In this document: piece by piece, positions 1-64,000 of the stretch
How positions within the stretch are numbered: the first letter of the stretch is position 1
Layout of the letters: every line of letters begins with the position of its first letter
Made by a program: the position numbers and the translations under genes
Assembly: GCA_024275485.1 (NCBI GenBank)
Contig: JAJRZA010000032.1
Span: forward strand, 1-64,000
DNA: 64,000 nucleotides
From: Candidatus Krumholzibacteriota bacterium
Lineage (GTDB): Bacteria; Krumholzibacteriota; Krumholzibacteriia; LZORAL124-64-63
Reading direction: 5' to 3'
The notes under the pieces: model-generated
The model's database searches: none
What the model was told of the DNA's origin: nothing
The model's input: only the letters and a program-made list of their open reading frames with translations

Positions 1-182
1 AACTATGCAAAACCACGTTGACCGAAACCACTTAAGTTGCTGCCATGGTACACCATCAGCGGAAAAAGTCAGGATTTTCTGGACCTCATGTATCACGGAT
101 ACACCACGGTCCAGAAAATCCTGACTTTTTCCACTGCTGGCACACCCTGACAGCTTTCGCCTCAACGTGGTTTTGCACAGTT
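1..182. repeat. 182-bp nested palindromic element
   Basis: The outer arms (1-21 and 162-182) are inverted copies with 20 of 21 bases matching; the core of the arm is TGCAAAACCACGTTGA. The inner arms (61-85 and 108-132) are a perfect 25-bp inverted repeat starting GGAAAAAGTCAGG. The tip is a 22-base loop, and the stretches between the inner and outer arms are partly complementary. It sits just past the stop codon of the nucleoside kinase gene that is read towards it, so it could act as a terminator or be a MITE-like repeat. No ORF, transposase or second copy is visible. Confidence 0.8.
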
Positions 183-195
183 GGGGTTGATATTC

Positions 196-1890
196 CTAGT
201 AATGGAAACCACTGCCGCCAATAAACTCCCTCAGCAATGAGGTGGGAGGCACCTGACTGGCATCCACCGGCAGCAATAAACTCAGCAAATCAATCAGCGA
301 CCGGGCCAACCCGTAGTTCTTGTCGTCCGGATGCACCGCCGCCAAACGAGGTTCGGCCCACAACTTCAACACCGCCAGCTCATAGGTCAGCCCCGAATTG
401 AAAAACAGATCGGCGTGGTTTTGGAAAGGGAAGATGTGTTTCTCTTCTCCGAGCCGAACCTTCGGCCAGCGGGCCAGGGTTTCGCTGGCGGTGTATCCTC
501 GGAATTGGGCATCGCGCACAATGCGGCGAAACAGCCGGGTGTCGGTGGTCTTAATGTAGCTGTAATTGTCGATGTTCATGTGGCAAAGGGCTGAAACATA
601 AATGCGAAGTTTCTTGTCATCACTGATTGCGGGAGTCAGTAGCGGATTCAGGGCGTGGATGCCTTCTACCAACAGGGGTTGTCCTTTTTCCAGGGTGGTG
701 GCCCGGGGGCTGATGGAGCCCATGCCGGTGTGGAAGTTGTACTGGGACAATTTTACGGATTCACCAGCCATCAGGGCTTTCAAATGGTCATTAAAAAGAT
801 CCAGTTTCAGGGCATTGATGGATTCATAATCGTAGTCGCCGTCTTCATCCAGGGGCGTGGCTTCCCGATCGACGAAATAGTTGTCCAGACTCAGGGCGAA
901 AGGCCTTAAGCCCAGCACCCGCAGCTGAACCATCAGGCGTTTGGCGCTGCTGGTTTTGCCGCTGCTGGAGGGGCCGGCCAAAAGAATAAGTCGACTCTCA
1001 CCCGATATTTCCGCCACCTGGTCGGCGGCTTCCACAAAAAACCGGCTGTGCCGGGCCTCGGATATCTGAACCAAATCGCTGGTGCGGCCATCAACGATGT
1101 ACTCGTTCATGTGGCCGGTGTCCTGCAATTCCTGCAGATCACTCCAGGTGGAGTATTGCCGCAGAGTGGTCAGCAGCTTGGACTGGGGCACGTAGGTGGG
1201 AATTTTTCCAGGCTCCATCTTCACATTGGTCATCAGAACAAAACCGGGATTTTCGGGCACCAGCCGGAAGGCGCGGACAAAACCGGTGGACGGCAACTGC
1301 CGACCGAAGTAAAGTTGATCAAAACCGTTCATGCGAAAGAGGGTCAGGTTGTCGCGGCGCAGATATTTGGCCGAGGTGAAGCGCTGGTGTTTACCATCGC
1401 GCTGGAGCATTTTCAGAAGGGCCCGCAGGCCGAAACGCTGGGGGGTCAGGGGCAGATCCATGGCCACCAGCTCGTGCATGCGCTCTTCCAGGGCGCGAAT
1501 CTGATTCACACTCAGGGGTTCATTGCCCACCAGTCCACAATAAACGCCGCCCCCGTAGCTGAAGTCGGCCCGCAATCGGTGGTTGGGGAAAAGATCTTCA
1601 GCCGCAGCTGCCATCACAAATAGCACCGTGCGCTGGATGGTGGTCTGGGCTTCCTTGTCCTTCAGGCGGATCAACCGCACCCGCTCGTCCCCATGGATGG
1701 CTTCGTGCAGGCATGCCCGTCGCCCATTGATGGACATGATCACGATGGGATTCTGCTGACCGGGGTCAATTTGGCCTTTTTTCTGCAAATATTGCAGGAT
1801 GGTGGTGCCGGGAAGGATTTTCACTGGTTGGTTGTCCAGCAGGATTTCAACCATGTCCAATTGAGTTTCCTCGTATTTTTCTGAAAACAT
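196..1890 (-). CDS. TGS-domain nucleoside (uridine) kinase-like protein
   Basis: Cytosolic P-loop kinase of the uridine kinase/phosphoribulokinase family. An N-terminal TGS-like domain and a ThrRS second-additional-domain-like region (about residues 10-220) precede the kinase domain. The Walker A motif is GPSSSGKT in the C-terminal half. This architecture is known for bacterial nucleoside kinases; the exact substrate is not readable from the sequence. I chose the ATG at 1888-1890 because it has AGGAA upstream and avoids overlap with the FmdB-like gene; the open frame runs on to 2055 but would overlap that gene. It probably forms a two-gene unit with the zinc-ribbon gene (16-nt gap). Family call is confident, substrate is not. 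Confidence 0.85.
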   Translation of the reverse strand: MFSEKYEETQLDMVEILLDNQPVKILPGTTILQYLQKKGQIDPGQQNPIVIMSINGRRACLHEAIHGDERVRLIRLKDKEAQTTIQRTVLFVMAAAAEDLFPNHRLRADFSYGGGVYCGLVGNEPLSVNQIRALEERMHELVAMDLPLTPQRFGLRALLKMLQRDGKHQRFTSAKYLRRDNLTLFRMNGFDQLYFGRQLPSTGFVRAFRLVPENPGFVLMTNVKMEPGKIPTYVPQSKLLTTLRQYSTWSDLQELQDTGHMNEYIVDGRTSDLVQISEARHSRFFVEAADQVAEISGESRLILLAGPSSSGKTSSAKRLMVQLRVLGLRPFALSLDNYFVDREATPLDEDGDYDYESINALKLDLFNDHLKALMAGESVKLSQYNFHTGMGSISPRATTLEKGQPLLVEGIHALNPLLTPAISDDKKLRIYVSALCHMNIDNYSYIKTTDTRLFRRIVRDAQFRGYTASETLARWPKVRLGEEKHIFPFQNHADLFFNSGLTYELAVLKLWAEPRLAAVHPDDKNYGLARSLIDLLSLLLPVDASQVPPTSLLREFIGGSGFHY

Positions 1891-1906
1891 CCCGATTCCT
1901 TTCAGG

Positions 1907-2176
1907 TCAGCCCTTGTTCTTATCGGCATTCTTGGTATTATGGCTGCTGGAAGGGGTGGAGGAGCTTGGTGATTCTCCTGCAACACTTCCCTTTTTAACA
2001 CGAGAATCGGTGATATAAAAGCCCGAGCCTTTGAAATGAAGGCCGACGCCACCACTGATCAGGCGCTCAACCTTGCTTCGGCATTTGGGACAGCGCTGCC
2101 GTTTTGGTGCGCTCATGGGCTTGAATTCCTCGGTGATGAGGCCACAGTGGGTGCACTCATATTCATATGTCGGCAT
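1907..2176 (-). CDS. FmdB-family zinc ribbon protein
   Basis: An 89-residue protein that opens MPTYEYECTHCG and has a second CPKC pair at about residues 30-33, the four cysteines of a small zinc ribbon typical of the FmdB putative regulatory family. The tail (from about residue 60) is low-complexity, rich in Ser, Lys and Asn, and probably disordered. The role is unknown; family members are widespread and often sit beside housekeeping genes. It lies directly upstream of the nucleoside kinase gene on the same strand and is divergent from gapA. Confidence 0.85.
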   Translation of the reverse strand: MPTYEYECTHCGLITEEFKPMSAPKRQRCPKCRSKVERLISGGVGLHFKGSGFYITDSRVKKGSVAGESPSSSTPSSSHNTKNADKNKG

Positions 2177-2220
2177 TTTAAGTGGTTCCTTCTGCCCTTT
2201 TTAATTGGGCGGCTCTTAGC

Positions 2221-2244
2221 CCGGTTGTTATATTCGGCAACCGG
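2221..2244. promoter_or_regulatory. Inverted repeat between fmdB-like gene and gapA
   Basis: CCGGTTG (2221-2227) and CAACCGG (2238-2244) form a 7-bp inverted repeat with a 10-base AT-richer spacer, in the only intergenic space shared by the two divergent genes. The size and spacing suit a dimeric regulator. An A/T hexamer (GATAAT, 2244-2249) follows but no well-spaced -35 is evident. No regulator is identified. Confidence 0.3.
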
Positions 2245-2323
2245 ATAATATGGTGGTCAGGGCTCTGCGGCGCCAGTCGGGGGCCAAATCGATTGAATGA
2301 AACAAACAAGGAAGGTCTCTGCC

Positions 2324-3322
2324 ATGAAGATCGCAATCAATGGGTTTGGACGCATCGGTCGCACGGTATTCCGTTTGCTGCAAGAGCGTGCTGGTGTTGA
2401 AGTGGTTGGCATCAATGACATAACCGACAACGAGGCGCTTGCCTACCTGCTGCGCCACGATACTGTCATGGGTCATTTCAAGGGCACTGCGGTCATCGAA
2501 GGCGACAACATGATCACCGACAAGGGAAGCGTGCGTATGACCGCCGTGCGCGATCCCGGCGACCTGCCCTGGAAAGAACTGGGTGTGGACTTTGTGGTGG
2601 AAGCAACGGGTGTATTCCGGGATCGGGCCTCCCTCGAGAAGCACATCGAAGCAGGAGCCCGCAAGGTTCTGCTCACAGTGCCTGCCAAGGACGAGATCGA
2701 CGCCACCATCGTCCTGGGTGTGAACAACGCCGACCTTAAGGCCAGCGATCGTTTCGTCTCCAATGCTTCCTGCACCACCAATTGCCTGGCACCGTTGGCA
2801 TTTGTGCTGGACAAGGAATTTGGTATTGTGAACGGTCTGATGACCACCACTCACGCCTACACCGGCGACCAACGTCTGATCGACACGCCTCACAGCGATT
2901 GGCGCCGGGCCCGGGCCGCCGCCGAGAACATCATCCCCACCACCACCGGTGCCGCCAAGGCCGTCGGCAAGGTGCTGCCCAACCTGAACGGCAAGCTTGA
3001 CGGCATGGCCATGCGGGTGCCCGTGCCCTGTGGTTCGGTGGTTGATCTGGTGACCAACATGAAGACCGATGTCACCGTTGAAGGCGTCAACGCGGCTATG
3101 AAAACTGCCAGCGAGACCTATCTGAAGGGTATCATGAGCTACGCCGACGACATGGTGGTCTCATCGGATATCGTGGGCGACCCCCATAGCTCGATTTTTG
3201 ATCCCGGTTGTACCAGTGTGATTGACGGTAGGGTTCTGAAAACCATCAGCTGGTACGACAACGAGTGGGGTTACTCGAACCGGGTTTGTGATCTGCTGCA
3301 AATGATGAAAGAGATCGACTAA
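2324..3322 (+). CDS. gapA: Type I glyceraldehyde-3-phosphate dehydrogenase
   Basis: NAD(P)-dependent glycolytic enzyme that converts glyceraldehyde 3-phosphate to 1,3-bisphosphoglycerate. The Rossmann start (INGFGRIGR, residues 4-12) and the catalytic ASCTTNC motif (nucleophile near Cys150) are intact, as is the C-terminal SWYDNEWGYSNRV block. The length (332 aa) is normal. The ATG at 2324 is preceded by AAGGAAGG at 8-nt spacing; nine extra upstream codons are open but are not family-like. It appears monocistronic, with a clear terminator behind it. Confidence 0.96.
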   Translation: MKIAINGFGRIGRTVFRLLQERAGVEVVGINDITDNEALAYLLRHDTVMGHFKGTAVIEGDNMITDKGSVRMTAVRDPGDLPWKELGVDFVVEATGVFRDRASLEKHIEAGARKVLLTVPAKDEIDATIVLGVNNADLKASDRFVSNASCTTNCLAPLAFVLDKEFGIVNGLMTTTHAYTGDQRLIDTPHSDWRRARAAAENIIPTTTGAAKAVGKVLPNLNGKLDGMAMRVPVPCGSVVDLVTNMKTDVTVEGVNAAMKTASETYLKGIMSYADDMVVSSDIVGDPHSSIFDPGCTSVIDGRVLKTISWYDNEWGYSNRVCDLLQMMKEID

Positions 3323-3357
3323 ACCAGTATTTCCGACCAAAAGTTGGAAAAATGAGG

Positions 3358-3398
3358 CAAAGGCGCGGTTTTTTTCCGCGCCTTTGTCTGTTTTGTGA
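3358..3398 (+). terminator. Rho-independent terminator of gapA
   Basis: A 10-bp perfect stem (AAAGGCGCGG 3359-3368 with CCGCGCCTTT 3376-3385) encloses a 7-T loop and is followed by a T-rich stretch (TGTCTGTTTTGT). Confidence 0.85.
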
Positions 3399-3465
3399 TA
3401 ATTCTGTAGTATACTTATGGTTACGATAGTACCCGGATTGGCCCTTATTCTTCCTGGAGAAACCC

Positions 3466-5505
3466 ATGCCCTCGATTGTTCGCCCGCTTCTGTCCGTGGT
3501 TGTCTTGAACCTTTTCATGACTCTCTTTGCCTTGCCAACGTTGGCCATGCTCACCACTCCATTGGCTTCGGTGCCCGAGGAGAGTCCCTTCACACACCGC
3601 TACCAAGCCCACCAACAGCGTCTGCAGGAGGCGGAAAGCAAAACCCGCCTAGTGGCCATTATGCACGAAGAAGACAAAGCCCGCACCGCCAACATGGAAC
3701 TCTACAACGTGACTTTCTACGATCTGGTCATGGATCTCGATCCGGGCACCAACATTCTTGATGGCCTCACCACGATTTTGGCCCAGGTTTTGGACTCCCC
3801 GCTGGCCACCATGGATTTGAATCTGCGCAGCAACATGATTGTTCGGGGTGTCACGGTGGACGGCAACGACGTCACCTACGAACATTTGTCTCATGTTTTG
3901 ACCATCACCCTCGATCGGACCTATCAGCCGGGTGAGATGGTCTCGGTTGTGGTTCAATACGACGGCAACCCGGAAAGCAATTACTTTGGTTGGGACAGCT
4001 ACGGCGGCCAACCTTTGATCTGGACCTTGAGCGAACCCTATGGCGCCCGCAACTGGTGGCCCTGTAAAGATCTGAACACCGACAAGGCCGATTCGGTGGA
4101 TCTGCACATCACTGTTCCGGATGATCTGATCGTGGCGAGCAACGGTTTGCTGGTTGCTGAGACGGTTCCTGCGCCGGGCAAGAAGACCTTTCATTGGGAA
4201 GAGCGTTATCCGATCGTCACCTACTTGGTCTCCTTGGCCATTCATCCTTTTGCCACCTTCAGCAACACCTACACCGGGCTCGACGGCATCACCACCATGC
4301 CGGTGGATTATTACGTCATCCCCGACTATCTCAGTGAAGCCCAGACTTCCTACCCGGTGACCGTCGATATGCTTGAAGCCTTCGCCGGAGGGTTCGGCGA
4401 GTATCCCTTCATCAACGAAAAATACGGCCATGCCCATTTTCCCTGGGGCGGCGGCATGGAGCACCAAACCCTGACCAGCCTGGCCTATTATGCTTATTCG
4501 CAACACCTCATCAGCCATGAATTGGGTCATATGTGGTTCGGTGACATGATCACCTGTGCCGATTTCCATCACATCTGGCTTAACGAGGGTTTTGCCACCT
4601 GGACCGAAGCCTACTGGCGCGAGATCAACGAAGGCACCTCGGCTTACCGCGAGGAAATGAACAACGCTGCCTATTATGGCGATGGCACCATCTACGTGGA
4701 AAATCCCGACAACTTCTGGGAAATTTTCGATGGCAACCTGTCCTACAACAAGGCCAGCTGGATTCCTCATATGCTGCGTGGCATGATGGGTGATACGATC
4801 TTCTTTGAATGTCTGCTGGCCTATCTCGATACCTATGGTTACGACAGCGCCACCACCGAGCAGTTCCGCGATGTTTTCGAAGAGGTCAGCGGTTGGGAGC
4901 TGGACCAGTTCTTCCAGCAGTGGATCTACGGACCCGGTCATCCTCAATACCTTGTCAACTGGAGTTCATCCTCGGTTGATGGGGGAACCCTGATTCAGGT
5001 CCGTATCGAGCAGACTCAGGCCGCTCCCGTCTTTGAAATGTCATTGCAGCTGGAAATCACCCAGATGTTCGGCAACCAGATCAAGATTCTGGAAAATGAC
5101 CAGCGGGTTCAATATTACAGTTTCCTGGTCAACGGCCAGGTCGACGGGGTTGTTTTGGATCCCAGTGACTGGGTTCTTTGCCAGATCAATTATGGCGGAA
5201 CCAGTGATGTGCCGGTGGCCGGTGCCGCAAGAGCTCGCCTGCTGGCCAATGTGCCCAACCCGTTCAACCCCAGCACCACCATCAACTATGAACTTCCCAC
5301 GGATGCGCAGGTGCGGATTTCAGTGTATGATCTCTCCGGTCGTCTGGTGCGAATTCTGGAAGACGGCTCCCGGACTGCGGGCCTGCACTCTGTGCAGTGG
5401 GATGGTCGCAACGCCCAGGGGTCGCCCCAGGCTTCGGGCATGTACTTTGTACGCCTGAACACCGGTGAAACCACCGGTATTCGAAAGATTACGCTGGTCC
5501 AATAA
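3466..5505 (+). CDS. Secreted M1-family metallopeptidase with C-terminal sorting domain
   Basis: Zinc aminopeptidase of the gluzincin M1 family. The zinc motif HELGH (residues 351-355) is followed 18 residues later by Glu374 in NEGF, the exact HExxH-x18-E spacing, and a GGGMEH segment upstream matches the family GxMEN exopeptidase motif (Asn replaced by His). An N-terminal signal peptide (residues 1-28) and a C-terminal FlgD-like domain with NPFNPSTTINY (about residues 590-679) indicate export to the surface or medium. It likely feeds on peptides. Aminopeptidase versus other M1 specificity is not certain given the altered GxMEN. Confidence 0.9.
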   Translation: MPSIVRPLLSVVVLNLFMTLFALPTLAMLTTPLASVPEESPFTHRYQAHQQRLQEAESKTRLVAIMHEEDKARTANMELYNVTFYDLVMDLDPGTNILDGLTTILAQVLDSPLATMDLNLRSNMIVRGVTVDGNDVTYEHLSHVLTITLDRTYQPGEMVSVVVQYDGNPESNYFGWDSYGGQPLIWTLSEPYGARNWWPCKDLNTDKADSVDLHITVPDDLIVASNGLLVAETVPAPGKKTFHWEERYPIVTYLVSLAIHPFATFSNTYTGLDGITTMPVDYYVIPDYLSEAQTSYPVTVDMLEAFAGGFGEYPFINEKYGHAHFPWGGGMEHQTLTSLAYYAYSQHLISHELGHMWFGDMITCADFHHIWLNEGFATWTEAYWREINEGTSAYREEMNNAAYYGDGTIYVENPDNFWEIFDGNLSYNKASWIPHMLRGMMGDTIFFECLLAYLDTYGYDSATTEQFRDVFEEVSGWELDQFFQQWIYGPGHPQYLVNWSSSSVDGGTLIQVRIEQTQAAPVFEMSLQLEITQMFGNQIKILENDQRVQYYSFLVNGQVDGVVLDPSDWVLCQINYGGTSDVPVAGAARARLLANVPNPFNPSTTINYELPTDAQVRISVYDLSGRLVRILEDGSRTAGLHSVQWDGRNAQGSPQASGMYFVRLNTGETTGIRKITLVQ

Positions 5506-5518
5506 CCGGCGGAGGGTT

Positions 5519-6412
5519 ATGCGGAACCTCTTGGGTGCCTCGTTTCTGTGGGCTTTTTCCTTTGGTCTGATCAAGGGTAAAATGGGCGGATTGGATCCTG
5601 TTGAAGTGGCGGCCGGCCGTTTGTTGCTGGCCGCTCTTGTTTTTTCCCCTTTTATCCTGAAATCCAGGCAGGGGATGATCAAGCACGGACAGGTTCTGCT
5701 GCTGGGCGCCTTCCAATTCGGCGTCATGTACTGGTTGTACATTGCTTCCTATCAATTCCTACCTGCTTGGCTGGTGGCTTTGTTCACCGTATTTACTCCT
5801 CTTTATGTGGTTCTGATTTCCGATCTGTTGGCTCGCAGATGGCGCTGGCGCAATGGATTGGCAGCCATGACAGCTGTTTTGGGCGCCCTGTTGGTGGTGG
5901 CGCGGGGATTGCCCCAGGATGCATCCTGGCAGGGAGTCCTCCTTCTCCAGGTGGCCAACCTCTGCTTTGCCGGGGGTCAGGTTTTGTATCCGAGATTGAA
6001 AAGGGAATCCGGCGTCAAGGATGTGGTGATGGTGGGCTGGATGTATTGGGGAGCCGTCCTGGTAACCGGGCTTGTCGTCCTGGTGGGCGGCGGTGTGGAC
6101 CTTGAATCCTGGACTCCCTCGGCCGGCTGGACCCTGCTCTACCTGGGCCTGGTCCCCACCGCGCTGGGTTTCTATTGGTGGAATCGAGGCGCGGCCATGG
6201 TCAAGGCAGGATGGTTGGCGGTGGCCAACAATTTGAAGATTCCCCTGGCGGTGGTGGTGTCCTGGCTGGTCTTCGGGGAAGATGCCGACCGGCTGCGGGC
6301 TTCCCTGGGGTTGCTGATTGTGGTTGCCAGCCTCTTTTTGGCTGACCATAAGAATACAAAGAAATTGGTTCAGTCCGGGGTGTCTGGTGCCGATGAAAAT
6401 GACAATAGGTAA
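5519..6412 (+). CDS. EamA/DMT-family transporter
   Basis: Inner-membrane protein of about 297 residues with around ten hydrophobic segments arranged as two five-helix EamA repeats, the normal size for drug/metabolite transporters. The substrate cannot be assigned. I start it at the ATG at 5519, 13 nt after the peptidase stop, with GGAGG just upstream; the longer open frame would overlap the peptidase gene. A hydrophilic 20-residue tail follows the last helix. Confidence 0.85.
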   Translation: MRNLLGASFLWAFSFGLIKGKMGGLDPVEVAAGRLLLAALVFSPFILKSRQGMIKHGQVLLLGAFQFGVMYWLYIASYQFLPAWLVALFTVFTPLYVVLISDLLARRWRWRNGLAAMTAVLGALLVVARGLPQDASWQGVLLLQVANLCFAGGQVLYPRLKRESGVKDVVMVGWMYWGAVLVTGLVVLVGGGVDLESWTPSAGWTLLYLGLVPTALGFYWWNRGAAMVKAGWLAVANNLKIPLAVVVSWLVFGEDADRLRASLGLLIVVASLFLADHKNTKKLVQSGVSGADENDNR

Positions 6413-6438
6413 CCAAAAACTTTCCTGGGGGGGTTGAG

Positions 6439-6843
6439 TTGAAGACTTTGGAGTTCGTGGATGCCCTGAAAACAGGTGTGGAACATATCGACAATCAACA
6501 CGAATCCCTGTTGGATATGATCAACATACTGATTGAAGCCAGGGACCAGGAGAGTTCGCCCGAGACCATCTCCCTGGTGCTTAGCGAGATGGGAAAGTAC
6601 GTTTTTGTGCATTTTCGGGATGAAGAAAAGTTCATGAAGGATAATGATTTTGCCGGCCTGGAAGAACACCGCCAGAGCCATGAAATTTTTGAGGCCATGG
6701 TTTTGGAGTTTTCCAATATGTTCAACCAGGGCCGCACCGACCTGCTGGACGACCTGTTGAAATTTCTCAGCAACTGGCTGGTTTCCCACATTCAGGGTGA
6801 AGACCGCAGCATGGTGCATGAAGTTCTGGCCAACCGGAATTAG
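6439..6843 (+). CDS. Bacteriohemerythrin
   Basis: A 134-residue four-helix O2-binding di-iron protein. All expected ligands are visible: His21 (DNQH), His58 and Glu62 (HFRDE), His77 and His81 (EEHRQSH), His117 and Asp122 (SHIQGED). The start is TTG at 6439 behind a G-rich ribosome-binding site; the N-terminus lines up with the family's usual GVEHID start. It is a soluble single domain, so storage or delivery of O2 or scavenging is likely. Confidence 0.92.
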   Translation: MKTLEFVDALKTGVEHIDNQHESLLDMINILIEARDQESSPETISLVLSEMGKYVFVHFRDEEKFMKDNDFAGLEEHRQSHEIFEAMVLEFSNMFNQGRTDLLDDLLKFLSNWLVSHIQGEDRSMVHEVLANRN

Positions 6844-6860
6844 TCTTTTCAGGGTGAAGA

Positions 6861-6900
6861 ATAATCACCGCCGGATTACCCGGTGGCGGTTATATTTGTG
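6861..6900. terminator. Bidirectional hairpin between convergent genes
   Basis: A 12-bp imperfect stem (6861-6872 with 6882-6893, one mismatch and two G-U pairs) lies between the hemerythrin and prolyl oligopeptidase stop codons, with T-rich sequence after it. Confidence 0.55.
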
Positions 6901-6911
6901 GGATTTTTGAA

Positions 6912-9080
6912 CTACATCCCCAACGTTTTATGCAAAAACGCATACCGATCAGCCACTTCTTCGATAACCATGGCCGTAGGCTTGCCCGCCCCGTGACCTG
7001 CCTTGGTCTGAATGCGAATCATCACCGGCAGGTTGCCTCCCTGGCAGGCCTGCAGCCGAGCTGCATATTTGAAGCTGTGTCCAGGAACCACCCGATCATC
7101 GTGGTCGGCGGTGGTGACCATGATGGATGGATATTCGGTGCCTTCCCTCAGGTTGTGCAAAGGACTGTAGGCGAACAATATGGGGAACATGTCGGCGTCT
7201 TCGCTGCTGCCGTAATCACTGGTCCAGGCCCAGCCGATGGTGAAGTTCTGGAAGCGCAGCATGTCCATTACGCCCACTGCGGGGATGGCTGCGGCAAATA
7301 GTTCCGGCCGCTGGTTGACCACCGCGCCCACAAGGGTTCCCCCGTTGCTACCGCCGAATACGGCCAGTTTGTTGGGACTGCTGTAACCCTCGGTGATGAG
7401 GTACTCCGCCGCGGAGATGAAATCATCAAATACGTTCTGCTTGTTCTTCAGCATGCCACCCTGATGCCATTCTTCTCCGTACTCACCACCACCGCGCAGG
7501 TTGGCCACGGCGTAAACTCCACCCTCTTCTATCCAGGGCAGGATAGATATGGAAAAGCGGGGATTCAGGCTGATGTTGAATCCGCCGTACCCGTACAGAA
7601 TTGTTGGGTTGTCCCCGTTCAACTTGAGGCCCTTTTTGTGCACCAGGAACATGGGGATGCGGGTGCCGTCCTTGCTGGTGTAGAATACGCGCTCGGTTTC
7701 GTAACCGGAAAAATCGAAATCGATTTCGGGACGGCGGAAGAGAGTGCTCTTGCCGGTGGTGAAATCGTGATGGTAGATATCATTGGGATTCAGATAGCTG
7801 TTGAATGCGTAGTACGTTTCGGTATCGGACGATTGGCCGACGAATCCGCTGCTGCTGCCGAGGCCCGGCAGGGCAATTTCGCCTTTGGGCTGACCGTCGA
7901 AACCAAAGACTTTGACCTCGTTCACCACATCGTGCATGTAGGTGACGACGAAGCTGCTGTTCAGAACCGCCACGCCGTCCATGGGATCTTCGCTTTCGGC
8001 GATGATGGTTTTCCACCCACTGCGTGCCGGATGGCTGATGTCGATGGCGATGATTCGCTCCCTGGGTGCTTCGAGATTGGTCTTGAAGTAAAAGAGACCA
8101 CCGTCGTTGTGCAGGAAGTTGTAGGCGGCGTCGTAATCGTCGAGCAGGGTGACCACCTCCGCGCCAGCGGTTTGCAGGTCGAGATAAAAGAGACGGTTAT
8201 TGCGACTGGTGCCCTGCCAAACGGAAATGATCAGGAAGCGGCCGTCCTCGCTCACTTCGCCCTGGAAACCCCATTCCTTTTGGTCGGGACGCTCGAAAAC
8301 CAGTTTGTCCTGGCTTTGGTCCGTACCACGTTGGTGATAGTAGAGTTTCTGGAAATAGTTGCTGCCTTCGAATGTTTCTCCCTCAGCGGGCACATCGTAG
8401 CGGCTGTAATAAAAACCCTGGGCTTTGTGATCCCAGGCGGCACCGCTGAATTTGCTCCATTCAACCTTGTCGTCCAGATCCTTGCAGGTGGCTATGTCGC
8501 GCACGTACCAGGTGCGCCAGTCCGATCCGCTGACGCTGGTGGACCAGGCCAACCACCGACCATCCCTGCTGATGCTGAATCCTCCCAGGGCGACGGTGCC
8601 GTCATCACTCAGGGTGTTGGGGTCCAGCAGTACGCGGGCCTCGCTGCCCGCATCATCCTGGACAAAAAGAACCGACTGGTTTTGCAACCCGTCGTTTTTG
8701 AAGTAGAAGGTGCGACCACCTTTTTTGAATGGAGTGCCGTAGCGGGTGTAGTCCCAGATTTTGGTCAGACGATCTTGGAAGGTTGACCGCTGGGGAATGC
8801 CCTTGAGGAAGCCGAAGGTGACCTTGTTCTGGGCTTCAACCCAGGCGTGGGTTTCGTCGGAATCCACATCTTCGAGCCAGCGGTAGGGATCGGACACCTC
8901 GGTGCCATGGTAGTCGTCTTTCTGGTCGACGGTTTTGGAGGCGGGATAGATAAGTTTTTCCATGGTGATGTGTTCCCGGATCAGGCTGGGGGTCACTTGG
9001 TTTTCAGGGGAATCGCCGCACCCGACCAACACTAAGGTGGCCAGCAGGGCGAGAGCCAGGGGGCGGAAGGTGATGGGCAT
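6912..9080 (-). CDS. Prolyl oligopeptidase-family lipoprotein (S9A)
   Basis: Serine peptidase that cleaves short peptides after proline. The N-terminus is a lipoprotein signal (LVLVGC, lipid Cys at residue 21), so it is membrane-anchored and probably periplasmic. The beta-propeller domain spans about residues 110-440 and the alpha/beta-hydrolase domain follows. The catalytic Ser578 lies in GGSNGG, the Asp in DHDDRVVP and His696 in KAGHG. The length of 722 is normal. The ATG at 9080 has AAGGAG at 5-nt spacing. It is divergent from the rluA-type gene. Confidence 0.95.
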   Translation of the reverse strand: MPITFRPLALALLATLVLVGCGDSPENQVTPSLIREHITMEKLIYPASKTVDQKDDYHGTEVSDPYRWLEDVDSDETHAWVEAQNKVTFGFLKGIPQRSTFQDRLTKIWDYTRYGTPFKKGGRTFYFKNDGLQNQSVLFVQDDAGSEARVLLDPNTLSDDGTVALGGFSISRDGRWLAWSTSVSGSDWRTWYVRDIATCKDLDDKVEWSKFSGAAWDHKAQGFYYSRYDVPAEGETFEGSNYFQKLYYHQRGTDQSQDKLVFERPDQKEWGFQGEVSEDGRFLIISVWQGTSRNNRLFYLDLQTAGAEVVTLLDDYDAAYNFLHNDGGLFYFKTNLEAPRERIIAIDISHPARSGWKTIIAESEDPMDGVAVLNSSFVVTYMHDVVNEVKVFGFDGQPKGEIALPGLGSSSGFVGQSSDTETYYAFNSYLNPNDIYHHDFTTGKSTLFRRPEIDFDFSGYETERVFYTSKDGTRIPMFLVHKKGLKLNGDNPTILYGYGGFNISLNPRFSISILPWIEEGGVYAVANLRGGGEYGEEWHQGGMLKNKQNVFDDFISAAEYLITEGYSSPNKLAVFGGSNGGTLVGAVVNQRPELFAAAIPAVGVMDMLRFQNFTIGWAWTSDYGSSEDADMFPILFAYSPLHNLREGTEYPSIMVTTADHDDRVVPGHSFKYAARLQACQGGNLPVMIRIQTKAGHGAGKPTAMVIEEVADRYAFLHKTLGM

Positions 9081-9216
9081 GGGGTCTCCTTGGATCTGGA
9101 TTTTGAATTTGGGGCAGCAGAAAGATAGGAAAAAGTTGAGTGGTTGTCAGTTTCTCGCTCCAGGCTGTATAATAACCGAGTAACCATCTCCACCTGGTCA
9201 CCAGGGAAAGTCGCCC

Positions 9217-9918
9217 ATGAATCTGCGAATCATCTACGAGGACAATCATCTGCTGGTGGTGGACAAGCCGGCCGGGCTGCTGGCCCAGGGTGATCATTCC
9301 GGGGATGAATCCTTGAATGATGTGGCAAAAGACTATCTTCGTGAGAAATACGAGAAACCAGGCAACGTCTACCTGGGTTTGGTGCATCGGCTGGATCGCA
9401 ATGTTTCCGGGGTGGTGGTTTTGGCCCGAACCAGCAAGGCTGCGTCCCGCTTGTCGGCGGCTTTTCGGGATAAAAAAGTAAAAAAAACCTATCAGGCCGT
9501 GGTGACCGGGAATCTCCCCGATCGGGAAGGCGATCTGAAAGCCTGGCTAGGGGCCAAAGGTGACGGCCGTGGAATCACCCGGGCTGAAAACAAAACTTTT
9601 GACGATGCCAGGGAAAGTTTGTTGCGTTACAGAGTGCTCGCTGTCGAGGGGGATTGCTCGCTTCTGGAAATTTTACCCGTAACGGGCCGGCGCCACCAAA
9701 TCCGGGCTCAACTGGCGTTGGTTGGTTGTCCCCTGCTGGGGGACGTCAAATATGGCTCGGCGAAACGTTTGCCCGACCATCGTATCGCCCTGCATGCCGT
9801 CAAATTGGAATTCAATCACCCGGTGGGCGCTGAGCCCGTTTGCTATGAAGTTCTTGTTCCCGAGGATTTTCCCTGGCCGGCCCAGGTCAGATCCATAGAA
9901 AGGAATCCTACGAGATGA
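9217..9918 (+). CDS. RluA-family pseudouridine synthase
   Basis: RNA pseudouridine synthase of 233 residues with the family signature HRLDRNVSG; the catalytic Asp is residue 60. It lacks an N-terminal S4 domain, so it resembles the short RluA/RluC-type enzymes; the rRNA or tRNA target cannot be told. Its TGA overlaps the ATG of the thioredoxin gene by 4 nt, so the two are translationally coupled. Confidence 0.93.
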   Translation: MNLRIIYEDNHLLVVDKPAGLLAQGDHSGDESLNDVAKDYLREKYEKPGNVYLGLVHRLDRNVSGVVVLARTSKAASRLSAAFRDKKVKKTYQAVVTGNLPDREGDLKAWLGAKGDGRGITRAENKTFDDARESLLRYRVLAVEGDCSLLEILPVTGRRHQIRAQLALVGCPLLGDVKYGSAKRLPDHRIALHAVKLEFNHPVGAEPVCYEVLVPEDFPWPAQVRSIERNPTR

Positions 9919-10400
9919 AAATGCGCATAACCCTGATTGGCCTGGTCATGCTGATGGCGCTGCCAAACCTTATCTTGGCCGAATCAGGTGAGGACAAGAA
10001 GGACAAACTGCCCAAGGTCCCCTGGCAGAGTTACCATGCCGCCTTGGCCACGGGTAAGGCCGAGTCCAAACCCATCCTGCTTCACTTCACGGCCGTCTGG
10101 TGCCAGTGGTGCAAAAAGATGAAGCGCGAGACCTACGCCGATATGAAGGTGGCCAGCTATCTGCAGGAAAACTTCGCCACAGGCTGGGTCGATACGGAGC
10201 AGTACCGGGCTTTGGCCAAGAAGTACAGTGTGAACAGCTTGCCGACGTTGTGGTTTTTGAATGCCGAGGGAATAAGCATGACCAGGATTGATGGTTTTCT
10301 AGGGCCCGAGAAAATGATGTTGGTGTTGGAGTTTATCAATACCAAAGCCTACGAATCCTGGGACTATCAGGACTGGAAAGAAAACAAACTCCGAAAATGA
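9915..10400 (+). CDS. Exported thioredoxin-fold protein (CxxC)
   Basis: Signal peptide (residues 1-22) followed by a thioredoxin-7/DUF255-type domain with the redox pair CQWC at residues 63-66 and a cis-Pro segment (NSLPTLWF). It probably acts as a periplasmic disulphide reductase or thiol protein. It overlaps its neighbours at both ends by ATGA, giving an rluA-trx-oxidoreductase operon. Confidence 0.88.
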   Translation: MKMRITLIGLVMLMALPNLILAESGEDKKDKLPKVPWQSYHAALATGKAESKPILLHFTAVWCQWCKKMKRETYADMKVASYLQENFATGWVDTEQYRALAKKYSVNSLPTLWFLNAEGISMTRIDGFLGPEKMMLVLEFINTKAYESWDYQDWKENKLRK

Positions 10401-11575
10401 GTGAAATCAACGTCACCATTGTTGGGGGAGGAATTGTTGGTTGCGCCATTGCCGCCGTCTGCGGACGACTGGGGCTTTCGGCGGTGCTGATCGAAAAAGA
10501 GGCCGGACTGGGCCGGGTCACCACCAGCCGCAACAGCGAAGTCAGTCATGGCGGAATGTACTATCCAACGGGCTCTCTGAAGGCCCGTTTTTGTGTGCAG
10601 GGGCGACACCTTTTAAAAGACTTCTGCGCCTGCGCGGGGGTTGGTTATGAAGAGTGCGGAAAGCTGATTGTTGCGGTGCGGGATGATGAGATTTCCCAGC
10701 TGGAAAGCCTGCTGGCCCTGGGGCGGGCCAATGCTGTGGAAGATCTTGAAATACTCGATGCTGCCCAGATTGCCCAACTGGAGCCTGAGATTCAGGCGGT
10801 GGCGGCGTTGTGGTCTCCCCGCACCGGAATCGTGGATGCCGAGGGAGCGGCCAAGGCCTTGGCCAGGTCAGGCGCCGAAGCGGGAGTCCAGGTCATGACT
10901 TCTTCGGTAGTCGACAGTCTGGAACGCCTTGACGGTGCCTGGCGCGTGGGAGTGCTCCCGGCCGGGGAGGGACGACGTGAAGGCTGGGCTCACGTGTCCG
11001 ATTTTGTGGTCAATGCCGCCGGCCTCACCGCCGATGATGTGGCAGCCATGGCCGGTGTGGATGTTCAGGCCCGCCGGTGGCGGTTGTCCTGGGTCAAGGG
11101 GAACTACTTTCGCATCAATCCCAAACATTCCGGGCGCATCAACAGATTGGTTTATCCGGTGCCACCGCAGGACCATTCCAGCCTCGGCGTGCATTTGTGT
11201 TTGGATCTGGCCGGCCAATTGCGTTTGGGGCCCGATGTGGAAATACCTGATTTGGACAGTGGTTTGCCGGACAAAGGTCTCGAACCGGAACGCCAGTTGT
11301 CGTACCATGTTGATCCGAACCGTGCTGGGAGCTTCTTCAGGGGTGCCCATCGTTTTTTGCCCTGGTTGAAAGTTGCCGATCTGTCGCCCGATATGAGCGG
11401 CTATCGTCCCAAATTTGACGGTCGGGGTTTTCGGGATTTTGTCGTGGTGCGGGAGGACTCGCCCCTGGAAGGATTGATCAACCTGGTTGGAATCGATTCG
11501 CCGGGTCTGACCAGTGCTGCGGCCTTGGCCGAGCATGTGGGGAAAATGTTGACTGACCGGGAAAATATCAACTGA
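10397..11575 (+). CDS. FAD-dependent oxidoreductase, L-2-hydroxyglutarate dehydrogenase-like
   Basis: DAO-family flavoprotein of 392 residues. The dinucleotide-binding GGGIVGCAIA starts at residue 9, and the NSEVSHGGMYYPTGSLKARFC stretch (residues about 46-66) is characteristic of the LhgO/L2HGDH branch that oxidises L-2-hydroxyglutarate. The C-terminal IDSPGLTSAAA also fits. The substrate is inferred from family resemblance. Fourth base-overlapping member of its operon. Confidence 0.87.
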   Translation: MSEINVTIVGGGIVGCAIAAVCGRLGLSAVLIEKEAGLGRVTTSRNSEVSHGGMYYPTGSLKARFCVQGRHLLKDFCACAGVGYEECGKLIVAVRDDEISQLESLLALGRANAVEDLEILDAAQIAQLEPEIQAVAALWSPRTGIVDAEGAAKALARSGAEAGVQVMTSSVVDSLERLDGAWRVGVLPAGEGRREGWAHVSDFVVNAAGLTADDVAAMAGVDVQARRWRLSWVKGNYFRINPKHSGRINRLVYPVPPQDHSSLGVHLCLDLAGQLRLGPDVEIPDLDSGLPDKGLEPERQLSYHVDPNRAGSFFRGAHRFLPWLKVADLSPDMSGYRPKFDGRGFRDFVVVREDSPLEGLINLVGIDSPGLTSAAALAEHVGKMLTDRENIN

Positions 11576-11591
11576 GAAACGGGGCTCCCGA

Positions 11592-12332
11592 GTGCTGATT
11601 GTTTTGGCCCTGTCCGCAGTTTGCGCCTTGCTGGTCATGCCGGCCCTTGGCAGGCGCCGCACTGCGGCGAGACCCTTGTTCAAGGGAACAGGGGGACATT
11701 GGAAAAAAAACTACGGTCGCCGGGCTTTTCTCAAGCTGGGCATCGCCTTGTTGGGAGTCGGCATCCTGGCCTATTCGGGAGCTGATGAAGCCATCGAAGG
11801 TCTGCATTCGGGCTCCATCCGCAACAGGTCGAGCGACAATCTGGCCAACGTTTTCAAATTTGGTGGAGAGCGTTTTTGGTTTGGCAACTGGGCCTTGGTG
11901 GGTGTCCTGGATGCCTGGGTGCGCAGCAACGCTTTCAGCCGCTGGGGCCGGGCCAATTTTGAGGCCATGGTGGTTGGATTGCCGGTGTTATGGACCCTGC
12001 AACGTGGCCTTGGTGCCAATCGGCCTTCGTCTGATGGGGGCAACCCGCGTTGGCGCCCCTTGAACGCCGCGAATTCGGCTTCCGGTCACGCCTTCATCGC
12101 CGCAGTGCCCTGGCTGACCCTGGCCAGAAGACACAATCTGGTGCCGGTGCGCCGGGTTGCCCGCCTGGCTTCGGTCCTGACCGGTTGGTCCCGGCTCAAT
12201 GATCGAAAACATTACCTGTCCCAGATCATTCTGGGTTGGACCATAGCCTGGAACGCTGTCTCGGCCGTGGCCGATGGTGAACTGGAAAAATTGCCGCCCG
12301 TCGTCATGCCTGCCCATTCAGATGAGGATTGA
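11592..12332 (+). CDS. PAP2-family membrane phosphatase
   Basis: Membrane phosphatase of the PAP2 superfamily (lipid phosphate or undecaprenyl-pyrophosphate type). The three motifs are present: QRGLGANRP (residues about 135-143), SASGH (about 163-167) and SRLNDRKHYLSQ near residue 197. Several hydrophobic segments flank them. The start is a GTG 16 nt after the oxidoreductase stop. Confidence 0.85.
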   Translation: MLIVLALSAVCALLVMPALGRRRTAARPLFKGTGGHWKKNYGRRAFLKLGIALLGVGILAYSGADEAIEGLHSGSIRNRSSDNLANVFKFGGERFWFGNWALVGVLDAWVRSNAFSRWGRANFEAMVVGLPVLWTLQRGLGANRPSSDGGNPRWRPLNAANSASGHAFIAAVPWLTLARRHNLVPVRRVARLASVLTGWSRLNDRKHYLSQIILGWTIAWNAVSAVADGELEKLPPVVMPAHSDED

Positions 12333-12339
12333 AGACATC

Positions 12340-13995
12340 ATGAACATTCGCAAAACCTCTGCCGCTGTTTTCTCAATGATGTTGGCTTTATCCTTTGCCG
12401 GCACTGTATTGGCGGGTGGTATCGGTGGAGTTCCCGCAGTGCAGGTCCAAACCCTGTACCAGGTCCAACTGACGTCATTTCCCGCCCTGGATACCTCCCG
12501 TTTGGCCGCCGAAGACATCATTGGGGATGACGAGGGTCTTCCCTATCGTTTCGCCGTGGCCCAGGATGTTTTCCTTACTCCGGAAAACAGCGGAACCTGG
12601 GAAGCCATGACTGATGGCCGACTTTTGTGGCGACATCGTTTTGCCTGCCCTGGAGTTCTTTCCCTCAACTTGGGTTTCACCGGCTACCGCCTGCCCCGGA
12701 GCGCCACCCTGTTGGTTTATGCCGCCGATGGATCAGGCCCGGTTTTTCGTTTCGACGCCGATGACAACCGATCCAGCGGTCAATTGTGGACACCGATTCT
12801 GCTGACCAGTGAGTTGGTCATCGAATTGGAGGTCGCCGCATCGGAGCGCCAGAATTTGCGGTTGGAATTGGGGCGGGTAAGTTGCGGCTACCGTGGCTTT
12901 GGGGCAGACATTGCAGACAAAAGTGGAGATTGTAATATTGACGTGATCTGTGCCCAGGGCGACGACTGGCGTGACGACATTGCCAGCATTGGCATGTACA
13001 CAATCAGCGGCATCAGAAGGTGCTCAGGAGTTTTGATCAACAATACCGCCCAGGACCGGCGGCCACTGTTCTTGACCGCCAACCATTGTTCAGTCGACGC
13101 GAGCAATGTGGCCCAGATGGTGGTTTATTGGAATTACGAAAGTCCGAGCTGTGGTGAGCATGGTGGCGGCACCTTGACCCAGTTCAACCATGGCAGTGCC
13201 TTGTTGTCTGCCAGCGCCACTTCTGATTTCAAACTAGTGGAACTGGATGAAAGCCCTGATCCAGTTTTTGGGGTGACCTATGCCGGTTGGGATCGCTCCG
13301 ACAGCGTACCCGGCAGCGCCGTGGCTATTCATCATCCATCAACCGATGAAAAGAGCATCAGCTTCGAAAACGATCCCTTGACCATCACCACTTACCTAGA
13401 GAACCCGGTCCCGGGCAACAGCACCCATCTGCGGGTAATCGATTGGGATGAAGGCACCACCGAGCCCGGTTCCAGTGGTTCGCCCCTTTTCAATGCCGAC
13501 CACCGAATCGTCGGTCAATTGCATGGCGGATATGCGGCCTGTACCAACGACCTTTCGGATTGGTACGGAAGGCTTTTCATCTCCTGGCAAGGAGACGGCA
13601 CAGCCGAAACCAGGTTGCGCGATTATCTGGATCCTGAAGGATCTGGAGTGATGTTCTTGAGTCGATTGGGAGTTGTTGATCCTGAGCCCGAACCCCCGCC
13701 ATCAGGGGAGGGTGAATTGGATCTTTATCTGGTCTCGGCATCTCCGAATCCCTTCCTTGTTGAGGTGGAGCTGATTTACCACCTGAACCAAGATGCCCTG
13801 GTGCGAGCCAGGGTTTTCACCATCAAGGGGTATCTGATTCGTGATCTGGGAGAGTTTGCCGGAAACGATGGAGATAATTCTTTGTCCTGGAATGGTCTGG
13901 ATGACAACGGCAGGCCGACTCCTGCCGGACTGTACCTGTTTTACCTGGAATCAGAGGATAAAACAGCCCGGGGACAGGTGATCCGGTTGAGGTAG
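12340..13995 (+). CDS. Secreted trypsin-like (lysyl endopeptidase-like) serine protease with sorting domain
   Basis: Signal peptide (residues 1-25), a beta-rich propeptide-like region, then a chymotrypsin-fold protease. The triad is seen as His249 (TANHC), Asp296 (SDFKLVEL) and Ser379 (GSSGSP); the GSSGSP form and the cysteine pattern resemble lysyl endopeptidases. A FlgD-like domain (SPNPF...) ends the protein from about residue 465, suggesting surface sorting. I chose the ATG at 12340 so that the signal peptide starts cleanly; the frame is open 22 codons further upstream. Confidence 0.88.
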   Translation: MNIRKTSAAVFSMMLALSFAGTVLAGGIGGVPAVQVQTLYQVQLTSFPALDTSRLAAEDIIGDDEGLPYRFAVAQDVFLTPENSGTWEAMTDGRLLWRHRFACPGVLSLNLGFTGYRLPRSATLLVYAADGSGPVFRFDADDNRSSGQLWTPILLTSELVIELEVAASERQNLRLELGRVSCGYRGFGADIADKSGDCNIDVICAQGDDWRDDIASIGMYTISGIRRCSGVLINNTAQDRRPLFLTANHCSVDASNVAQMVVYWNYESPSCGEHGGGTLTQFNHGSALLSASATSDFKLVELDESPDPVFGVTYAGWDRSDSVPGSAVAIHHPSTDEKSISFENDPLTITTYLENPVPGNSTHLRVIDWDEGTTEPGSSGSPLFNADHRIVGQLHGGYAACTNDLSDWYGRLFISWQGDGTAETRLRDYLDPEGSGVMFLSRLGVVDPEPEPPPSGEGELDLYLVSASPNPFLVEVELIYHLNQDALVRARVFTIKGYLIRDLGEFAGNDGDNSLSWNGLDDNGRPTPAGLYLFYLESEDKTARGQVIRLR

Positions 13996-14002
13996 GGACT
14001 GC

Positions 14003-14716
14003 TCAATCGTCCGCCACGGACAAAAAAGCCAGCAACGCTTCAATATCAGCTGCCGTCAGGGGCTGGATGTACTTTTTCATGGGTTCGTTGATCCGCTTGC
14101 CGGTCTGAAAATCTTCGATCTGGATCCGCAAATAATCTGTGTACTGGCCTACCAGTTGAGGCATGGAACCTTTACCCAAGCCGTCTTTACCATGGCACTT
14201 GGCGCACTGGGTTGCATAAATATCCCGCCCCCTTTCAACATCACCATCATGACGCGCCACGTTAAACACCCGTCGGGCGATTTGAAGCTTTTCCAGGGAA
14301 CTGGTGTCGGCAGCAAAGTCCGGCATTATAGTCAACAGTTCCAGCTCCGATAGATAGATGGAGATATCCAAAAGATCAGTGGCCGAGATCTCCCGATCCG
14401 TGGCATACATGGACATGGCCACGCTGTTGCGTTCCTGGATTTTGAATTGATGCAGCTGTTTGGCAAGGTATTTGGCGGGCAATCCGGCCAGACGCGGGTA
14501 CTCGCCATCCCCACCGCCCTGGCCAAACTCGCCATGGCATCCTGCGCACAATTCGTTGATCTCTTCACCGTTATCAGGGTCGTAGTCATGGCTTTTGGGG
14601 TTGGGATACTGGGCCGCAGCCGGGAGGGCTGTCAACACGACCACAACCAGAAAAACAACAGCAACAAGGTAGGTGGTGAGAATTAAGCTTTGAAATCGGC
14701 AAAACGGTGGATTCAC
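14003..14716 (-). CDS. Di-haem cytochrome c (c4-like)
   Basis: Two c-type haem motifs, CAGCH and CAKCH, in two similar domains of about 90 residues each, behind a hydrophobic export/anchor segment (LTTYLVAVVFLVVVVLTA). This matches c4-type cytochromes that deliver electrons to terminal oxidases or peroxidases in the periplasm. The start is uncertain: I prefer the GTG at 14716 (GGAG upstream, normal signal peptide); a TTG at 14782 would add 22 residues. Convergent with the serine protease gene. Confidence 0.85.
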   Translation of the reverse strand: MNPPFCRFQSLILTTYLVAVVFLVVVVLTALPAAAQYPNPKSHDYDPDNGEEINELCAGCHGEFGQGGGDGEYPRLAGLPAKYLAKQLHQFKIQERNSVAMSMYATDREISATDLLDISIYLSELELLTIMPDFAADTSSLEKLQIARRVFNVARHDGDVERGRDIYATQCAKCHGKDGLGKGSMPQLVGQYTDYLRIQIEDFQTGKRINEPMKKYIQPLTAADIEALLAFLSVADD

Positions 14717-14798
14717 AGTTTTCTTTTCTCCGTCGTAACAATGAACACAAGGGGGGCGTTGTGTGGGCCGACCACTGGACAACCCGTAGAAAAAAAAT

Positions 14799-16055
14799 TC
14801 ATTTTAACATGATCATCCGGCCGGAACCACGCCCACCAGCGGCTTCCACCAGGTAAAGATAAACGCCGCCGGGAGCAGCCGCGCCACTTTTATCGAGCCC
14901 TCGCCACTGCACGGTGTTCAAACCTTCCACCGCAGCAAATTCTTTGGTGTAGATCAGGCGTCCCTTCACATCATAAACCGTCAATCGGGCGTCACCAGCC
15001 AAACTGTTGGAAAAGCTGATTTGCGTGGCCGGGTTGAAGGGGTTGGGGTGGTTGCCAAGAATCTGGAAGGCAACAACCGGGGTGCCTTGAGTGTCGCTGA
15101 GGTTGTCTTCGTCGATGGCCCATTGGTCATCAGCCACGGTGTAGGTGGCAATACCGTCGGTGACGATGGCGATGTGCCCGTTGACCACCCGCAGATCCTG
15201 GCTGCTCAAAGTGCCGCCATCACCCTCTTCCGTCTGATAAACGAAACTACCGTACTGAACCAGACGATCGAGAACCACCTGGTGTGGATGCCCATAACTG
15301 TTTGCTCCCACGGAAATAACTGAAACTTCGGCCTGCACCTCTTGCAGGAAATTAGGATTGCTGCTGGTGTAACTGCCGTGGTGGTTCACATGGTACACGT
15401 CCAGGTCGCCCGCCAGGGGCGCCACACTGGATTCGATGTCTGCTGAACTGCTGCCGTTGTCACCGGTCAGGTCGCCGGCCTGGAAATAGTCGAAACCGCC
15501 GTACTGAACCAGAAGACAAACATCGTATTCATTTTCCCGGGAGCTGTTGTTGAAGGGAGAAGCAAGCTGCTGGTTGCTGTTGAGGGCGATGCAGGTCACG
15601 GTGACGCCTTCGCCGAGGTCGATGACTTGATTCTGGGTGAGAGTTTGCCGCTTGTCGGCCACGGCGTTGGCGTAGCTGGTGTAGGTTAAGGTGGTGTAAC
15701 TCCAACCACGATCGAGCACGGCCTCACGCACGGGAATTTGCTGGATGACTTCATCGAGGCCACCGATGTGATCGGCGTGGTAATGACTGGCCACCATGTA
15801 GTCGAGGGTATCGACACCCACGGAATGCAGGTACGGTACGATGACGGAACTCCCGCGGCCGTTCTTGCCGCCATCAAACAGGAGGGTCCGACCGCTGGGG
15901 GACTGGATCAGGGTAGCGTCGCCCTGGCCCACGTCGATCACCGTGATGATCAAATCACCGGCAGCGAAGGAATTGGATCCTATCAAGGTGGTTGATATCA
16001 GGAATACGGCAGCGCAGATCACCAACCTTGCAATGCGGGAGCGCACAGATTGCAT
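14799..16055 (-). CDS. Secreted ComEC/Rec2-like metallo-beta-lactamase-fold hydrolase with sorting domain
   Basis: A signal peptide precedes a metallo-beta-lactamase domain that starts VIDVGQGDATLI and carries the metal motif SHYHADHIGG, with a later HVNHHGS; this is the pattern of the soluble ComEC C-terminal-type hydrolases, some of which are extracellular nucleases. The last 90 residues are a FlgD-like domain (HPNPFNPATQISF). It lacks the ComEC membrane channel, so a role as a secreted nuclease or phosphodiesterase is more likely than DNA uptake; this is inference. Confidence 0.87.
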   Translation of the reverse strand: MQSVRSRIARLVICAAVFLISTTLIGSNSFAAGDLIITVIDVGQGDATLIQSPSGRTLLFDGGKNGRGSSVIVPYLHSVGVDTLDYMVASHYHADHIGGLDEVIQQIPVREAVLDRGWSYTTLTYTSYANAVADKRQTLTQNQVIDLGEGVTVTCIALNSNQQLASPFNNSSRENEYDVCLLVQYGGFDYFQAGDLTGDNGSSSADIESSVAPLAGDLDVYHVNHHGSYTSSNPNFLQEVQAEVSVISVGANSYGHPHQVVLDRLVQYGSFVYQTEEGDGGTLSSQDLRVVNGHIAIVTDGIATYTVADDQWAIDEDNLSDTQGTPVVAFQILGNHPNPFNPATQISFSNSLAGDARLTVYDVKGRLIYTKEFAAVEGLNTVQWRGLDKSGAAAPGGVYLYLVEAAGGRGSGRMIMLK

Positions 16056-16220
16056 GGATAAACCATCCGTTTGGGTCCAAAGATTGAGTTCTTCTGATAT
16101 TATAACAAAAAACAGGTCAACTTAACAGGATAAGCTTAAAGTCTCCTTCAAATTTTTGGAAAAAATCAGTGTGAATTTGTGGTGGGCAAAATCGAAAGGA
16201 ATTGACCATTGTGCTACCGT

Positions 16221-18638
16221 TTATCCAAATATTTTCCTGATGGCCGCAACCATTTGAAACTTGCCCACGGGCTTGGCCAAGTAGTCCTTGAAGCCCATTT
16301 CCAGGGCAGTTTTACGATTGACCTGCTCACTGAAACCGGAACACAGGATGATCGGCATGTCTGCCCTGAGTTCAAAGACCTTCTGGGCCAGGTCCTTCCC
16401 GGTCAAGAACGGCATGGCCATGTCCGTGATGATCAGGTCGAAGTCCTCGGGTCGGTCCTGGAAAAAGCTCAAGGCTTCACGGCTGTCTTCAAACCCTGTT
16501 ACCGAGAACCCAAAACGACTCAAACGGATTTTTGACATTTCCACAATGTCCTTCTCGTCATCAATGAACAGAATTCGTTCGCTGCCCCAGTGAAGGAGAT
16601 CTTCCGGCGCAAATTCCTCAGGATTCGCTACAGGGTTCTCGGTCCTGGGGAGGCTGATGGTAAAAACAGTGCCCTGGTCGGGGTTGCTGCGAACAATGAT
16701 GTTTCCTTGGTGGCCCTTGATGATGCCATGAACAACGGCCAAGCCCATCCCCGTACCTTTGCCGACTTCCTTGGTCGTGAAATAGGGATCAAATATCCGC
16801 TTGAGGGTTGTTTCATCCATGCCGGGGCCCGTGTCGGAGATTTTCAATTGAACGTAGGATCTCGGTGGCAACTCCAGTAAACTGGTTGACTGGTTGGGGG
16901 ACACGTCGGTTTCCTGCAGGGAAATTGTGAGCTGGCCGCCTTTTTCCTGCATGGCCTGGTAACCATTGGTGCAAAGGTTCATCACAACCTGATGGATCTG
17001 CGTCGGGTCGGCATTGACAGGACCACATTCGGCTGAAATATCCTGACGAATTTCAATATTGGCCGGGATGGATGCCCGCAAAAGGGCCAGGGCTTCTGTG
17101 AGGATCTTTTGGACATATACGGGCTGAAAGACCGACTCCCCGTGTCTGCTGAAAGCAAGGATCTTTTGAACCAATTCCTTGGCTCGTTCTCCTGCTGTGA
17201 GCATTTTTCCGACGCAATCTGCAGCCTGGTTTTTTTCAGGTAGAGTATCCAGGGCCAATTCGCCATATCCCAAAAGAGCAGTCAGGATGTTGTTGAAATC
17301 ATGGGCTATACCGCCGGCCAGAGTACCAATGGCTTCCATCTTCTGGGCTTGCCGCAGATCCTCCTGGAGACTTGCCTTGTCGTTGCTGTCCCGTTGTTGC
17401 TTCACGGCCAGGGCCCACAGATCGGCAAAGCGGGTCAGAGAATCGATGTCCTGCTGGGTATAGGGATCGATGGAATTGGCCAGGCCCAGCTGACCGACCA
17501 GATCTCCCTCGAAGAGAACCGGTACGGAAAGGAAATTCCTGAGAGGGGTTGGTCTTGGAGGAGATTCCTGCGCAACCGGATGGGTATGTGGGTCATTGGA
17601 AATCAGGGGTATTTTCGTGTTCATGGAATGGCCCCACAGGGTGGGGTGCGCGCCATCAGGTTGGGGCCGGGAAATGACCCATTGGTCTGTTTCCGGGGAT
17701 GGGAGGGAGTCTTTCCACATTTCGGTAAGGGCTACGGCCACCAAATTTCCCGACGCCGGGTCTATTGATCCCACAAATCCGTGTTCGCTCCCGGTCAACT
17801 GCAAAATCTTGTCCAACACCACATGGGAGACCAGGGCGATACTCCCGGAGCTGAATATCATCTTTCCTGAAACCTCGGCCAGGGACGTGTTGAGATCCAG
17901 CTCCTGCTGAAGGGCCTCCTCGACTTGTTTCCGTTCCTTGATTTCAAGAGAAAGTTCGGCGTTCACCAATTCGAGGGAATTCGTTTTTTTTCGGACTTCC
18001 TTGTCTCGCATGGCCAGTTTGTCAGCGAGAGAATTGAAGGCGGAAATGATGTTGCTTATTTCGGTGCGAGGATCCGTTAGCAGTGTGGTTTTCCAATCAC
18101 CTTCGCTCAGCCTTTCGACGTCCCGTTTAAGATGAGACAGTGGACCGGAAAGGAATCTTCCCAACAAGAATTGCATGATGATGATAACCGACCCGACCAC
18201 GCAGAGGGTCACCACCAGCATGGTGGTCAGTATGTTTTTCTGGGAGGAATGAATCCCCTGACGAAAAAATGCCACCTCCAGATTCCCAACCGGGTGGCCA
18301 TTGTGATTCATCTGGTGGCTCAGGGAGATCAATTCCGAGCCCGTCAACAAACCGCGGGAGAATACGATCTCCCCTTTTTCATCGGTCACCTTCAAGCCGG
18401 AGATATCCCCGGACTGCATTGCCGCCATGCAAATGTCATGGATCTGATCGGTGTCGAAGGTCCACAAGTGAACAGCAATGGATCCGGTCATGCTGTCCTT
18501 CACCTGTTGGGCATGGTCCTCCAGCTCCTGCTCGGCCCTCCCCACCGAATAGGAATAGTAGATGAAACCGGCTACCAACCCCGTCAGAACGACTGTGATG
18601 CTCAGGCCGATACCCATATCGCGCCGGATACTCCGCAT
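16221..18638 (-). CDS. Hybrid sensor histidine kinase/response regulator (HAMP-GAF-HK-REC)
   Basis: Order: TM helix, periplasmic sensor of about 100 residues, second TM helix, HAMP (about residues 160-210), coiled coil, GAF-like domain, HisKA with phospho-acceptor His446 (GIAHDFNN), HATPase_c (DTGPGMDETT, GKGTGMGLAVVHG) and a C-terminal receiver with Asp739 (IITDMAMPF). No DNA-binding output domain is attached. The ATG at 18636-18638 overlaps the upstream stop (TAATG), so it is coupled to the binding-protein gene, which may supply its ligand input. Confidence 0.9.
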   Translation of the reverse strand: MRSIRRDMGIGLSITVVLTGLVAGFIYYSYSVGRAEQELEDHAQQVKDSMTGSIAVHLWTFDTDQIHDICMAAMQSGDISGLKVTDEKGEIVFSRGLLTGSELISLSHQMNHNGHPVGNLEVAFFRQGIHSSQKNILTTMLVVTLCVVGSVIIIMQFLLGRFLSGPLSHLKRDVERLSEGDWKTTLLTDPRTEISNIISAFNSLADKLAMRDKEVRKKTNSLELVNAELSLEIKERKQVEEALQQELDLNTSLAEVSGKMIFSSGSIALVSHVVLDKILQLTGSEHGFVGSIDPASGNLVAVALTEMWKDSLPSPETDQWVISRPQPDGAHPTLWGHSMNTKIPLISNDPHTHPVAQESPPRPTPLRNFLSVPVLFEGDLVGQLGLANSIDPYTQQDIDSLTRFADLWALAVKQQRDSNDKASLQEDLRQAQKMEAIGTLAGGIAHDFNNILTALLGYGELALDTLPEKNQAADCVGKMLTAGERAKELVQKILAFSRHGESVFQPVYVQKILTEALALLRASIPANIEIRQDISAECGPVNADPTQIHQVVMNLCTNGYQAMQEKGGQLTISLQETDVSPNQSTSLLELPPRSYVQLKISDTGPGMDETTLKRIFDPYFTTKEVGKGTGMGLAVVHGIIKGHQGNIIVRSNPDQGTVFTISLPRTENPVANPEEFAPEDLLHWGSERILFIDDEKDIVEMSKIRLSRFGFSVTGFEDSREALSFFQDRPEDFDLIITDMAMPFLTGKDLAQKVFELRADMPIILCSGFSEQVNRKTALEMGFKDYLAKPVGKFQMVAAIRKIFG

Positions 18639-19441
18639 TATCGTAACCAAGGTTCGGCAAGCTTGTCGAAGCTGCCATCCAGTTTCATGCCCTGCAATTC
18701 CTTGGCGAGTTGCTCAACAAGGCGCTCGTGTTTCTTGTGGATGAAGGGGTAGAATTTGACCGTGACAATGGGCGTCTCCAGGGCCCGGATTTCCGTCAGA
18801 CCCAGATCCCTGACGGCCTTTTGTCCGGAAAGACGCCATTCCACCACCGTATCGAGGCGTCCGGCATCGAGCATCTGGAACAGCTGGCTGTTCAGAGCCA
18901 GAAAGGTTCGTTCTCCCGGGACATTTTTCTCCAGAATCTTGGCGCCTATTCGAGCCCCGTTGCGGTAAGGTTCGAGAGAGCCCCATCCCTCCACCGGAAA
19001 CTCCAGCCCCTTGGTGAAAACCGCAAGTTCGGCAACCAGGCTTTCTTCGGGCACCATGATCAGGTTGTCGGTGTTGTCCGGGGCGATCTGCTTGATGTTG
19101 GAAACTCGTGAAAAGTCGCCGTCGCCCTCGCTGTTGGCCAGAAAGAGGGCGCGTTGGCTGGGTAACGCAATGAGGGAGGCGGCATAGCCCATCCGCCCGA
19201 AAGCTTCCTTGATGCGGGCATTGAGGATATCACTGTGGGGGGACTGGAAACCGCAGTAAAAGGTGATCTGGGGTGGCGAGGAAACTACGGTCTTATCGGT
19301 TCCGGGTTCGGTGGAGAATTTCTCGTCACCCTGGGCCATGGCTCCGGTATTGGTGGACAGAGTGAATCCCAGCCAGAAGATTGCCAGGAACAGGAAAGGG
19401 TCGAAAAAATCTTTGCATGAACTGTCTGGCGTTAATTTCAT
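18638..19441 (-). CDS. Periplasmic solute-binding-like protein (SBP_bac_3 type)
   Basis: Exported protein of about 267 residues with the general pattern of amino-acid-type binding proteins (ITFYCGFQSPHSDILNARIKEAFGRMGY near the N-terminus, later LDAGRLDTVVEW). No ABC permease or ATPase lies nearby. Because it is coupled by TAATG overlap to a hybrid histidine kinase, a sensory role is more likely than transport. The ATG at 19441 is chosen because a signal/anchor segment follows; the open frame extends 40 codons upstream. Confidence 0.75.
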   Translation of the reverse strand: MKLTPDSSCKDFFDPFLFLAIFWLGFTLSTNTGAMAQGDEKFSTEPGTDKTVVSSPPQITFYCGFQSPHSDILNARIKEAFGRMGYAASLIALPSQRALFLANSEGDGDFSRVSNIKQIAPDNTDNLIMVPEESLVAELAVFTKGLEFPVEGWGSLEPYRNGARIGAKILEKNVPGERTFLALNSQLFQMLDAGRLDTVVEWRLSGQKAVRDLGLTEIRALETPIVTVKFYPFIHKKHERLVEQLAKELQGMKLDGSFDKLAEPWLR

Positions 19442-19664
19442 TTCCAAGGGCCCCCAATGAAGAATGGGTACCAAATGATGCCTCAATTCACTTTTGTCAC
19501 ATGGTATCAAACAATTTTCAAGAGTCAATGAACCAAACCTGGCAAGGCAATGTTCTTGCAACCACGCACACCGGATGAAAAAATCTTTATTGGCAAATGC
19601 TTGAAATTTACTGGGTTTGGAAGGGGTGGTTGGTCGATTGATTGTTTGGTCCCCTTGAGGTAGA

Positions 19665-22600
19665 ATGAATTATTCATCTGGTCCAGAGAAGGGAACTATG
19701 CGGTTGAAAACTTCTTCAAATTCACTTTGCTTTCGGCCCCGGCGATCTTCTAAGTCCATGGTGAAAACATTCACCTTGGTCTTTGGTGTCTTGTGGTTCG
19801 CAGTCGGAGCGGCTTCTGCTTTCGGGGAGACTGTGCGAATTGGCGTGCTGGCCAAACGCGGAACCCAGCGGTGCCTTGATCAGTGGAGTGCCACCGCCGA
19901 ATATCTCACTGAAGAAATCCCTGAACAATCATTCACTATTGTTCCCTTGGGGTTCGACGAAATTCAACAGGCTGTTGACCAGAGGGATGTGAACTTTGTC
20001 CTGGCCAATTCATCTTTCTACGTCGACCTGGAAGTGCGATCCGGAGCCCAACGCATTGCCACCTTGAAAAATCTCCACTCCGCGGGCTCATGGCACAAGT
20101 CCTTTGCCAGCGTCATTTTTTGTCGGTCAGATCGCCAAGACATCCAAAGCCTTCAAGACCTGAAAAATGCGACCTTCATGGCGGTGGATCAAAAATCCCT
20201 CGGCGGCTGGCATATGGGATGGCGCTTGCTCAAGGATCAGGGGATCGATCCCTACACTGATTTCAAGGATGTGCGCTTCGGGGGATCCCATGATGCAGTG
20301 GTCTACGCGGTTCGAGATGGCGATGTGGATGCTGGAACCGTGCGCAGCGACACCATTGAACGGATGGTGCTGGAAGGCAAAATCCGGATGGCCGACTTCA
20401 AGGTGGTCGACCCTCACCAGGGCTGCATCAATGAATTCAACTTTATTCATTCCACACGGCATTATCCGGAATGGCCCATGGCAAAATTTCCACACACGCC
20501 GGATCTTCTGGCGGAGAAGGTCGCCATCGCCTTGATTGAAATGCCTCCCGACAGCCCCGCCGCCCAGGCGGCCAGTTGCGCCGGGTGGACCATTCCCCAG
20601 AACTACCGGCCAGTTCATGAGTGCCTCATGGCGCTGGGCTTGAGCCCTTATGAGAACTACGGAAAAGTCACCCTGCGTGATGTGTTGCGACAATACCGGC
20701 TTTGGTTGTTCGGCACCTTTGTTCTGTTTCTCCTGATAGTTTTCTCCTTCAATCGCTCTTCACACCTGAAGGTCAAGCTTAAACAATCGGTGCTGGCCCG
20801 GGAGGAGCGCGAAAGAGCCAGGGCCCTGTTGCAAGTGGTGCTCGACTCCATGCCCTCCGGAGTCATGATCATTGACGCCGAAACCCGAAATATTCGTGAA
20901 GTGAATCCGGCTGCGGCAAAAATGATTGGGTTGCCACAAGGAGATATTGTCGGAAATATGTGCCACCGGTTCATTTGTCCCGAAAAGGAAAATCACTGTC
21001 CCATCATGGACTTCGGGCAGGAAATCGACAATTCCGAGCACACGCTGTTGACGGAACCATTCGGTGAAATTCCAATTCTGAAGACCGTGGTTCCGATCAT
21101 GCTAGAGGGTAGGAAACATCTGCTGGAATCATTTTTCGACATCAGTGAACGCAAACGTGCCGAAGCGGAGCGCGAGCGATTGGTATTGGCCATTGAGCAA
21201 GTTGAGGAAAGCGTCGTTATCACCGACGTCGAAGGGACAATCCAATTCGTAAACCGGGCCTTTGAAGGCACCACGGGTTACTCCGCCGACCAGGCTATCG
21301 GGATGAATGTTCGCATCTTGAAGAGTGGCCGGCACGATGACCTCTTCTATCGGAAGATGTGGGATGCCCTGATCAAAGGCGAAACCTGGATTGGCCGTCT
21401 CATCAACAAGAGGAAGGACGGAGCTCTTTTTACCGAAGAGGCGACCATCTCCCCGGTGCGCGACTCCTCCGGCAATACTGTGAACTATGTTGCGGTCAAG
21501 CGAGACATTACCGACGAGATCAAGAGGGAAGAGCAATACCGTCAAGCCCAGAAAATGGAATCCATTGGGCGTCTTGCCGGAGGGATGGCACATGATTTCA
21601 ACAACATGCTGGGAGTTATCCTGGGTTACACAGACATGGCCCTGGCCCAGGTTGATTCATCGCTGCCTTTGCATGGCGATCTGAAGGAAATCCAAATCGC
21701 CTCCGAACGTTCCGCCGACCTGACCCGCCAGCTGCTGGCCTTCGCCCGCAGGCAAACCATCATGCCAAAGGTAATCGACCTGAACCAAACCCTGTCCGGC
21801 ATGCTCAACATGTTGCAGCGGCTCATTGGCGAAGATATTGGATTGGACTGGATGCCGGAAACTGAAATCTGGCCGGTGATGGTGGACCCGTCCCAGGTAG
21901 ATCAAGTCCTGGTCAATCTGAGTGTGAACGCGCGGGACGCCATCAGCGGGGTGGGCAAAATAATCATCGAAACCAAAAACGTGACTTTTGACGAGGCTTA
22001 TCGTGCCAACCACACGGAGGTTGTTCTTGGTGATTTTGTAAGGTTGGCGGTGAGCGATGACGGCTGCGGCATGGACAAAGAGACCCTGGAAAATATTTAC
22101 GAGCCGTTCTTTACCACCAAGGCCATGGGGCAGGGGACGGGACTGGGCTTGGCTACCGTTTATGGAATCGTCAAACAAAATGGTGGGTTCATCAATGTTT
22201 ACAGTGAAGTGGGTCAGGGCACTACTTTTCGCATCTATTGGCCCCGGGGTGGCGAGATTTCCGGGGAAATTGATGCCACTAAAACTGTTGAATTGTCAGC
22301 CCGTGGCCAGGAAACCATCCTGCTTGTGGAGGACGAGCCAGCCCTCTTGAAACTGACCTCCACCATGCTTGAACTCCAGGGATACAATCTGTTGACGGCT
22401 GCCACCCCGAGCGAGGCAATTCGTCTGTTCGAAGAGTCGGACAGTCCCATCAACCTGCTCTTGACCGATGTGGTGATGCCGGAAATGAACGGCAGAGACC
22501 TGACCGACAAACTCGTGACATTTTGCCCCACACTCAAAACCCTGTTCATGTCCGGCTACACTTCCAACGTGATCGCCCATCACGGAGTTCTGGACGAAGG

Positions 22601-22676
22601 TGTGCACTTCATTGCAAAGCCTTTTGTTGTGAAGGAGCTGACTGCCAAGGTTCGGGATGTTTTGGATAATGATTGA
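19665..22676 (+). CDS. PhnD-like sensor hybrid histidine kinase (PBP-TM-PAS-PAS-HK-REC)
   Basis: A 1003-residue sensor. A signal-like N-terminus is followed by a PhnD/phosphonate-binding-type periplasmic domain (about residues 55-340), a TM helix (about 345-368), two PAS domains, HisKA with His643 (GGMAHDFNN), HATPase_c (DDGCGMDKET, GQGTGLGLATVYG) and a receiver with Asp935 (LLTDVVMPEM). ATGs at 19665 (GAGG at 4 nt) and 19698 (GGGA at 3 nt) are both possible. It is divergent from the other sensor locus, and both use binding-protein folds for sensing. There is no output domain, so it may act by phosphorelay. Confidence 0.88.
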   Translation: MNYSSGPEKGTMRLKTSSNSLCFRPRRSSKSMVKTFTLVFGVLWFAVGAASAFGETVRIGVLAKRGTQRCLDQWSATAEYLTEEIPEQSFTIVPLGFDEIQQAVDQRDVNFVLANSSFYVDLEVRSGAQRIATLKNLHSAGSWHKSFASVIFCRSDRQDIQSLQDLKNATFMAVDQKSLGGWHMGWRLLKDQGIDPYTDFKDVRFGGSHDAVVYAVRDGDVDAGTVRSDTIERMVLEGKIRMADFKVVDPHQGCINEFNFIHSTRHYPEWPMAKFPHTPDLLAEKVAIALIEMPPDSPAAQAASCAGWTIPQNYRPVHECLMALGLSPYENYGKVTLRDVLRQYRLWLFGTFVLFLLIVFSFNRSSHLKVKLKQSVLAREERERARALLQVVLDSMPSGVMIIDAETRNIREVNPAAAKMIGLPQGDIVGNMCHRFICPEKENHCPIMDFGQEIDNSEHTLLTEPFGEIPILKTVVPIMLEGRKHLLESFFDISERKRAEAERERLVLAIEQVEESVVITDVEGTIQFVNRAFEGTTGYSADQAIGMNVRILKSGRHDDLFYRKMWDALIKGETWIGRLINKRKDGALFTEEATISPVRDSSGNTVNYVAVKRDITDEIKREEQYRQAQKMESIGRLAGGMAHDFNNMLGVILGYTDMALAQVDSSLPLHGDLKEIQIASERSADLTRQLLAFARRQTIMPKVIDLNQTLSGMLNMLQRLIGEDIGLDWMPETEIWPVMVDPSQVDQVLVNLSVNARDAISGVGKIIIETKNVTFDEAYRANHTEVVLGDFVRLAVSDDGCGMDKETLENIYEPFFTTKAMGQGTGLGLATVYGIVKQNGGFINVYSEVGQGTTFRIYWPRGGEISGEIDATKTVELSARGQETILLVEDEPALLKLTSTMLELQGYNLLTAATPSEAIRLFEESDSPINLLLTDVVMPEMNGRDLTDKLVTFCPTLKTLFMSGYTSNVIAHHGVLDEGVHFIAKPFVVKELTAKVRDVLDND

Positions 22677-22772
22677 AGGAATTTAACCGCATATCGACCA
22701 TGGTTTTGGGGGGCCAAATGCGGCATACGGCATCGAAAACTGATGCAGATGTATGTTCCTTTGTTTCCAGAT

Positions 22773-23252
22773 CTACCGGTACAAACTCTTGATGCCGTCG
22801 AAAGTAATGCTTTCGGTGGCGACAGTTTCAGAAAGGCCTACTAAGTCACAAATGTACATGTACTCGTGACCAACAAATCCGCCAGGAGCTTCGAATGTGG
22901 TAGGTCCAACCCACAGCCACACGAGAGCACCAGGGGCACTCTGGATAACCATGGTCGCGGGAGCACAGGGGCCAGCCGTAATCTGGTCTGCCACAGAAAC
23001 AGTGCCACAGTCGTGGGGCTCAAGCAGGAAACCAAAGGTCTCTTGCTCAGCGTCAAGGGTCCATTCGAGGACACCAGTGTGACCGATCATACCGATGTAC
23101 CAGTCAGTGTCACGGTAGTTTCCACCGTCAGCATTGATGTACCAGCCAGATTGGCCACAATAGATCAATCCGCCGTAATAATTGGGCATAGGAAGAATCG
23201 AGAAGGGATTGCCGAATTCGGGGCTGTTGCAACCACCATTCCATGCATCCAT
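22773..23252 (-). CDS. Secreted protein of unknown function (KSLYR-tail family), 5' end frameshifted
   Basis: The in-frame part encodes 159 residues, Gly- and aromatic-rich, ending in ...TVATESITFDGIKSLYR. It has no plausible signal peptide of its own, but one lies upstream in another frame (see 23165-23380); a one-base restoration in the AAAACCCC run near 23265-23272 would fuse them into a protein of about 200 residues. I do not recognise a family. It is divergent from, and at its tail similar to, the gene at 23614-24117. Confidence 0.55.
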   Translation of the reverse strand: MDAWNGGCNSPEFGNPFSILPMPNYYGGLIYCGQSGWYINADGGNYRDTDWYIGMIGHTGVLEWTLDAEQETFGFLLEPHDCGTVSVADQITAGPCAPATMVIQSAPGALVWLWVGPTTFEAPGGFVGHEYMYICDLVGLSETVATESITFDGIKSLYR

Positions 23253-23380
23253 GTGGGCGTGCCGGGGTTTTGGCCCACGTGGCTGCTGTCTTTTGCAAGG
23301 TTTTGTTGGTTGCCCAAATCAAAGGCATAAGCGCTACCCAGAAAAGCGATGATCAAAACAAGAACCATAAACTGACGCAT
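23165..23380 (-). pseudogene. Out-of-frame signal-peptide segment of the KSLYR-tail gene
   Basis: From the ATG at 23380 the frame reads MRQFMVLVLIIAFLGSAYAF, a textbook signal peptide, then continues to about residue 43 (HVGQNPGTPT) where the downstream frame becomes the sensible one. The join needs a -1 shift, that is one missing base, most simply in the A4C4 homopolymer. Whether this is a true mutation or an assembly error cannot be told. Confidence 0.5.
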
Positions 23381-23545
23381 GGTGGAGTCCCCCAAAAATA
23401 AGTTGATCATTGACGCATTGACAATAGCATATCACAAAGGATGTTCCTTTTGGAGAAGTTTTTGGGTGAGAGGGGCGTTTGTAATGGAAAATTCATTTTC
23501 AGTGTGCTCGGATCCCTTCGCCACCATTTTCAAGGGGGGATCATT

Positions 23546-23590
23546 TTGTTCTATAAAGCATTCCGAGCCATTATCTGTTTATCCTGCTGA
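23546..23590 (+). other. Out-of-frame signal-peptide start of the second KSLYR-tail gene
   Basis: A TTG at 23546, seven bases after AAGGGGGG, opens a frame reading MFYKAFRAIIC before stopping at 23588. The adjacent frame from about 23575 reads LFILLTIVIPGSVMAGEM and runs into the main ORF. One extra T near 23578 would join them into a normal signal peptide. Confidence 0.45.
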
Positions 23591-23613
23591 CCATAGTCAT
23601 TCCAGGCAGTGTC

Positions 23614-24117
23614 ATGGCTGGCGAAATGACATTCTTCACGATCTTCCACTTGGATAAGGACCAAACCTACAATTGCACTTTCGGTCTGCGGGAAGATGCC
23701 ATTCCCGGATATGATGGTTTTGACCAGCCCGCACCGCCGGCCGCTCCCGATGAGGATCTGGATGGTTTTTTGGTCATGATTGAGCCGCCTGAATTTCTAC
23801 CCAACCGCTGGTACAAGGATTTTCGGCCTGTGAGCAACCTGATCATGGACCGGATCGAGTATTTTCCCTTCCATTTGGTCTCGTCACACTATGGGGAGAC
23901 GGCCTCCATTTCCATCGCCACAGGAGCTTTCAACGGTTTGCCCTACGAAATGTGGATTTTGGGGCCTGATGGGCTGCACGAGCAGGTGGATGTGCCCGGC
24001 ACCGTAGATTTCACCGTCACTAGCGGTCACATGGTCTTCTTCTGGGAGCTTCGTCTTGATGATCAGATTGCCACTTCAGAGAAAACCTGGGCTGATGTAA
24101 AAAGTTTGTACCGCTGA
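23614..24117 (+). CDS. Secreted protein of unknown function (KSLYR-tail family)
   Basis: 167 residues from the first in-frame ATG, though the true N-terminus probably lies upstream across a frameshift: the frame is open back to 23557 and encodes a hydrophobic signal core with no start codon. The C-terminus QIATSEKTWADVKSLYR matches the tail of the divergent neighbour (TVATESITFDGIKSLYR), so the two are paralogues. No domain is recognised. It is followed closely by the large secreted protein at 24148. Confidence 0.6.
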   Translation: MAGEMTFFTIFHLDKDQTYNCTFGLREDAIPGYDGFDQPAPPAAPDEDLDGFLVMIEPPEFLPNRWYKDFRPVSNLIMDRIEYFPFHLVSSHYGETASISIATGAFNGLPYEMWILGPDGLHEQVDVPGTVDFTVTSGHMVFFWELRLDDQIATSEKTWADVKSLYR

Positions 24118-24147
24118 TACAAATATTAATAAACGGAGGAATACATC

Positions 24148-26124
24148 ATGAAAAGAGCGACCTGGCTGATGGCCTTGATCCTTCTTTCCCTTGGCCTGAT
24201 TCCGGCCGGTGCGGGAGCCCAAATAGTTTGCGAGGAGCCAAATCTATTTGTCCTCTTCTTTGATGAGGAAGCCAGCATTATCAATCTCCACAACGTAGGT
24301 CCCGGTGAGGTATACAATGGGTACCTGTACCTCTTGAATCCTGATCCTGGTTGCCTGCGTGGGTTTGAACTGGAGATCATTATTCCCGACCAGACCAGTA
24401 TTTTTGAAATCACCTTTCCCGGTGACGCCGTCAACTTCGGGACTGGAGGAAACTTCATTGTCGGGTTTGGCGATGCCCACCTCTCCACGGACAACCGTAT
24501 TCTGCTTTGCACCATTTCTTTGATGAATATGAGTACCACGGGTGAAGTGCAGGATTTCTATATGTCCCCCTCAACTCCCGCTTCCATCGAAGGCCACATG
24601 GCCTATCTCGATTGTTCCATGATGATCGTCGCCACCGATCCCATCTCCCTGGACTATGCTCTGCCGGTGGCGAGGGTCAACGGAAGTGTGGATTTGGATT
24701 ATTGTGGCGAACTCAGCCTGGATGGGATCACCGTCCAGATTTCCAGCCAGGGTGATGACGACAACCTGGCCGGCACATCCACATGGGCTACTGACGGCTA
24801 CGATCCCCCTTTCGACCTGAACGACCCTGAGCCCGACCCGGTGGTTTTCTTTGCTCACCCGGAGTGGGACTCCCCTAATGGCGGCAATTTCCGCCACGAT
24901 ATTATGGGCGCGTTTGATCCTTATGCCGAGATGCGGACCTGGTCCTTGACCATCAATTCAATTTTTCCCCAGGGCTACACTCCTCCTTACATGGTTGAAG
25001 TGGATTTTCTGCCCTCGTTTGCCGGTGACGAAAATATTTATCTGACCCTGGTGGACCATACCACCGGTGAAATCACTCTTTTGGAAGAACCTTATCTGCA
25101 CATTTTCCCCATTTACCAGAGCGAGTCCCGGATCTTTGATCTGGTGATTGGATACGACACCATTTATCCACTGATTACTGCCCTGGATGTTGGCTTGGAT
25201 GTTTTTTGCAACGGTTTGGCCGACCTGGGGAATCACGCTGCCACCGCCGAATGGGCGACCGACGGCTATGATGAGGATATCGACATTCCTGAACCGGGCC
25301 CGCCTCCCAGCAACTACCTGACTGCCTCCTTCACCCAGGAGGATTGGCCTTTTGGTCCTCGTTTTCGCACCATGGTGCATGGTGATTTTCCCACCGACCT
25401 TGAAATCAAAACCTGGCCACTGAGGGTGGAGACAGACCAGATTGGCATGGTCGAGCTGAATTTCACACCCGACTTTGATGAAGCTGCGGATATTCCCCTG
25501 GCTCCTTCCGGACCGAACAACCTTGGTTACCTGGGACTTTTGCGTCCCGAATGGGATTTGCCATTGGGTGATAAAATCTTCCGTGACCTGGTGGCCCCGG
25601 ATGGGGAGCCCGTGGCCTGGAACGCCGAAATCGTAGTGGCTGAACCCGGTTCTGTGACCTTGCAATGGACTCGGCTGAACTGGCCGGACGACCTGGATCT
25701 GCGAATCTACCTTCCCAATGCTAACCGTGTGGTTCTGCAATCCATGCGGTCCCAGAACAGCCTGCGCCTGCCGGCACCCACAGGACGCCTGGTTGTTCAG
25801 TTCCGCACTCCGCATATGTCCGGAATCAGCGACATTCCCGCATCGGCCTACCAGCTGGGAATTCATCCCAACCCTTTCAATCCCCAAACCACCATCTCTT
25901 TTGAGTTGATTGAAGAGGGCGAGGCTGAGGTTCGGGTCTATTCGGTGCGTGGAGAGATGGTCTCGGTGCTGCAGTCCGATGCCACCGGCCTCGGTAGGCA
26001 TGAAGTGATCTGGACCGGACGTGACCGCGCCGGACGTGAAGTGCCAAGCGGGTCATATTTTGCAAGGTTGTATGTGGACGGAAAGGCCGTGGGACCTGTT
26101 GCAAAAATGAGTCTGATCAGATAG
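24148..26124 (+). CDS. Large secreted protein with duplicated domain and sorting domain
   Basis: 658 residues with a signal peptide (1-24), an N-terminal beta-sandwich-like region, and two copies of a segment marked by WATDGYD followed by Asp/Pro-rich loops (about residues 211-217 and 370-376), then a FlgD-like C-terminus (HPNPFNPQTTISF). The fold and role are not recognised; cohesin-like or Ig-like adhesion modules are possible. GGAGG lies 8 nt before the ATG. Confidence 0.75.
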   Translation: MKRATWLMALILLSLGLIPAGAGAQIVCEEPNLFVLFFDEEASIINLHNVGPGEVYNGYLYLLNPDPGCLRGFELEIIIPDQTSIFEITFPGDAVNFGTGGNFIVGFGDAHLSTDNRILLCTISLMNMSTTGEVQDFYMSPSTPASIEGHMAYLDCSMMIVATDPISLDYALPVARVNGSVDLDYCGELSLDGITVQISSQGDDDNLAGTSTWATDGYDPPFDLNDPEPDPVVFFAHPEWDSPNGGNFRHDIMGAFDPYAEMRTWSLTINSIFPQGYTPPYMVEVDFLPSFAGDENIYLTLVDHTTGEITLLEEPYLHIFPIYQSESRIFDLVIGYDTIYPLITALDVGLDVFCNGLADLGNHAATAEWATDGYDEDIDIPEPGPPPSNYLTASFTQEDWPFGPRFRTMVHGDFPTDLEIKTWPLRVETDQIGMVELNFTPDFDEAADIPLAPSGPNNLGYLGLLRPEWDLPLGDKIFRDLVAPDGEPVAWNAEIVVAEPGSVTLQWTRLNWPDDLDLRIYLPNANRVVLQSMRSQNSLRLPAPTGRLVVQFRTPHMSGISDIPASAYQLGIHPNPFNPQTTISFELIEEGEAEVRVYSVRGEMVSVLQSDATGLGRHEVIWTGRDRAGREVPSGSYFARLYVDGKAVGPVAKMSLIR

Positions 26125-26127
26125 GAA

Positions 26128-28089
26128 TTATGGTGTGCGAGCCAAGGCTTCCAAAGCCCTGCTCGCCACCTGACGGTTCTGTTGCAATCGCACCCGGAAG
26201 GCTGCGGATTCCTGTCCGGGGTTGGTTCGGAATTCAGCCATTTGCTTGTCGATGACGGCAAGTGCCTGGTTGTAAAATTCCTTTGCCCGGTCGGGATGAT
26301 CCAGCTGGGCTTCCAGATATCCCAGCCCCAACAAGGCCCGGTGCTGGTTCGGGTCTTCTTTCAGCAATTGTTCAAATTCCTTGTGCGCCAAAGCCAGACG
26401 GCCTTGGTGCACCAACATGAAAGCCCTGAGAAATTTTTCTTGATGGATAAAACCAAGCTGTGGTCCACAATTCTTCACCAGATCCAAATGACTTTCGGCG
26501 GCAGAATAGTCTCCCCGGTTGACGTCTGACTCGGCCAGCGCCAGGTGGGCTTCGAAAGAAGGCCGATCATTGAGACTGATACGGAAATTGTCTTCAGCCT
26601 CCTCAATCCTGCCAAGGGCCGTCTGGGCCAGTCCAAGATAAAGACGGCCGGGTCCTGGCCACTTCATTTGCCGAACTCCCTGACCCAATTGGGTAACTGC
26701 CATTTTTATTTTTCCCTGGGTGAAATGGCGGCGACCGGAGGCGGTCAGCAGATCCCCACGGAATTCCTGCAGACTGCCGCCCACCAGAACAAGGGCCACC
26801 ATCGCCAGCACGAGGCCCTGGATTTTTCCCATCCTGTTGGATTCCCGAAGATTGTCGGCGCCATCGTTCAGAAAGAGCAACCCCAGCAGGAAGGCGAACA
26901 CCAGGGAAGTGGCCGGCAGGTGAAAAGGGAAGCTGACCAGCGAGTGCACCGCCACCGTCAGCACTCCGGCCGTCAGCAAGAGATGGTCAACCTGGTCTCG
27001 TGGTGAAAACACCAGGAAACGCCGCCACCAAGCCACGGCAAAGGTCACCAGCAGGCTGGCAAGCCAGAACAGCCCGATGGCACCGGTTTCGGCGACCCAC
27101 TGCAGGGGGTCGTTGTGGGTCCGGGTTGAGATGGGAGTTCCCCAGGGTATATCGGGTGCGGCTCCGCTGGTGGTCAAACGAGCCCTGGCCTCTGGCCACT
27201 GTACCAAATAGTTGCCCGCCCCGACGCCGAGGATGGGATCCGATTTCAGCATGTCGACTGCCGCCAGCCAATCCGTCCTGCGGATATCTCCATGGTTTGC
27301 CGCCAGAAGTTTGTGATGCAGGGGCGCGTCAAACATGAGCCAGAGGCCTGATGCGGCCACCAGGATGAGGAGCCCAGCCAGAACCATGGGTACCAAACGT
27401 CCCCGACCCTTGATGACCAAAACCACGCATGGGGCTACCAAACCGCCGGCAGTCAGGATGGCCACCTGCGGACCAGTGGCTCCGGCCAGGGCCAGGGTGA
27501 CCAGGATCAGTGTCATGGAAACAATGATCACAACCCGGTGCCACATTTGCCGAGTGTGTCGCAACAGTACCAGGGCTGGCCAGAAGGCCACCGCCATGAA
27601 TCCCGCAAGGTAGTTCTGGTTGCCGAGCGTGCTGATTCCCGGGGGATACCCTGAAAAAGGCGCGGCACCTGGAAGAAGGTGGGCCATTTGCAGCAAACCA
27701 TAGATTCCGGCCAGGGACGCCCCAAGGGTCACTGCTGCCAGCAGTGGTTTCTGTCCCTGAAGACCGCCGATCTGTCTGGAAGTTTGAAGGGTCACCATCC
27801 CAAACAAGGAGATCAGAAGGCCGGCCCGCACCACAAGGGTGGGATTTGCGGAAGCAAACAATCCAATGCCCAGAAGAAATACCAGGCTTCCCCAGATGGT
27901 GAGTCCGCGGTTACCCATGGGTAGACCAGAATGACCACGCCACTCCAGCCAGGCGGCGTGGCCCAACCACAGGCCGACGGCCATGGCCAGAATGGTGAAC
28001 TTGGCGGCATCATAGGAGTTGCTGTGCGGCCAGAAGGCGACGGGAAGCAACCAAAGGAGGTGGATCAGGATTTGGCGGCGGAATTTCAC
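26128..28089 (-). CDS. O-antigen ligase-like membrane protein with C-terminal TPRs
   Basis: About 11-12 hydrophobic segments across residues 1-430 with a large hydrophilic loop (ANHGDIRRTDWLAAVDMLKSDPILGVGAGNY, only part shown by position: about residues 268-300) typical of the WaaL/Wzy/PglL ligase superfamily, then a 200-residue soluble tail with TPR-like helices. It may polymerise or ligate surface glycans. The start is a GTG at 28089. No other glycan genes are adjacent, which weakens a precise role. Confidence 0.78.
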   Translation of the reverse strand: MKFRRQILIHLLWLLPVAFWPHSNSYDAAKFTILAMAVGLWLGHAAWLEWRGHSGLPMGNRGLTIWGSLVFLLGIGLFASANPTLVVRAGLLISLFGMVTLQTSRQIGGLQGQKPLLAAVTLGASLAGIYGLLQMAHLLPGAAPFSGYPPGISTLGNQNYLAGFMAVAFWPALVLLRHTRQMWHRVVIIVSMTLILVTLALAGATGPQVAILTAGGLVAPCVVLVIKGRGRLVPMVLAGLLILVAASGLWLMFDAPLHHKLLAANHGDIRRTDWLAAVDMLKSDPILGVGAGNYLVQWPEARARLTTSGAAPDIPWGTPISTRTHNDPLQWVAETGAIGLFWLASLLVTFAVAWWRRFLVFSPRDQVDHLLLTAGVLTVAVHSLVSFPFHLPATSLVFAFLLGLLFLNDGADNLRESNRMGKIQGLVLAMVALVLVGGSLQEFRGDLLTASGRRHFTQGKIKMAVTQLGQGVRQMKWPGPGRLYLGLAQTALGRIEEAEDNFRISLNDRPSFEAHLALAESDVNRGDYSAAESHLDLVKNCGPQLGFIHQEKFLRAFMLVHQGRLALAHKEFEQLLKEDPNQHRALLGLGYLEAQLDHPDRAKEFYNQALAVIDKQMAEFRTNPGQESAAFRVRLQQNRQVASRALEALARTP

Positions 28090-28239
28090 CTGAAGATCCC
28101 CTGATTTATTCCCTTTCCAAAAGGGATGAAATTTTCAATTCATCCGGGAGGGAACAAGCTGCTGGGCGTGTTGCTTCTGGCTCGACCATTTGCTGACAGG
28201 GCCATCATTGCATTGTAGCCCAGAAGGCACAACGGGGAA

Positions 28240-29100
28240 CTAGAACATTCGTCGGATTCCCAACAGGGCCATGGGCCCAGCTTCAAACTGCAGACCCACC
28301 TGATCCTGAACCACGGGGAAGCGCACCAGACCCTCGATGATCAAGTCGTCGACAGTGTACTTCAGGCCCGGGGCCAGGCTGAAGATGGACTCGCCGGTGT
28401 TGGGCAAATCCACTCCATCGCTGGTATAGGAACCCGTATCGCGCCAGGTCAGCTCAAGAACTGGAGCAATGGCGACCTGGCCGGAGTTGCCAACCGGGAA
28501 TTGACGAGAGAAGGCCAGGTCCACGCCAAACTCGTCACCCGGATCGGGATTGCCCTCAGCCACCCCCGCAACGCCGCGAAACAGGTAACCCAGGTTGAAG
28601 TCCATACCCCAAACGCCGGCCCGGCCGGAGATGAACAGGCCGGCCTTGAGATTCCATGATTCGCTGGAGATGTCTTCGGCGCCGGTCGGCGGTGCCACCC
28701 CCACCGTTGGCGCGATGCCAATGGTATAGCTGCGGGTGTTGACCCGCAATACCTTGTACTTGCCAAAGAGGTAGAGGTCGCCCAACCCGGAAGCGTTGTT
28801 TTCAATGCCGTTCATGGTCATCGTCCGGGAGTCGAAGATCTGGCGCAATCCGATGGTTATTGCGGGACTGAGGCCGTGTACCACCACCAGTGGTACCCTC
28901 AGCAGATCCATGCTCGAATCGTTCATCCCTTCGGGGGGTTGTCGGGACATGGACCGCACCTGGGCCCGGATGATCCAACGTCCCTCCGGTGGGGTCAGGC
29001 CTGCGTCGATGCTGATACCGGAGGCAGCGGCATCGGACGCGGGGATCAGCCACAGCAACAAGGTCAAGAGGCACAATTCCAGAAATCGTGATATTCTCAC
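28240..29100 (-). CDS. Outer-membrane beta-barrel, transporter-like
   Basis: 286 residues: a signal peptide (1-26) then alternating amphipathic strands with the pattern SGLGDLYLFGKYKVLR and GVAPPTGAEDISSES seen in the phenol-degradation/MetA-like OM protein family (PF13557). The C-terminal residue is Phe, as in many barrels. The start is a GTG whose first bases overlap the stop of the HMA lipoprotein gene, so they are co-translated. The cargo is unknown; the metal-binding partner hints at a metal or metal-related solute. Confidence 0.7.
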   Translation of the reverse strand: MRISRFLELCLLTLLLWLIPASDAAASGISIDAGLTPPEGRWIIRAQVRSMSRQPPEGMNDSSMDLLRVPLVVVHGLSPAITIGLRQIFDSRTMTMNGIENNASGLGDLYLFGKYKVLRVNTRSYTIGIAPTVGVAPPTGAEDISSESWNLKAGLFISGRAGVWGMDFNLGYLFRGVAGVAEGNPDPGDEFGVDLAFSRQFPVGNSGQVAIAPVLELTWRDTGSYTSDGVDLPNTGESIFSLAPGLKYTVDDLIIEGLVRFPVVQDQVGLQFEAGPMALLGIRRMF

Positions 29101-29435
29101 CGCAAGCGCTCGCCGGCCGTGAAATTGGCCTTGGAAATGGCCTCCTGAACCGCCTCGTCTGGTACGTCGGCGCCTTCGGCGACCGTCAGGGTCAGGCGTT
29201 TATCCTGCCAGGAAGCCTTGGCTCCAACAATTCCGGGAACGGCTTTGACCAGATTTTCAAGACCCCCGTGGCAACTGGGACAATCCATGCCAAAAACTTC
29301 GTAAGTGCGGACCGTGCCGGCTACCAGGGGTGCTTCGGTTTCGGTTTTGGGCACGGAGGCACAACCGATCAGGAAGAAGGTGGAGGCGATGGTCAGCACG
29401 GCCACAATCGGGCGCAGGGAAAGAGTTGATTTCAA
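29097..29435 (-). CDS. Lipoprotein with heavy-metal-associated (HMA) domain
   Basis: 112 residues: lipobox LIGC (Cys25) then a ferredoxin-like HMA domain with GMDCPSCHGGLENLVKAV (residues about 49-66), where the Cys pair binds Cu/Zn-type metals. The motif CPSCH happens to match the c-type haem pattern, but its context (GMDC...LE.....VPGIVGAKA) is clearly HMA. The start is TTG at 29435 with AGAGGA 8 nt upstream. Tethering a metallochaperone domain outside the cytoplasm is unusual. It probably works with the barrel protein it overlaps. Confidence 0.82.
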   Translation of the reverse strand: MKSTLSLRPIVAVLTIASTFFLIGCASVPKTETEAPLVAGTVRTYEVFGMDCPSCHGGLENLVKAVPGIVGAKASWQDKRLTLTVAEGADVPDEAVQEAISKANFTAGERLR

Positions 29436-29800
29436 GATTTTGTCCTCTAATTAGAAATCGGCAGCGGCCGGCTGCCATCGGTTTTTCCACAGAATGATTG
29501 TCCTCGCCGGTTCGGCCGAGTCCTATTTTCGTCAGGCTGATACAGGATGAAGTCATACAAGATTATTTAATAGTATATGAAAATACCATGTGCTGCCACC
29601 CAACCCGGACGTATCATCCCCATGACTTTCCTCGTCACCGCCGTGGTGGTGGTCAATATCGTGATGGCATTTCATTGCCTTCAGAAGTCATTTTCCCCAA
29701 AATAATCATGATTTATGATATGGATTGTTCGGTCGCCCGTTTGACACGATCAACGAGATTTATCCAAATACAGGAAGAATCAAACTTGGGGGTTTCAACC
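29436..29800. other. Intergenic region upstream of the RCC1-repeat gene
   Basis: This 365-base stretch between divergent genes has no convincing gene. It is AT-rich around 29560-29590 and 29695-29725. A perfect TTGACA (29741-29746) is the best -35 for the rightward gene, but the hexamers 15-18 bases later are poor -10 matches. Confidence 0.4.
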
Positions 29801-31501
29801 ATGACCATCATAGGAAAAACTATTCGCCACGTTACTTTCCTTTTGCTCTGTGTCTACATACTGGTTGCTGCCGCCGATACCATAGCCCAGATATCGGACA
29901 CCCCTGGCCCGACCCTTCTGTGGGGCGGGTGGAGGTCTGGTGGAGATGAACTCGACCAGTTTGTTTCCATAGAGGCAGGGACCAGGCACGTTTTGGGGAT
30001 CCGCCACGACGGCGGCGCCATGGGTTGGGGTGACAACTCTTTCGGCCAATGCGATGTTCCGGAACCCAACCAGGATTTTGTTTCCCTGGCAGCGGGCTCG
30101 CAGTTCTCGTTGGGACTGAAAGCTGATGGCAGTGTGGTTGCCTGGGGCGACAACCGACGCGGGCAGGGCGAGATCCCGGAGCCCAACACCGGTTTTATTG
30201 CCCTCTCGGTGGGCCAAGGGCACATCCTGGGGTTGAAGGCCGACAACACTGTCGTAGCTTGGGGCGAAAACGGGATTGGTCAGTGCGATGTGCCCGAACC
30301 CAATGAAGGTTTTGTGGAACTGAGCGCCGGCTATACCTGCAGCTATGGCCGTCGTGCCGATGGGGTCATCGAAATTTGGGGACGGAGTCTGACTGTTCCC
30401 ACTCCCAACGAAGATTTTGTAATTGTCGAAGGAACCCATCAATCCTTTGTCGGCCTCACCAGTGAAGGCCGTTTGGTCCCCTGGGGATTGAGCCCCTATC
30501 TCGGCTCCAATCTTCCAGAACCACCCACGGGTTTCAAAGACTTGGCAGTAGGCTATTACCACAGCCTTGCTTTGAAAGAGGATGGCTCCATTGTTGGCTG
30601 GGGCAGCAACGACGCCGGCCAATTGGACGCACCCTTGCCCAATATCGATTACATCGACTTGGATGTTACCATCAATAGAAGCCTGGCAGTGAGAGCCGAC
30701 GGCTCGCTGCATGGCTGGGGCTTTGATACGTACGGATTTTGGGAAATGCCATCGCCCAACACGGGTTTTGTTTCGGTTGCCTGCGCGGCCTGGAGCGGAT
30801 TGGCTCTCAAGGAAGACGGTTCCATCTCCATGATCCCGCCTGTTGATTCTCTTCCGGTACCCAATGGTGATTTCATCGCCGTGGCCGCCGGGGGTGATCA
30901 GTATCACGTTGAGTTTTGCGACTTTTTCATGGGATTAAGAATCGATGGCAGCATTGCAGTCTGGGGCGATAATACCTACGGTCAATGGGATGTGCCACAG
31001 CCCAACTCGGGGTTTGTTGCCATGGCAGCAGGATACCATCACGCCATAGGCCTGAAAGCCGATGGATCGGTGGTTACCTGGGGGAATGTGACGGATCTCC
31101 CTGACGACAATAACGGCTTTGCGGGGGTCGGCGCCGGCGGTGAGGTGTGCATGGGGATTATGCCCCATGGCTTCGTTTCCGCGGTGGAACCGGTTGTTGA
31201 TGATTTCTCAACGCCGCCGGCCAGGAACTTCGCCCTGCTGCAAAACCAACCGAACCCATTCAACCCGGCCACTAACATTCGTTACCGGTTGTCCCGGCAA
31301 GGGCCTGTGCGTGTGCAAATCTTTAATGTTCGGGGCCATCTTGTCCGGACTCTTGTGGATGACAATCAAGATGAGGGATGGCACGAAATCATGTGGGATG
31401 GTCGGTCTGATCAACGCCGCAATCTGCCTTCCGGAACCTATCTGTACCAGCTGGAATCAGGGCAGAGGATTGAATCTCGGCAAATGACTTTGGTTCGATG
31501 A
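29801..31501 (+). CDS. Secreted RCC1-repeat beta-propeller protein with sorting domain
   Basis: 566 residues from the ATG at 29801 (GGGGG 8 nt upstream); the frame is open a further 101 codons but without sensible content. A signal peptide is followed by about ten repeats of roughly 45-50 residues with the core GLKADGSVVAWGDN...GQ.DVPEPN.GF, i.e. RCC1-like blades, some degenerate. A FlgD-like domain (QPNPFNPATNIRY) ends it. The ligand is unknown; a surface-exposed propeller for binding proteins or glycans is plausible. Confidence 0.85.
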   Translation: MTIIGKTIRHVTFLLLCVYILVAAADTIAQISDTPGPTLLWGGWRSGGDELDQFVSIEAGTRHVLGIRHDGGAMGWGDNSFGQCDVPEPNQDFVSLAAGSQFSLGLKADGSVVAWGDNRRGQGEIPEPNTGFIALSVGQGHILGLKADNTVVAWGENGIGQCDVPEPNEGFVELSAGYTCSYGRRADGVIEIWGRSLTVPTPNEDFVIVEGTHQSFVGLTSEGRLVPWGLSPYLGSNLPEPPTGFKDLAVGYYHSLALKEDGSIVGWGSNDAGQLDAPLPNIDYIDLDVTINRSLAVRADGSLHGWGFDTYGFWEMPSPNTGFVSVACAAWSGLALKEDGSISMIPPVDSLPVPNGDFIAVAAGGDQYHVEFCDFFMGLRIDGSIAVWGDNTYGQWDVPQPNSGFVAMAAGYHHAIGLKADGSVVTWGNVTDLPDDNNGFAGVGAGGEVCMGIMPHGFVSAVEPVVDDFSTPPARNFALLQNQPNPFNPATNIRYRLSRQGPVRVQIFNVRGHLVRTLVDDNQDEGWHEIMWDGRSDQRRNLPSGTYLYQLESGQRIESRQMTLVR

Positions 31502-31559
31502 GCTGATGGACATACCAGAAGTTTGCGTAACAAAAGGGCTTTGCGTGCCGCCATTGACG

Positions 31560-31616
31560 CAAAAAACGCGCCCCGAATTTACAGGGCCAAAGCCGGAAAA
31601 ACGGGGCGCGATTTTC
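31560..31616. terminator. Bidirectional terminator between RCC1 gene and citrate synthase
   Basis: CGCGCCCCG (31567-31575) pairs with CGGGGCGCG (31602-31610). On the minus strand the stem is followed by TTTTTT, giving a good terminator for the citrate synthase gene; on the plus strand only ATTTTC follows. Confidence 0.75.
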
Positions 31617-31636
31617 TATGCAAATCAAATGGCCGG

Positions 31637-32911
31637 TTACTTCACCTGACTCATCAGCCACTTTGTGGTAACACTCTTGGGCCGCTCAATGGGCGATCCC
31701 ATGGCTCGATCAATCACCATCTGGCTCAGCATACCCATGGCCCTACTCACCGAGAACAGCACCGTGTAGTAGCTGTATTCACGCATACCGTAGTGATGCA
31801 ACAGGGCGCCACTGCCGGCGTCCACGTTGGGCCAGGGATTCTTGGCTTTGCCTTGCTCGGTCAGCACCTTGGGAACGATTTCGAAGACCTTGTTGACTAA
31901 GGCCATCACGGGATCATCGGGGAAATGTTTCATGCCAAAGGCACGGAAAGCGGTGAACCGGGGATCGCTGACACGCAGCACCGCATGACCGTAGCCGGGA
32001 ATGACCTTGCCGCCGTTCAGCGTATCCCAGGCGTACTGGGTGAGCTGTTCATCGGTAGGCACGCCCTTGAACTTTTTCTTCAGTTCCAGAATCCAATTCA
32101 GGCATTCCTGGTTGGCCAAACCGTGCAGGGGGCCGGCCAGTCCGTTCAATCCTGCCGAGACACTATAATACGCGTCGCTCAGGGCCGAACCAACCAGGTG
32201 ACAGGTGTGAGCTGAGACGTTGCCGCCTTCGTGATCACAGTGCAGCACCAGATACAGCCGCATGCAGTCGGCAAATTCGCCGCTCTTGTCGTTCAGGCCC
32301 AGCATGTGCGCGAAGTTCTCGGACCAGGTCAACCCTTTTTTGGGGCTGATGCGTTTGCCCTTGTTGAAGCGCATGCGGTAGATTCCGGCAGCGATGGCGG
32401 GCAGCTTGGCCAGCAAGTCGAGGCTGTCCTCCAGGGTGGGCTTCCAGTAGTCCATCTTGCTCATGCCGGAGTTGTAGGCCTTGACGAATTTGCTCTCGCG
32501 CTGCATGCACAGAACTGCAGTGTCGAGCATGCACATGGGGTGGGAGTTTTTGGGCATGGCTTCGAGAACCTTCCACACGTAGGAAGGAACCTTGGCTCGG
32601 CTGTTCAACTCTTCGGTCAGGGCGCGACGGTCGCGGGCGTTGGGCAGATCACCAGTGCAAAGCAGGTAGAAGGTATCTTCAGGAGTTTTTTTGGTCAGGT
32701 CGCCCACAGGGATACCGCGGACCAGCAACCCGACGTCGGGGGGAACTTCAGAGGTGTCGCAAACCATGCCTTTGACACCACGCATGCCACCATAGGCCTG
32801 GGCGATGGACACGTCGCTGATCTTTTTGCCACCATGTTCTTTGATCAGGGTTCGAATCTCGTCTCGCCATACGGGGATTTTCTTTTCAAGCGCATTTTGG
32901 AGCTTAGCCAT
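31637..32911 (-). CDS. Citrate (Si)-synthase, mitochondrial-type
   Basis: Condenses oxaloacetate and acetyl-CoA at the entry of the TCA cycle. The catalytic residues are visible: His in HCDHEGGN, His in GYGHAVLR and Asp in NVDAGSG. The 424-residue length, GYGHAVLRVSDPR, the LLHHYGM tail region and the long N-terminal helical part match the eukaryotic/mitochondrial type of subgroup rather than the usual bacterial GltA. The ATG at 32911 has AAGGAGGG 4 nt upstream; 14 more upstream codons are open but unlikely. Confidence 0.92.
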   Translation of the reverse strand: MAKLQNALEKKIPVWRDEIRTLIKEHGGKKISDVSIAQAYGGMRGVKGMVCDTSEVPPDVGLLVRGIPVGDLTKKTPEDTFYLLCTGDLPNARDRRALTEELNSRAKVPSYVWKVLEAMPKNSHPMCMLDTAVLCMQRESKFVKAYNSGMSKMDYWKPTLEDSLDLLAKLPAIAAGIYRMRFNKGKRISPKKGLTWSENFAHMLGLNDKSGEFADCMRLYLVLHCDHEGGNVSAHTCHLVGSALSDAYYSVSAGLNGLAGPLHGLANQECLNWILELKKKFKGVPTDEQLTQYAWDTLNGGKVIPGYGHAVLRVSDPRFTAFRAFGMKHFPDDPVMALVNKVFEIVPKVLTEQGKAKNPWPNVDAGSGALLHHYGMREYSYYTVLFSVSRAMGMLSQMVIDRAMGSPIERPKSVTTKWLMSQVK

Positions 32912-33211
32912 GACGCCCTCCTTGGGGGTTGGAATTGTGGACCCGCTCTCCAAAATGACATCGGAGGCGGCAGTCTGGAATCAATTGCCATGGTTGGCGA
33001 AGCAAATCCTTAAACCCCATGATTTTGCAAGGAGTTTTCAAATTCTCGCCCTCTGTTGTATTTCAAGGGATAACCTAACAATTGGGAGGTGGAATTTCAA
33101 CTTGATCGTTGTCTTTGATCAGGAATTTTCATGGAATTTACCGCAAAAGGGGCTTAACTTTTGATAGATCAGAGCCCTCGAAGCCCTCACCGAATCGATC
33201 CGGAGGATGAT

Positions 33212-33745
33212 ATGAACGCCGAAGTGAAACACTGCGTCGAAATTCTGGAGAAGGCCATTGCCTTTGAAGAAGAAGGAATAACGTTTTTTATGGACCGCGC
33301 ACAAAACGCCCCCTCGGCTTTGGAGCGCAACCTTTTCAACTCCCTGGCAAAGGACGAGGCCGGTCACAAGGCTCATCTGGTGCGTATGCGAGATGATCTG
33401 GTGAAGGAAGATACCCTCGATGTGCTGCCGGAAGTGGATGAGGAGCACATTCTTAACGTGCGGGGACTCTTTGAGAAATCCATGGCAGAGGTCAACGATC
33501 CCTATGAGCACCAACTGGAGGAACTGGAAATCCTCAACGGTGCCATGGAAGTGGAGCGGCGTGGTTTCCATCTCTACAACGATGCTGCAAGGTCCGTTGA
33601 AGACCACAGGGCCAAGGCCTTGTTCCAGCATCTGGCTGCCGAAGAGCAAAACCACTACTCCCTGCTGAAAAACACCTGTGACTACCTGGCCGACCCTGAA
33701 GGCTTCGCCGGATTCGACGGCAATCCCATGCTGGACGGCGGCTGA
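33212..33745 (+). CDS. Rubrerythrin-like ferritin-superfamily protein
   Basis: 177 residues forming a four-helix di-iron domain. Metal-binding glutamates and histidines appear as FEEEGITFF, KDEAGHKAH, MEVERRGFH and AAEEQNHY, the paired ExxH layout of the family. There is no C-terminal rubredoxin FeS4 domain, so the redox partner must be separate. It may detoxify peroxide. The ATG at 33212 has GGAGG 5 nt upstream; a TTG at 33161 is the alternative. The dus gene starts 4 nt after its stop. Confidence 0.85.
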   Translation: MNAEVKHCVEILEKAIAFEEEGITFFMDRAQNAPSALERNLFNSLAKDEAGHKAHLVRMRDDLVKEDTLDVLPEVDEEHILNVRGLFEKSMAEVNDPYEHQLEELEILNGAMEVERRGFHLYNDAARSVEDHRAKALFQHLAAEEQNHYSLLKNTCDYLADPEGFAGFDGNPMLDGG

Positions 33746-33749
33746 AAAA

Positions 33750-34787
33750 GTGGATCGAAACGCAGCCCGGGATTTTTTTCGGAATGTGGTGATCATGGCA
33801 CCCATGGCCACCGGCGGGAACCTGCCATATCGCCGACTTTGCCGTCAATTTGGTGCCGTGCGCACCTGCAGTGAGATGGTGATGGCCCACAAACTGGTCA
33901 AGGGCGGCGAACGCCCTCTCATTCGTCACCACGAAAGTGAAACGGATTTTGGGGTTCAGCTGGCGGGCAAGCGTGAGGAAATCATGGCCGAGGCAGCGGT
34001 GATCGCCGTGGAGCATGGAGCCAAATTCATCGATCTCAACTTCGGCTGCCCCATCGATTTGATTGTTCGCTACGGTTCGGGCGCAGCCATGCTGAAACGG
34101 CCTGCACGGTTGGCTGCCATCGTCTCGGCGGTGCGTTCGGTAGTGGATGTTCCCTTGTCAGTGAAAATCCGCCTGGGTTTTTCGAACGACAAAATCAACT
34201 GTGTCAAAATTGCCGGGTTGGTGGAAGATGCGGGGGCCGATGCGGTCACGGTCCATGGACGGACGCGGGCTCAGCGTTATCGTTCGAGTGCCCGCTGGGA
34301 GCCGATTGACGAGGTTGCCCGGGCTGTAAACATTCCTGTCATCGGCAACGGTGATCTGCTGACTATCTGGGATTTGCGGCGTCGTCGATCTGAAACTGCC
34401 GTCTCATCCTTCCTGGTGGCGCGCGGCGCGTTGATCAAACCCTGGATTTTCAAGGAACTGGCCGACGATGTCCCCTGGGATCCAAATCCGGCTGAGCGTT
34501 GGACGGTGTTGCGATGGTATGTTGATTTCGGCCGGGAGCATTTTGGGGACGATGAAAAAGGCCTTGGCCGGGTGCGTCGCTTTTTTCTCTGGCACTGGGA
34601 TTTTTGGCATCGGCATCGCCCCTTGACCGAAGAACAATTCTTGCAACAGCACCCTGAATCATTGATCCAGGCTAGGGTTGATGATGTCGAGGGCGGGGGC
34701 GATTTGGCACTTTTTGCCAGCAAGGATCCTGCCGATCACGAGGTGATTTGGCGGCGTGTCCTTGACAGGGATTATCCCACCGGGTAG
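33750..34787 (+). CDS. tRNA-dihydrouridine synthase
   Basis: FMN enzyme that reduces uridine in tRNA D-loops. TIM-barrel with the N-terminal MAPMATGGNLPYRRLC, the catalytic cysteine in NFGCPIDLIVRYGSGAAML (first part only of the family's NxGCP block), VKIRLG, HGRTRAQRY and GNGDL. The IDLI spacing after GCP resembles the Dus3-type branch. The region around WDLRRRRSETAVSS is divergent from the usual GCDGVMIGR. Start is a GTG at 33750, tightly following the rubrerythrin-like gene. Confidence 0.88.
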   Translation: MDRNAARDFFRNVVIMAPMATGGNLPYRRLCRQFGAVRTCSEMVMAHKLVKGGERPLIRHHESETDFGVQLAGKREEIMAEAAVIAVEHGAKFIDLNFGCPIDLIVRYGSGAAMLKRPARLAAIVSAVRSVVDVPLSVKIRLGFSNDKINCVKIAGLVEDAGADAVTVHGRTRAQRYRSSARWEPIDEVARAVNIPVIGNGDLLTIWDLRRRRSETAVSSFLVARGALIKPWIFKELADDVPWDPNPAERWTVLRWYVDFGREHFGDDEKGLGRVRRFFLWHWDFWHRHRPLTEEQFLQQHPESLIQARVDDVEGGGDLALFASKDPADHEVIWRRVLDRDYPTG

Positions 34788-34837
34788 AGTCCGCCTGGTC
34801 AGGAAGACGGAATCTTCCTGCTCAACAATTTGATTGC

Positions 34838-35021
34838 GGCCTGTGAACCAGCGGAAGTCCGGTTAAAGTCCGGCGCGGCCCCGCCACTGTAAACGGTGAC
34901 GAAACCTGCATTTGAGCCACTGATCCCACCTCGCCAGAGGTGACCGACCAAGGATGGACGGGCGGATCGGGAAGGCGCAGGGAGTAGATAGACCCGTAAG
35001 CCAGGAGACCGGTTCAAGGCC
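34838..35021 (+). ncRNA. Cobalamin (AdoCbl-type) riboswitch
   Basis: The conserved core is present in order: a CCGG/CCGG helix (34858-34874 region), GCGGCCCCGCCACTGTAAAC with the GCCACTG box at 34883-34889, and the B12 box CCAGGAGACC at 35001-35010. The closing P1 helix pairs GGCCtgTGAACC (34838-34849) with GGTTCAaGGCC (35011-35021). It lies immediately upstream of the BtuB-like receptor gene and would repress it when cobalamin is abundant. Confidence 0.93.
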
Positions 35022-35028
35022 TGCCACC

Positions 35029-35045
35029 ACCTTCGTGGGCGAGGT
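35029..35045 (+). promoter_or_regulatory. Likely Shine-Dalgarno sequestering hairpin of the riboswitch
   Basis: ACCTTCG (35029-35035) can pair with CGAGGT (35040-35045) across a TGGG loop, with one bulged T. The right arm is the ribosome-binding site of the ATG at 35046, so the riboswitch probably controls translation rather than termination; no T-run follows. Confidence 0.5.
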
Positions 35046-37109
35046 ATGGCTTTGGCTCTCCATCCCGGCAGGGGAATTCCAGGAACGGGTTTCTTTCAAA
35101 AGAATGCGGCTGTTTTGCCGCTGGTTTTGTTGTGCCTGATGGTTTGGACTGGGCCAGCCCGTGCCGTGGATGCCGGCACCATGGTATACACCGTCAGCGA
35201 TACCGTAGTGGTCCGTGCCAGGGCGATGGGTGATGCGATCACTCCCTCGGCCGCCGGTATGGTGACGATTATTGATCTGGAAGATGAATCCGGCAGTAAG
35301 GATTTGGCTGAAATTCTAGGACGCACAGCAGGTTTTCAGGTGCGTCACCATGGTGGATTGGGTTTTGCCGGGGTGCCTTCGTTGCGTGGGTCTTCGGCGG
35401 CCCAAATTCGAATTTTTATTGATGGCCTGCCCTTGAATGATGCTCAAAGTGGAACGGTTGATTTGTCCCTGTTGCCGGTAGAGCGGTTCTCCCGTGCTGA
35501 AATACATCGGGGGGTGGTGCCGGGTGGTTTGGGTGGCATGGGTGGTGCTGGCGCCGTGAATTTGATCACCCGCTCACAGGCCGATGGCCTGGATGCAGGT
35601 GTTTTTGCCGGTGGTTTTGGCAGCCTTGGCGGTCGTATGACTTGGGGTGCGTCCTCGAACGAGGGAGATCGATCCATCCTGCTGATGGGACACGGTCGCC
35701 GGGCCGACAACGACTACCAGTATCTGGACAACAACCAGACTTTCCTGGAAACCGGTGATGATACTGTTCGTGTACGCCAAAATGCCTGGTTTGAAGAGTG
35801 GGGTCTTTGGGGCAGCAGTCGGATGGAGTGTGGACCGCTGGATATTCGTGCGGTGGCTGGTTGGTTTCGCAAGGATGGTGGCCGGCCCGGGCCGATCAAC
35901 TATCCTTCCCCATCGGCAACCGTGCGTCTTGATCGTCTGGATGGTCAGGTGCAAATATCGTTGCCCCCGCAACTGACCCTGGAATTTTCCACCGCCAAGG
36001 TGGAACAATTCCTTTTTGATCCGAATAATGAAATTGATGATGGGTTTGGCGGGGATATTCACTCGCTCAACAATGATTTGACGGGCCGCATCTCCTGGAC
36101 GCCCAACCTCTGGAAAAGTCATTCATCCGGTTCATTTATTTCCCTGGTAAACTTGACTGCAGGGGTGGAGCGCCGCAGTCAATGGTACAATCAGTGGTAT
36201 GGTGCCGATGAAGATCCGCGCCGCAATCGCCACACCGATTCTGCTTTTGCGGCTTTGCCCATGGTCCTTTTCGACAACAACCTGCAACTGACGCCGGCCT
36301 GGCGTTTCCAACGAAACACCGATGATTTCCCACCCCTGCCCGCCCTACCCTGGTTGCCTGAGGACGAAGATGTGAAAAATATTCGTCACGATGTTTCCCC
36401 ATCCGTGGGTCTGGTCTGGGAAGTGCAACCCGATACCTGGTTTGTGGAAGCTCATGCGGGGCAATCCGTACGCATTCCTACCTGGGTGGAGCTGTTTGGA
36501 CATCGCGGTGGAATTGACGGCAACCGTGAGCTCTCACCCGAGGAAATCACCGCCCTGGATGTGGCGCTGGTCTGGAAGCCTTCATCCGGTTTTTCATCCC
36601 GCCTTTCGGCCTTTCAGGCTCAAACCGACGACGCCATAATTTTCGTACAAAACAGCCCTGGAACCAGTCACGCCCAAAATATCGGCGCGACCCGCAACCG
36701 TGGCTTGGAATGGGAAGGACAGTTTTTGCTGCCTCACAAATTGCATTTGCAGGCCAATGCCACCTGGCAAGATCCAGTGGATCTTGGAGAGATACCTCAT
36801 TTGAACGGCAACAGTCTGCCATACCTCAGCGATGTGGAAATCGATGCCCGCCTGACCAGACCGGTGGGCTTCTGGCGTCTCTGGGTGGAACTCTCCCATG
36901 AAAGTTCCAAATACCGGGATCGTGCAAATACCGAACTGATCAAAGCCCCTGCCCGAACCCGGTGGAATTTGGGTGTGACCCGATTGATTGGCAATAGCCT
37001 CGAAATTTCCGCAGAAGTGATAAATCTGACCGACGACCGTACTTACGATGTCGTGCAATTTCCCCTACCCGGTAGAACATGGCAAGTGGCCATGCGCGTT
37101 AACCGGTGA
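35046..37109 (+). CDS. btuB: TonB-dependent receptor, BtuB-like (vitamin B12)
   Basis: 687 residues: a signal region (hydrophobic to about residue 39), a TonB-box-like DTVVVRAR (about residues 51-58), a plug domain (DLAEILGRTAGFQVRHHGG, LRGSSAAQIRIFIDGLPLND, EIHRGVVPGG), then a 22-stranded-type barrel ending in VNR. Cobalamin specificity is inferred from the riboswitch just upstream. The ATG at 35046 is very close to its GAGG; no better in-frame start is visible. Co-transcribed with the propeller gene 14 nt downstream. Confidence 0.88.
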   Translation: MALALHPGRGIPGTGFFQKNAAVLPLVLLCLMVWTGPARAVDAGTMVYTVSDTVVVRARAMGDAITPSAAGMVTIIDLEDESGSKDLAEILGRTAGFQVRHHGGLGFAGVPSLRGSSAAQIRIFIDGLPLNDAQSGTVDLSLLPVERFSRAEIHRGVVPGGLGGMGGAGAVNLITRSQADGLDAGVFAGGFGSLGGRMTWGASSNEGDRSILLMGHGRRADNDYQYLDNNQTFLETGDDTVRVRQNAWFEEWGLWGSSRMECGPLDIRAVAGWFRKDGGRPGPINYPSPSATVRLDRLDGQVQISLPPQLTLEFSTAKVEQFLFDPNNEIDDGFGGDIHSLNNDLTGRISWTPNLWKSHSSGSFISLVNLTAGVERRSQWYNQWYGADEDPRRNRHTDSAFAALPMVLFDNNLQLTPAWRFQRNTDDFPPLPALPWLPEDEDVKNIRHDVSPSVGLVWEVQPDTWFVEAHAGQSVRIPTWVELFGHRGGIDGNRELSPEEITALDVALVWKPSSGFSSRLSAFQAQTDDAIIFVQNSPGTSHAQNIGATRNRGLEWEGQFLLPHKLHLQANATWQDPVDLGEIPHLNGNSLPYLSDVEIDARLTRPVGFWRLWVELSHESSKYRDRANTELIKAPARTRWNLGVTRLIGNSLEISAEVINLTDDRTYDVVQFPLPGRTWQVAMRVNR

Positions 37110-37123
37110 ACAATGGAGTCGAA

Positions 37124-38500
37124 ATGAAAAACACCGCCCTGGTTCTCCTGATCACATTGATGATTCTACCGGTGACTGCCGTGGCCGAATTCGGTCCCTG
37201 GATTCTCACCACAGACTATGGCTTGTTCGGTCGCATCGAGTCGTTCAATACCGAAGCCCCCTGGAGTGCTTCAGGTGAGCTTGCCGTGATTCCCGGTGAT
37301 GCAGTCGGCAGGCATTTTGATGGTTTGGTCTACATTGTCGGGCGTGGGGGATCGAACCTGATCCAAATCTACAACCCCTCTGAGGATTTTGCGCTGGTGC
37401 GTGAATTTTCCATCGGGGCCGGTCGCAATCCCCAGGATATTGCTTTCGATGTTCAGGGTCGCGCTTTTGTGAGTTGTTACGATGAAGCAGTCTTGCTGCA
37501 GGTCGATACCGAAGCCGGTGTAGTAGTGCAAACCTTTGATACATCGTCTTTTGCCGATTCCGATGGTTTGCCTGAAACCGCCTGGCTGAGGGTGCATCAA
37601 AACCGTCTTTACATCACCAATCAAAAACTGGATCGCGGAAACTGGTACTCGCCCACTGGCCCGGGCCAGCTTTTGGTATTGGACCTTGATACCTTGCAAT
37701 GGCTGGATCCCATCGACCTGGTGGGTGCCAACCCCTACACAAAAATCCGTCTCGACGACCAGGGGCAACTGCTGGTCGGTTGTGTAGGATACTGGGCCCT
37801 GTTGGACGGTGGCCTCGAAACGGTTGATCCGGTTACTGGACAAAGTGAGGGCTATCTGATAACCGAAGAGGAGTTGGGTGGTGATGTGGTCAATTTCGTA
37901 CCAACCGCTGGGGACCAATTGCATGTCCTGATCAGCAGCCCCTCATTTGTCACCAGCATTGTCCGGGTTGATTTGAACACCGGCAGCATTGATTCCATCG
38001 TCACCAGCAGTGGTTACGATCTGGCGGACCTGGCCTCAGATGGTGGTTTCCTGCTATTCGTGGCTGACCGGGTTGTTGGTGCCGCAGGACTCCGGGTCTT
38101 CGACACGGTCACCGGAGCTGAATTGACCAGTGGAGTGGTGGGCACGGGTCTGCCTCCCTTTCAGTTCGTGATGCCAACCGGGAGTGATCTTTCGACCACA
38201 CCTGAAGTCGGCTTGTTGGCGGGCACCCTCAATCTGGGACAGCCTTTTCCCAACCCCTGCAATCCGTCTGCGGAGTTGGTCATCGAAGACGTAGCCGATC
38301 GTTCGGTTTCCGTTTCGGTGTTTGATTTGCGAGGACGTCGGGTGCTGAAAACAACCATGAGCACCGACTCTTCCGGCCGTGCCTCATTTCGATTTGATGG
38401 TCGCGACGCTGTCGGGGCTGCCCTGCCAGCGGGTTTGTACCGGGTCGTAGCCCAAAGCCGCGGTGGGTTTGCAGCCCGGTCCCTGACTCTGGTCAAATAG
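37124..38500 (+). CDS. Secreted YncE-like beta-propeller with sorting domain (possible BtuG analogue)
   Basis: 458 residues with a signal peptide (1-22), about six to seven propeller blades (for example VYIVGRGGSNLIQIY, AFVSCYDEAVLLQVD, LYITNQKL) and a FlgD-like C-terminus (FPNPCNPSAELVI). GGAG lies 6 nt before the ATG, and the gene is the second gene of the riboswitch operon. In Bacteroides, the surface propeller BtuG captures B12 for BtuB; the shared genetic setting and fold suggest the same job here, with C-terminal sorting instead of a lipid anchor. This is inference. Confidence 0.75.
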   Translation: MKNTALVLLITLMILPVTAVAEFGPWILTTDYGLFGRIESFNTEAPWSASGELAVIPGDAVGRHFDGLVYIVGRGGSNLIQIYNPSEDFALVREFSIGAGRNPQDIAFDVQGRAFVSCYDEAVLLQVDTEAGVVVQTFDTSSFADSDGLPETAWLRVHQNRLYITNQKLDRGNWYSPTGPGQLLVLDLDTLQWLDPIDLVGANPYTKIRLDDQGQLLVGCVGYWALLDGGLETVDPVTGQSEGYLITEEELGGDVVNFVPTAGDQLHVLISSPSFVTSIVRVDLNTGSIDSIVTSSGYDLADLASDGGFLLFVADRVVGAAGLRVFDTVTGAELTSGVVGTGLPPFQFVMPTGSDLSTTPEVGLLAGTLNLGQPFPNPCNPSAELVIEDVADRSVSVSVFDLRGRRVLKTTMSTDSSGRASFRFDGRDAVGAALPAGLYRVVAQSRGGFAARSLTLVK

Positions 38501-38530
38501 ACCACCCTAGAATTCAGGCTGGCCTGGGCC

Positions 38531-39736
38531 TCAGTTGCTCCAGAGAGCAAACCGGAAAAATCCTCGTCCAAAGGGGGCGGTCAGGTTGTTCCATGTACTC
38601 CCATCGCTGACGGGACCTTCCTCGAGGTAGGGAAACAGGGCCGAGCCATGGATCAGCAACACCAGGTCCAGTTGAGGGGGCGAAGCCACCATCTTCTTGA
38701 TGCTGATCCCGACACCGGGCCTCATTCGCCAGTGCGGCAACAACTTTTTCCCGGTTGCAATGGCGTCCAATTCATCCAGGACTGGCTGCCATCCATCGAT
38801 TTGTGCCTGGGAAATGGTCGCTCCATCAGGGCCGGTTTGCCTTGCAGAAGGCAGCCATTCGAGATCATTGTCGGTCTCGGCATCGACCCTTTCCCAGCAT
38901 TTCCGGCTGCAGGAAATCATGCTCCTGAACTCATCCCGAGCCCTGGGCCAGGCCTTCTTGTCGGTCAATTCGAGACGCATGTCATGTACGGCGGCGATGA
39001 GATCGGCCCAGTCCCCAAAATTTTCACTCGAATCGGACCAGCGAACGATTTCCGGCCGAGGTTCAGGGTCGAGGAAGACGACGTGGGCGCATTGATCCCA
39101 AACCGGACCCCAATCATAAGCCAACAAGAGATCCAGGAACCCCGAAAGGAAATGCGTATATCCCTGCAGCCACATGGCATCCGCGCTATCGAAACGAACG
39201 ATCAGGTCCATGCCGGGCTCAGTCCGCGCGTTCTGGCCCAGGACTTGACCCAACGATGCCAGAAGTGTTTCATCGAGATCCACTGTGCCGTCACCATTGA
39301 AGTCCAGGTGGGCTTTGGAGAGATTGAGCATGACGCCGAACTCTTCCTCGTCAATACCTGCCAATGTGGAATTCGCGTTGCGCAGGGAAGTCCGAAGAGA
39401 CCGGAAAAGACCGGCGACCTTTTCGGGTGTCGCCGGTTGCACAGAGTCCAACTGGGCATTGGGGACTACTACCCTCAAGAACGGTAGCCCGCCCATGGCA
39501 AAACTGGGATCAATTCCCAGGGTATTGAAACCGGCACTAAAATGCTCCAGCCCCTCAAGGGCCTGCAATACCGCCAGGGAGAAACGCTCGGAATTGTTGG
39601 CGGGAGATTTGAAGGCTGCCAGTCCGGCCTGGATTCGACCTTCCTTGACAAACTCATCAAGAGGGTCTGGGGAAGCCGTAGCTACTGGCACCACCAGGAA
39701 CAGCAGCCACATTGAAACAAAAATTCTGCTAAACAT
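38531..39736 (-). CDS. Exported protein of unknown function with one EF-hand-like loop
   Basis: 401 residues with a signal peptide (1-22). A Ca2+-loop-like stretch, DFNGDGTVDLDE, lies at about residues 144-155. The remainder is helical and weakly TPR-like; no family is recognised. It is encoded convergently to the B12 propeller gene and divergently from the adenosyltransferase gene. The ATG at 39736 has AAGGGA upstream. Confidence 0.65.
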   Translation of the reverse strand: MFSRIFVSMWLLFLVVPVATASPDPLDEFVKEGRIQAGLAAFKSPANNSERFSLAVLQALEGLEHFSAGFNTLGIDPSFAMGGLPFLRVVVPNAQLDSVQPATPEKVAGLFRSLRTSLRNANSTLAGIDEEEFGVMLNLSKAHLDFNGDGTVDLDETLLASLGQVLGQNARTEPGMDLIVRFDSADAMWLQGYTHFLSGFLDLLLAYDWGPVWDQCAHVVFLDPEPRPEIVRWSDSSENFGDWADLIAAVHDMRLELTDKKAWPRARDEFRSMISCSRKCWERVDAETDNDLEWLPSARQTGPDGATISQAQIDGWQPVLDELDAIATGKKLLPHWRMRPGVGISIKKMVASPPQLDLVLLIHGSALFPYLEEGPVSDGSTWNNLTAPFGRGFFRFALWSN

Positions 39737-39996
39737 GAAATCCCTTTTTTTAATGGGTTTAGAATTGGCGCAGGACAGATCCTTTCGACACCATACCGGG
39801 ACGCGACGGCATCGTCAAGAAACACACACAAGTACACGATTCAAGTACAGCTGGAATTCCCGGAGCCCAAATGCCAAAACCTTCTGGGCTCGGATTTATC
39901 CCACCGATTTTCCTGGGTAACCCAGAAATCCTCTTCCCAAAAACCGCCTTTTATCGCACTATTAATTCACTTCACACATGCCTAAGGAGCTTTCAA

Positions 39997-40581
39997 ATGT
40001 CCCGCATCTACACTCGAACCGGCGACCAGGGCGAAACCAGCCTGGGCGACGGCAGCCGGGTTGCCAAAAACTCGCCTCGAGTCGGACTTTATGGTGACAT
40101 TGATGAGCTCAACAGTTTGTTGGGAATGGCCGTAGCCTTGCATCGCCAGGATTCCAGTTTGTCCAATTTTGCCCAGGTGAATATGCCGGAAGTGCTGGAA
40201 GAAATACAAAGCAGGTTGTTCGACCTGGGCACTGTGCTATCCGATCCTGTCAAATCGGCCACCGAAATACCATTTCCCACCAAGGGATTGGAAGACCTGA
40301 TCGACACCATGGAAAAGGACTTGCCGCCTTTGAATAACTTTATTCTGCCGGGCGGGCATCCCGCCTGTGCCCAATTGCACGTGGCCCGCTCAACAACTCG
40401 ACGGGTGGAACGCCGGGCAGTGGCCATGGCCGCCACCAAGACCGAACCGGTGCCGACGGATGCCATCATCTGGCTCAACCGCCTCAGCGATTTTCTTTTC
40501 GTTGCTGCTCGTGCGGTTAATGCCGCTGCCGGCCGCCCGGATGTGCCCTGGATTTCCGAGAACAAACCCGAGGAAGGATAA
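39997..40581 (+). CDS. Cob(I)alamin adenosyltransferase, PduO-type
   Basis: 194 residues. Makes adenosylcobalamin from cob(I)alamin and ATP. The family N-terminus RIYTRTGDQGETSLGDGSRV, the LYGDIDELNSLLG block and the ATP/corrinoid residues in RRVERRAVAM and LNRLSDFLFVAAR are all present. The ATG at 39997 follows AAGGAG at 8 nt. It extends the B12 theme of the preceding riboswitch operon: imported B12 would be converted to the cofactor form. Confidence 0.93.
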   Translation: MSRIYTRTGDQGETSLGDGSRVAKNSPRVGLYGDIDELNSLLGMAVALHRQDSSLSNFAQVNMPEVLEEIQSRLFDLGTVLSDPVKSATEIPFPTKGLEDLIDTMEKDLPPLNNFILPGGHPACAQLHVARSTTRRVERRAVAMAATKTEPVPTDAIIWLNRLSDFLFVAARAVNAAAGRPDVPWISENKPEEG

Positions 40582-40591
40582 AGCCAAGCAG

Positions 40592-41263
40592 ATGTTCTTT
40601 TTCGGGATTTTTTCTTCACTTCCTTCGAATAATTCTCAACCCGACGGTGTATCTCTCCCGTCTGAGGCTTCATCCACCGGTTCCGCAAGTCACCTCCCGG
40701 CCAACGATGAGGCCGCCCGTCGCCAGGATACGGAAGATATCCGGCGTTTCCTGGCAGGAGATACCAGTGGATTCGAGAATTTGATGAATCGTTACCGTCA
40801 CCGAGCATACGGAATTGCCCTGAGCGTCACCGGCGACCACGATGTGGCCATGGATGCAGTACAAAAGGCTTTTCTGCGCATTTTCAAGAACCTGCAGAGT
40901 TTCCGTCTTGGCGACGCGTTTTTTCCCTGGTTTTACCGCATCGTCAAAAATGCGTCGCTGAATCAGCGTCGGGACGAGAAACGGCACAAAGGTGAAATTC
41001 CCCTCGAATGGGTGAAGCAATCGGATGGTCGACCCAATCCCCACGAACTGATGGTGGCCGATGATCTGCGCCGTCGTTTGTGGGATGGCATCCAGGAGTT
41101 GCCCGACGAAATGCGCGAAGTATTTATGCTCTACCATTTCCAGGGCAGAAAATACAAGGACATCGCCGACGCCTGCAGCATCCCTTTGGGAACGGTCATG
41201 TCCCGGTTGCACGCTGCCCGAACGAGGTTGCGTCAAGTGACCGGTTTGGAGGATGAACAGTGA
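40592..41263 (+). CDS. ECF-type sigma-70 family factor
   Basis: 223 residues. Region 2 (FENLMNRYRHRAYGIALSV...FPWFYRIVKNASLNQRR, about residues 60-128) and region 4 (LPDEMREVFMLYHFQGRKYKDIA, then SIPLGTVMSRLHAARTRLR) are clear. It has a 45-residue Ser/Pro-rich N-terminal extension. Its stop overlaps the GTG start of the anti-sigma gene, the usual sigma/anti-sigma pairing. Targets unknown. Confidence 0.9.
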   Translation: MFFFGIFSSLPSNNSQPDGVSLPSEASSTGSASHLPANDEAARRQDTEDIRRFLAGDTSGFENLMNRYRHRAYGIALSVTGDHDVAMDAVQKAFLRIFKNLQSFRLGDAFFPWFYRIVKNASLNQRRDEKRHKGEIPLEWVKQSDGRPNPHELMVADDLRRRLWDGIQELPDEMREVFMLYHFQGRKYKDIADACSIPLGTVMSRLHAARTRLRQVTGLEDEQ

Positions 41264-41724
41264 ACAGCACCGGGCCCTTTGACCCCCGCAAGGAAGCCCA
41301 CTTGTTATCGGCCTACGTCGACGGTGAATTGTCTGGCGACGAAGTAGAGCGCATTGATAAACATCTGGCTCAGAACGATGATTCCCGCCGTGAAGTGGAG
41401 CGTCTGCGTCGTTTCAACCAGGTGACCAGTGCCTTACGTCTGAAAGAAGCGCCTGCCGAAGAATGGGAAGGCTTCTGGGATAGTTTTCGCAACCAAAACG
41501 AACGCAGCTTCGGATGGATTCTGGTGACCATCGGCGTGACTGTCGTCGGTATCTGGACCCTGTGTATTTTGCTGGGTGCGCTGATCAGCTCCGACGCACT
41601 GCCTTTGTACGTCAAGGGCGGCATCTTCGCCGGTGCGGCCGGTATTTTGGTTCTCTTGATATCAGTTGTCCGCGAACGCATTCACAAGCGGTCAAAAACT
41701 CGCTACAAAGATGTCATTCGCTGA
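41260..41724 (+). CDS. Anti-sigma factor, membrane-anchored
   Basis: 154 residues. The N-terminal helices (LLSAYVDGELSGDEVERIDKHL) match the anti-sigma domain, and two TM segments follow (about 84-107 and 117-137). The HxxxCxxC zinc motif is not conserved: after DKHL comes AQNDDSRREVERL, with no cysteines. It would hold the ECF factor at the membrane. Confidence 0.82.
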   Translation: MNSTGPFDPRKEAHLLSAYVDGELSGDEVERIDKHLAQNDDSRREVERLRRFNQVTSALRLKEAPAEEWEGFWDSFRNQNERSFGWILVTIGVTVVGIWTLCILLGALISSDALPLYVKGGIFAGAAGILVLLISVVRERIHKRSKTRYKDVIR

Positions 41725-41750
41725 CCCGGGCTTTTTCGAAAAGGAACAAC

Positions 41751-42083
41751 ATGTCCAATCCTATTCTTGTGACCACCACCCACACCGTCGCCGGCAAGCG
41801 AATCGTGCGCACCATTGGGTTGGTCAAGGGTAACACCATTCGGGCCCGTCATCTGGGGCATGATTTCATGGCCGGACTGAAGAACATGGTTGGTGGGGAG
41901 ATCAGCGACTATACCAAAATGATTGCCGAATGCCGGGAAGAGGCCCTGGACCGGATGATTGCCCAGGCAACTGCCAATGGTGCCAATGCGGTGGTGGGCG
42001 TCAGGTTTGCTACCAGTGAGATGATGGAGCACGCGGCGGAGTTGCTGGCCTACGGGACGGCGGTTGTCCTGGAGGATGAGTGA
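41751..42083 (+). CDS. YbjQ-family protein
   Basis: 110 residues starting VTTTHTVAGKRI and containing GLVKGNTIRARHLGHDFMAGLKNMVGGEI, AREEALDRM-like and GANAVVGVRF segments, the signature of the YbjQ/UPF0145 heavy-metal-binding-domain family, thought to form ring-shaped pentamers. Function is unknown. AAGGAAC precedes the ATG. Confidence 0.88.
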   Translation: MSNPILVTTTHTVAGKRIVRTIGLVKGNTIRARHLGHDFMAGLKNMVGGEISDYTKMIAECREEALDRMIAQATANGANAVVGVRFATSEMMEHAAELLAYGTAVVLEDE

Positions 42084-42087
42084 GGAG

Positions 42088-42696
42088 CTATTTTTGGCTA
42101 CCTACTGCATCCACAAATTCCTCTTCGGCCAGCAAACTGTGTAGGGCCAGTTCAAAAGCCGCCCTTATGGCACCCGACTGGGTGCTGTCAACCCGGCCTG
42201 CACCATTGGTCAACCTGGTGTAATAAGGGTCCTTTTCTCCAGTCCGGTACAACTCCCACTTCAACTCGCATTCGGCTTGGTCAAAACTGGCTTTATAGGA
42301 ATAGGTGTTGAAGCTCAGTTTTCTTATGGTTCCTTTCAGTTGCAATTCGCCGAGGCCTCCATCCTTGGCCCGATAGCCGGCATCTACCAGAATATCCTGG
42401 GCCATGAAGTTAAGTTCTTTCGTAACATTCTCGAAATTTTCGTCCCACTTGTAGGCGAAGGTCCGGGCATAATCCAAACCTTCATAGAAGTAGCCAATGA
42501 CCCGACCGCCCGGAATATCGGTAAAGAGCTTGTCGAAGGACACTGTCGGCAACGATTCACCGTCGACCCGGATCACAGGTGCAGCAGCTTCGGGGGTTTT
42601 TGGGGTCGGACGGTATGACGAGCAACCGAATAGTCCAAACAGACCTGCCAGAAGCAGAATACCATGAGTGGTCCACCGATTGATTGGGAATCTCAT
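42088..42696 (-). CDS. Lipoprotein of unknown function
   Basis: 202 residues with a lipobox (LFGLFGC, Cys at about residue 23) and a following Ser/Pro/Thr linker. The body, with RVIGYFYEGLDYARTFAYKW and a GTIRKLSFNTYSYKASF strand, resembles the general form of YajG-type or penicillin-binding-protein-activator-like lipoproteins, but no assignment is safe. The ATG at 42696 has AAGGAG upstream. Confidence 0.65.
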   Translation of the reverse strand: MRFPINRWTTHGILLLAGLFGLFGCSSYRPTPKTPEAAAPVIRVDGESLPTVSFDKLFTDIPGGRVIGYFYEGLDYARTFAYKWDENFENVTKELNFMAQDILVDAGYRAKDGGLGELQLKGTIRKLSFNTYSYKASFDQAECELKWELYRTGEKDPYYTRLTNGAGRVDSTQSGAIRAAFELALHSLLAEEEFVDAVGSQK

Positions 42697-43627
42697 CCAG
42701 GCTCCTTTTTGGGAATAGGGATTGTGACCTGGAGCATAGGGTACAATTGAGGGATCATCAATACAATTGCTGGCCATTTCTGTTCTTCTTGTGGTGAAGC
42801 CTAATTCACTAACTGGAAGGAAGAAAGCAATGTCCCTCCAGTGGCATTCGATTTGGTCTTTGGTTATTTTTCAGATATGGTTTCATCAAAACAACCTTGA
42901 CCCAAAAAAAACAGGGTTATTGACGGAGATTCTGGTCCAATCCCATCAGGAGTTGGAGACATATGGGATCCAATAGGTGTTATTTGCAGCGGTGAAGTCC
43001 CCTTAGTCGATCATCCCGGGACATTCACCGAATCACAGGCTGTAAGAGCTAGAAACACCCGCAAATACACCCGCTAGATGCAATTCCCAAAAACTGAAAA
43101 ATGACCGGGTTAAAAGAGGACTAAAAAAGACCCACCTCGTCGGTAGGGTTTGCTGTAAATTTTTTAACACGTAATGAAATTATTTTTTCAGTAGTATTTA
43201 ATTACTGGTAATTTGATGATTTGAAGTCTGATCCACCGTTGAATTTCATGAAAAAAATAATGAAAACCACATTCAAACCATTTTAATCCAATGCAAATAA
43301 TGAATTTCCGAAGGCTCAAATGTCACCTTATTGTCATCGGGGGGGGGTATTTCTCACTTTGCATTTCTTTCAAAATTATACCTTAACTACCTTGCACAAA
43401 GGAGTTGCTATATATCCCAATAAAAAACTATGTATTGCAATTGCATTGATTTTATGGTACTGTTGAAAAAGTAACAACCGGCATCAAGGTCTTGCCCCTT
43501 GCAATCTAGGCCTTGACGGAAGAATGATTTTTCTTCGGATGGGCTTGGGTCTTGGGGATTCCAGGTCAGGAAAAATCGGGCAATCAAATTGTTGGCGGGG
43601 ATTCCGCCTGATTCTAAGGGGAAGTAC
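42697..43627. other. Long AT-rich leader/intergenic region upstream of the cytochrome locus
   Basis: About 930 bases without a convincing gene; 43140-43470 is strikingly AT-rich compared with its surroundings. It holds a G9 tract (43339-43347), several A/T hexamers suitable as -10 elements (for example TATATA near 43410) and a hairpin-prone stretch at 43482-43550 (TCAAGGTC with GGCCTTGA; GAAGAA with TTCTTC). An open frame without a start (42901-43077) may be a gene remnant. I could not match the leader to a c-di-GMP or other known riboswitch. Confidence 0.5.
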
Positions 43628-44758
43628 ATGAGAAAGCAATCTCAAAAATTGGTCGCGAATCAATATTGGCTTATCGGGTGCCTCGCCCTGATTGTGGGGA
43701 CATTTCTGGCCTCGTCCAATGTTGCTAGTGCACAGGGATTGAGTCGGATCCACAAAGATGATGGTTCCGCCTACCTTGAGATGCAACGCGCAGACAAAGC
43801 CGCAGGTGATTACCACAACGGTGATCTTCTTATTTGTTCCGATTGCCATGTCATGCACGGTAGCATGCAACACAACTATGAAGGGACAACCTCGGGTGTT
43901 GGCAATATTGCTTCCTTCCCGTGGTCGACCACTCCGAGCCCCTCCTTGTTGAAGTTTGCCGATCCCGTGGATCTTTGTGTGTCCTGTCACGACGGCGTGG
44001 CCGGCATACCCGATGTAATCATGGGCGACATTAACGGCCTAACTGAGCGATCCGGTGGGTTCTTCGATGAAGTCGATGTTCTCAACCCCAGAGGGCACAA
44101 CCTGGGTCGTGGCCTGGATAATTCTGGCTCAAACTTATGCCTGCGGTGTCACTTCGGGGGAGATTTTGCAACGGCCTCAGTTACCTGCCTCGATTGTCAC
44201 AATACTCACGGAAACGGAAATCCACGCAACCTTCAGTGGGCGAGCGATCCTGAAGGAACTCCACCCCTTGGCTTGTTCGTTGCCTCGGGTGCCTCCGGCA
44301 TGAGTCGTTACGAACGCGCCAACGTTGCCTACGGTACCACCAATGACCTGAGCCTTCGGGAACCAACGAACATGTGCACAGATTGCCATCATACTTTAAC
44401 GGGCTCCTACACGGACCAGGATCTCAATGGCATCCACGAGAAACACCCTTCCTATGACAGCGAACGCGGTTTCCCCAACGATATCGACCAGGGTTTGGTC
44501 AGGGGAACCACCAACCCTGCCCACTGGGTTGCAGGCACGGGTCAGGGATTCGATGGGACGGAGCGGGTACCTTATGTGAATGAGGGCGGCACCGACTACG
44601 CCACTGCTCATGTCATCGATTCTTCAACCAACGGTGTGCTTTGCTTTTCCTGCCACAAGGCTCACGGCAGCGCCAGCGCCTTCGGTTTGGTTTGGACCAT
44701 CAACGGCGGCATCGACAACAAGGGCTGCGATCAGTGTCATTTGGGAGAAGGGCGTTAA
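43628..44758 (+). CDS. 7-haem c-type cytochrome (OmcS-like paralogue)
   Basis: 376 residues: a signal peptide to about residue 35 and seven CxxCH motifs (CSDCH, CVSCH, CLRCH, CLDCH, CTDCH, CFSCH, CDQCH). The opening DYHNGDLLICSDCHVMHGS and the closing CFSCHKAHGSASAFGL match the 6-haem cytochrome at 45811, so the two are paralogues. AAGGGGAAG precedes the ATG. First gene of the electron-transfer locus; it may be a second filament subunit or a cap/periplasmic partner. Confidence 0.88.
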   Translation: MRKQSQKLVANQYWLIGCLALIVGTFLASSNVASAQGLSRIHKDDGSAYLEMQRADKAAGDYHNGDLLICSDCHVMHGSMQHNYEGTTSGVGNIASFPWSTTPSPSLLKFADPVDLCVSCHDGVAGIPDVIMGDINGLTERSGGFFDEVDVLNPRGHNLGRGLDNSGSNLCLRCHFGGDFATASVTCLDCHNTHGNGNPRNLQWASDPEGTPPLGLFVASGASGMSRYERANVAYGTTNDLSLREPTNMCTDCHHTLTGSYTDQDLNGIHEKHPSYDSERGFPNDIDQGLVRGTTNPAHWVAGTGQGFDGTERVPYVNEGGTDYATAHVIDSSTNGVLCFSCHKAHGSASAFGLVWTINGGIDNKGCDQCHLGEGR

Positions 44759-44761
44759 GCT

Positions 44762-45757
44762 GTGAATCTACCTCGCGCATCATATCGGGTTTTCGGAGCT
44801 TCACTGGCAGCGTTGTTGCTGTTTGTGGTGCTGCTGCCTGTTGATGTTTCGGGTGAGGAAATGATCGGCATTCCTTTTACTATATACGGTATGGATGGCG
44901 GTCGGCCTTTCCTCACGCCACGCGGGCTGTTCTGTGACCTGCAGGTGGATGAAATCCTGGTGGCCGATGCCGGGGGGCACCGGATACAGATTTTTGATTC
45001 GGAGGGCTGGCCCAAATACGAGTTCATTCATTGGGTTGAACGCAACGGTGAACGCATCCAGGGTGAACCAGGCGCAGTGGCAGCTACCCCAGACGGCAAC
45101 ATTTTCATCATCGACATACTGAGTCTCGATATTTCCATCGTGAATTTTCGGGGATTGCCCCTGCGCAATATATCTGCGGCAGAGTTGCTGCCGGATCAAA
45201 ACGAGCCCGCTCTGGGAGTTTGCCTTGCTTTGGGGCCCGAAGGGCACATTTTTGCTATTTGCAAGGCAAACAATGACCATTTCATGGTTGAGATGACCAA
45301 TACCGGGGAGGTTATTGGTCGTGTGCTCATGGGACAGGCCGGAGACTTGAAGCAAGTCACCGGCATTGCGGTGGACGCGCAACGCGTGTACCTGTCCGAC
45401 CTGGCTGCAGAATCCTGCGTGCAGGTCTTCGACCGACAGGGACAGCGCCAATTGGCCTTCGGAATTCATGACACCGGTTGGGGGAATTTCTCTTTCCCCG
45501 CCGCCATTTCCGTGACCTCTCTTGGCCATATATGGGTTGTCGATCAGATCCGCCAGATCGTCAACAGTTTTGATGCCGAAGGAAAGTTCCTTGGTTATAT
45601 CGGAGGTAAGGGGATCGGCCCTGGATCAATGAGTTATCCATGCGCGGTCGCCAGAGATCGCCGGGATCGCATACTCGTGCTGGAAAAAGTCGGACGCCGC
45701 TGTCAGGCTTTTGTCCTGCCCGAAGGAGGTGGTGCGGCAAGCAATTCAGGTACTTGA
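44762..45757 (+). CDS. NHL-repeat beta-propeller, exported
   Basis: 331 residues with an N-terminal signal/anchor segment and six NHL-type blades (GRPFLTPRGLFCD...ILVADAGGHRIQIFD is the first; later VYLSDLAAESCVQVFD, IWVVDQIRQIVNSFD). It begins with a GTG 3 nt after the 7-haem gene. NHL proteins adjoin filament-cytochrome genes in Geobacter (I recall one next to omcS, not verified here), suggesting an assembly, peptidyl or docking function. Confidence 0.85.
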   Translation: MNLPRASYRVFGASLAALLLFVVLLPVDVSGEEMIGIPFTIYGMDGGRPFLTPRGLFCDLQVDEILVADAGGHRIQIFDSEGWPKYEFIHWVERNGERIQGEPGAVAATPDGNIFIIDILSLDISIVNFRGLPLRNISAAELLPDQNEPALGVCLALGPEGHIFAICKANNDHFMVEMTNTGEVIGRVLMGQAGDLKQVTGIAVDAQRVYLSDLAAESCVQVFDRQGQRQLAFGIHDTGWGNFSFPAAISVTSLGHIWVVDQIRQIVNSFDAEGKFLGYIGGKGIGPGSMSYPCAVARDRRDRILVLEKVGRRCQAFVLPEGGGAASNSGT

Positions 45758-45810
45758 TGATTCAGTCATCGCTTTCACTCATTTCCTGAAACTCACGTGG
45801 AGGTTACATC

Positions 45811-46779
45811 GTGAGAATGCAACGAATCCTGTTGGTCACCGTGCTTGCTATCGCTTTTGCCGGCGTAGCCTTTGCCGGCGACTATCATAACGGCGCAACC
45901 CTGACATGTTCAGAATGTCATGTCATGCACGCCAGCCAAACCCATGGCTACAATGCGGATGGTGGGGGCTTCTTTGGTGCTCCCAACGGAGAAAACGAAG
46001 GTCTGCTGCGGGACGAGGTCAACGCACTGTGTTTGGGTTGCCATGACGGCCAGACCGCTTATCCAGATGTTATGGGCAACCAGACCGGTGCGGTCATTCG
46101 GGCGGCCGGTGCGCTGAATGACGGTACGGACACTGCCCCTTACTACAACGCTGACGGCCATACTCTTGGTTCGACGGAGCTTGTACCCGGTGGAAATGGA
46201 GCTAATTTCCCAGACGGTCTCAAGTGTGTCGATTGCCACAATCAACATGGTTACGGTGGGGGTACGAATCCCTGGCGTAATCTGTATGCCAACGGTCAAG
46301 TCATTAGTTACGAAACAGCAGCCACTCCGACCGGTGATTTTGATGTCACCCAGGCTGCCTCACTAAACTACTCATATGACAATCTGACCTTCAACAAGAC
46401 CACCCTTAACCCCACATTGTCTGCTTATGCCGACTATTGCAAGGGTTGCCACACCAATTTCCATGGCGCTGTTGGTGGCTCGGAAATCGGCGGCTCTGCT
46501 AGCGGTGGCTTTATTCGTCACCCGGCTACAGACGTAATCATTGGCGGTATTGGGGGGGGGCACTCCAGCTCGGCTGTGTTTGGCTCCCACACCAATAATG
46601 TTCTGGTCCAGACCGATGGGACCAACCTTACGCCATCCTGCTTCAGTTGCCATAAAGGCCATGGAAATCAGAATGCCTTCGGCCTGATCTTCATGGAAGG
46701 CACCGGCACCGTGACCGAAGAAGGCGACAACGGTACTGCCGCCAAGGCCTTGTGTGGACAGTGCCACGTTCAAGGCTGA
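45811..46779 (+). CDS. 6-haem OmcS-like cytochrome, candidate nanowire subunit
   Basis: 322 residues with a short signal peptide (1-22) and exactly six CxxCH motifs. Their order and neighbours follow OmcS of Geobacter: YHNGATLTCSECHVMH near the start, ALCLGCHDG, LKCVDCHNQHG, DYCKGCHTNFH followed by RHPA, SCFSCHKGHG and a C-terminal ALCGQCH. OmcS polymerises into conducting filaments through haems shared between subunits. The gene starts with GTG behind GGAGG. A G9 tract (46552-46560) lies inside it. A strong hairpin follows. The filament role is inferred. Confidence 0.85.
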   Translation: MRMQRILLVTVLAIAFAGVAFAGDYHNGATLTCSECHVMHASQTHGYNADGGGFFGAPNGENEGLLRDEVNALCLGCHDGQTAYPDVMGNQTGAVIRAAGALNDGTDTAPYYNADGHTLGSTELVPGGNGANFPDGLKCVDCHNQHGYGGGTNPWRNLYANGQVISYETAATPTGDFDVTQAASLNYSYDNLTFNKTTLNPTLSAYADYCKGCHTNFHGAVGGSEIGGSASGGFIRHPATDVIIGGIGGGHSSSAVFGSHTNNVLVQTDGTNLTPSCFSCHKGHGNQNAFGLIFMEGTGTVTEEGDNGTAAKALCGQCHVQG

Positions 46780-46817
46780 TAAAGTTTTGAATTAACAGCT
46801 CTTAGGGGTTGTGCTAG

Positions 46818-46849
46818 AATGGGATGGAGGGTTCGCCCTCCATCCCATT
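46818..46849 (+). terminator. Strong hairpin after the OmcS-like gene
   Basis: A perfect 14-bp stem (46818-46831 with 46836-46849) carries a TTCG tetraloop. A T-rich tract comes only after about 15 bases, so it may be a partial terminator or an RNA-stabilising 3' structure that raises expression of the upstream gene relative to the downstream ones. Confidence 0.7.
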
Positions 46850-46897
46850 AATCCAGTGTGGTGGATTTTGTTTAAGACTTGAATTCGGAGATGCATC

Positions 46898-48061
46898 ATG
46901 AAGGCTCATTTCTCTTCTCGCCTGGTTTTTGTGGTGACTGCCCTTCTGGTGGTTGTTTTTTATTTTTCACCTTCTCAAGGACAAATTCAGGATGGAGCAC
47001 ATACCGACCCTCTGCATGGTGTCGAGCGCGTGGTAACCATTCCCTCATCTCGAGGCACCTGCGTGCAGTGTCATGATATGCACGCCATGGACAGTGGACA
47101 GGTGACCGGCGAGGAACCCGCTTTATTTCGAGCCAACAACAACGCCCTGTGCTTTGATGTCTCCGGTGGGGGAGGCTGCCACAATGAGCCTGCGGTTAAC
47201 TACCCCATGCCCGATTCGGATTTCATGCCCGAATTCTCGCTCTATCCCGGCTACCCCGAGACCAATGCCGGTGGTGAAATAACCCATGGTGTGGATTTGC
47301 GCGGCCGGTGGCCGGGTTCCAGCGTTTATGAGAACAGCGGGCAGTATCTTGGGCGCGACTATTCTCCCCATTACCTGGACCCCGACATGCCACTGCAGGA
47401 CAATCTGGGTGGAGGAATGTGCCTCAATTGTCATTCTCCCCATGGCACGGACAATGCATTCGATCTTTTGACTGCCAATTACACCAACGCTGGTGGTCAT
47501 GCAGACTTCGGCACTCCTCCAAATCAGCAGTTGTGTTTTGATTGCCATGGTCCCAACGGACCGGGAGGGATGAACAGTTCCGGTCGGTTGATTGCCGACT
47601 ACTTCGACGAAAGCGTAAACCCTGGAACAGCGGGGCACCAAATCAGGCGCAACCCCGATATTGCTCTTTCCTGGCCGACATCGGTGCAGGTTGGGGACAA
47701 GTTGCCGTGTTATCTTTGCCACAACCCTCATGGCTCCAGGGGAGCCAATGGTTCCTCACCCAATACTTTTATGCTCAATGACGGGCGCCCCGGCTGGTCT
47801 GGTCTGACCGATCCACGTGGCAATGCCCAGGACTCGCGCACTATTTGTTTTGGTTGTCATATCCCTTCTGATGGAGTTCCCGGGTCGCGTGTGGTGATGG
47901 GCATTGTCATGAACACTATCCCGGACAAAGGCCCTCATCGAATGAGTTCGGCCCGTAGCTGTGCCGAGGTGCACGGCTCCCTGTATGATACTCCGAGCAG
48001 TGTTAACATCCACAACATTGTTGATGAGCAGAAGCGGGGACTGGAAGACTTCTGGAAATGA
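46898..48061 (+). CDS. 5-haem c-type cytochrome with two unusual extra sites
   Basis: 387 residues with a signal peptide (1-29). Five canonical motifs (CVQCH, CLNCH, CFDCH, CYLCH, CFGCH) plus a CX8CH (47150-47182, CFDVSGGGGCH) at the position where its relatives have a normal haem site, and a CAEVH (47960-47974) lacking the second Cys. Its ATGA overlap with the barrel gene suggests the two proteins form the porin-cytochrome complex, with this one inserted in or capping the barrel. Confidence 0.85.
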   Translation: MKAHFSSRLVFVVTALLVVVFYFSPSQGQIQDGAHTDPLHGVERVVTIPSSRGTCVQCHDMHAMDSGQVTGEEPALFRANNNALCFDVSGGGGCHNEPAVNYPMPDSDFMPEFSLYPGYPETNAGGEITHGVDLRGRWPGSSVYENSGQYLGRDYSPHYLDPDMPLQDNLGGGMCLNCHSPHGTDNAFDLLTANYTNAGGHADFGTPPNQQLCFDCHGPNGPGGMNSSGRLIADYFDESVNPGTAGHQIRRNPDIALSWPTSVQVGDKLPCYLCHNPHGSRGANGSSPNTFMLNDGRPGWSGLTDPRGNAQDSRTICFGCHIPSDGVPGSRVVMGIVMNTIPDKGPHRMSSARSCAEVHGSLYDTPSSVNIHNIVDEQKRGLEDFWK

Positions 48062-49743
48062 TGCCAAGTTGTTGCCAAAGCCCAATTGGGAACTGCCCCC
48101 TGCGGATGCGGCGCCTTGGTGCTCGTGAGTTGCTGGTTTTACAACTCGCCTTGTACAGCCTTTTCTTTGGCAATCCACCCGGAGTGCTGGCTGCTGAGAA
48201 TTCCGGGCGTATCCGTTTGAACTATAGTGAATCCAGCCGGTTGGGAATGGAAACGAGCCAGATTTTCCAGGAGTACAATGTTTCAAGCCAGGACGATATA
48301 TTCGGGGCCAACCGGCTCCGCCTGGATTTTCGGTGGGAACGCCTGGTCGATTATGAAATTGACAATTCGGTTGATCGCCCCACCTTGCGGGCCATGTTGA
48401 CCGGGCTCACCTATGAATTCACCATGCGTTATGCCCCTCTCCAGTACACCTCGCCCGCAGGACGCAGCTCCGGCTCCAAGGTTGAAGGCCTGCAGGCGGC
48501 CTGGCAGTATTGGCACGACGGCTTACCCCGGGTGAGATTGGAATACCGTGAAGACAAACGCCACCAGGCTGTGATCAACTTCAATACGTTTTCATCCGTG
48601 TCCCGGATGCGATTGGCGGAGTTGGATCATAGCATTGGCGGGCTTCGCTTCGGCGGCTCGTATCGCCACACCATCAATACGAGCACCTCCTCCAGTGCGG
48701 GCGACCGGGACGCTGGGACGGCCACCCTGCGGGCTTCTTTCGACCAGAAAATTTCACCCAGTCTGCGTTTCAGTGTCGGGGGTGACGTGCAGCGCTCCGA
48801 AGTGGATCAGGGAAGTTCCCCTACATCTGTCGGCCGCACTCGCAACCTGCGTGGCAACGCGGTCTGGAGTATTCTGGACAAACTTCAGGTTGGCGTGAGC
48901 GGTTTTTATCGAGAATCCCTCAGCGAGGGCGGCGGGCGACCATCCCTGTTTGATGCGAACCGTACTTTGGCCGCTCGAGCCGTCTTCAGGCCGATACCGG
49001 AGCTGGACTTGACCGTGCAGCGTGACATTCGGGATATCAATCGGCCTGACAACAATTCCTTTTTCGACGTCCTGCGTTTGCAGGCTGTATATTCGGGGAT
49101 GTTGCGCAGAGGTTTGCGGGCTCGCTTGACCGGGATGAAGAATGTTACCATCAAGACCGAGAATTCGCGCACTCCAGCCGATGCCACGGATATTACCCTG
49201 CATTTTAATATATTCCGTCGGGTCATTGCTCGAGCCTCATTGACGTACAACCGCCAGCAGCATCGTGACAGTGGATTCTTGAGTCAACACGCCGTCAACA
49301 AGATTTTTGAGATAAAATCCCAGCTCTCCCGGCTTTTTTTTATTCGCCTCGACTATAGGGGATCTCAGACTTCGCGAGCCTTCGAGTTTTTTGAAATTGA
49401 TTCGCATAATTATTCGGCAAATCTAAATTATACCAATCCGGCAGGATTTTCTTTGTCTGGGAGCGCGCGAAGATCGTTATTATTTGAGGGTGACCGTAGA
49501 AGTCAGACTTTCTTCGGCCTGAACATTGCTGGTCGCCTTACCGAAAATCTCAGTTTCACCCTCGACGGTACCTGGAGCGAACAATCGGCCATCGTGCTTG
49601 GCGGCAGTGCGGCCAGTTACAACGCAAGGATGAATTATAGGTTCAGCAGAAGCGCCTTTGTGACCGCAGGTTGGCAAACCTCCGGTAGGAACGGCGGACA
49701 AGGTGACGAATCGTTCTCAGCATCTTTTCAGGCAACGTTCTGA
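48058..49743 (+). CDS. Outer-membrane beta-barrel of a porin-cytochrome conduit
   Basis: 561 residues. After a signal-like segment ending ...GVLAAENSG (about residue 48), the chain is almost wholly alternating amphipathic strands (e.g. RLRLDFRWERLVDYEID, PRVRLEYREDKRHQA, ARMNYRFSRSAFVTAGWQ) and ends in a terminal Phe (SASFQATF), as required for outer-membrane insertion. Size and position between multihaem genes match the barrels of Geobacter-type conduits. Translation start overlaps the 5-haem gene. Confidence 0.85.
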   Translation: MMPSCCQSPIGNCPLRMRRLGARELLVLQLALYSLFFGNPPGVLAAENSGRIRLNYSESSRLGMETSQIFQEYNVSSQDDIFGANRLRLDFRWERLVDYEIDNSVDRPTLRAMLTGLTYEFTMRYAPLQYTSPAGRSSGSKVEGLQAAWQYWHDGLPRVRLEYREDKRHQAVINFNTFSSVSRMRLAELDHSIGGLRFGGSYRHTINTSTSSSAGDRDAGTATLRASFDQKISPSLRFSVGGDVQRSEVDQGSSPTSVGRTRNLRGNAVWSILDKLQVGVSGFYRESLSEGGGRPSLFDANRTLAARAVFRPIPELDLTVQRDIRDINRPDNNSFFDVLRLQAVYSGMLRRGLRARLTGMKNVTIKTENSRTPADATDITLHFNIFRRVIARASLTYNRQQHRDSGFLSQHAVNKIFEIKSQLSRLFFIRLDYRGSQTSRAFEFFEIDSHNYSANLNYTNPAGFSLSGSARRSLLFEGDRRSQTFFGLNIAGRLTENLSFTLDGTWSEQSAIVLGGSAASYNARMNYRFSRSAFVTAGWQTSGRNGGQGDESFSASFQATF

Positions 49744-49777
49744 TTTGGACAGGTGATTACAGATTGGGGAAGAAGAT

Positions 49778-50356
49778 ATGGCTACCTTTGTAAAACGAAC
49801 GATGTTTGTCTGCCTGATCGGGCTCGGCCTCCTGGCCGGCTGCGGATCACCTCCGGTGTTCATCGAGCCGGAAGCGGACCTCGACTTCTATGACAGGGTT
49901 GCTGTTACGCCCTTCTGGGTTACCAATGGCGATCGGGGGGCAAGCGATTTGGTCTCCGATGCCTTTGTTACGGCCCTCATGATTTCGGAAAAGTACGGTG
50001 TTGAGGAGCCGGGCCTATTTCGGCATATGCTTGACGATGTTGCCGATCAGACCAGCACATCCAATCGTGGGTTGAAGCCTGAGATGGTCAAGGAACTGGG
50101 GGTGCTTGCCAAGGTCGAGGCCATATTCGAAGGAACGGTGCTCGCCTACGAGATGACTCGCATTGGCCAAAACCAGTACCCGCTTATTTCGGTGGAGTTG
50201 AGGATGATCGATGCCCAGACCGGACGACTGGTCTGGTCTACTACGGTGACCAAAAAAGGCGGTCCCGGTTTCCCCTTCTTCGGCTTTGGTGAGACGCGTA
50301 CCCTGCCGGAATTGGCGGCCAAGGTTGTCGAAGATCTCGTTTCAAGGGTGCCTTGA
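49778..50356 (+). CDS. Lipoprotein, CsgG-like fold (1 of 2)
   Basis: 192 residues, lipobox LLAGC (Cys at about residue 22). The core DRVAVTPFWVTN, DLVSDAFVTALM, GLFRHMLDD and ELGVLAKVEAIFEGTVLAYE fits the alpha/beta pattern of CsgG/LpoB-type outer-membrane lipoproteins. It is shorter than CsgG, so a pore cannot be claimed. Co-transcribed with the next lipoprotein (1 nt gap). Confidence 0.68.
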   Translation: MATFVKRTMFVCLIGLGLLAGCGSPPVFIEPEADLDFYDRVAVTPFWVTNGDRGASDLVSDAFVTALMISEKYGVEEPGLFRHMLDDVADQTSTSNRGLKPEMVKELGVLAKVEAIFEGTVLAYEMTRIGQNQYPLISVELRMIDAQTGRLVWSTTVTKKGGPGFPFFGFGETRTLPELAAKVVEDLVSRVP

Positions 50357-50357
50357 T

Positions 50358-50942
50358 ATGGGAACTCGTTGCCACTTGTCCCTTGGGACTACCCTGTTTT
50401 TGCAGCTTTCGCTGCTGGTTTTTTTGACCGGCTGTGGGTCTGGTGTGCGGCACAACACCGTTCACGATTTTCCCGGGGACCGGCCTTACCGATTGGCTGT
50501 GCTGCCCCTAACAAATCTAACGACTGACCCCAGTGCTGCCGATGTTCTGGGTAACGCCATTGCCGTCGAACTTTTGAATACTTCCGGCTTCGAGCTGGTT
50601 GACGCCATGGTTGTCAATTCCGCTCTCAGTCGTCACAGAATTCGTTATGCGGATAGAATGAACAAGGAACAGTTCACGGCCCTGGGTGGGGAACTAGGTG
50701 TGGATGGAGTTCTGGTGGGTGCCGTTCATGCCTACGAGTATCGCCAGGAGGAGGATGGTCCGGTGCCCATGGTTTCTTTGCATACACGGATTGTGGATGT
50801 GGCCGAGGGGCAAATCATCTGGGTCGCCATGCAGACTCGTGTGGGAACCGACGGCGAATTCCTCCTGGGAATTGGCCTGGAAAAATCCCTTCCCCGACTT
50901 GGCTCCATGGTGGTTCACGACATCGTCGAAACTTTGCGTTGA
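50358..50942 (+). CDS. Lipoprotein, CsgG-like fold (2 of 2)
   Basis: 194 residues, lipobox FLTGC (Cys at about residue 26), then YRLAVLPLTNLTTDPSAADVLGNAI, AVELLNTSGFELVDA and LGVDGVLVGAVHAYE, a clear relative of its neighbour and of the CsgG/LpoB/FlgO group. Starts with an ATG 2 nt after the previous stop. A role in assembling or exporting the cytochrome complex is possible. Confidence 0.68.
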   Translation: MGTRCHLSLGTTLFLQLSLLVFLTGCGSGVRHNTVHDFPGDRPYRLAVLPLTNLTTDPSAADVLGNAIAVELLNTSGFELVDAMVVNSALSRHRIRYADRMNKEQFTALGGELGVDGVLVGAVHAYEYRQEEDGPVPMVSLHTRIVDVAEGQIIWVAMQTRVGTDGEFLLGIGLEKSLPRLGSMVVHDIVETLR

Positions 50943-50956
50943 AAGGTGGCATCTTG

Positions 50957-51427
50957 ATGAGATTTGCATTCAGCCTGCTGGTGGGTCTTTTCCTTTTCGT
51001 GCCTGTTGTGAGCGGAGCCGAAGAGGTTACAACGCCCGAGGGAAAATCCGGGCGAGATCCATCTACCATCACAGTGGTGGTGCGTCACCGGGTGGTTCCT
51101 GATTTTGCCGATACTATAGAGGTCGTCTGGGGAACGGGTGAACTGTACTGGATCGGCGATACGGAGTACAGCCTTGAGGTCGAGCGTTTCGTGGCCGATT
51201 TCGGCATCAACGAGACGGGGGAAATAATCGAGCGCGGCACCGAGGCCCACAACCCCGCTTGCCATGTGGTTATTTACAAGGATGATGTTGAGGAGGATAG
51301 GGTCTGGTCGTTTTTCGGAACGGGTGCACCTCATTTCCGACGTGAGTCCATCCTGTCGGTGGATATTGCTTCTTTTCCCTGGCACGGTGTTGTGTTGACC
51401 GAACCGATCCCTCGGGAGGCCAAGTAA
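50957..51427 (+). CDS. Small exported ResB-like/DUF2155-like protein
   Basis: 156 residues with a signal peptide (1-20). The stretch GTGELYWIGDTEYSLEVERF, ...AHNPACHVVIYKDDVEEDRVWSFFGTGAPHF resembles the extracytoplasmic beta-domain of ResB cytochrome-c-biogenesis proteins and DUF2155 proteins; the match is from memory and weak. Lying directly before the 41-haem gene (adjacent codons), it may help haem attachment or folding. AAAGGTGG precedes the ATG. Confidence 0.55.
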   Translation: MRFAFSLLVGLFLFVPVVSGAEEVTTPEGKSGRDPSTITVVVRHRVVPDFADTIEVVWGTGELYWIGDTEYSLEVERFVADFGINETGEIIERGTEAHNPACHVVIYKDDVEEDRVWSFFGTGAPHFRRESILSVDIASFPWHGVVLTEPIPREAK

Positions 51428-54400
51428 ATGTTTTGTAAATTGATCCCTCGATACAGCACTCCATTTTTTGCTGCTCTAGTCGTGATGGTGACTTTCCTTG
51501 TGATCGCCGACCCCGGGTTTGCCGAACGAAAACGGAAGGAATGCCTGGATTGCCATGATGAGATGATTCCGCTGATTGACCGTCAGTTTGTGCATGAACC
51601 GTTCAAGGAAAAAAAGTGCATGGATTGTCACAAGCGCCATGGCTTCTCCCAGAATCTGGTGCTCAAGAGTTCCCCTCCTGAACTTTGCGCCGACTGCCAC
51701 ACCGATCAGATGCCTGCCGCTGATGTGGCCGTTCCTCATGCACCCGTCACTGAAGGCTACTGTACGGGCTGCCATGACCCCCACTCATCCAACTATCCTG
51801 CCCTGGTCAGAGGAAGCCGTCCGGGAGGCGTATGCCTGCCTTGTCACATCGAGGTAAAAGACGATCTTGATGGTCCCCAGGGTCATAAACCCTTCATGGA
51901 TGGCGATTGCAGTGCCTGCCACGATGCCCACGGCAGCGACAATTCCGTCATGCTGGCCGTACCCCAAACAGATGTTTGCCTGGGTTGTCATGCCAAGATC
52001 GATGTTGCGGACCATTTCGGTGTGGCTACAAACGATCAGTCCTGCACCGATTGTCACGATGCTCACCTGGCCACGAAGGACTCGGTATTGCGCAGTGACG
52101 CTCACCCGCCCTTTGCCGAGGGAAGTTGCTCCGACTGTCATGCCGAGGGAACGGGTGATGTTGCCGGCGACGTTCTCGAATCAGGGCCCTCACTTTGTTT
52201 TGAATGCCATGACGATATTGAAGAGCAGTCCGGACTGGCCTTTGCTCATGAGCCGGTTACCGAAGATTGTCAGAATTGCCACGATCCCCATCAATCAAGC
52301 TTTTCCACCTTGTTAATGGCCGAGCAAGGCGAAGTTTGCCTTGAGTGCCATGACGACCCGACTGAAGAAGAGGGAATCCAGAGCGTGCACCAGCCGTTCG
52401 AAAATGGTGAATGCTCCTCCTGCCATGATCCCCATGGCAGCGACCGGGAACTGTTGCTATCGGCTGAGGGTGACGGGCTGTGCGCTGCCTGCCATCAAGA
52501 GCTGATGACCAAGGCGGAGCAGGCGGAAACCTCACACCCCGCCCTGGACGAGGGCTGTATTTCCTGTCATCAACCACATGCCTCCAACGAACGTAGATTA
52601 TTGGCTGGCCAGCAGAGAACCCTTTGCCGGGAATGCCACGAAGAAACAGTAGTGGCCCCTGTTGGAGTTCTGCAGCATGTGCCTTTCCAGGCCGGGGCCT
52701 GCAACGAGTGCCACAATCCTCACGGGTCCAATCAATCGAATATGTTGGTGGACATGGCACCTGCGGATAATTGTGTGCGTTGCCATACCTCGCTGGGAAA
52801 GAGTTTCAAGGCGGGCAAGGGGCACGACCCCTTTGTTGAGGGAGATTGCGGTATTTGCCACGCGGCTCACTTCTCGGCGGAACCTGCGGCCTTGTTGGTT
52901 GCTCCCATCCAGGCATTGTGTTCCGATTGCCATGATGATCTGGATGGGGAGCTTTCCCGTTCCCACCTTCACACACCCGTTAGCCGTGGTGACTGCACTG
53001 CCTGCCACAATCCTCATGACAGCGAGAGAGGCTCGCTTCTGATTGCCTCGGGTTCCCAGTTGTGTCTGGGCTGTCATCTGGAAATAGCCGAGATCACCCA
53101 GCTGGCTGTGGTGCATGAACCGGCAGGCGATGGCGACTACCGGGTTTGCCATGAAGTTCATGGGTCGGACAACCCCATGGGGCTTACCGCCCCGGTGGCG
53201 GAACTCTGCGCCGAGTGCCACGATGTGGACACCGAAGAGTTCTTCACCAGTCACGGCGGTCTGGCCAACGGAAACTCCCGCTGCACTGCCTGTCACAACC
53301 CCCATGGTTCCACCGACCCCATGCTGTTGAACCGCATGGTCCATTCACCTTTTGAAGACAAGGACTGTGCTTCCTGCCACGACGACCATACTCCTGAGCA
53401 GCTTGCCGTTGAAACGGCCAGCCTTTGCAGCGACTGCCATGATCAGCCGGATGAGTTTGCCGAGAAAAGTCAAATCCATTCACCGGTTGCCGAGGGCGAC
53501 TGCACCGCATGCCACGACCCCCACACCGCTCGCAAGGATCTACTTCTGCGTTCTGCTGTGCCGGAGCTGTGCGCCAAGTGCCATGATGAGATCGTTTATC
53601 CTGCTGACGGGATCAACCAGCATCGGCCGGTGGAACAGGGTCTGTGTCTCGATTGCCACCAATCCCATGCCGGTGATCACAAGTCGCTTCTAAAGGATAC
53701 AGGTGACCATCTGTGTCTCGGCTGTCATGAGGCTCTCAAGCAGAGGCTCGACACTGGAGCCCCGCATGCCCCGGTGGCTGATGGCGATTGCACCGTTTGT
53801 CACAATGGTCATAATTCAGCCCAGGAGGCCCTGCTCAACCAGCCGGTGAGTTTGCTTTGCGCCGAGTGCCACGATGTGGAAGGTCTGGAAATCACAACGG
53901 CTCATTCCGGTTTCGAGGTCAAGGAAGCCAATTGCGTAATCTGTCATGATCCTCATGTTTCAGTGGATGACGGCGGAAAATTCCTGCGACCGGTCAGGCA
54001 CGAACCGTTTGCCGATGGCGACTGCTCATCGTGCCATGAGTCCGGGAGCAATCTGGTTTCACAACCTGCGCCTCAACTCTGTCTGGAATGCCACGACGAA
54101 TTCTCGGAAATTCTGGAGACGAAGGGAGTTCATGCGGCTCTTAAAAGCGAAAATTCCTGCCTTTCCTGCCATTCTCCCCATGCGGGCTTCGAGGGTTTGG
54201 TCAATCGCTCTTCAGAGAAGGAGACCTGCATGCGCTGCCATGATCGCCAGGAATTTGAATGGGAATACCGGCACGAACCCATGGAAGAGGCCTGCAGCAA
54301 TTGTCATAACCCACATACGGGAGAAAAACCACTTCTGTTGGATCTCGACATCATGGACCTTTGTCTGGAATGTCATGAGATCCATCCCCACCCCATGGGC

Positions 54401-54550
54401 GGAGAGTACAAGGATCCCCGGACTGACGGTCCACTGACCTGTGTCAGTTGCCACTCACCCCACTCTTCGGATATAAAACAGCTGTTGACCCATGAAAAGG
54501 GGCGGGCTCTGTGCGTTCAGTGCCATGTGGGCGCCATGGGGGCTCATTGA
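51428..54550 (+). CDS. 41-haem c-type cytochrome built from doubled CxxCH modules
   Basis: 1040 residues with a signal peptide (1-31). I count 41 CxxCH motifs and one variant, YRVCH (53138-53152). They come as about 21 repeats of 45-50 residues, each with the pattern H.PF..GDC..CHDPHGS....LL......LC..CH, i.e. the doubled-CxxCH family. No membrane helix or sorting domain is seen after the signal, so it is periplasmic or exposed on the surface through partners. End-to-end such a chain could span the periplasm or extend outside. ATG follows the preceding stop directly. Confidence 0.92.
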   Translation: MFCKLIPRYSTPFFAALVVMVTFLVIADPGFAERKRKECLDCHDEMIPLIDRQFVHEPFKEKKCMDCHKRHGFSQNLVLKSSPPELCADCHTDQMPAADVAVPHAPVTEGYCTGCHDPHSSNYPALVRGSRPGGVCLPCHIEVKDDLDGPQGHKPFMDGDCSACHDAHGSDNSVMLAVPQTDVCLGCHAKIDVADHFGVATNDQSCTDCHDAHLATKDSVLRSDAHPPFAEGSCSDCHAEGTGDVAGDVLESGPSLCFECHDDIEEQSGLAFAHEPVTEDCQNCHDPHQSSFSTLLMAEQGEVCLECHDDPTEEEGIQSVHQPFENGECSSCHDPHGSDRELLLSAEGDGLCAACHQELMTKAEQAETSHPALDEGCISCHQPHASNERRLLAGQQRTLCRECHEETVVAPVGVLQHVPFQAGACNECHNPHGSNQSNMLVDMAPADNCVRCHTSLGKSFKAGKGHDPFVEGDCGICHAAHFSAEPAALLVAPIQALCSDCHDDLDGELSRSHLHTPVSRGDCTACHNPHDSERGSLLIASGSQLCLGCHLEIAEITQLAVVHEPAGDGDYRVCHEVHGSDNPMGLTAPVAELCAECHDVDTEEFFTSHGGLANGNSRCTACHNPHGSTDPMLLNRMVHSPFEDKDCASCHDDHTPEQLAVETASLCSDCHDQPDEFAEKSQIHSPVAEGDCTACHDPHTARKDLLLRSAVPELCAKCHDEIVYPADGINQHRPVEQGLCLDCHQSHAGDHKSLLKDTGDHLCLGCHEALKQRLDTGAPHAPVADGDCTVCHNGHNSAQEALLNQPVSLLCAECHDVEGLEITTAHSGFEVKEANCVICHDPHVSVDDGGKFLRPVRHEPFADGDCSSCHESGSNLVSQPAPQLCLECHDEFSEILETKGVHAALKSENSCLSCHSPHAGFEGLVNRSSEKETCMRCHDRQEFEWEYRHEPMEEACSNCHNPHTGEKPLLLDLDIMDLCLECHEIHPHPMGGEYKDPRTDGPLTCVSCHSPHSSDIKQLLTHEKGRALCVQCHVGAMGAH

Positions 54551-54585
54551 TGAGCCTGGTGTGCGCCTTAACCTGTGGGCCACAG

Positions 54586-54617
54586 ATATGGAGGATTTCA
54601 ATGGGAATCCTCCATAT
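54586..54617 (+). terminator. Hairpin after the 41-haem gene
   Basis: A 12-bp perfect stem (54586-54597 with 54606-54617, arm ATATGGAGGATT) and an 8-base loop, but no T-run afterwards; a transcript-stabilising or weak terminator structure is more likely than strong termination. Confidence 0.55.
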
Positions 54618-54779
54618 TACCATGTCAGATGCGTGATAAAAATGATACTCAAAGTCAAAAAATAAACAAATTCTGTTATTTTTCTTGTAGGTTGTTGCAA
54701 CAATATGCTATAATCCTAGCAACAACCTTGGATATCCCAAGATTTGTATGCTGCATTCCCCAATCAGCAAGGAAATCCC

Positions 54780-57719
54780 ATGCGAACCACCACCTTTTTT
54801 ATCCTGGTAGTTTCATGTCTATTTGTCCTGGGATCCGATTCCTACGCCACGGTGGATCATCGGGATTTGGTCGAAGGGGATTGTATTTCCTGTCATGCGG
54901 GTCATGTGCGGGCTTTCTCCGGTCAAGCCGGTGAAAAGGCTGCCAACCACCAGGGACTTTCTTGCCTGACTTGCCACGATTTCCATTCTAATCCTGCCAA
55001 TCTGAGTTTTGTACCCGAACAAATCGAGACGCCAAACAGTGGTACCAGATCAGTTGTTTTCACTGCCCGCACTGGTCCGGACTCCTTTGCCGACGGCGAT
55101 GCCGTCTACGATGGTGTGTGTGAAGTGTGCCATACCATGACGGGTTATCATCGCAATGATGGATCCGTCAGCCAGGCCCACAATACCGCAACCGATTGCA
55201 CTGCCTGCCATCCTCATGAAGAAGGATTCTCACCAGTGGGCGGTAGTTGTCTCGACTGCCATTCCATTCCGCGTGGTTCCGGGGGATATCGTCGCCAAAT
55301 TGTTGAAAACAGCGGGGACGGCGGCGGTGATTTCGTACTGACGAGTCATCATGTCACTGATGGTACCCAGAACGAGTTGGTGACCGCAGGCGACTGTATC
55401 GTTTGCCACGATCAGGGCAACCACATGTCCTATGGAGACGGTGTGTCGGTTTACTTGCGCGATCCCAACGGCGGAGCTTCGATTGTCTACGACGGCACTC
55501 CCCAGTCTGTTGAAACCTGGTGTCTGGCTTGTCACGACGGCACCCACACCAGTCCTTTCAGCGACGGTCAGCCTGCCCCTGATCTGTCGACCTGGGATGG
55601 ATCGGCCCACGGAGCGACTTCAGCCACCTGTCTCGATTGCCACGACAATGGCCATGGCAGCGGTAACCTGCACATGGTGGCTACCACCATCGCCACACCC
55701 AACAGCGGCAATCTGCCCGTGAACTTCTCGTCACTAACCGGACCCGGTTCCTTTGCCGATGGCGACGCTGTCTATGATGGCGTTTGTGAGGTATGCCACA
55801 CCGGCACTGCTTTCCATCGAAACGATCCATCCGGCGACCACAGCCATTTTGTTGCCCAGGATTGTACAGCCTGCCATGGGCATGATGTTGGTTTCCAGCC
55901 CACTGCCGGCTCCTGCACCCAGTGCCATAATTCGGAACAGGGCCCAGGCGGATACCGGCGCCAAGTTGTTTCAGGGGTTGGCGGAAACGGCGAGTTCGTC
56001 CTGCTGAGTCACCACGTTTCAGACGGTACCCAAAACCAGATAGTCCAGGACTCGGACTGTGTGGTTTGTCATGACCAGACCAATCACATGACCTACAGTG
56101 ATGGTGTTTCGGTGTTGCTGGTCGATCTTTCCACAGGAAGTCCCGTACTCTATAACGGCACACCTGCAACCTTGGAACCATTTTGTTTGGGTTGCCACGA
56201 TGGTACCCAAACGGCACCCTTCTCCGATGGCAATCCGGCTCCCGACATGTCGGGATGGAACGGGGCCAGCCACAGCCCGGCGGGTTCCACCTGCGCCCAA
56301 TGCCACACCAACGGGCATGGAACCGACAACCTGGCTCTCATCGGAACCCAGATAGAGACACCCAACAATGGTGTGCTTCCGGTAGTGTTCACCTCCTGGA
56401 CCGGCCCCAACAGCATGGCCGATGGCGATGGTATCTACGACGGTATCTGCGAAGTTTGCCACACGGCCACGACTTACCATCGTAACAACGCTTCCGGCAA
56501 CCATGGGCACAACTCAGGCAACGACTGTCGGGCGTGCCATGATCACAATACCGGGTTTTCACCCCAGGCCGGTTCTTGCCTCGCTTGCCACAACACAACC
56601 CAGGGCTCCGGAGGATACCGCCGCCAGGTTGTTGAGAACAACAATGACGGAGGTGGTGATTTCGTGCGCGTCAGCCACCATGTCAGCGATGGCTCGACCA
56701 CCGAGATCGTCACCGAGGGCGACTGTGTGGTTTGCCACAACCAGTCCCAACACATGACCTTCACCGATGGCGTGTCCGTACTTCTGGAAGACCCCGCTGG
56801 TGGTCCAACCATCACCTACGATGGCTCAACCGGATCGATCACCGGTTTCTGTGCTGCCTGCCACGACGGCACTCCGGCCTCACCGCCATTTTCGGACGGC
56901 AATACTCCACCCAACGTTCTGGCAACCTGGCCATCATCAGCCCATGGTACCGCCAACAATGCACCTTGTGGAGAGTGCCACACCAATGGACACGGTGGAG
57001 ACAACCAGCAGATGTTGACCGCTCGCTACGATCGCCAAGACTATCTGAATTATAGCAGTGCCCGCTACGCCCTGTGCTGGCAGTGCCACAATGAAAATAC
57101 CATCGTCTTTGGCAACAATTCCTTCGAGGATCTGCACGACAAGCACGTTGTCGGTGAGGACTCGGCCTGTGTGTTGTGCCATCAGCCCCATGGGCCCTTC
57201 GATGATGGTGAAGCCGGAAATATTGATTTCAGCTACGGTCTGGACAACGGCTTCGACATTCAACTGATCGACGGCTACACGCGCTCCACCGCGTTCTGGA
57301 CCTCGGGCAATACGGGCTTCTGCTACATAGCTTGTCATGGCAAGGACCATACTCCCAAGGATTATCGTCGGGATCTGGTCCTTCAGGCGAGGGACTTGTC
57401 CGGGCAAGTGGAGGGCGTTGGCCCCTTCGTTTCTGCCAGGAGTTATCCTGTTCCCAGCCGTGGCCCGGTCACCATTGTCTTGCAGCAGGGAGAAAAGGCA
57501 GACAAGGCCCAGGTTAGTGAGTGGGTGGAGGTTACCATCTACGACATCTCCGGTCGCCGTATTCGTGACCTCTCCTTCGACCATGGAGGGGCGGATGATG
57601 CCACACTCTTCTGGGACGGTTTGGATGCCGCGGGACACAGCGTTCAATCTGGTGTTTACTTCTGTCGGGTTTCCACCCGTGAGTCAAGTCGAACCTTGAA
57701 AATGGTGATTGTTCGTTGA
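54780..57719 (+). CDS. 22/23-haem cytochrome with three large repeats and a C-terminal sorting domain
   Basis: 979 residues with a signal peptide (1-23), 22 CxxCH motifs and one CX3CH (CYIACH, 57321-57338). Three tandem copies of a 222-residue unit (period about 666 bp, starting near 55020, 55686 and 56350) each hold six haems and shared blocks such as DGVCEVCHT, GGYRRQVV and HHVSDGT. The last 80 residues are FlgD-like (VEVTIYDISGRRIRDL, SGVYFCRV, MVIVR), the same C-terminal domain as on the exported enzymes here, so this cytochrome is probably on the cell surface. AAGGAA precedes the ATG at 54780. Confidence 0.9.
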   Translation: MRTTTFFILVVSCLFVLGSDSYATVDHRDLVEGDCISCHAGHVRAFSGQAGEKAANHQGLSCLTCHDFHSNPANLSFVPEQIETPNSGTRSVVFTARTGPDSFADGDAVYDGVCEVCHTMTGYHRNDGSVSQAHNTATDCTACHPHEEGFSPVGGSCLDCHSIPRGSGGYRRQIVENSGDGGGDFVLTSHHVTDGTQNELVTAGDCIVCHDQGNHMSYGDGVSVYLRDPNGGASIVYDGTPQSVETWCLACHDGTHTSPFSDGQPAPDLSTWDGSAHGATSATCLDCHDNGHGSGNLHMVATTIATPNSGNLPVNFSSLTGPGSFADGDAVYDGVCEVCHTGTAFHRNDPSGDHSHFVAQDCTACHGHDVGFQPTAGSCTQCHNSEQGPGGYRRQVVSGVGGNGEFVLLSHHVSDGTQNQIVQDSDCVVCHDQTNHMTYSDGVSVLLVDLSTGSPVLYNGTPATLEPFCLGCHDGTQTAPFSDGNPAPDMSGWNGASHSPAGSTCAQCHTNGHGTDNLALIGTQIETPNNGVLPVVFTSWTGPNSMADGDGIYDGICEVCHTATTYHRNNASGNHGHNSGNDCRACHDHNTGFSPQAGSCLACHNTTQGSGGYRRQVVENNNDGGGDFVRVSHHVSDGSTTEIVTEGDCVVCHNQSQHMTFTDGVSVLLEDPAGGPTITYDGSTGSITGFCAACHDGTPASPPFSDGNTPPNVLATWPSSAHGTANNAPCGECHTNGHGGDNQQMLTARYDRQDYLNYSSARYALCWQCHNENTIVFGNNSFEDLHDKHVVGEDSACVLCHQPHGPFDDGEAGNIDFSYGLDNGFDIQLIDGYTRSTAFWTSGNTGFCYIACHGKDHTPKDYRRDLVLQARDLSGQVEGVGPFVSARSYPVPSRGPVTIVLQQGEKADKAQVSEWVEVTIYDISGRRIRDLSFDHGGADDATLFWDGLDAAGHSVQSGVYFCRVSTRESSRTLKMVIVR
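55020..57015 (+). repeat. Three tandem 666-bp in-frame repeats
   Basis: Units start near 55020, 55686 and 56350. Each encodes the TP.N.G...V.FT..TGP.S.ADGD..YDG.CEVCHT opening and ends with a GHG.....N block. Divergence is moderate, indicating old duplications kept in frame. Confidence 0.8.
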
Positions 57720-57767
57720 GGTGCAATGGGATAATCCGGCAACAGATCGAAAGAGCAAGGAAGCAAC

Positions 57768-59561
57768 GTGATTAAACGTTGTTGGGTATCTTTCTGTTTT
57801 CTAAATATTTTGATTCTATCCGGTTGCAGCACCGGAGACGATGGCAACACCGGTCCGGAAATTCCCCAGGCACCCACCGAAACCTGGCTTGTTGCAGCCG
57901 AATCGTCCTTTGATATCAAAGGGCTCACCTGGGATCCGGCTGGAGGATTGATTGCCGTGGGGGGAGACCGGGTGCTCACTGGTGGACCGGTGGTTTGGAC
58001 CGATACAAGGCTAGCCGGCGAGGTTGGTTTGAGGGATGTCTGGGCCACCGATGGTCTCGTTCTGGCAGTCGGAGACAATGGCCTTTTGCTGAGCCGCGAC
58101 ACCAATGGCTGGAATGTCCTGGACGTAGGCACCACCGTCGATCTGAGGGCCGTGTCCGGGCGCAGCAGTTCCGATGCGCTGATTGTGGGCGATGCAGGAA
58201 CCATCCTTCACTTCGACGGCTTGGCCTGGCACAACCGTTCAGTATTTCCCGGTGAAACCTTCATGGACGTCTGGTGCAGTCCTACGGGTGTGTATTTTGC
58301 TGTTTCGGTGGAAGGAAACATCTGGTCCGATTCCGGGCAGGGATGGACCCGCATCGACCTTGGAATCCCTGACTATATTCCTGAGGAACTCGTTGGTGTC
58401 GTTGGTCTCTCCGATTCTTTTATTCTGGCTTATGGAGACCACGAACGGGTGCTTCTGTTCGACGGATCCTCCTGGATCATCGATCGCGATGGTCCCTCGG
58501 CCAGTTCCTTCGTCTCCATGACAATCGGGACGGACGGTGACCCCATCGCCGTCACCCAGGATCGCAGGATCCTGACCCGGACCGGAGGCTCATGGCAAGT
58601 GGCTGTCTCCCTTGGATTTCCTATTTTTCCGACCGCACTTTGCACGGGGCTCGATGGTGAAGTCTACCTCGTGGGCAGTGAAGCAGGCGTGTTGCAAATG
58701 GCCTCCGTTGCTGAAGATTGGGATATCATCCACCGTTACTGGTCCGATGATATTGTCACTTCGGTTTCCGGAGGTCTGGGCCAGAGAATCCTTTTGGCGG
58801 AGTCGGGCCTGATCTGGAAATTTGTGGACGGGCAATGGACTGCCGTGCGCCCGGACCCCGCCACCATTGTTTCGAGAGCCTGGTCCGCCGATGGAAGCAG
58901 CATCGTCACCATCGGTGTTCATGACCAGATCGCAGTGCTGACTGGCAGTGGGTTCCTGACCGAACCCCTGGGATTGAACATGACTCCTCGGGGGATCGAC
59001 GGCCTTGCCGACGGCACGCTGCTGATTGTTGGCCGCCACGGCCGCATCATTCATGGCACCCTGGGCAACTGGTCGGAACATGTCAGCGGAACAGCTCAAG
59101 ACCTCCAGGATGTTTGCTTTCTAGGGCCTGCTACCGCCCTTGCAGTGGGTGATGAAGGGACGGCTCTGGTTTGGGATGGAAGCTCTTGGCAAGCGGAACC
59201 AACAGGCACCCAAGCCACACTATTGAAATTGACCCTGGGCCCGGCTGGGGAGATCTATGCCCTTGGCAGGGTCAATGGTGGAGGGGCTGCCTATCAGGTC
59301 TTTCAGAGAACCGGGTACACTTGGCAGGCTCTGGGTGAAGTGGCGGATTTGGGCACCGACCTCATCACCGACATCACGGTGGATGAAAACGGGAATTTAC
59401 GAGCCTGTTCTAACAGGGGAACCCTCTTCCTATTTGAGGGAAATCGTTGGTATGTAACCGAGGACCGGCCAGAATTTAGGCTTTATGTCATATCTGGGAA
59501 CGGGGCGGCAGAAGTGCTGTCCGCAGGTGGCAATGGAGTCGTGCTTACCTTTTCCGATTGA
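57768..59561 (+). CDS. Lipoprotein beta-propeller
   Basis: 597 residues starting at a GTG (AAGGA upstream) with lipobox LILSGC (Cys at residue 20) and a following Gly/Asp/Pro linker. Many repeats of the form LRDVWATDGLVLAVGDNGLLLS.D...W and IWKFVDGQWTAV indicate a large propeller of photosynthesis-system-II-assembly/sialidase-like type. It has no haem motifs. Placed between two multihaem genes, it probably acts as a surface scaffold or docking protein. Confidence 0.8.
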   Translation: MIKRCWVSFCFLNILILSGCSTGDDGNTGPEIPQAPTETWLVAAESSFDIKGLTWDPAGGLIAVGGDRVLTGGPVVWTDTRLAGEVGLRDVWATDGLVLAVGDNGLLLSRDTNGWNVLDVGTTVDLRAVSGRSSSDALIVGDAGTILHFDGLAWHNRSVFPGETFMDVWCSPTGVYFAVSVEGNIWSDSGQGWTRIDLGIPDYIPEELVGVVGLSDSFILAYGDHERVLLFDGSSWIIDRDGPSASSFVSMTIGTDGDPIAVTQDRRILTRTGGSWQVAVSLGFPIFPTALCTGLDGEVYLVGSEAGVLQMASVAEDWDIIHRYWSDDIVTSVSGGLGQRILLAESGLIWKFVDGQWTAVRPDPATIVSRAWSADGSSIVTIGVHDQIAVLTGSGFLTEPLGLNMTPRGIDGLADGTLLIVGRHGRIIHGTLGNWSEHVSGTAQDLQDVCFLGPATALAVGDEGTALVWDGSSWQAEPTGTQATLLKLTLGPAGEIYALGRVNGGGAAYQVFQRTGYTWQALGEVADLGTDLITDITVDENGNLRACSNRGTLFLFEGNRWYVTEDRPEFRLYVISGNGAAEVLSAGGNGVVLTFSD

Positions 59562-59589
59562 CAATTTACCCCTCGTCTCCATTTAATCG

Positions 59590-59690
59590 AAGGAGGGTTT
59601 AATTCCCCGCCCCTTGGGGCGCTCCTGGCTGGTATGCAAAAAATCTAGCGATACCCCGCTGCTTGCGGCGGGTGTGGTTCATTCATAGTT
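59590..59690. repeat. Two-hairpin palindromic repeat at the start of the 17/18-haem gene
   Basis: CGCCCCTTGGGGCG (59608-59621) is a perfect palindrome and CCCGC...GCGGG (59655-59672 region) forms a second hairpin, both flanked by short AT-rich sequence. A strong Shine-Dalgarno AAGGAGGG (59590-59597) lies before it, without a start codon at the right distance. The repeat resembles REP-type elements; I recall similar ones elsewhere but have not checked. Confidence 0.55.
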
Positions 59691-59816
59691 CTGATTCTCT
59701 TTTTTGGTTTTTCGGGCTGTATCGATTTCCAGGACCCACCAACGACTCCAGCAGCACCGGACGCTGAACCTCTCCCGGAAGAATTCGACCCGGAGTCGGT
59801 CGGGGCCTACAAGGAC

Positions 59817-61463
59817 ATGGATGGTGACGGCCTGTTTCATCATGTTGCTGGTTGCGCCGATTGCCACGATTTCCGCAACGGCTCCAACAACCTGATGTTT
59901 GTCAGGGATTCCATCAGCACCCCGAATTCGGGTGATCTTTCGGTGGTGTTCACTGCTTCAAGCGGTGCGAACTCATTTGCCGACGGTGACAACGTTTACG
60001 ATGGCATTTGCGAAGTCTGCCATACCAGCAGCTCCCATCATCAGAACAGCGACAATGGCGATCACGCCCACCATGCCGGGTCGTCCTGTGTCTCATGTCA
60101 TTCACACACGGACGAATTTCACCCAAGCGGGTTCCCTGATCATTCCTTGTTTGTAAGTCCTTTTATCGATGATGGAAACGGGGTTCCCTCGACCACCCCG
60201 GCAACCTGTACGGCCAATTGTCATTCGACTTCATTCGGCACTGATGAAAATAACCCAAAAGTCCATGACAGCTGTTTGATTTGCCATGATGGGGTGACTT
60301 CACCTGTCACCCTGATTTCAGGTTTCAACAACCTGCTGTATGGCGGGGATGCCACGGGCCAATACGTGCCGGAAACCAATCCATTCAATAATTGCTTTAC
60401 CTGCCATGGAACCTCCAATCAAACCACCTCCAGCCAAATGTACCCCAATATTGGCACGCATACTGGACAGGTCGAAGCAACAACCGACGGAACCTGCGAA
60501 ACCTGTCATGTGGACCTGGCCGATGCCATGGTTCAACCCCTGAACAACGCCGGTCATGCCGGCTGCTCAAGCTGCCACATGGAACCTTCCATGGTTTTGG
60601 TCGGATCGGCCGAAAATGGGCCGGGAAACTGCGTTGATTGCCACGGTAATGAGAGCGTTGTTCACGACACCGCGGTTCTGCACAACAACAGGGTTCTCGG
60701 TGGTCTCATTGCCGATTGTTCCAGCTGCCATGATGTGACCACCGGCGGGTTTTTCGACCAGTCCAAGATCGATACCATCCACACCACTTGTGCCACCTGC
60801 CACGATTACCAGGGCACCAACCCAAACATCAATATGATCCAGGTGCAAACGACCATTGCTTTCGGAACGAACACCGGTACGGTGAATTGTGAAAATTGCC
60901 ATGAAGGCGGGTTTGGGCTGGTGCATGGTCAAGCGGTGGATCATGCCTCCATCGTGGTGACCAGTGGTCCGGAATGCGTAGGATGCCACACCAACACCAA
61001 TCTGGTGGATCCTGGCGATCCCAAGTCCCACAGTGGGTGCTTCAACTGTCATGAAGATGATGGTATGCTTTTTGTGGGTGCGGGAGGAAACTATGACGTG
61101 ACGGCCTTGCCGGGTGGTGGAGTTTGCGTCGATTGTCATACCGGACCCTGGCACCTGATGGTTTATCACAACGGCTGGAACCAACGTCATTATTTGGATG
61201 GTGGATATTTCGCCTGCGACCAGGTGATGGCCACCAACTGCGCCGGCTGCCACCTGCCGGCCATCGTGGAAGGTGATTATCCAGCCCATGAGAATTACCT
61301 GGTTGCCGTAAAATACGCCATTGGTAGCCTTCACTGGAACGGCAGTTGCAACGCTTGTCATTTGACGAATAATAGCGGATTGAGAAGTCCTGCGGTACTT
61401 GGGGGGGGAATTTGCTGGGATTGCCATGTCGGGTATAACGATGGTTCCCATTTTGGTAAGTAG
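59817..61463 (+). CDS. 17/18-haem c-type cytochrome, probably a lipoprotein
   Basis: 548 residues from the first in-frame ATG. There are 17 CxxCH motifs and one CX3CH (CTANCH, 60207-60224). The true start is probably upstream: the same frame is open from 59649 and encodes FIVLILFFGFSGC, a lipobox, followed by a Pro/Asp-rich linker. An in-frame ATG at 59634 is separated from it by a TAG (59646). The opening domain resembles the repeat unit of the 22/23-haem protein (DGICEVCHT). A G8 tract (61401-61408) lies near the 3' end. Confidence 0.85.
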   Translation: MDGDGLFHHVAGCADCHDFRNGSNNLMFVRDSISTPNSGDLSVVFTASSGANSFADGDNVYDGICEVCHTSSSHHQNSDNGDHAHHAGSSCVSCHSHTDEFHPSGFPDHSLFVSPFIDDGNGVPSTTPATCTANCHSTSFGTDENNPKVHDSCLICHDGVTSPVTLISGFNNLLYGGDATGQYVPETNPFNNCFTCHGTSNQTTSSQMYPNIGTHTGQVEATTDGTCETCHVDLADAMVQPLNNAGHAGCSSCHMEPSMVLVGSAENGPGNCVDCHGNESVVHDTAVLHNNRVLGGLIADCSSCHDVTTGGFFDQSKIDTIHTTCATCHDYQGTNPNINMIQVQTTIAFGTNTGTVNCENCHEGGFGLVHGQAVDHASIVVTSGPECVGCHTNTNLVDPGDPKSHSGCFNCHEDDGMLFVGAGGNYDVTALPGGGVCVDCHTGPWHLMVYHNGWNQRHYLDGGYFACDQVMATNCAGCHLPAIVEGDYPAHENYLVAVKYAIGSLHWNGSCNACHLTNNSGLRSPAVLGGGICWDCHVGYNDGSHFGK

Positions 61464-61600
61464 GTAGGATTGTAAACTCGATATAGGACGGGGGCCTTTG
61501 TCAATAACGGGCCCTGTCATTAAAGAACAAAAATTAGACTTATTGCTAAACTTTAATATTTCCGTGCCGACAATGCTGACAACACCGGAGGTCAGCAGCC

Positions 61601-62428
61601 ATGGGCACATTTTGGAGAATTCTTCTTCCTATAGCCATTTTAGTCAGACTAATGATGGGGTACGCTTGGGCCGATCAGCCACCCGAGCATCTTTCTTTGG
61701 AGTGCGCCACCTGCCATGATTGGCATCCTGGGGGAGATCTTCCAGTGGATGAGGCATGCATGGGTTGCCACGAAACCTGGCTGCCGGAACATGATGCTGC
61801 TGCTGGCGTCTTTCATGATCCTACCGACCGGTCATGTTCCAGGTGTCACGGATATCACAGTACGGAAATGCTGAAGGCGACTGGAAATTTCTTTCAGAGA
61901 CCTTATGGTGAAGCTCAGGTCTTGCGCCATTGTTCCAGTTGCCATCGATATGATAATGGTCTGGACACCATTTCCGATGGCCACGTGATGGCTGCCGCCC
62001 AGCAATATCACCAGGATTCTTACCAGCTTTTGATAGTTGGTTTGTCTGAAGCCTGTATGAATTGCCATGACGAGGATAGCGAAAATCCGGACACTCCTCC
62101 GGCGACTCCGGCTTTTCCTGCCCATGCCAGTCATCCCATCGGTCTTGGTATTCCACCACAATCTCCATGGGAATTTAGTGGGTTTCGAGAAGAAATCGCA
62201 ACGGATCTTGAGCTCTTTGACGATCAAATGGAATGCACTACCTGCCATCGTATTCCCGCTCCAACGGTGTTTCGCCTGGTTCCTTTTCCAACGGTCACCG
62301 ATCTTTGCAATGGTTGTCACGACATGGCTCCAGGCTTACCCGGTCCGATGGCGGCGAACGGCCCGGCCATCAATAAACTCAATATTGGGAATCTTGCCAG
62401 GGACTCATTTTCCATGGTGAAAAAATAA
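61601..62428 (+). CDS. 7-haem c-type cytochrome
   Basis: 275 residues with a signal peptide (1-25) and seven CxxCH motifs (CATCH, CMGCH, CSRCH, CSSCH, CMNCH, CTTCH, CNGCH) at irregular spacing. It has no obvious family beyond multihaem c. GGAGG lies 9 nt before the ATG. As a small soluble protein beside the NapC/NirT gene it is a candidate periplasmic shuttle. Confidence 0.85.
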   Translation: MGTFWRILLPIAILVRLMMGYAWADQPPEHLSLECATCHDWHPGGDLPVDEACMGCHETWLPEHDAAAGVFHDPTDRSCSRCHGYHSTEMLKATGNFFQRPYGEAQVLRHCSSCHRYDNGLDTISDGHVMAAAQQYHQDSYQLLIVGLSEACMNCHDEDSENPDTPPATPAFPAHASHPIGLGIPPQSPWEFSGFREEIATDLELFDDQMECTTCHRIPAPTVFRLVPFPTVTDLCNGCHDMAPGLPGPMAANGPAINKLNIGNLARDSFSMVKK

Positions 62429-62727
62429 ACGGCCCAAGGATGGTACAGGCTGAATCGAAGTTCCTTTGCCTTGCAAAAAGGGCCTGGCCAAGTCGTTAAT
62501 GTGTGTCAAGTCGTTAATATGTTGACAATTTTACCATAATGAATGAACGTAACATTTCCCATAAGTTACCGATGATATGGACTTGCGGGATATGCCGATG
62601 CAATCCCTTGACTACCAATAGGTTCTGGAGAAACCCCAGGGGTAGGCTATGAAATTGTTCCCGCAACCTGAAATTGGAATTGGTTCAGCGACCAGTTCTT
62701 CTTCTTCCTGAATTTTGGAGGCTACCG
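62429..62727. promoter_or_regulatory. Intergenic region with a direct repeat before the NapC/NirT gene
   Basis: CAAGTCGTTAAT occurs twice (62489-62500 and 62507-62518), 18 bases apart, followed by TTGACA (62522-62527). This looks like a regulator site near a promoter, but no -10 at the right distance from TTGACA is convincing. GGGAT/ATCCC and other short hairpins lie at 62585-62610. Confidence 0.4.
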
Positions 62728-64000
62728 ATGCCCGAGTCCCCGAACAATCAACACAGCAAACAAAAACTACCCTCATCCTTCCACAATTCCATCACCCTCG
62801 CCGGTACGGTTTTGGCCGGAACCGCTCTGGCACTCATCATCTTTCTGACGGTGTTGGAAGTCACTTCCGGTGGCCATCATCCGTACCTGGGGATCATCAC
62901 TTTTATCATCCTGCCGGTTTTCCTGGTGATGGGTTTGTTGGTTGGGGCGTTTGGCGTTCTGCGTCAACAGCGACGGCGACGGTTGGGGTTGTCCAGCACG
63001 GAAAAACTGCCGAAAGTGGATCTCAACAATCCAGCTCACCTGAGGGCCACACTTTTTGTGGGTGGTACTTTTATTCTCTTTCTGGCCATGAGCGGGTTTG
63101 GCAGTTTCAAGGCCTATGAATACACCGAGAGCGACGAATTCTGTGGCACGCTCTGCCACGAGGTGATGGAACCCGAGTACACTGCCTATTCAGTTTCGCC
63201 GCACGCGAGGGTGGGGTGCGTGGAGTGCCACATCGGTTCGGGTGCTCAGTGGTTTGTGAAAGCCAAAATCTCGGGTTTGCGTCAGGTGTACGCCGTCCTG
63301 ATGGATAAAGTGCCCCGGCCCATCGAAACTCCCATCGCCAACCTCCGTCCTTCCCGAGACACCTGCGAGCAGTGTCACTGGCCCGCCCACTTCTACAACG
63401 AGAAGCTGGTGGTGCACGATTATTACGGCTACGAGGATGAAAACACCCACTGGAAGTTGCATCTGCTCATGAAAATCGGTGGTGGGGGAGAAGATGGCCC
63501 GGCCAAGGGAATCCACTGGCACATGAACATCAACAACGACATCGAATACGTGGCGACCGACCATCAGCGCAACGAAATTCCCTGGGTTAGGTCCACCCAC
63601 TCGGATGGAACGGTAAAAATATTCCGGGATACGGAAGCTGATTTCAAGGACGAGGACCTGGCCGGTCATGACGTGCGGCACATGGACTGCATTGATTGCC
63701 ACAACCGTCCCACTCACCATTACAATCCACCGGCTAGACTGACCAACATAGCCATGAGCCAGGGCCGGATCGACCCGACTTTGCCGGGTGTCAAGGGAGT
63801 GGTTGTGGATTTGATGAGTGCGTCCTACGCCACGAACGAGGAGGCGATGGAGGCCATCAGAACGGGTGTTATTGAGTATTACGCAGAGGAACACCCCGAA
63901 ATTGCCGAGACTCGTGCCGAGTCCATTGAAACTACCATCGTCACGGTTCAAAGCCTTTTCTCCACCAACATCTTTCCTGAGATGAAGGTCAGCTGGCGCC
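62728..64000 (+). CDS. NapC/NirT-family multihaem quinol dehydrogenase (ImcH-like), partial
   Basis: The frame is open from the ATG at 62728 (GGAGG 7 nt upstream) to the window end: at least 424 residues, C-terminus missing. Three TM helices (about 21-43, 54-78, 107-123) precede the first haem site, CGTLCH (CX3CH, residues 139-144), then CVECH, CEQCH and CIDCH. The pattern SPHARVGCVECHIGSG is the NapC/NirT core. Members such as CymA and Geobacter ImcH pass electrons from menaquinol to periplasmic cytochromes. Here it would feed the locus upstream. Confidence 0.88.
   Translation, partial: MPESPNNQHSKQKLPSSFHNSITLAGTVLAGTALALIIFLTVLEVTSGGHHPYLGIITFIILPVFLVMGLLVGAFGVLRQQRRRRLGLSSTEKLPKVDLNNPAHLRATLFVGGTFILFLAMSGFGSFKAYEYTESDEFCGTLCHEVMEPEYTAYSVSPHARVGCVECHIGSGAQWFVKAKISGLRQVYAVLMDKVPRPIETPIANLRPSRDTCEQCHWPAHFYNEKLVVHDYYGYEDENTHWKLHLLMKIGGGGEDGPAKGIHWHMNINNDIEYVATDHQRNEIPWVRSTHSDGTVKIFRDTEADFKDEDLAGHDVRHMDCIDCHNRPTHHYNPPARLTNIAMSQGRIDPTLPGVKGVVVDLMSASYATNEEAMEAIRTGVIEYYAEEHPEIAETRAESIETTIVTVQSLFSTNIFPEMKVSWR

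Follow-up and report, generated by a model that had tools for sequence, protein, structure and literature searches.

The palindrome that opens the 64,000-nucleotide stretch of Krumholzibacteriota DNA analysed here (the window) is one copy of a MITE, of which about 18 insertions were counted in the genome. It is probably a foldback element of 190 bp that grew out of one end, the right one, of an insertion sequence of the IS1380 family and is moved in trans. Within what was searched the MITE is new by sequence, while the kind of mobile DNA that it represents is already known. A MITE-like non-autonomous repeat had been proposed in the sequence-only reading, and this identification was borne out: the element is repeated in the genome, its terminal inverted repeat is constant, 4-bp target duplications adjoin it, and one empty site was found.

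The nested palindrome described in that reading proved real, as both pairs of arms were located. The outer arms (1-21/162-182, 21 bp each) were 95% complementary and the inner arms (39-85/108-154) 85% complementary, the latter including a perfect 25-bp core around a 22-nt loop (Table 1). As RNA, window positions 1-200 folded at -102.3 kcal/mol on the + strand (z = -13.15) and more stably on the - strand (-120.5 kcal/mol; z = -15.53), with none of 200 shuffles as good in either case. No ORF of at least 60 aa overlapped positions 1-186, in agreement with the lack of coding capacity claimed earlier, and the Rfam scan gave no family over threshold at the palindrome. Elsewhere in the window, a cobalamin riboswitch (RF00174, 80.2 bits; 34828-35031, + strand) was found directly before an ORF (35046-37109) whose translation looks like a TonB-dependent outer-membrane receptor.

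The ends of the arms had also been taken for sharp edges of the element, which did not hold on either side. The first window base opens contig C14 of the 106-contig draft genome, so that the left edge is an assembly break, and the right edge lies 4 bp short. In the readable flanks of the copies, the 182 bp are preceded by CCCC and followed by GGGG (one of the 32 ends reads CCCT), and the complete element is therefore 190 bp long (CCCC + 182 bp + GGGG), of which the window copy spans base 5 (window 1) to the last base (186). The terminal inverted repeat measures 25 bp (CCCCAACTATGCAAAACCACGTTGA). Searched genome-wide with up to three mismatches, this 25-mer gave 33 matches (27 exact and six with one mismatch), all 33 on element ends, compared to none in the same genome for its reversed control pattern.

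Table 1. Coordinates of the MITE copy and its surroundings at the start of the window.
Feature	Position	Strand	Remark
MITE copy, 186 of 190 bp	1..186		first four bases (CCCC) beyond contig start; full copies in C88 and C49
Left (A) terminal inverted repeat	1..21	+	bases 5-25 of 25
Left inner arm	61..85	+	perfect 25 bp
Loop	86..107		reversed with respect to the arms in six halves at contig ends, which pair into three copies
Right inner arm	108..132	-	perfect 25 bp
Right (B) terminal inverted repeat	162..186	-	25 bp, differs at one base from the most frequent end
Target duplication TTGA	187..190		partner word next to the half-element that opens contig C100 (L008)
Neighbouring host gene (PRK/uridine kinase domain)	196..2055	-	outside the element; stop 9 bp from it

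A search for further copies, suggested as a check, returned 74 matches to the 182-bp query in its own genome at E ≤ 10, many of them opposite-strand duplicates or weak. The insertions counted were 18, namely 13 full-length ones (11 of them inferred via pairing of contig ends), one without the inner palindrome and four truncated. Full 190-bp copies with both flanks lie inside contigs C88 (8557-8746) and C49 (69954-70143), C17 carries a full copy 12 bp from the contig end, and the C14 copy is full except for its first four bases. C93 holds, inside the contig, a 98-bp version without the inner palindrome, and one end only was found on C62, C99, C52 and C42. The copies cut by contig ends comprise seven further left (A) and seven further right (B) halves with the usual loop orientation, as well as three A and three B halves with an inverted loop. 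The loop thus appears to be inverted in three copies, which were put together from halves because none was seen whole. With 21 contig ends falling within element sequence and another lying 12 bp beyond it, the element accounts for 22 contig ends of the draft genome.

Target-site duplications, the second check suggested, were found as 4-bp TNNA words. The flanks compared were 32 of at least 30 bp from about 18 insertions, and hence not 32 independent events; the left side of C14 (no flank) and the right side of C17 (12 bp) were left out. Among these flanks, the four bases before CCCC read TNNA, with T in 29/32 and A in 30/32, and no comparable base preference was detected at positions farther out. 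The same word stood on both sides of the copies uncut by contig ends in C49 (TAAA) and C93 (TTGA), and the duplication was imperfect in C88 (TCTC and TATC). For the broken copies, A words were the reverse complement of B words in all eight usual-loop cases, among them C14 and C17, and the A and B words of the inverted-loop halves paired in three out of three. This pairing (11/11) compares with a best of 9/11 in 400,000 simulated sets of the same per-position base composition, a simulation that assumes the four word positions to be independent. The 12 bp beyond the C17 copy were those of the flank of C84, its word-matched partner. Among the 11 A flanks, only that of C100, whose word fits C14, matched near the C14 gene in the congener G031 (67% over 205 bp, about 1.25 kb from the gene there), while the C14-gene loci of the other four congeners gave no match to the A flanks. 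Target-duplication words can show in this way which contigs adjoin, and the junctions C14-C100, C17-C84 and C7-C66 are among those that they predict. An empty site was recovered for the C49 copy, as the congener G030 aligned uninterrupted across the insertion point; by BLAST, G031 and G032 aligned on the right side only and G029 on both sides, not across, and the G033 locus stopped short of this point.

None of the five congeners had a match to the element at E ≤ 0.001, and the single copy conserved in place that had been named as the finding against a mobile element was thus not seen. Matches in the 38 genomes of the family were confined to the element's own genome and G026, and the same two genomes were matched among 80 genomes of the phylum. 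G026, which belongs to another genus of the family, possessed a single decayed copy (C25; L036 1420-1600) that aligned over nearly the whole element, inner part included, with a score of 139.6 compared to a maximum of 69.4 in 200 base-shuffled controls. The place of this relic is also present in record JAHOYV010000008.1, named as "Gemmatimonadales bacterium". Plasmids and phages gave no element match, and the viral contigs gave none to a looser end pattern. The exact first 21 bases had no match in genome_contigs, a set from which the element's own genome may be absent. The looser end pattern had seven matches there, one of them the G026 relic; for the other six no convincing inverted partner was found (5-6 edits, in three), which is about chance by our own estimate.

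The link to the IS1380 family was drawn from related genomes. The search for transposases by family covered PF13701 only, and PF13701 (IS1380-family) genes were present in 8 of the 38 family genomes (E ≤ 1e-5). Six of these genes were compared with NCBIfam and all matched NF033539 (IS1380 family transposase), two above the cut-off and four, partial genes with the G013 halves among them, below it. In G013, the end behind the transposase C-terminus reads CCCCAACTTTGCAAAA. A right-end query (TNNACCCCAACTNTGCAAA, up to two mismatches, with TNNA as part of the query) had five exact matches in this genome (TACA, TATA, TAGA, TTCA and TAGA) and no others there, compared to one for the control. The right ends so found read CCCCAACTTTGCAAAACCATCC (four) and CCCCAACTTTGCAAAAGC (one), all adjoining TNNA. 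One further exact match, in G022, adjoined an IS1380 gene fragment. In the 36 genomes that remain when G013 and the element's own genome are excluded, the query gave 43 matches compared to 19 for the reversed control, so that many of the mismatch-bearing matches are due to chance.

The right end of the G013 IS1380 element (CCCCAACTTTGCAAAACCA) equals the MITE end in 18 of the first 19 bases, and the likeness stops after 19 bp. The left end of the same element (CCCCATGATTGCATAAAT) is not alike; searched without TNNA, it was found four times in G013, preceded by TATA, TCTA, TTTA and TGAA, and was not found in G005. The left words had been predicted beforehand from the right ends, and two of the three new ones fit while TTTA did not, TGAA being already known; words without a partner were one of four on the left (TTTA) and two of five on the right. 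Judged by their sequences, IS1380 elements in this bacterial family resemble the MITE in having CCCC ends and TNNA targets, the agreement covering the right end and the target preference.

Within the element's own genome, the 25-bp end (up to three mismatches) marked MITE ends only, and no element combining such ends with a transposase turned up. The transposase with the same ends that had been suggested as a check was thus not found in this genome, and a nearly identical right end was provided by the IS1380 element of G013 in the same family. PF13701 matches in the genome itself were on C79, in a C55 fragment and in a weak third case below the cut-off. The C79 gene (L032 17-1171) is an IS1380-family transposase gene truncated by the contig start, with no MITE-type end within the stretch read. 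On C55 (L033 1400-1850), a relic of an IS1380 gene retains roughly its N-terminal 70 residues and precedes a weakly similar, CCCAACTTTTGAAAC-like end. A shorter end pattern also matched at C33:89052 and, with two mismatches and judged to be chance, at C62:43661. The former (C33:89052-89070; L144 5053-5071) is a lone TATA directly followed by CCCCAACTATGCAAAAGG before a lipoprotein-like gene, with no partner end and no transposase in the stretch read. Nothing useful was found when CCC-type inverted pairs with duplications were sought at the IS1380 loci.

The mover of the MITE is probably an IS1380-family enzyme. The CCCCAACTNTGCAAAACCA ends would be recognised by such a transposase (DDE). It would join the element to TNNA sites cut with a 4-bp stagger, each site thereby becoming duplicated, and the gene-less MITE would rely on this enzyme in trans. 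With both ends of the MITE resembling the IS right end, inverted duplication of that one end is the simplest origin for the arms, and it would also explain the palindromic body. The inner stem may in turn allow the loop to flip by recombination or template switching.

Movement by a different transposase family sharing the preference for TNNA and CCCC ends seems unlikely. No partner with the full end was found in the element's own assembly, and none was revealed by the first 21 bases, searched exactly in genome_contigs, or by the looser pattern in viral contigs, and the likeness to IS1380 is limited to 19 bp in a family-level search that covered PF13701; on the other side, IS1380 elements of the same taxonomic family agree with the MITE in 18 of 19 bases and in their 4-bp TNNA target. 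Tn3-type elements have GGGG ends and a 5-bp duplication, and IS5-type targets are YTAR; both origins were rejected, as the 4-bp TNNA duplication and the CCCC ends do not fit. The inner palindrome invites another history. Read from B to A, it is bordered in C88 and C49 by GGTGCGCC and GGTGTACC, with slight variation in other copies, and a single GGTGCACC occupies its position in C93, which fits either a slippage deletion between two repeats or a form that preceded the insertion. Accepting the second option, the MITE would be a composite in which an outer 98-bp IS1380-type MITE (the C93 form) received the inner palindrome with an 8-bp duplication (GGTGCGCC/GGTGTACC), the loop then flipping as a small invertible switch in a mobile hairpin. 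We regard this history as improbable: such repeats for a slippage deletion would come from any palindromic 8-mer of the arms, and since the G026 relic has the inner part, the two-part structure seems old, which makes a deletion the likelier history.

The surroundings of the copies raised the question of an RNA function. Twelve of the 32 flanks contained an ORF that points at the element and stops no more than about 30 bp from its edge by rough ORF calling, six at A ends and six at B ends, the one in the right flank of C49 being doubtful (leuS runs the opposite way). With about a third of the flanks having such a close facing gene end, many copies would be expected in transcripts, as hairpins within the 3' ends. 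The TNNA words can hold the stop codon itself, as in C49 (TAAA) and C100 (TTGA), and the gene is then spared; at C49 the element lies over the TAA stop codon of a gene resembling a chemotaxis receptor, before leuS (names from translations). Beside the C88 copy, the MITE supplies the last codons of an HNH-like open frame (own reading; L002 1634-2728, - strand). A conserved regulatory hairpin behind genes (terminator or riboregulator), selected for its RNA, would agree with these facing ORFs and with a very stable fold that is better on one strand, but it is very improbable, being unmatched in the five congeners though the neighbouring genes are kept, and without an Rfam family. TTTT within 12 bases behind GGGG was present in only 1/32 flanks, as was TTTTT within 20 bases, so that the copies do not as a rule show the hairpin followed by a T-run that is typical of an intrinsic terminator. 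As there is no T-run as a rule and both read directions are equally represented, no directed RNA function is indicated; a strand-specific one, considered for the better fold of the - strand, was rejected on the 6 to 6 division of the facing ORFs. An assembly artefact of a contig end is scarcely credible: the window copy does open its contig and contig ends are frequent in element sequence, but complete copies lie inside C88 and C49 and the short copy inside C93.

The MITE, probably derived from an IS1380-type end, gives an example of its kind in a lineage known from draft genomes, and the inverted loop of three copies adds a minor point of interest. No description of an IS1380-derived MITE was found in the literature searched, sampled in part, and one may exist in print. 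The nearest system is the IS1380 family itself (PF13701, NF033539) as found in G013, which differs from the MITE in carrying a transposase gene and in its left end. Correia elements are linked to IS630. Those of Neisseria are short non-autonomous elements of 204 bp with terminal inverted repeats, often near genes and in transcripts, for which inversion of the whole element has been reported (PMC10969869). By description, the whole Correia element inverts, whereas in the Krumholzibacteriota MITE only the loop does. Many MITEs have TA duplications (PMC4133298), in contrast to the TNNA found here. MITEPye1 of Paracoccus yeei is likewise a MITE that folds into a long stem-loop and whose ends place it in an IS family, in that case IS1182 and not IS1380 (PMC11578231). 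The piggyBac transposons, for which IS1380 was used as an outgroup, have CCC-type end motifs and 4-bp TTAA duplications, with rare variants such as TAAA, TCAA and GTAA (PMC10813416). They are eukaryotic and mostly use TTAA, whereas the Krumholzibacteriota MITE is bacterial and uses TNNA, a target that resembles the TTAA of these eukaryotic transposons compared with IS1380.

Follow-up and report, generated by a model that had tools for sequence, protein, structure and literature searches.

A cobalamin riboswitch, a gene for a TonB-dependent receptor and a gene for a secreted propeller follow one another on a single strand (+) between positions 34828 and 38500 of the window (the whole 64,000-nucleotide stretch analysed here), raising the question of whether the two proteins capture vitamin B12 at the cell surface, as the BtuB-BtuG pairs of Bacteroides do. 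The source genome is a Candidatus Krumholzibacteriia MAG of 3.98 Mb in 106 contigs (96% complete), and close homologues likewise come from MAGs named Candidatus Krumholzibacteriia. We consider it fairly probable that the trio is a B12-repressed outer-membrane capture operon, in which a BtuG-like lid, exported by the type IX secretion system (T9SS), would sit on a BtuB-like receptor.

Operon layout and the probable demand for B12

The elements of the locus are listed in Table 1. The original prediction had described the riboswitch, a BtuB-like receptor and a propeller with a FlgD-like C-terminal domain as adjoining, with a 14-base gap, and each of these features was recovered (FlgD_ig, 5.4e-9; receptor Plug domain, 8e-13); the interval proposed for them, 34838-38500, starts 10 bases inside the riboswitch and is otherwise correct. 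The aptamer matches RF00174 over its full length (80.2 bits, E 3.7e-18, exceeding the gathering threshold of 31.5), and a genome-wide scan found this cobalamin riboswitch only. Because the start codon of the receptor lies 15 bases 3' of the aptamer end, the riboswitch likely acts on translation. A special hairpin between the riboswitch and the start codon was considered and rejected, as the predicted junction fold is no better than shuffles. The candidate promoter ends 38 bases 5' of the riboswitch.

An adenosyltransferase gene had also been pointed out 1.5 kb beyond the propeller. The gene is real and starts at that distance, but its link to the operon was overstated: because a gene on the opposite strand intervenes, the adenosyltransferase falls outside the B12 uptake operon and is a functionally related but separate transcription unit.

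Table 1. Elements of the locus and neighbouring genes, in window coordinates.
Feature	Position	Strand	Basis
Sigma-70-like promoter candidate, TTGACA-17-TAGAGT	34762..34790	+	Consensus scan, 10/12 matches; weak, as chance alone would give 1.9 such sites in this region
Cobalamin riboswitch aptamer	34828..35031	+	Rfam RF00174
BtuB-like TonB-dependent receptor, 687 aa, long EL2 loop	35046..37109	+	Plug domain, profile and structure matches to BtuB, loop comparison
14-base gap with GGAG-type ribosome-binding site	37110..37123	+	Sequence
Propeller ORF, 458 aa, ATG at 37124	37124..38500	+	Sequence
Propeller signal peptide, approximately residues 1-21, no lipobox cysteine	37124..37186	+	Sequence; homologues in the class likewise plain
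BtuG-like beta-propeller domain, residues 22-352	37187..38179	+	AF2 model, structure search, profile search
C-terminal FlgD_ig / T9SS type A-like sorting domain, approximately residues 367-458	38222..38497	+	Domain and profile matches
401-aa gene, no family	38531..39736	opposite	ORF list
PduO-type cob(I)yrinic acid a,c-diamide adenosyltransferase	39997..40581	+	PF01923 5.8e-55, TIGR00636 4e-50

The genome contains four matches to B12-binding domains, and no CbiC was found in it at 96% completeness; it therefore probably belongs to a B12 scavenger, a user of B12 that is unable to make the corrin ring and for which imported cobamide would be the main supply. Neither BtuC nor a BtuF-type binding protein was found in the same genome. 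A lone weak FecCD match was rejected as a BtuC, since from its sequence it looks like ZnuB and lies within a zinc-type ABC set. Across the class, BtuC-type permeases are patchy; they are strong in many genomes of f3, f5 and f7 and in genera g3 and g6, and absent from the searched members of the genus to which the window belongs.

Relationship of the propeller and the receptor to BtuG and BtuB

The AF2 model of the propeller protein, built with 17 sequences (pLDDT 81.7), consists of the propeller followed by a C-terminal beta domain. BtuG occupies ranks 1-6 of the Foldseek search with this model as well as the first 11 rows of the VIA-align comparison (Z 29.4-30.8 over approximately 301 residues at 2.9 A, with 14-17% identity), where the best structure other than BtuG is an archaeal YVTN propeller (Z 28.2) and unrelated propellers reach approximately 27. 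Propeller folds are common, and Z gaps of 1-3 are modest.

Sequence profiles lead in the same direction. In a search of the PDB with a profile of 52 propellers, BtuG chains scored approximately 1e-6 and E. coli YncE 1e-3, with the repeat-rich 1l0q outscoring BtuG at 5e-17. A profile-profile comparison with a three-sequence BtuG alignment gave 98% probability (E 9e-14) and runs end to end in global mode. Single-sequence searches of the PDB with the propeller and with L057, a relative outside the class, returned no BtuG match, and PF16819 (DUF5074, Pfam's BtuG family) matched neither the propeller nor any of 27 sampled class propellers; the family is matched by BtuG2 (1.9e-20) and by a Persicobacter homologue. 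Two further traits were discarded. The negative charge of the propeller (-29) is no mark of BtuG, as other secreted proteins of the genome are equally acidic per residue, and the BtuG2 pocket residues Trp194, Trp272 and Tyr316 could not be placed on the propeller, on which alignments disagree at 15% identity. Together, the modelled fold and the sequence profile support the reading of the propeller as BtuG-like.

The receptor model is less confident (pLDDT of only 70.5), and ranks 1-9 of its structure comparison are all BtuB. The nearest, at Z 36.9 (583 residues, 2.5 A), is the BtuB1 of the BtuB1G1 complex; E. coli BtuB follows (Z 33.9), and the first structure other than BtuB is FecA (32.9). 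The receptor profile matches PqqU/YncD as well as BtuB, the latter in both its B. theta and its E. coli form. The receptor scores 100.6 bits against TIGR01779 (NCBIfam), whose cut-off is 599.7; since the Bacteroides BtuB2 of locus L134 itself scores just 50.3, this family does not cover the present branch of receptors. The comparisons of fold and of profile thus independently place the propeller nearest BtuG, and the receptor is nearest the BtuB1 of BtuB1G1, in line with the BtuG analogue that had been proposed.

In BtuB2, the EL2 region (Ser202-Tyr239) holds the linker of BtuG (PMC10404256). We found that EL2 spans 43-44 residues in every propeller-paired class receptor, versus 23 in four unpaired class members; its length alone is no proof of pairing, because E. 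coli BtuB has 36 residues. EL8 was also considered as a mark of pairing with a lid and rejected on both counts: the loop is approximately 3 residues longer in paired class receptors, but some unpaired receptors elsewhere match this length, and the aromatic residue with which BtuB3 touches B12 has not been kept. The receptors of class members that have no propeller (G059, G065, G070 and G071) group with E. coli BtuB (SH-aLRT 98 and 94), and the one unpaired class receptor that was scanned scores 283 bits to TIGR01779 versus 101 for the receptor of the window, indicating that the propeller-less members have a receptor of another kind. In a quick receptor tree the paired label changes 4 times, versus 13 in shuffles, and the data do not reject one shared origin for all receptors paired with a propeller (p-AU 0.43).

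Conservation of the trio and probable delivery to the surface

The original prediction stood to fall if the propeller were missing from the other riboswitch-BtuB operons of the group, and the class proved to retain it. At a cut-off of E < 1e-28, 64 genomes in a class sample of 80 (G000-G079) contain a propeller homologue. A cobalamin riboswitch lies 2.07-2.46 kb upstream on the same strand of 53 of the 65 class copies, a spacing that leaves exactly the space for one receptor gene, and the receptor directly precedes the propeller in the class loci that were fetched. Of the remaining 12 copies, ten sit at contig ends; the two true exceptions are the copy of G056, whose receptor is truncated, and the second of a tandem pair in G058. 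The arrangement of the trio is not incidental.

Related arrangements occur beyond the class. One copy outside it has a riboswitch 4.5 kb upstream on the same strand. In G093, the single genome representing another phylum, the riboswitch is followed by btuF-like, btuC-like (FecCD 6e-67) and btuD-like genes and then by the receptor and the propeller; here the propeller is a lipoprotein that has no C-terminal domain. Weaker receptor-propeller pairs in the same order stand behind riboswitches in three further genomes (G080, G082 and G088), and a weaker pair of this order also stands behind a riboswitch in the Bacteroidota, in Persicobacter.

In Bacteroides, BtuG is a lipoprotein and carries a signal for export to the surface (PMC6143338). 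The sequence of the propeller described here contains no lipobox and has in its place a C-terminal sorting-type domain; its class homologues also carry plain signal peptides, and L057 has a lipobox-like cysteine. The C-terminal domain reaches 22.6 bits with TIGR04183, the T9SS type A tail, just short of the cut-off of 23. FlgD_ig occurs in each of the 27 class propellers sampled; 17 of them match the type A tail (E < 0.001) and 16 match Por_Secre_tail. Accompanying this FlgD/Por_Secre-like beta domain, which is also that of known type A cargo, the genome encodes the T9SS translocon SprA (481 bits) and, at 456 bits over a cut-off of 420, the sortase PorU, together with dozens of matches resembling PorU tails. 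With SprA and PorU present, it is plausible that the tail functions as a T9SS signal in place of the lipid anchor of Bacteroides BtuG, and we infer T9SS delivery of the propeller with good support from these sequence features. The different way to the surface that the original prediction suggested is supported by this machinery.

The strongest of the alternatives is that the propeller stays in the periplasm, or is released as a free scavenger of B12, and forms no lid on the receptor. This partly overlaps our preferred explanation, and it would suit both the missing lipobox and a tail that merely resembles type A signals, as T9SS cargo can be released. The translocon, the sortase and the many tail-like matches in the genome argue against it, as does the long EL2 loop, which tracks with the presence of the propeller, and we regard it as unlikely.

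Proposed mechanism and implications

In the capture operon that we favour, low cellular B12 would permit the receptor and the propeller to be made, the direction of control being that of the riboswitch family. A signal peptide would take the propeller across the inner membrane, and SprA of the type IX system would take it across the outer one, with the FlgD-like C-terminal domain as the signal for this second step; PorU may then cut off this tail and anchor the protein. At the surface the propeller could act as a lid on the receptor and bind cobamides in its central cavity, as homology to BtuG and the conserved pairing suggest. The receptor would then take over the cobamide from it and import it in a TonB-driven step, following the pedal-bin model (PMC10404256). 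Both the binding of B12 and the contact between propeller and receptor are drawn by analogy with the Bacteroides pairs.

It is also conceivable, if rather improbable, that the propeller is a secreted accessory that does not bind B12 and instead protects the receptor, helps it to assemble or covers it as a structural lid. The pairing is conserved, yet the pocket residues of BtuG cannot be mapped onto the propeller with confidence at this level of identity. Against such a role, the nearest structural and profile relatives of the propeller are B12 binders, and its homologue in G093 stands in a full btuFCDB run. That the pair imports another ligand, such as PQQ (compare YncD/YncE of E. coli) or a siderophore (compare XusB), with the riboswitch there for another reason, is very unlikely: the receptor profile does also match PqqU/YncD, and XusB, a lipoprotein that binds ferrichrome, appears in the Foldseek results for the propeller, but BtuG and BtuB score above YncE and PqqU, and the pair follows a cobalamin riboswitch in 53 class cases, the one here being the only one in this genome.

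The B12-repressed capture operon proposed here resembles BtuB1G1, BtuB2G2 and BtuB3G3 of B. thetaiotaomicron (PMC10404256) in its cobalamin riboswitch, its adjacent receptor and secreted propeller, the best fold and profile matches of both partners and the extended EL2 region. It differs in its low identity (approximately 15%), in a plain signal peptide and T9SS-like tail where BtuG is a lipoprotein, and in having no BtuF, BtuC, BtuH or BtuJ neighbours. E. coli BtuB shares the fold and plug of the receptor but acts alone, and it is a receptor of its type that replaces the pair in propeller-less class members. YncE and YncD (PqqU) of E. coli are likewise a propeller and a TonB-dependent receptor but are related to PQQ, and we know of no cobalamin riboswitch associated with them. 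The DUF4465 (BtuJ) surface proteins are also secreted, B12-binding accessories near B12 transporters; they belong to a different domain family, none was seen in the operon of the window, and their reported occurrence in eight bacterial clades (PMC13398666, 2026) is a parallel to the spread of BtuG-like proteins.

Within the limits of the BLAST searches of an earlier study, BtuG was found in Bacteroidetes only (PMC6143338, eLife), and TonB import assisted by lipoproteins has been suggested to be general among Bacteroides (PMC10404256). Our search of the open-access literature, which was not exhaustive, turned up neither an account of B12 uptake in Krumholzibacteria nor one of propellers linked to a riboswitch outside Bacteroidetes, and no description of a BtuG-type T9SS cargo. 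On the reading that we favour, the trio is a BtuBG-like capture system outside the Bacteroidota that is probably delivered by T9SS. More tentatively, and at somewhat less than even probability, we suggest that the whole class Krumholzibacteriia, with related pairs in other lineages, captures B12 by means of a T9SS-delivered BtuG-like lid with no lipid anchor, and that the inner-membrane importer of this genus is not BtuCDF.

The lack of BtuCDF suggests that B12 crosses the inner membrane through an importer not yet recognised. The relatives that have an E. coli-type BtuB and no lid offer a clean comparison, from which the features of a receptor that serve handover from a lid could be read in its sequence. 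A class-wide, riboswitch-controlled version of the system in an uncultured phylum suggests that lid-assisted capture of B12 is old or widely shared, and that more than one secretion route can bring the lid to the surface.

Inner-membrane uptake of B12

The genome from which the window derives encodes a B12 riboswitch, a receptor and proteins with B12-binding domains. Neither BtuC nor BtuF was found in this genome, which is 96% complete, and BtuC-type permeases are patchily distributed across the class; therefore, an inner-membrane B12 importer of another type is likely.

Secreted proteins and cytochromes in the window

The gene of a secreted protein (401 aa), which has no matches in Pfam or NCBIfam, lies between the propeller and adenosyltransferase genes. 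An RCC1-repeat protein carries a C-terminal sorting domain of the same kind as that of the propeller. Two cytochromes contain MtrC/MtrF-like domains (one in the 1040-aa multihaem protein), and the 991-aa cytochrome has a FlgD/Por_Secre tail at its C-terminus; it is possibly an extracellular cytochrome exported by the T9SS.

Features in the window and at other propeller loci
Feature	Sequence	Coordinates	Strand	Length (aa)	CXXCH motifs
RCC1-repeat protein	window	29498-31501		667	
Secreted protein	window	38531-39736	-	401	
Multihaem cytochrome	window	51428-54550		1040	41
Cytochrome	window	54744-57719		991	22
Riboswitch-btuF-btuC-btuD-btuB run, propeller homologue last	L057	3802-9357	-		
Propeller	L068	3282-4541	-		

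Variation among riboswitch loci and in propeller anchoring

Four riboswitch loci of class members (L058-L061, genera g33 and g38) encode an E. coli-type BtuB and lack the propeller; here the entire receptor-propeller pair has apparently been replaced by this BtuB. At the L068 locus, the propeller is paired with a receptor downstream of a riboswitch, and a weak dockerin-like stretch at its end replaces the sorting domain. The propeller homologue of L057, a locus outside the class in a phylum represented by one genome in the set analysed, is a lipoprotein. Anchoring would switch between a lipid and a T9SS tail inside one propeller family.

Follow-up and report, generated by a model that had tools for sequence, protein, structure and literature searches.

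A shorter sister family of OmcS, encoded with NHL and giant MtrA-like companions, as a candidate nanowire system of uncultured phyla

To our knowledge, the export, anchoring and electron feeding of OmcS-type nanowires are poorly understood, and almost all knowledge of them comes from Geobacter. OmcS of Geobacter sulfurreducens (PDB 6ef8, 6nef) is a hexahaem protein and forms an extracellular nanowire, in which each subunit supplies 11 of its 12 haem ligands itself and receives the remaining one, that of haem 505, from its neighbour (PMC6584659). The physiological roles of OmcS filaments are disputed (PMC11077965). Homologues of OmcS outside Geobacter are already known, as they were described in syntrophic sulfate reducers (PMC10553843), in a Coriobacteriales genome (PMC7399161) and in general terms (PMC12954529).

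The clustering of OmcS homologues with porin conduits and the presence of NHL proteins beside extracellular cytochromes are likewise known. The Oet cassette of syntrophic sulfate reducers and Geobacter (OmcS-like/OmcX/Apc2a) combines OmcS-like genes with a porin-cytochrome conduit, as the locus described here does, and a filament plus conduit has been proposed for it (PMC10553843). PCC3 of iron-oxidising Gallionellaceae resembles our locus in having a porin and a very large periplasmic multihaem cytochrome, with 21–27 haems and thought to be of sufficient length to cross the periplasm (PMC10734462). Extracellular multihaem cytochromes are also accompanied by NHL-repeat proteins, as here, in Uet of Tenderia and Gallionella and in Desulfovibrio ferrophilus DFE_0448-0465 (PMC10734462, PMC9769857).

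The window, namely the whole stretch of 64,000 nucleotides analysed in this study, is from Candidatus Krumholzibacteriota and belongs to contig 14 of a 3.98 Mb assembly (106 contigs, 96% complete). The gene of interest, at 45811-46779 on the forward strand like all parts of the cluster given below, starts with GTG behind the ribosome-binding site GTGGAGG and encodes an OmcS-like hexahaem cytochrome of 322 aa as the preprotein and about 300 aa in the mature form. Its Sec-type signal peptide (about 45811-45876) ends with VAFA, directly before GDYH, and the cytochrome carries no lipobox. The six CxxCH motifs are C33 (CSECHVMH), C74 (CLGCHDG), C139 (CVDCHNQHG), C210 (CKGCHTNFH), C277 (CFSCHKGH) and C315 (CGQCH); RHPA follows the C210 motif at 236–239, and the C315 motif lies 8 residues from the C-terminus. 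A preceding reading of the sequence alone had claimed the motif order and local residues of OmcS in a protein shortened mainly in its loops, and both points were borne out against the 407-residue mature OmcS sequence verified in PDB 6ef8/6nef. The motif spacings are 41/65/71/67/38, compared with 38/93/99/89/72 in OmcS, indicating that the shortening lies in the loops.

OmcS was not found at E<1 when the single sequence of the product was searched against PDB by phmmer; therefore, a profile is needed to see the relationship. With a profile of 12 orthologues, OmcS alone was significant among all PDB sequences (E=1.2e-9), the next match being at 0.23. The comparison with OmcS and OmcE that the sequence-only reading had suggested was made with a profile of 68 relatives against 177,635 PDB sequences, and OmcS was the best match over the full length (E=4.7e-19, positions 5–318 of 320), followed by another multihaem cytochrome at E=9e-4 and by photosynthetic reaction-centre cytochromes and OmcE at E=0.01. 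In the profile–profile alignment by hhalign, the family and the OmcS clade were aligned over 279 columns, that is, the whole length, with a score of 250. Another hexahaem family of the locus, taken as a control, reached only 105 columns and a score of 100, and its profile matched OmcS in PDB only at E=0.13 over 54 residues. These far lower scores indicate that the mere presence of CxxCH motifs does not account for the OmcS match. Pfam and NCBIfam contain just generic multihaem models that match the family, and the product is identical to OmcS at 25% of 252 aligned residues. Judged from these comparisons, whose full-length signal is specific to OmcS, the product is almost certainly a true but distant OmcS homologue.

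The haem ligands were compared among 101 hexahaem relatives, in all of which the six CxxCH motifs are invariant. The equivalents of OmcS H16, H110, H147, H257 and H335 (H40, H117, H146, H237 and H284 in the precursor) are present in 100–101 of these relatives, and the His at the position of H16, the inter-subunit haem ligand in OmcS, is invariant in all of them. The equivalent of OmcS H2, the mature N-terminal His (H26 in the precursor), is aligned in 83; among the remaining 18, one is a truncated reading and 17 have a longer N-terminus in which Gly-x-Tyr-His closely follows the signal peptide. Since these six distal-type His are essentially universal and each is aligned to an OmcS His, they are enough for six bis-His haems, and the product combines them with six CxxCH motifs in the OmcS order. 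A seventh His, equivalent to OmcS H247, is found in only 79 of the 101. The CxxCHxxH motif occurs widely among multihaem cytochromes, where the second His is able to bind a haem of its own chain.

Concerning the predicted fold, a first AlphaFold2 model built from 12 sequences had a pLDDT of 33 and was discarded, and a single-chain model built from 68 sequences, all from outside the OmcS clade, reached a pLDDT of 83 and a pTM of 0.81. Foldseek against 350,542 PDB chains returned OmcS as the sole significant match of this model (E=4.5e-4, probability 0.99), in agreement with an OmcS-like predicted fold; the global superposition is partial, as the TM scores of 0.47/0.37 and the rmsd of 11.7 indicate. 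The model had no match in a viral structure library. The tetrahaem nanowire protein OmcE (PDB 7tfs), whose weak profile match concerns the N-terminal part, was not significant in Foldseek (E=4.8), and OmcE was rejected as the parent family on these two E values and on having four haems against the six of the window protein.

In the tree, the window protein falls in a separate clade of 51–53 rows (support 98), outside the OmcS clade, and OmcS itself groups with genes of the window's own phylum (support 99). Canonical OmcS orthology was rejected on this ground. Accordingly, of the assignment as OmcS-like, homology stood on the profile, profile–profile, fold and His comparisons and on the NHL gene conserved upstream, and orthology did not, given the tree and the low identity; by sequence, the product belongs to a shorter sister family of OmcS. 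A group of heptahaem proteins forms a further branch of 15 rows. The sister family is found in genomes labelled Zixibacteria, Eisenbacteria, Armatimonadota and Deltaproteobacteria in addition to the window's phylum. The 12-sequence profile was run at E≤1e-15 against sets of genomes centred on individual records, and it matched 22 of 132 genomes for Zixibacteria, 14 of 47 for Eisenbacteria and 9 of 251 for Armatimonadota; in the class to which a record with the title Deltaproteobacteria belongs, it matched 21 of 63. Some heptahaem or weaker members are included in these counts. The full-length short type is present in 4 of the 80 genomes of the window's own phylum and OmcS-clade genes in 25 of them, with up to four per genome. 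The two types overlap in none of the 80; as the overlap expected by chance is itself only about one genome, we make no claim of mutual exclusion.

The cluster around the gene begins with a heptahaem paralogue of the OmcS-like protein at 43628-44758 (376 aa, 7 CxxCH), which is 40% identical to it over 209 aa and matches the family profile at E=8e-34; members of the heptahaem clade adjoin the OmcS-like gene in many Zixibacteria. The NHL gene that the sequence-only reading had placed before the cytochrome is indeed found at 44762-45757 and encodes a secreted NHL beta-propeller protein (Pfam NHL E=7e-13). A 14-bp perfect hairpin with a TTCG loop (46818-46849) separates the OmcS-like gene from the next cytochrome gene, and the RNA fold of the intergenic stretch containing it has −48.4 kcal/mol (z=−5.7); the hairpin is probably a terminator, attenuator or mRNA stabiliser. 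The gene that follows (46898-48061) encodes a multihaem "doubled CXXCH" protein, with 5 intact CxxCH motifs here and 6 in most orthologues, which is presumed to be a conduit or adaptor. Genes of this type stand directly downstream of the OmcS-like gene in all loci with this kind of cluster.

Overlapping the latter gene by 4 nt, the gene at 48058-49743 encodes a 561-aa protein that is probably an outer-membrane beta-barrel, judged from its composition (alternating hydrophobicity, z=3.6 against shuffles), the C-terminal Phe in all 5 orthologues and the conserved position. Its profile matched no family, known porin or MtrB/OmbB-type protein in PDB and Pfam. Two lipoprotein genes follow. Lipoprotein A (49778-50356, lipobox LLAGC) is CsgG/PelC-like, with Pfam CsgG at E=2.4e-8 and profile matches to PDB PelC and putative lipoproteins at 3e-5 to 1e-3; lipoprotein B (50358-50942, lipobox FLTGC) is LpoB/GNA1162-like by Pfam, is paralogous to lipoprotein A and is kept next to it. 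The next gene (50957-51427) encodes a secreted 156-aa protein and is conserved in this position, after lipoprotein B and before the giant cytochrome.

The giant MtrA-like cytochrome (51428-54550) carries 41 CxxCH motifs and one degenerate site, YRVCH at aa 571–575, in which one Cys was lost in the window copy; nearly all other complete copies, from three groups of phyla, have 42. The giant cytochromes have one haem site every 24–25 residues. The window copy matches the NCBIfam DmsE/MtrA-type decahaem family at E=8e-135, and its C-terminal 155 residues (aa 881–1035) match chain A of the Mtr complex 6r2q at E=1e-16, so that the cluster contains an MtrA-like periplasmic multihaem cytochrome of the kind belonging to Mtr/PCC conduits. 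Further multihaem genes lie downstream in the window at 54744-57719, 59817-61463 and 61601-62428, with 22, 17 and 7 CxxCH motifs, and a similar multihaem run follows the cluster in a Zixibacteria locus (L165).

The neighbourhood, which the sequence-only reading had not recognised beyond the NHL gene, is conserved. Of the 76 distinct members whose flanking DNA is long enough, 57 have an NHL gene immediately upstream in the same orientation, and 9 of the 19 others occupy the second or a later place in a tandem array. The sequence-only reading had placed an NHL gene before omcS as well, and such a gene is directly upstream of 5 canonical OmcS-clade genes. The 41–42-haem MtrA-like cytochrome is near both short-type and OmcS-clade genes in three groups, and many loci also carry the barrel and the two PelC/CsgG-like lipoproteins. 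The order in the window, from the OmcS-like gene through the multihaem protein, barrel, lipoprotein A, lipoprotein B and small secreted protein to the giant, is common to the G020, G047, G053 and Eisenbacteria loci as far as the contigs reach, with no NHL gene in the G047 and G053 loci. Zixibacteria have the same parts in a different order, and the canonical OmcS-clade loci examined in the window's phylum (from L012, L021-L024 and L138-L157) have the order giant, NHL and OmcS. With an NHL gene and a 42-haem giant beside both, two diverged OmcS lineages keep the same companions. The OmcS-sister family thus recurs in uncultured phyla with the companions of true OmcS, and these neighbours, kept by both lineages, are concrete candidates for the machinery by which nanowires are assembled and charged.

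Compared with the described systems, the window protein shares the CxxCH order and the six distal-type His with OmcS of G. sulfurreducens but differs in mature length (about 300 versus 407 residues), in the identity given above and in its separate clade, and its neighbourhood differs from that of OmcS in the 41–42-haem MtrA-like protein, the barrel and the PelC/CsgG-like lipoproteins. The giant 41–42-haem gene and the paired lipoproteins are absent from the Oet description in the available part of its report, and the two systems are set apart by description (PMC10553843). The giant has about twice the length of the PCC3 cytochromes, with 41–42 haems against 21–27, and the extracellular partner is a small OmcS-type protein in the window, whereas it is a 10–35-haem cytochrome in PCC3 (PMC10734462). 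Uet differs in its tetrahaem extracellular cytochrome, which occurs with a prolyl isomerase, the families being compared by description only. The open literature searched contained no joint report of OmcS and Krumholzibacteriota, no mention of a 42-haem cytochrome together with "periplasm" and no description of the short family, its near-fixed NHL partner or the 42-haem pairing. The short OmcS-sister family and its cluster therefore appear to be undescribed in the open literature searched.

The reading that we favour, with moderate confidence, is that the product is the building unit of a nanowire, which receives electrons from a haem wire across the periplasm by way of a conduit in the outer membrane; that it polymerises into filaments at all is reasonably probable. 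Outside the cell, copies of the hexahaem cytochrome joined head-to-tail would form a filament of stacked haems. The 41–42-haem protein would span the periplasm with its MtrA-like C-terminal end sitting in the barrel, the multihaem protein would relay electrons at the outer membrane, and the chain of haems would continue outwards in the OmcS-like protein. The NHL propeller may aid export, assembly or capping of the filament, and the hairpin could raise the mRNA level of the filament gene above that of the conduit genes. Polymerisation, inter-subunit ligation, conduit geometry and the direction of electron flow are what we infer here. With these parts, the cluster looks like a complete wire from the inside of the cell to the outside in several uncultured phyla.

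The product might instead be a secreted or surface cytochrome that stays a monomer or small oligomer and serves, without polymerising, as a terminal reductase or capacitor at the outer face of the conduit, which we regard as possible and rather unlikely. The nanowire case rests on homology and fold, the shorter loops could remove filament contacts, the neighbouring heptahaem paralogue indicates that the scaffold has diversified, and the MtrC/OmcA-like proteins that work with porin conduits do not form filaments. However, the equivalent of H16, the inter-subunit ligand in OmcS, and likewise the exact number of six distal His are invariant across the 101 relatives, and the two to four tandem copies of the OmcS-like gene in some Armatimonadota are expected of filament subunits, although they are not conclusive.

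The nanowire-subunit reading can be carried further, to a self-contained nanowire machine in several uncultured phyla, in which the 42-haem wire would dock through the barrel on the filament base, a PelC/CsgG-like ring would export the cytochrome and the NHL protein would start or chaperone assembly. PelC and CsgG form rings at the outer membrane, and an export role of lipoprotein A, which resembles both, is therefore conceivable. As a whole this extended scheme is doubtful; if true, the machine would be a candidate route for the export and anchoring of OmcS-type nanowires.

That the product stays inside the outer membrane, as an electron shuttle or redox partner in the periplasm, is improbable. 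Only a Sec-type signal peptide is visible, and we know of no signal for export across the outer membrane in OmcS-type proteins, which would suit such a shuttle. Yet the closest solved relative is an extracellular filament, and with the barrel, the lipoproteins and a 42-haem cytochrome of periplasm length nearby, there is little need for another shuttle. Acquisition of a canonical OmcS from Geobacter-like bacteria, as the shared motif order and NHL neighbour might suggest, is extremely improbable given the two separate clades in the tree and a window genome in which no OmcS-clade match was found at E≤1e-20.

Two further observations include features judged by eye. In Armatimonadota loci L006 and L007, from 12598 onward, a long protein with nine CxxCH motifs lies downstream of two tandem OmcS-like genes and has a barrel-like C-terminal part, possibly representing a fused cytochrome-porin. 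In a Zixibacteria locus (L045:2555-4744), the gene after the OmcS-like gene resembles a CcmF-type cytochrome c maturation protein.

Follow-up and report, generated by a model that had tools for sequence, protein, structure and literature searches.

The 64,000-nucleotide window of contig JAJRZA010000032.1 (Candidatus Krumholzibacteriota) encodes a c-type cytochrome with 42 haem sites arrayed along one polypeptide (Table 1), and the same total of 42 positions was found in all 49 complete loci of its family, whether carried on one gene or divided between two. We consider this protein to be, probably, a giant periplasmic/outer-membrane wire of the MtrA superfamily and the one-gene form of a 26+16-haem pair encoded beside OmcS-type cytochromes. 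A haem number that stays constant over two phyla, through several joinings and splittings, points to one continuous wire of fixed length. This bears on the path of electrons across the whole Gram-negative envelope to cytochrome nanowires; known outer-membrane conduits contain about ten haems.

Table 1. Features of the gene cluster, in window coordinates
Feature	Coordinates	Strand	Remarks
7-haem cytochrome	43589..44758	+	Cluster start; orthologue in the G020 locus L024 (66%)
NHL-repeat (beta-propeller) secreted protein	44762..45757	+	PF01436, E 7e-13; relatives in other loci
Hexahaem cytochrome	45811..46779	+	322 aa, 6 CxxCH; distant relative of OmcS-type filament cytochromes
5-haem cytochrome	46898..48061	+	Stop overlaps barrel start by 4 bases
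Outer-membrane beta-barrel	48058..49743	+	28 predicted strands; MtrB best match by Z
CsgG-like lipoprotein	49778..50356	+	Lipobox LAGC; PF03783, E 2e-8; conserved beside relatives
LpoB/GNA1162-like lipoprotein	50286..50942	+	Weak PF13036/PF05643 matches; conserved beside relatives; true start probably inside this ORF
Small secreted protein	50939..51427	+	No family; directly abuts the gene for the 42-haem protein; also present in G020 and G035
42-site c-type cytochrome	51428..54550	+	1040 aa; 41 CxxCH + 1 degenerate; fused 26-haem + 16-haem counterpart (OscI/OscJ-like)
Degenerate haem site 23	53138..53152	+	YRVCH, residues 571–575; first Cys replaced by Tyr
7-haem cytochrome	61601..62428	+	Sec signal; homologue at most related loci
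NapC/NrfH-type inner-membrane multihaem cytochrome	62674..64000	+	PF03264, E 2e-10; 6 CxxCH + 1 CxxxCH

The haem array in a single reading frame

The gene is one open frame from an ATG at 51428 to a TGA at 54550, with 0 N, and its product begins with a Sec-type signal (approximately residues 1–32); neither a lipobox nor a sorting tail was seen in the sequence. A reading of the DNA made before this analysis from the sequence alone had reported 41 CxxCH motifs in 1040 residues, one per about 25 residues, and an automated count gave the same result. Pfam Paired_CXXCH_1 has 20 matches in the protein (E 8e-209). Chance occurrence of the motifs is rejected, as 2000 residue shuffles of the protein contained a mean of 0.56 and a maximum of 4, and a frameshift is likewise rejected for 51428–54550, where all 1040 codons are open. 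The mature chain is strongly acidic, with 62 K+R versus 169 D+E.

Successive motifs lie 19–30 residues apart, with the single exception of a 48-residue gap that contains the 42nd site, Y571-R-V-C574-H575. Counting this site, the order of the array is one leading haem, three pairs, a triad, seven pairs, a triad, three pairs, a triad, and three pairs. The earlier description of about 21 two-haem modules is therefore roughly right for the 16 ordinary pairs (in-pair spacings ~25/23) but misses the leading haem, the degenerate site, and the three triads, whose spacings (28/23 for haems 8–10, 28/20 for haems 25–27, and 30/19 for haems 34–36) are kept in relatives. Simple tandem expansion is also rejected, since modules within the protein share a mean identity of 33%, versus 45% for corresponding modules of the window and G020 proteins. 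Each haem unit was compared with those of other species, and the best match was the same-numbered unit in 28% of 1764 comparisons, versus 2.4% by chance.

All 42 sites are conserved across the alignments, the window's row being degenerate at site 23. In addition, 41 His residues outside the motifs are conserved in a nine-row alignment (one of them hidden by one masked row), which gives nearly every haem a candidate distal His. In a wider alignment 39 of the extra His residues pass an 80% threshold automatically; there, two columns are less clear because the 16-haem rows bring in their signal peptides.

The first residue of site 23 is Cys in every other aligned row with coverage there (22 rows), and codon 571 is TAC in place of their Cys codon. 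Either the codon was substituted recently or the base call is wrong. As Cys574 and His575 are kept, a haem could still be bound via a single thioether; alternatively, the continuity of the chain in this genome may be broken at this point.

A constant total in fused and split loci

Of the 49 complete loci, 15 are fused (the window's included), two are split 26+16 and one 25+17 (window's phylum), and 31 are split 26+16 (Desulfuromonadia). Twelve of the 15 fused genes have 42 intact CxxCH motifs; the others are the window's, with its degenerate site 23, G010, with 41 due to masked bases, and G007, with one CxxxCH. In the split forms the break falls after haem 26, and each part has a separate signal sequence. 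Among 80 genomes of the window's phylum, 27 contain a match with an E value of 1e-40 or better, with identities of at best 45%. Complete 26+16 pairs are present in G011 and G070, and several other split loci are cut by contig ends. The 25+17 locus (G026, L025:9870-13736) has its array interrupted by one TAA, with no start codon preceding the second part, and could reflect a sequencing error, a pseudogene, or a young fission.

A single-protein scan of named genomes recovered one full-length relative, the 26+16 form of Desulfuromonas BM513, and the order and class of that organism include the 31 genomes with complete 26+16 pairs. The pair in the Desulfuromonas locus L040 aligns with the fused form. 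The sole exception to the total is G206 (26+14), which lies at a contig end and has a frame change ahead of haem 41. In a phylogeny of the 26-haem part, built by a quick method and with some long branches meeting, the fused and split states require at least four changes and the two phyla require two, so the count of 42 has outlived several fusions or fissions. Misassembly of the repeats, which had been named beforehand as a result that would overturn the 41-haem count, is very unlikely, because relatives at 34–45% identity have an equal count and register. Five congeneric genomes (G001–G005) yielded no full-length copy; the cluster is thus patchy and has perhaps been transferred horizontally.

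Several further observations concern the distribution of the family. The gene at L051:1-3210 (G069) is a fused 42-site form and its sister gene in L055 (G068) is split at haem 26, a young fusion or fission within one genus. Two copies of the 26-haem gene occur in each of six genomes (G120, G099, G114, G106, G160, and G085), and the 26-haem family comprises two types, one a lipoprotein and one with a plain Sec signal. There may accordingly be two paralogous systems in Desulfuromonadia.

Relationship to MtrA and to known gene clusters

The assignment of the 42-site cytochrome to the MtrA family and fold is well supported. Among solved structures, the closest by sequence is MtrA (6r2q_A; E 1e-16 with the single protein, 6e-26 with a profile), and NCBIfam TIGR03508 (DmsE/MtrA-family decahaem) scores 448 bits against a cut-off of 192 over 10 stretches, a whole score that overstates the similarity because the repeats add up. 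An AlphaFold2 model of the 42-site protein, made from a 31-row alignment and without haems, is of moderate confidence (mean pLDDT 72.7, pTM 0.41). With the whole model, Foldseek returned MtrA as the only confident PDB match (E 1e-5), and VIA superposed residues 395–635 on residues 62–333 of MtrA (Z 12.7, 222 residues, rmsd 3.7; next entry Z 4.9); the clear structural match is limited to this segment. Given 42 sites rather than ten, we refer to the protein as MtrA-like and not as MtrA. In the sequence file of PDB 6r2q, chain A goes under the name 'Cystathionine beta-synthase'; as the entry holds the Mtr complex, this is a labelling slip.

The barrel encoded upstream was modelled by AF2 with pLDDT 76 and pTM 0.62. 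VIA ranked MtrB (6r2q_B) first (Z 18.3 over 463 residues), by a modest margin over the next entry (Z 16.0), and Foldseek placed it at rank 2. Compared with the Shewanella MtrA/MtrB system (PDB 6R2Q), the window shares the sequence family, the fold of residues 395–635, the bis-His pattern, and an MtrB-like barrel; it differs in having 42 sites where MtrA has 10 haems and 28 predicted strands where MtrB has 26, and no MtrC-type protein was identified as a partner in the window.

The genes for the 5-haem cytochrome, the barrel, the CsgG-like and LpoB-like lipoproteins, the small protein, and the 42-haem cytochrome follow one another in this order from 46898 to 54550, with gaps of -4, 34, -71, -4, and 0 bases. 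Relatives keep an OmcS-type hexahaem cytochrome, an NHL protein, and CsgG/LpoB-like lipoproteins near the large cytochrome, and often a PPIase, which is directly upstream of it in most of them (L026–L030, L032, L034, and L040). In the window the PPIase is absent from beside the large cytochrome, and the small protein takes this place there as well as in G020 and G035. The NapC/NrfH-type gene, which continues to contig position 64242 (L022:675-2243) and ends the cluster, was seen in no fetched locus other than the window's.

The window's hexahaem cytochrome, 50% identical to that of G020 and 47% identical to that of G035, has no direct PDB match and is linked to OmcS only via a family profile: it matches family A5 (hhalign 99.3%), of which the L028 member matches OmcS 6ef8 (E 5e-55). 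We did not take the missing direct match as disproof of OmcS-likeness. In Geobacter the OmcS-type hexahaem cytochrome polymerises. The suggestion that the haem array replaces polymerisation is consequently misleading, as the same locus also encodes an OmcS-like hexahaem cytochrome.

A literature search returned nothing relevant on a 42-haem protein; the nearest described system is the Geobacter omcS region, which includes GSU2494 and GSU2495 (PMC3495685). GSU2495 has 26 haem motifs (PMC2996986; PMC12977616); no haem number for GSU2494 was found in the literature consulted. PMC13194489 gives GSU2495 as oscI and the adjacent GSU2494 as oscJ of the osc (omcS-companion) operon. There, OscI and OscJ are predicted to be periplasmic, and the roles proposed, citing Shen et al. 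2025, are folding for OscH, secretion for OscE–G, and filament shape for OscD. The resemblance to osc lies in the 26 haem motifs of GSU2495 and its location beside omcS, in the 26+16 form of the 31 Desulfuromonadia genomes, with which the window's fused array shares a register of 42 sites, and in the CsgG/LpoB-like lipoproteins of the window. The L040 locus has an osc-like layout, its 26+16 pair occurring with a PPIase, a CsgG/LpoB-like lipoprotein, a barrel, and an NHL protein. Differences from osc are the single 42-site polypeptide, the lack of an adjacent OscH-like PPIase, and a hexahaem cytochrome only distantly related to OmcS. Based on the haem count of GSU2495, the split architecture in Desulfuromonadia, and the gene neighbourhood, the best reading of the 42-site cytochrome is a fused OscI+OscJ-like protein.

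Proteins with this many haems had been called rare, and they are indeed uncommon, with 34–37 haems as the largest count in three Geobacter genomes (PMC2996986), but they are already known: a PCC3 protein of iron-oxidising bacteria has 85 (PMC5566968), so that 42 haems alone are no record. PCC3, compared here by its published description, resembles the window in combining a barrel with cytochromes of very many haems, at ~26 residues per haem, and in its proposed envelope-spanning role (PMC5566968). Its haem numbers vary widely among species, whereas in the 42-site family, set against that description, the number is constant.

A possible electron route and its alternatives

Five observations underlie the wire reading: membership of the sequence family, the constant number and register of the sites, the MtrA fold of residues 395–635, the MtrB-like barrel, and the conserved neighbourhood. 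The linear wire from one polypeptide proposed in the sequence-only reading is still the best interpretation, in view of the MtrA fold, the extra His residues, and the ~25 residues per haem, although the model on which the fold is judged contains no haems. Following Sec export and haem attachment, the 42-site protein would fold into a long, insulated path along which the haems, mostly bis-His, lie close to one another; in MtrAB/MtrC, adjacent haems are no more than 8 Å apart (PMC7198977). Electrons would pass from the quinone pool to the inner-membrane NapC-type protein, a candidate for their entry, and via a small periplasmic cytochrome to the 42-haem chain. They would cross the outer membrane where this chain meets or enters the 28-strand barrel, and would then be passed to the hexahaem surface cytochrome. 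We infer the direction of flow, the docking in the barrel, and the contact with a filament.

A less likely but serious alternative is that the protein is confined to the periplasm and never enters the barrel, acting either as a wire from the inner membrane to a separate outer-membrane conduit or as a reservoir (capacitor) that stores electrons, while the barrel and the CsgG-like lipoproteins export or anchor the hexahaem cytochrome. It accords with a Sec signal without a surface-sorting tail, with the CsgG-like lipoproteins beside the 42-haem gene, and with the fact that a 10-haem membrane crossing needs far fewer than 42 haems. The account in PMC13194489, where OscI and OscJ are predicted to be periplasmic and OscE/F/G are proposed as secretion genes, also suggests that the 42-haem chain may stay out of the barrel. 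However, the barrel in the same tightly spaced gene group has the size and fold of MtrB, the cytochrome has the fold of MtrA, which sits inside such a barrel in Shewanella, and a pure store would require no fixed haem number. An exposed or extracellular MtrC/OmcA-like cytochrome that passes electrons to minerals or other cells is improbable: sorting-type tails on other multihaem proteins of the cluster (54744–57719) indicate that surface export exists here, but the 42-site protein has neither such a tail nor a lipobox, its fold is that of MtrA and not of MtrC, and its position next to the barrel and periplasmic assembly genes is conserved. Least credible by far is the view that the repeat array serves no particular purpose and is decaying or misassembled. 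The Cys lost at site 23 and the missing full-length copies in G001–G005 could be taken as signs of decay, yet the 1040 codons are open, all other motifs and His residues are intact, and distant relatives have the same 42-site register.

Under the preferred reading of an MtrA-superfamily wire, the constancy of the total, 42 in one-gene and two-gene loci alike, suggests that the paired proteins function as a single wire whose length is important. A more specific version, which we put forward tentatively and hold to be somewhat doubtful, is that the 42 positions have been selected to span a single set distance that runs from the inner-membrane side through the outer-membrane barrel, the split pair being joined end to end. 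The 20 haems of the Mtr complex extend over 185 Å, or 9 Å per haem (PMC7198977), and at this spacing 42 haems would reach up to ~380 Å if fully extended, approximately the periplasm plus the outer membrane. If this version is correct, the length of the haem chain would be matched to the envelope distance, as a conductive ruler.

Three further genes lie between the 42-site cytochrome and the second 7-haem cytochrome. One of them (57768–59561), encoding a 597-aa lipoprotein with no match in Pfam, lies between the genes for a 22-haem and a 17-haem protein. The former (54744–57719) contains three long internal repeats and a C-terminal tail of the FlgD-Ig/Por secretion type, and is probably a surface cytochrome; the latter (59817–61463) is partly similar to it.
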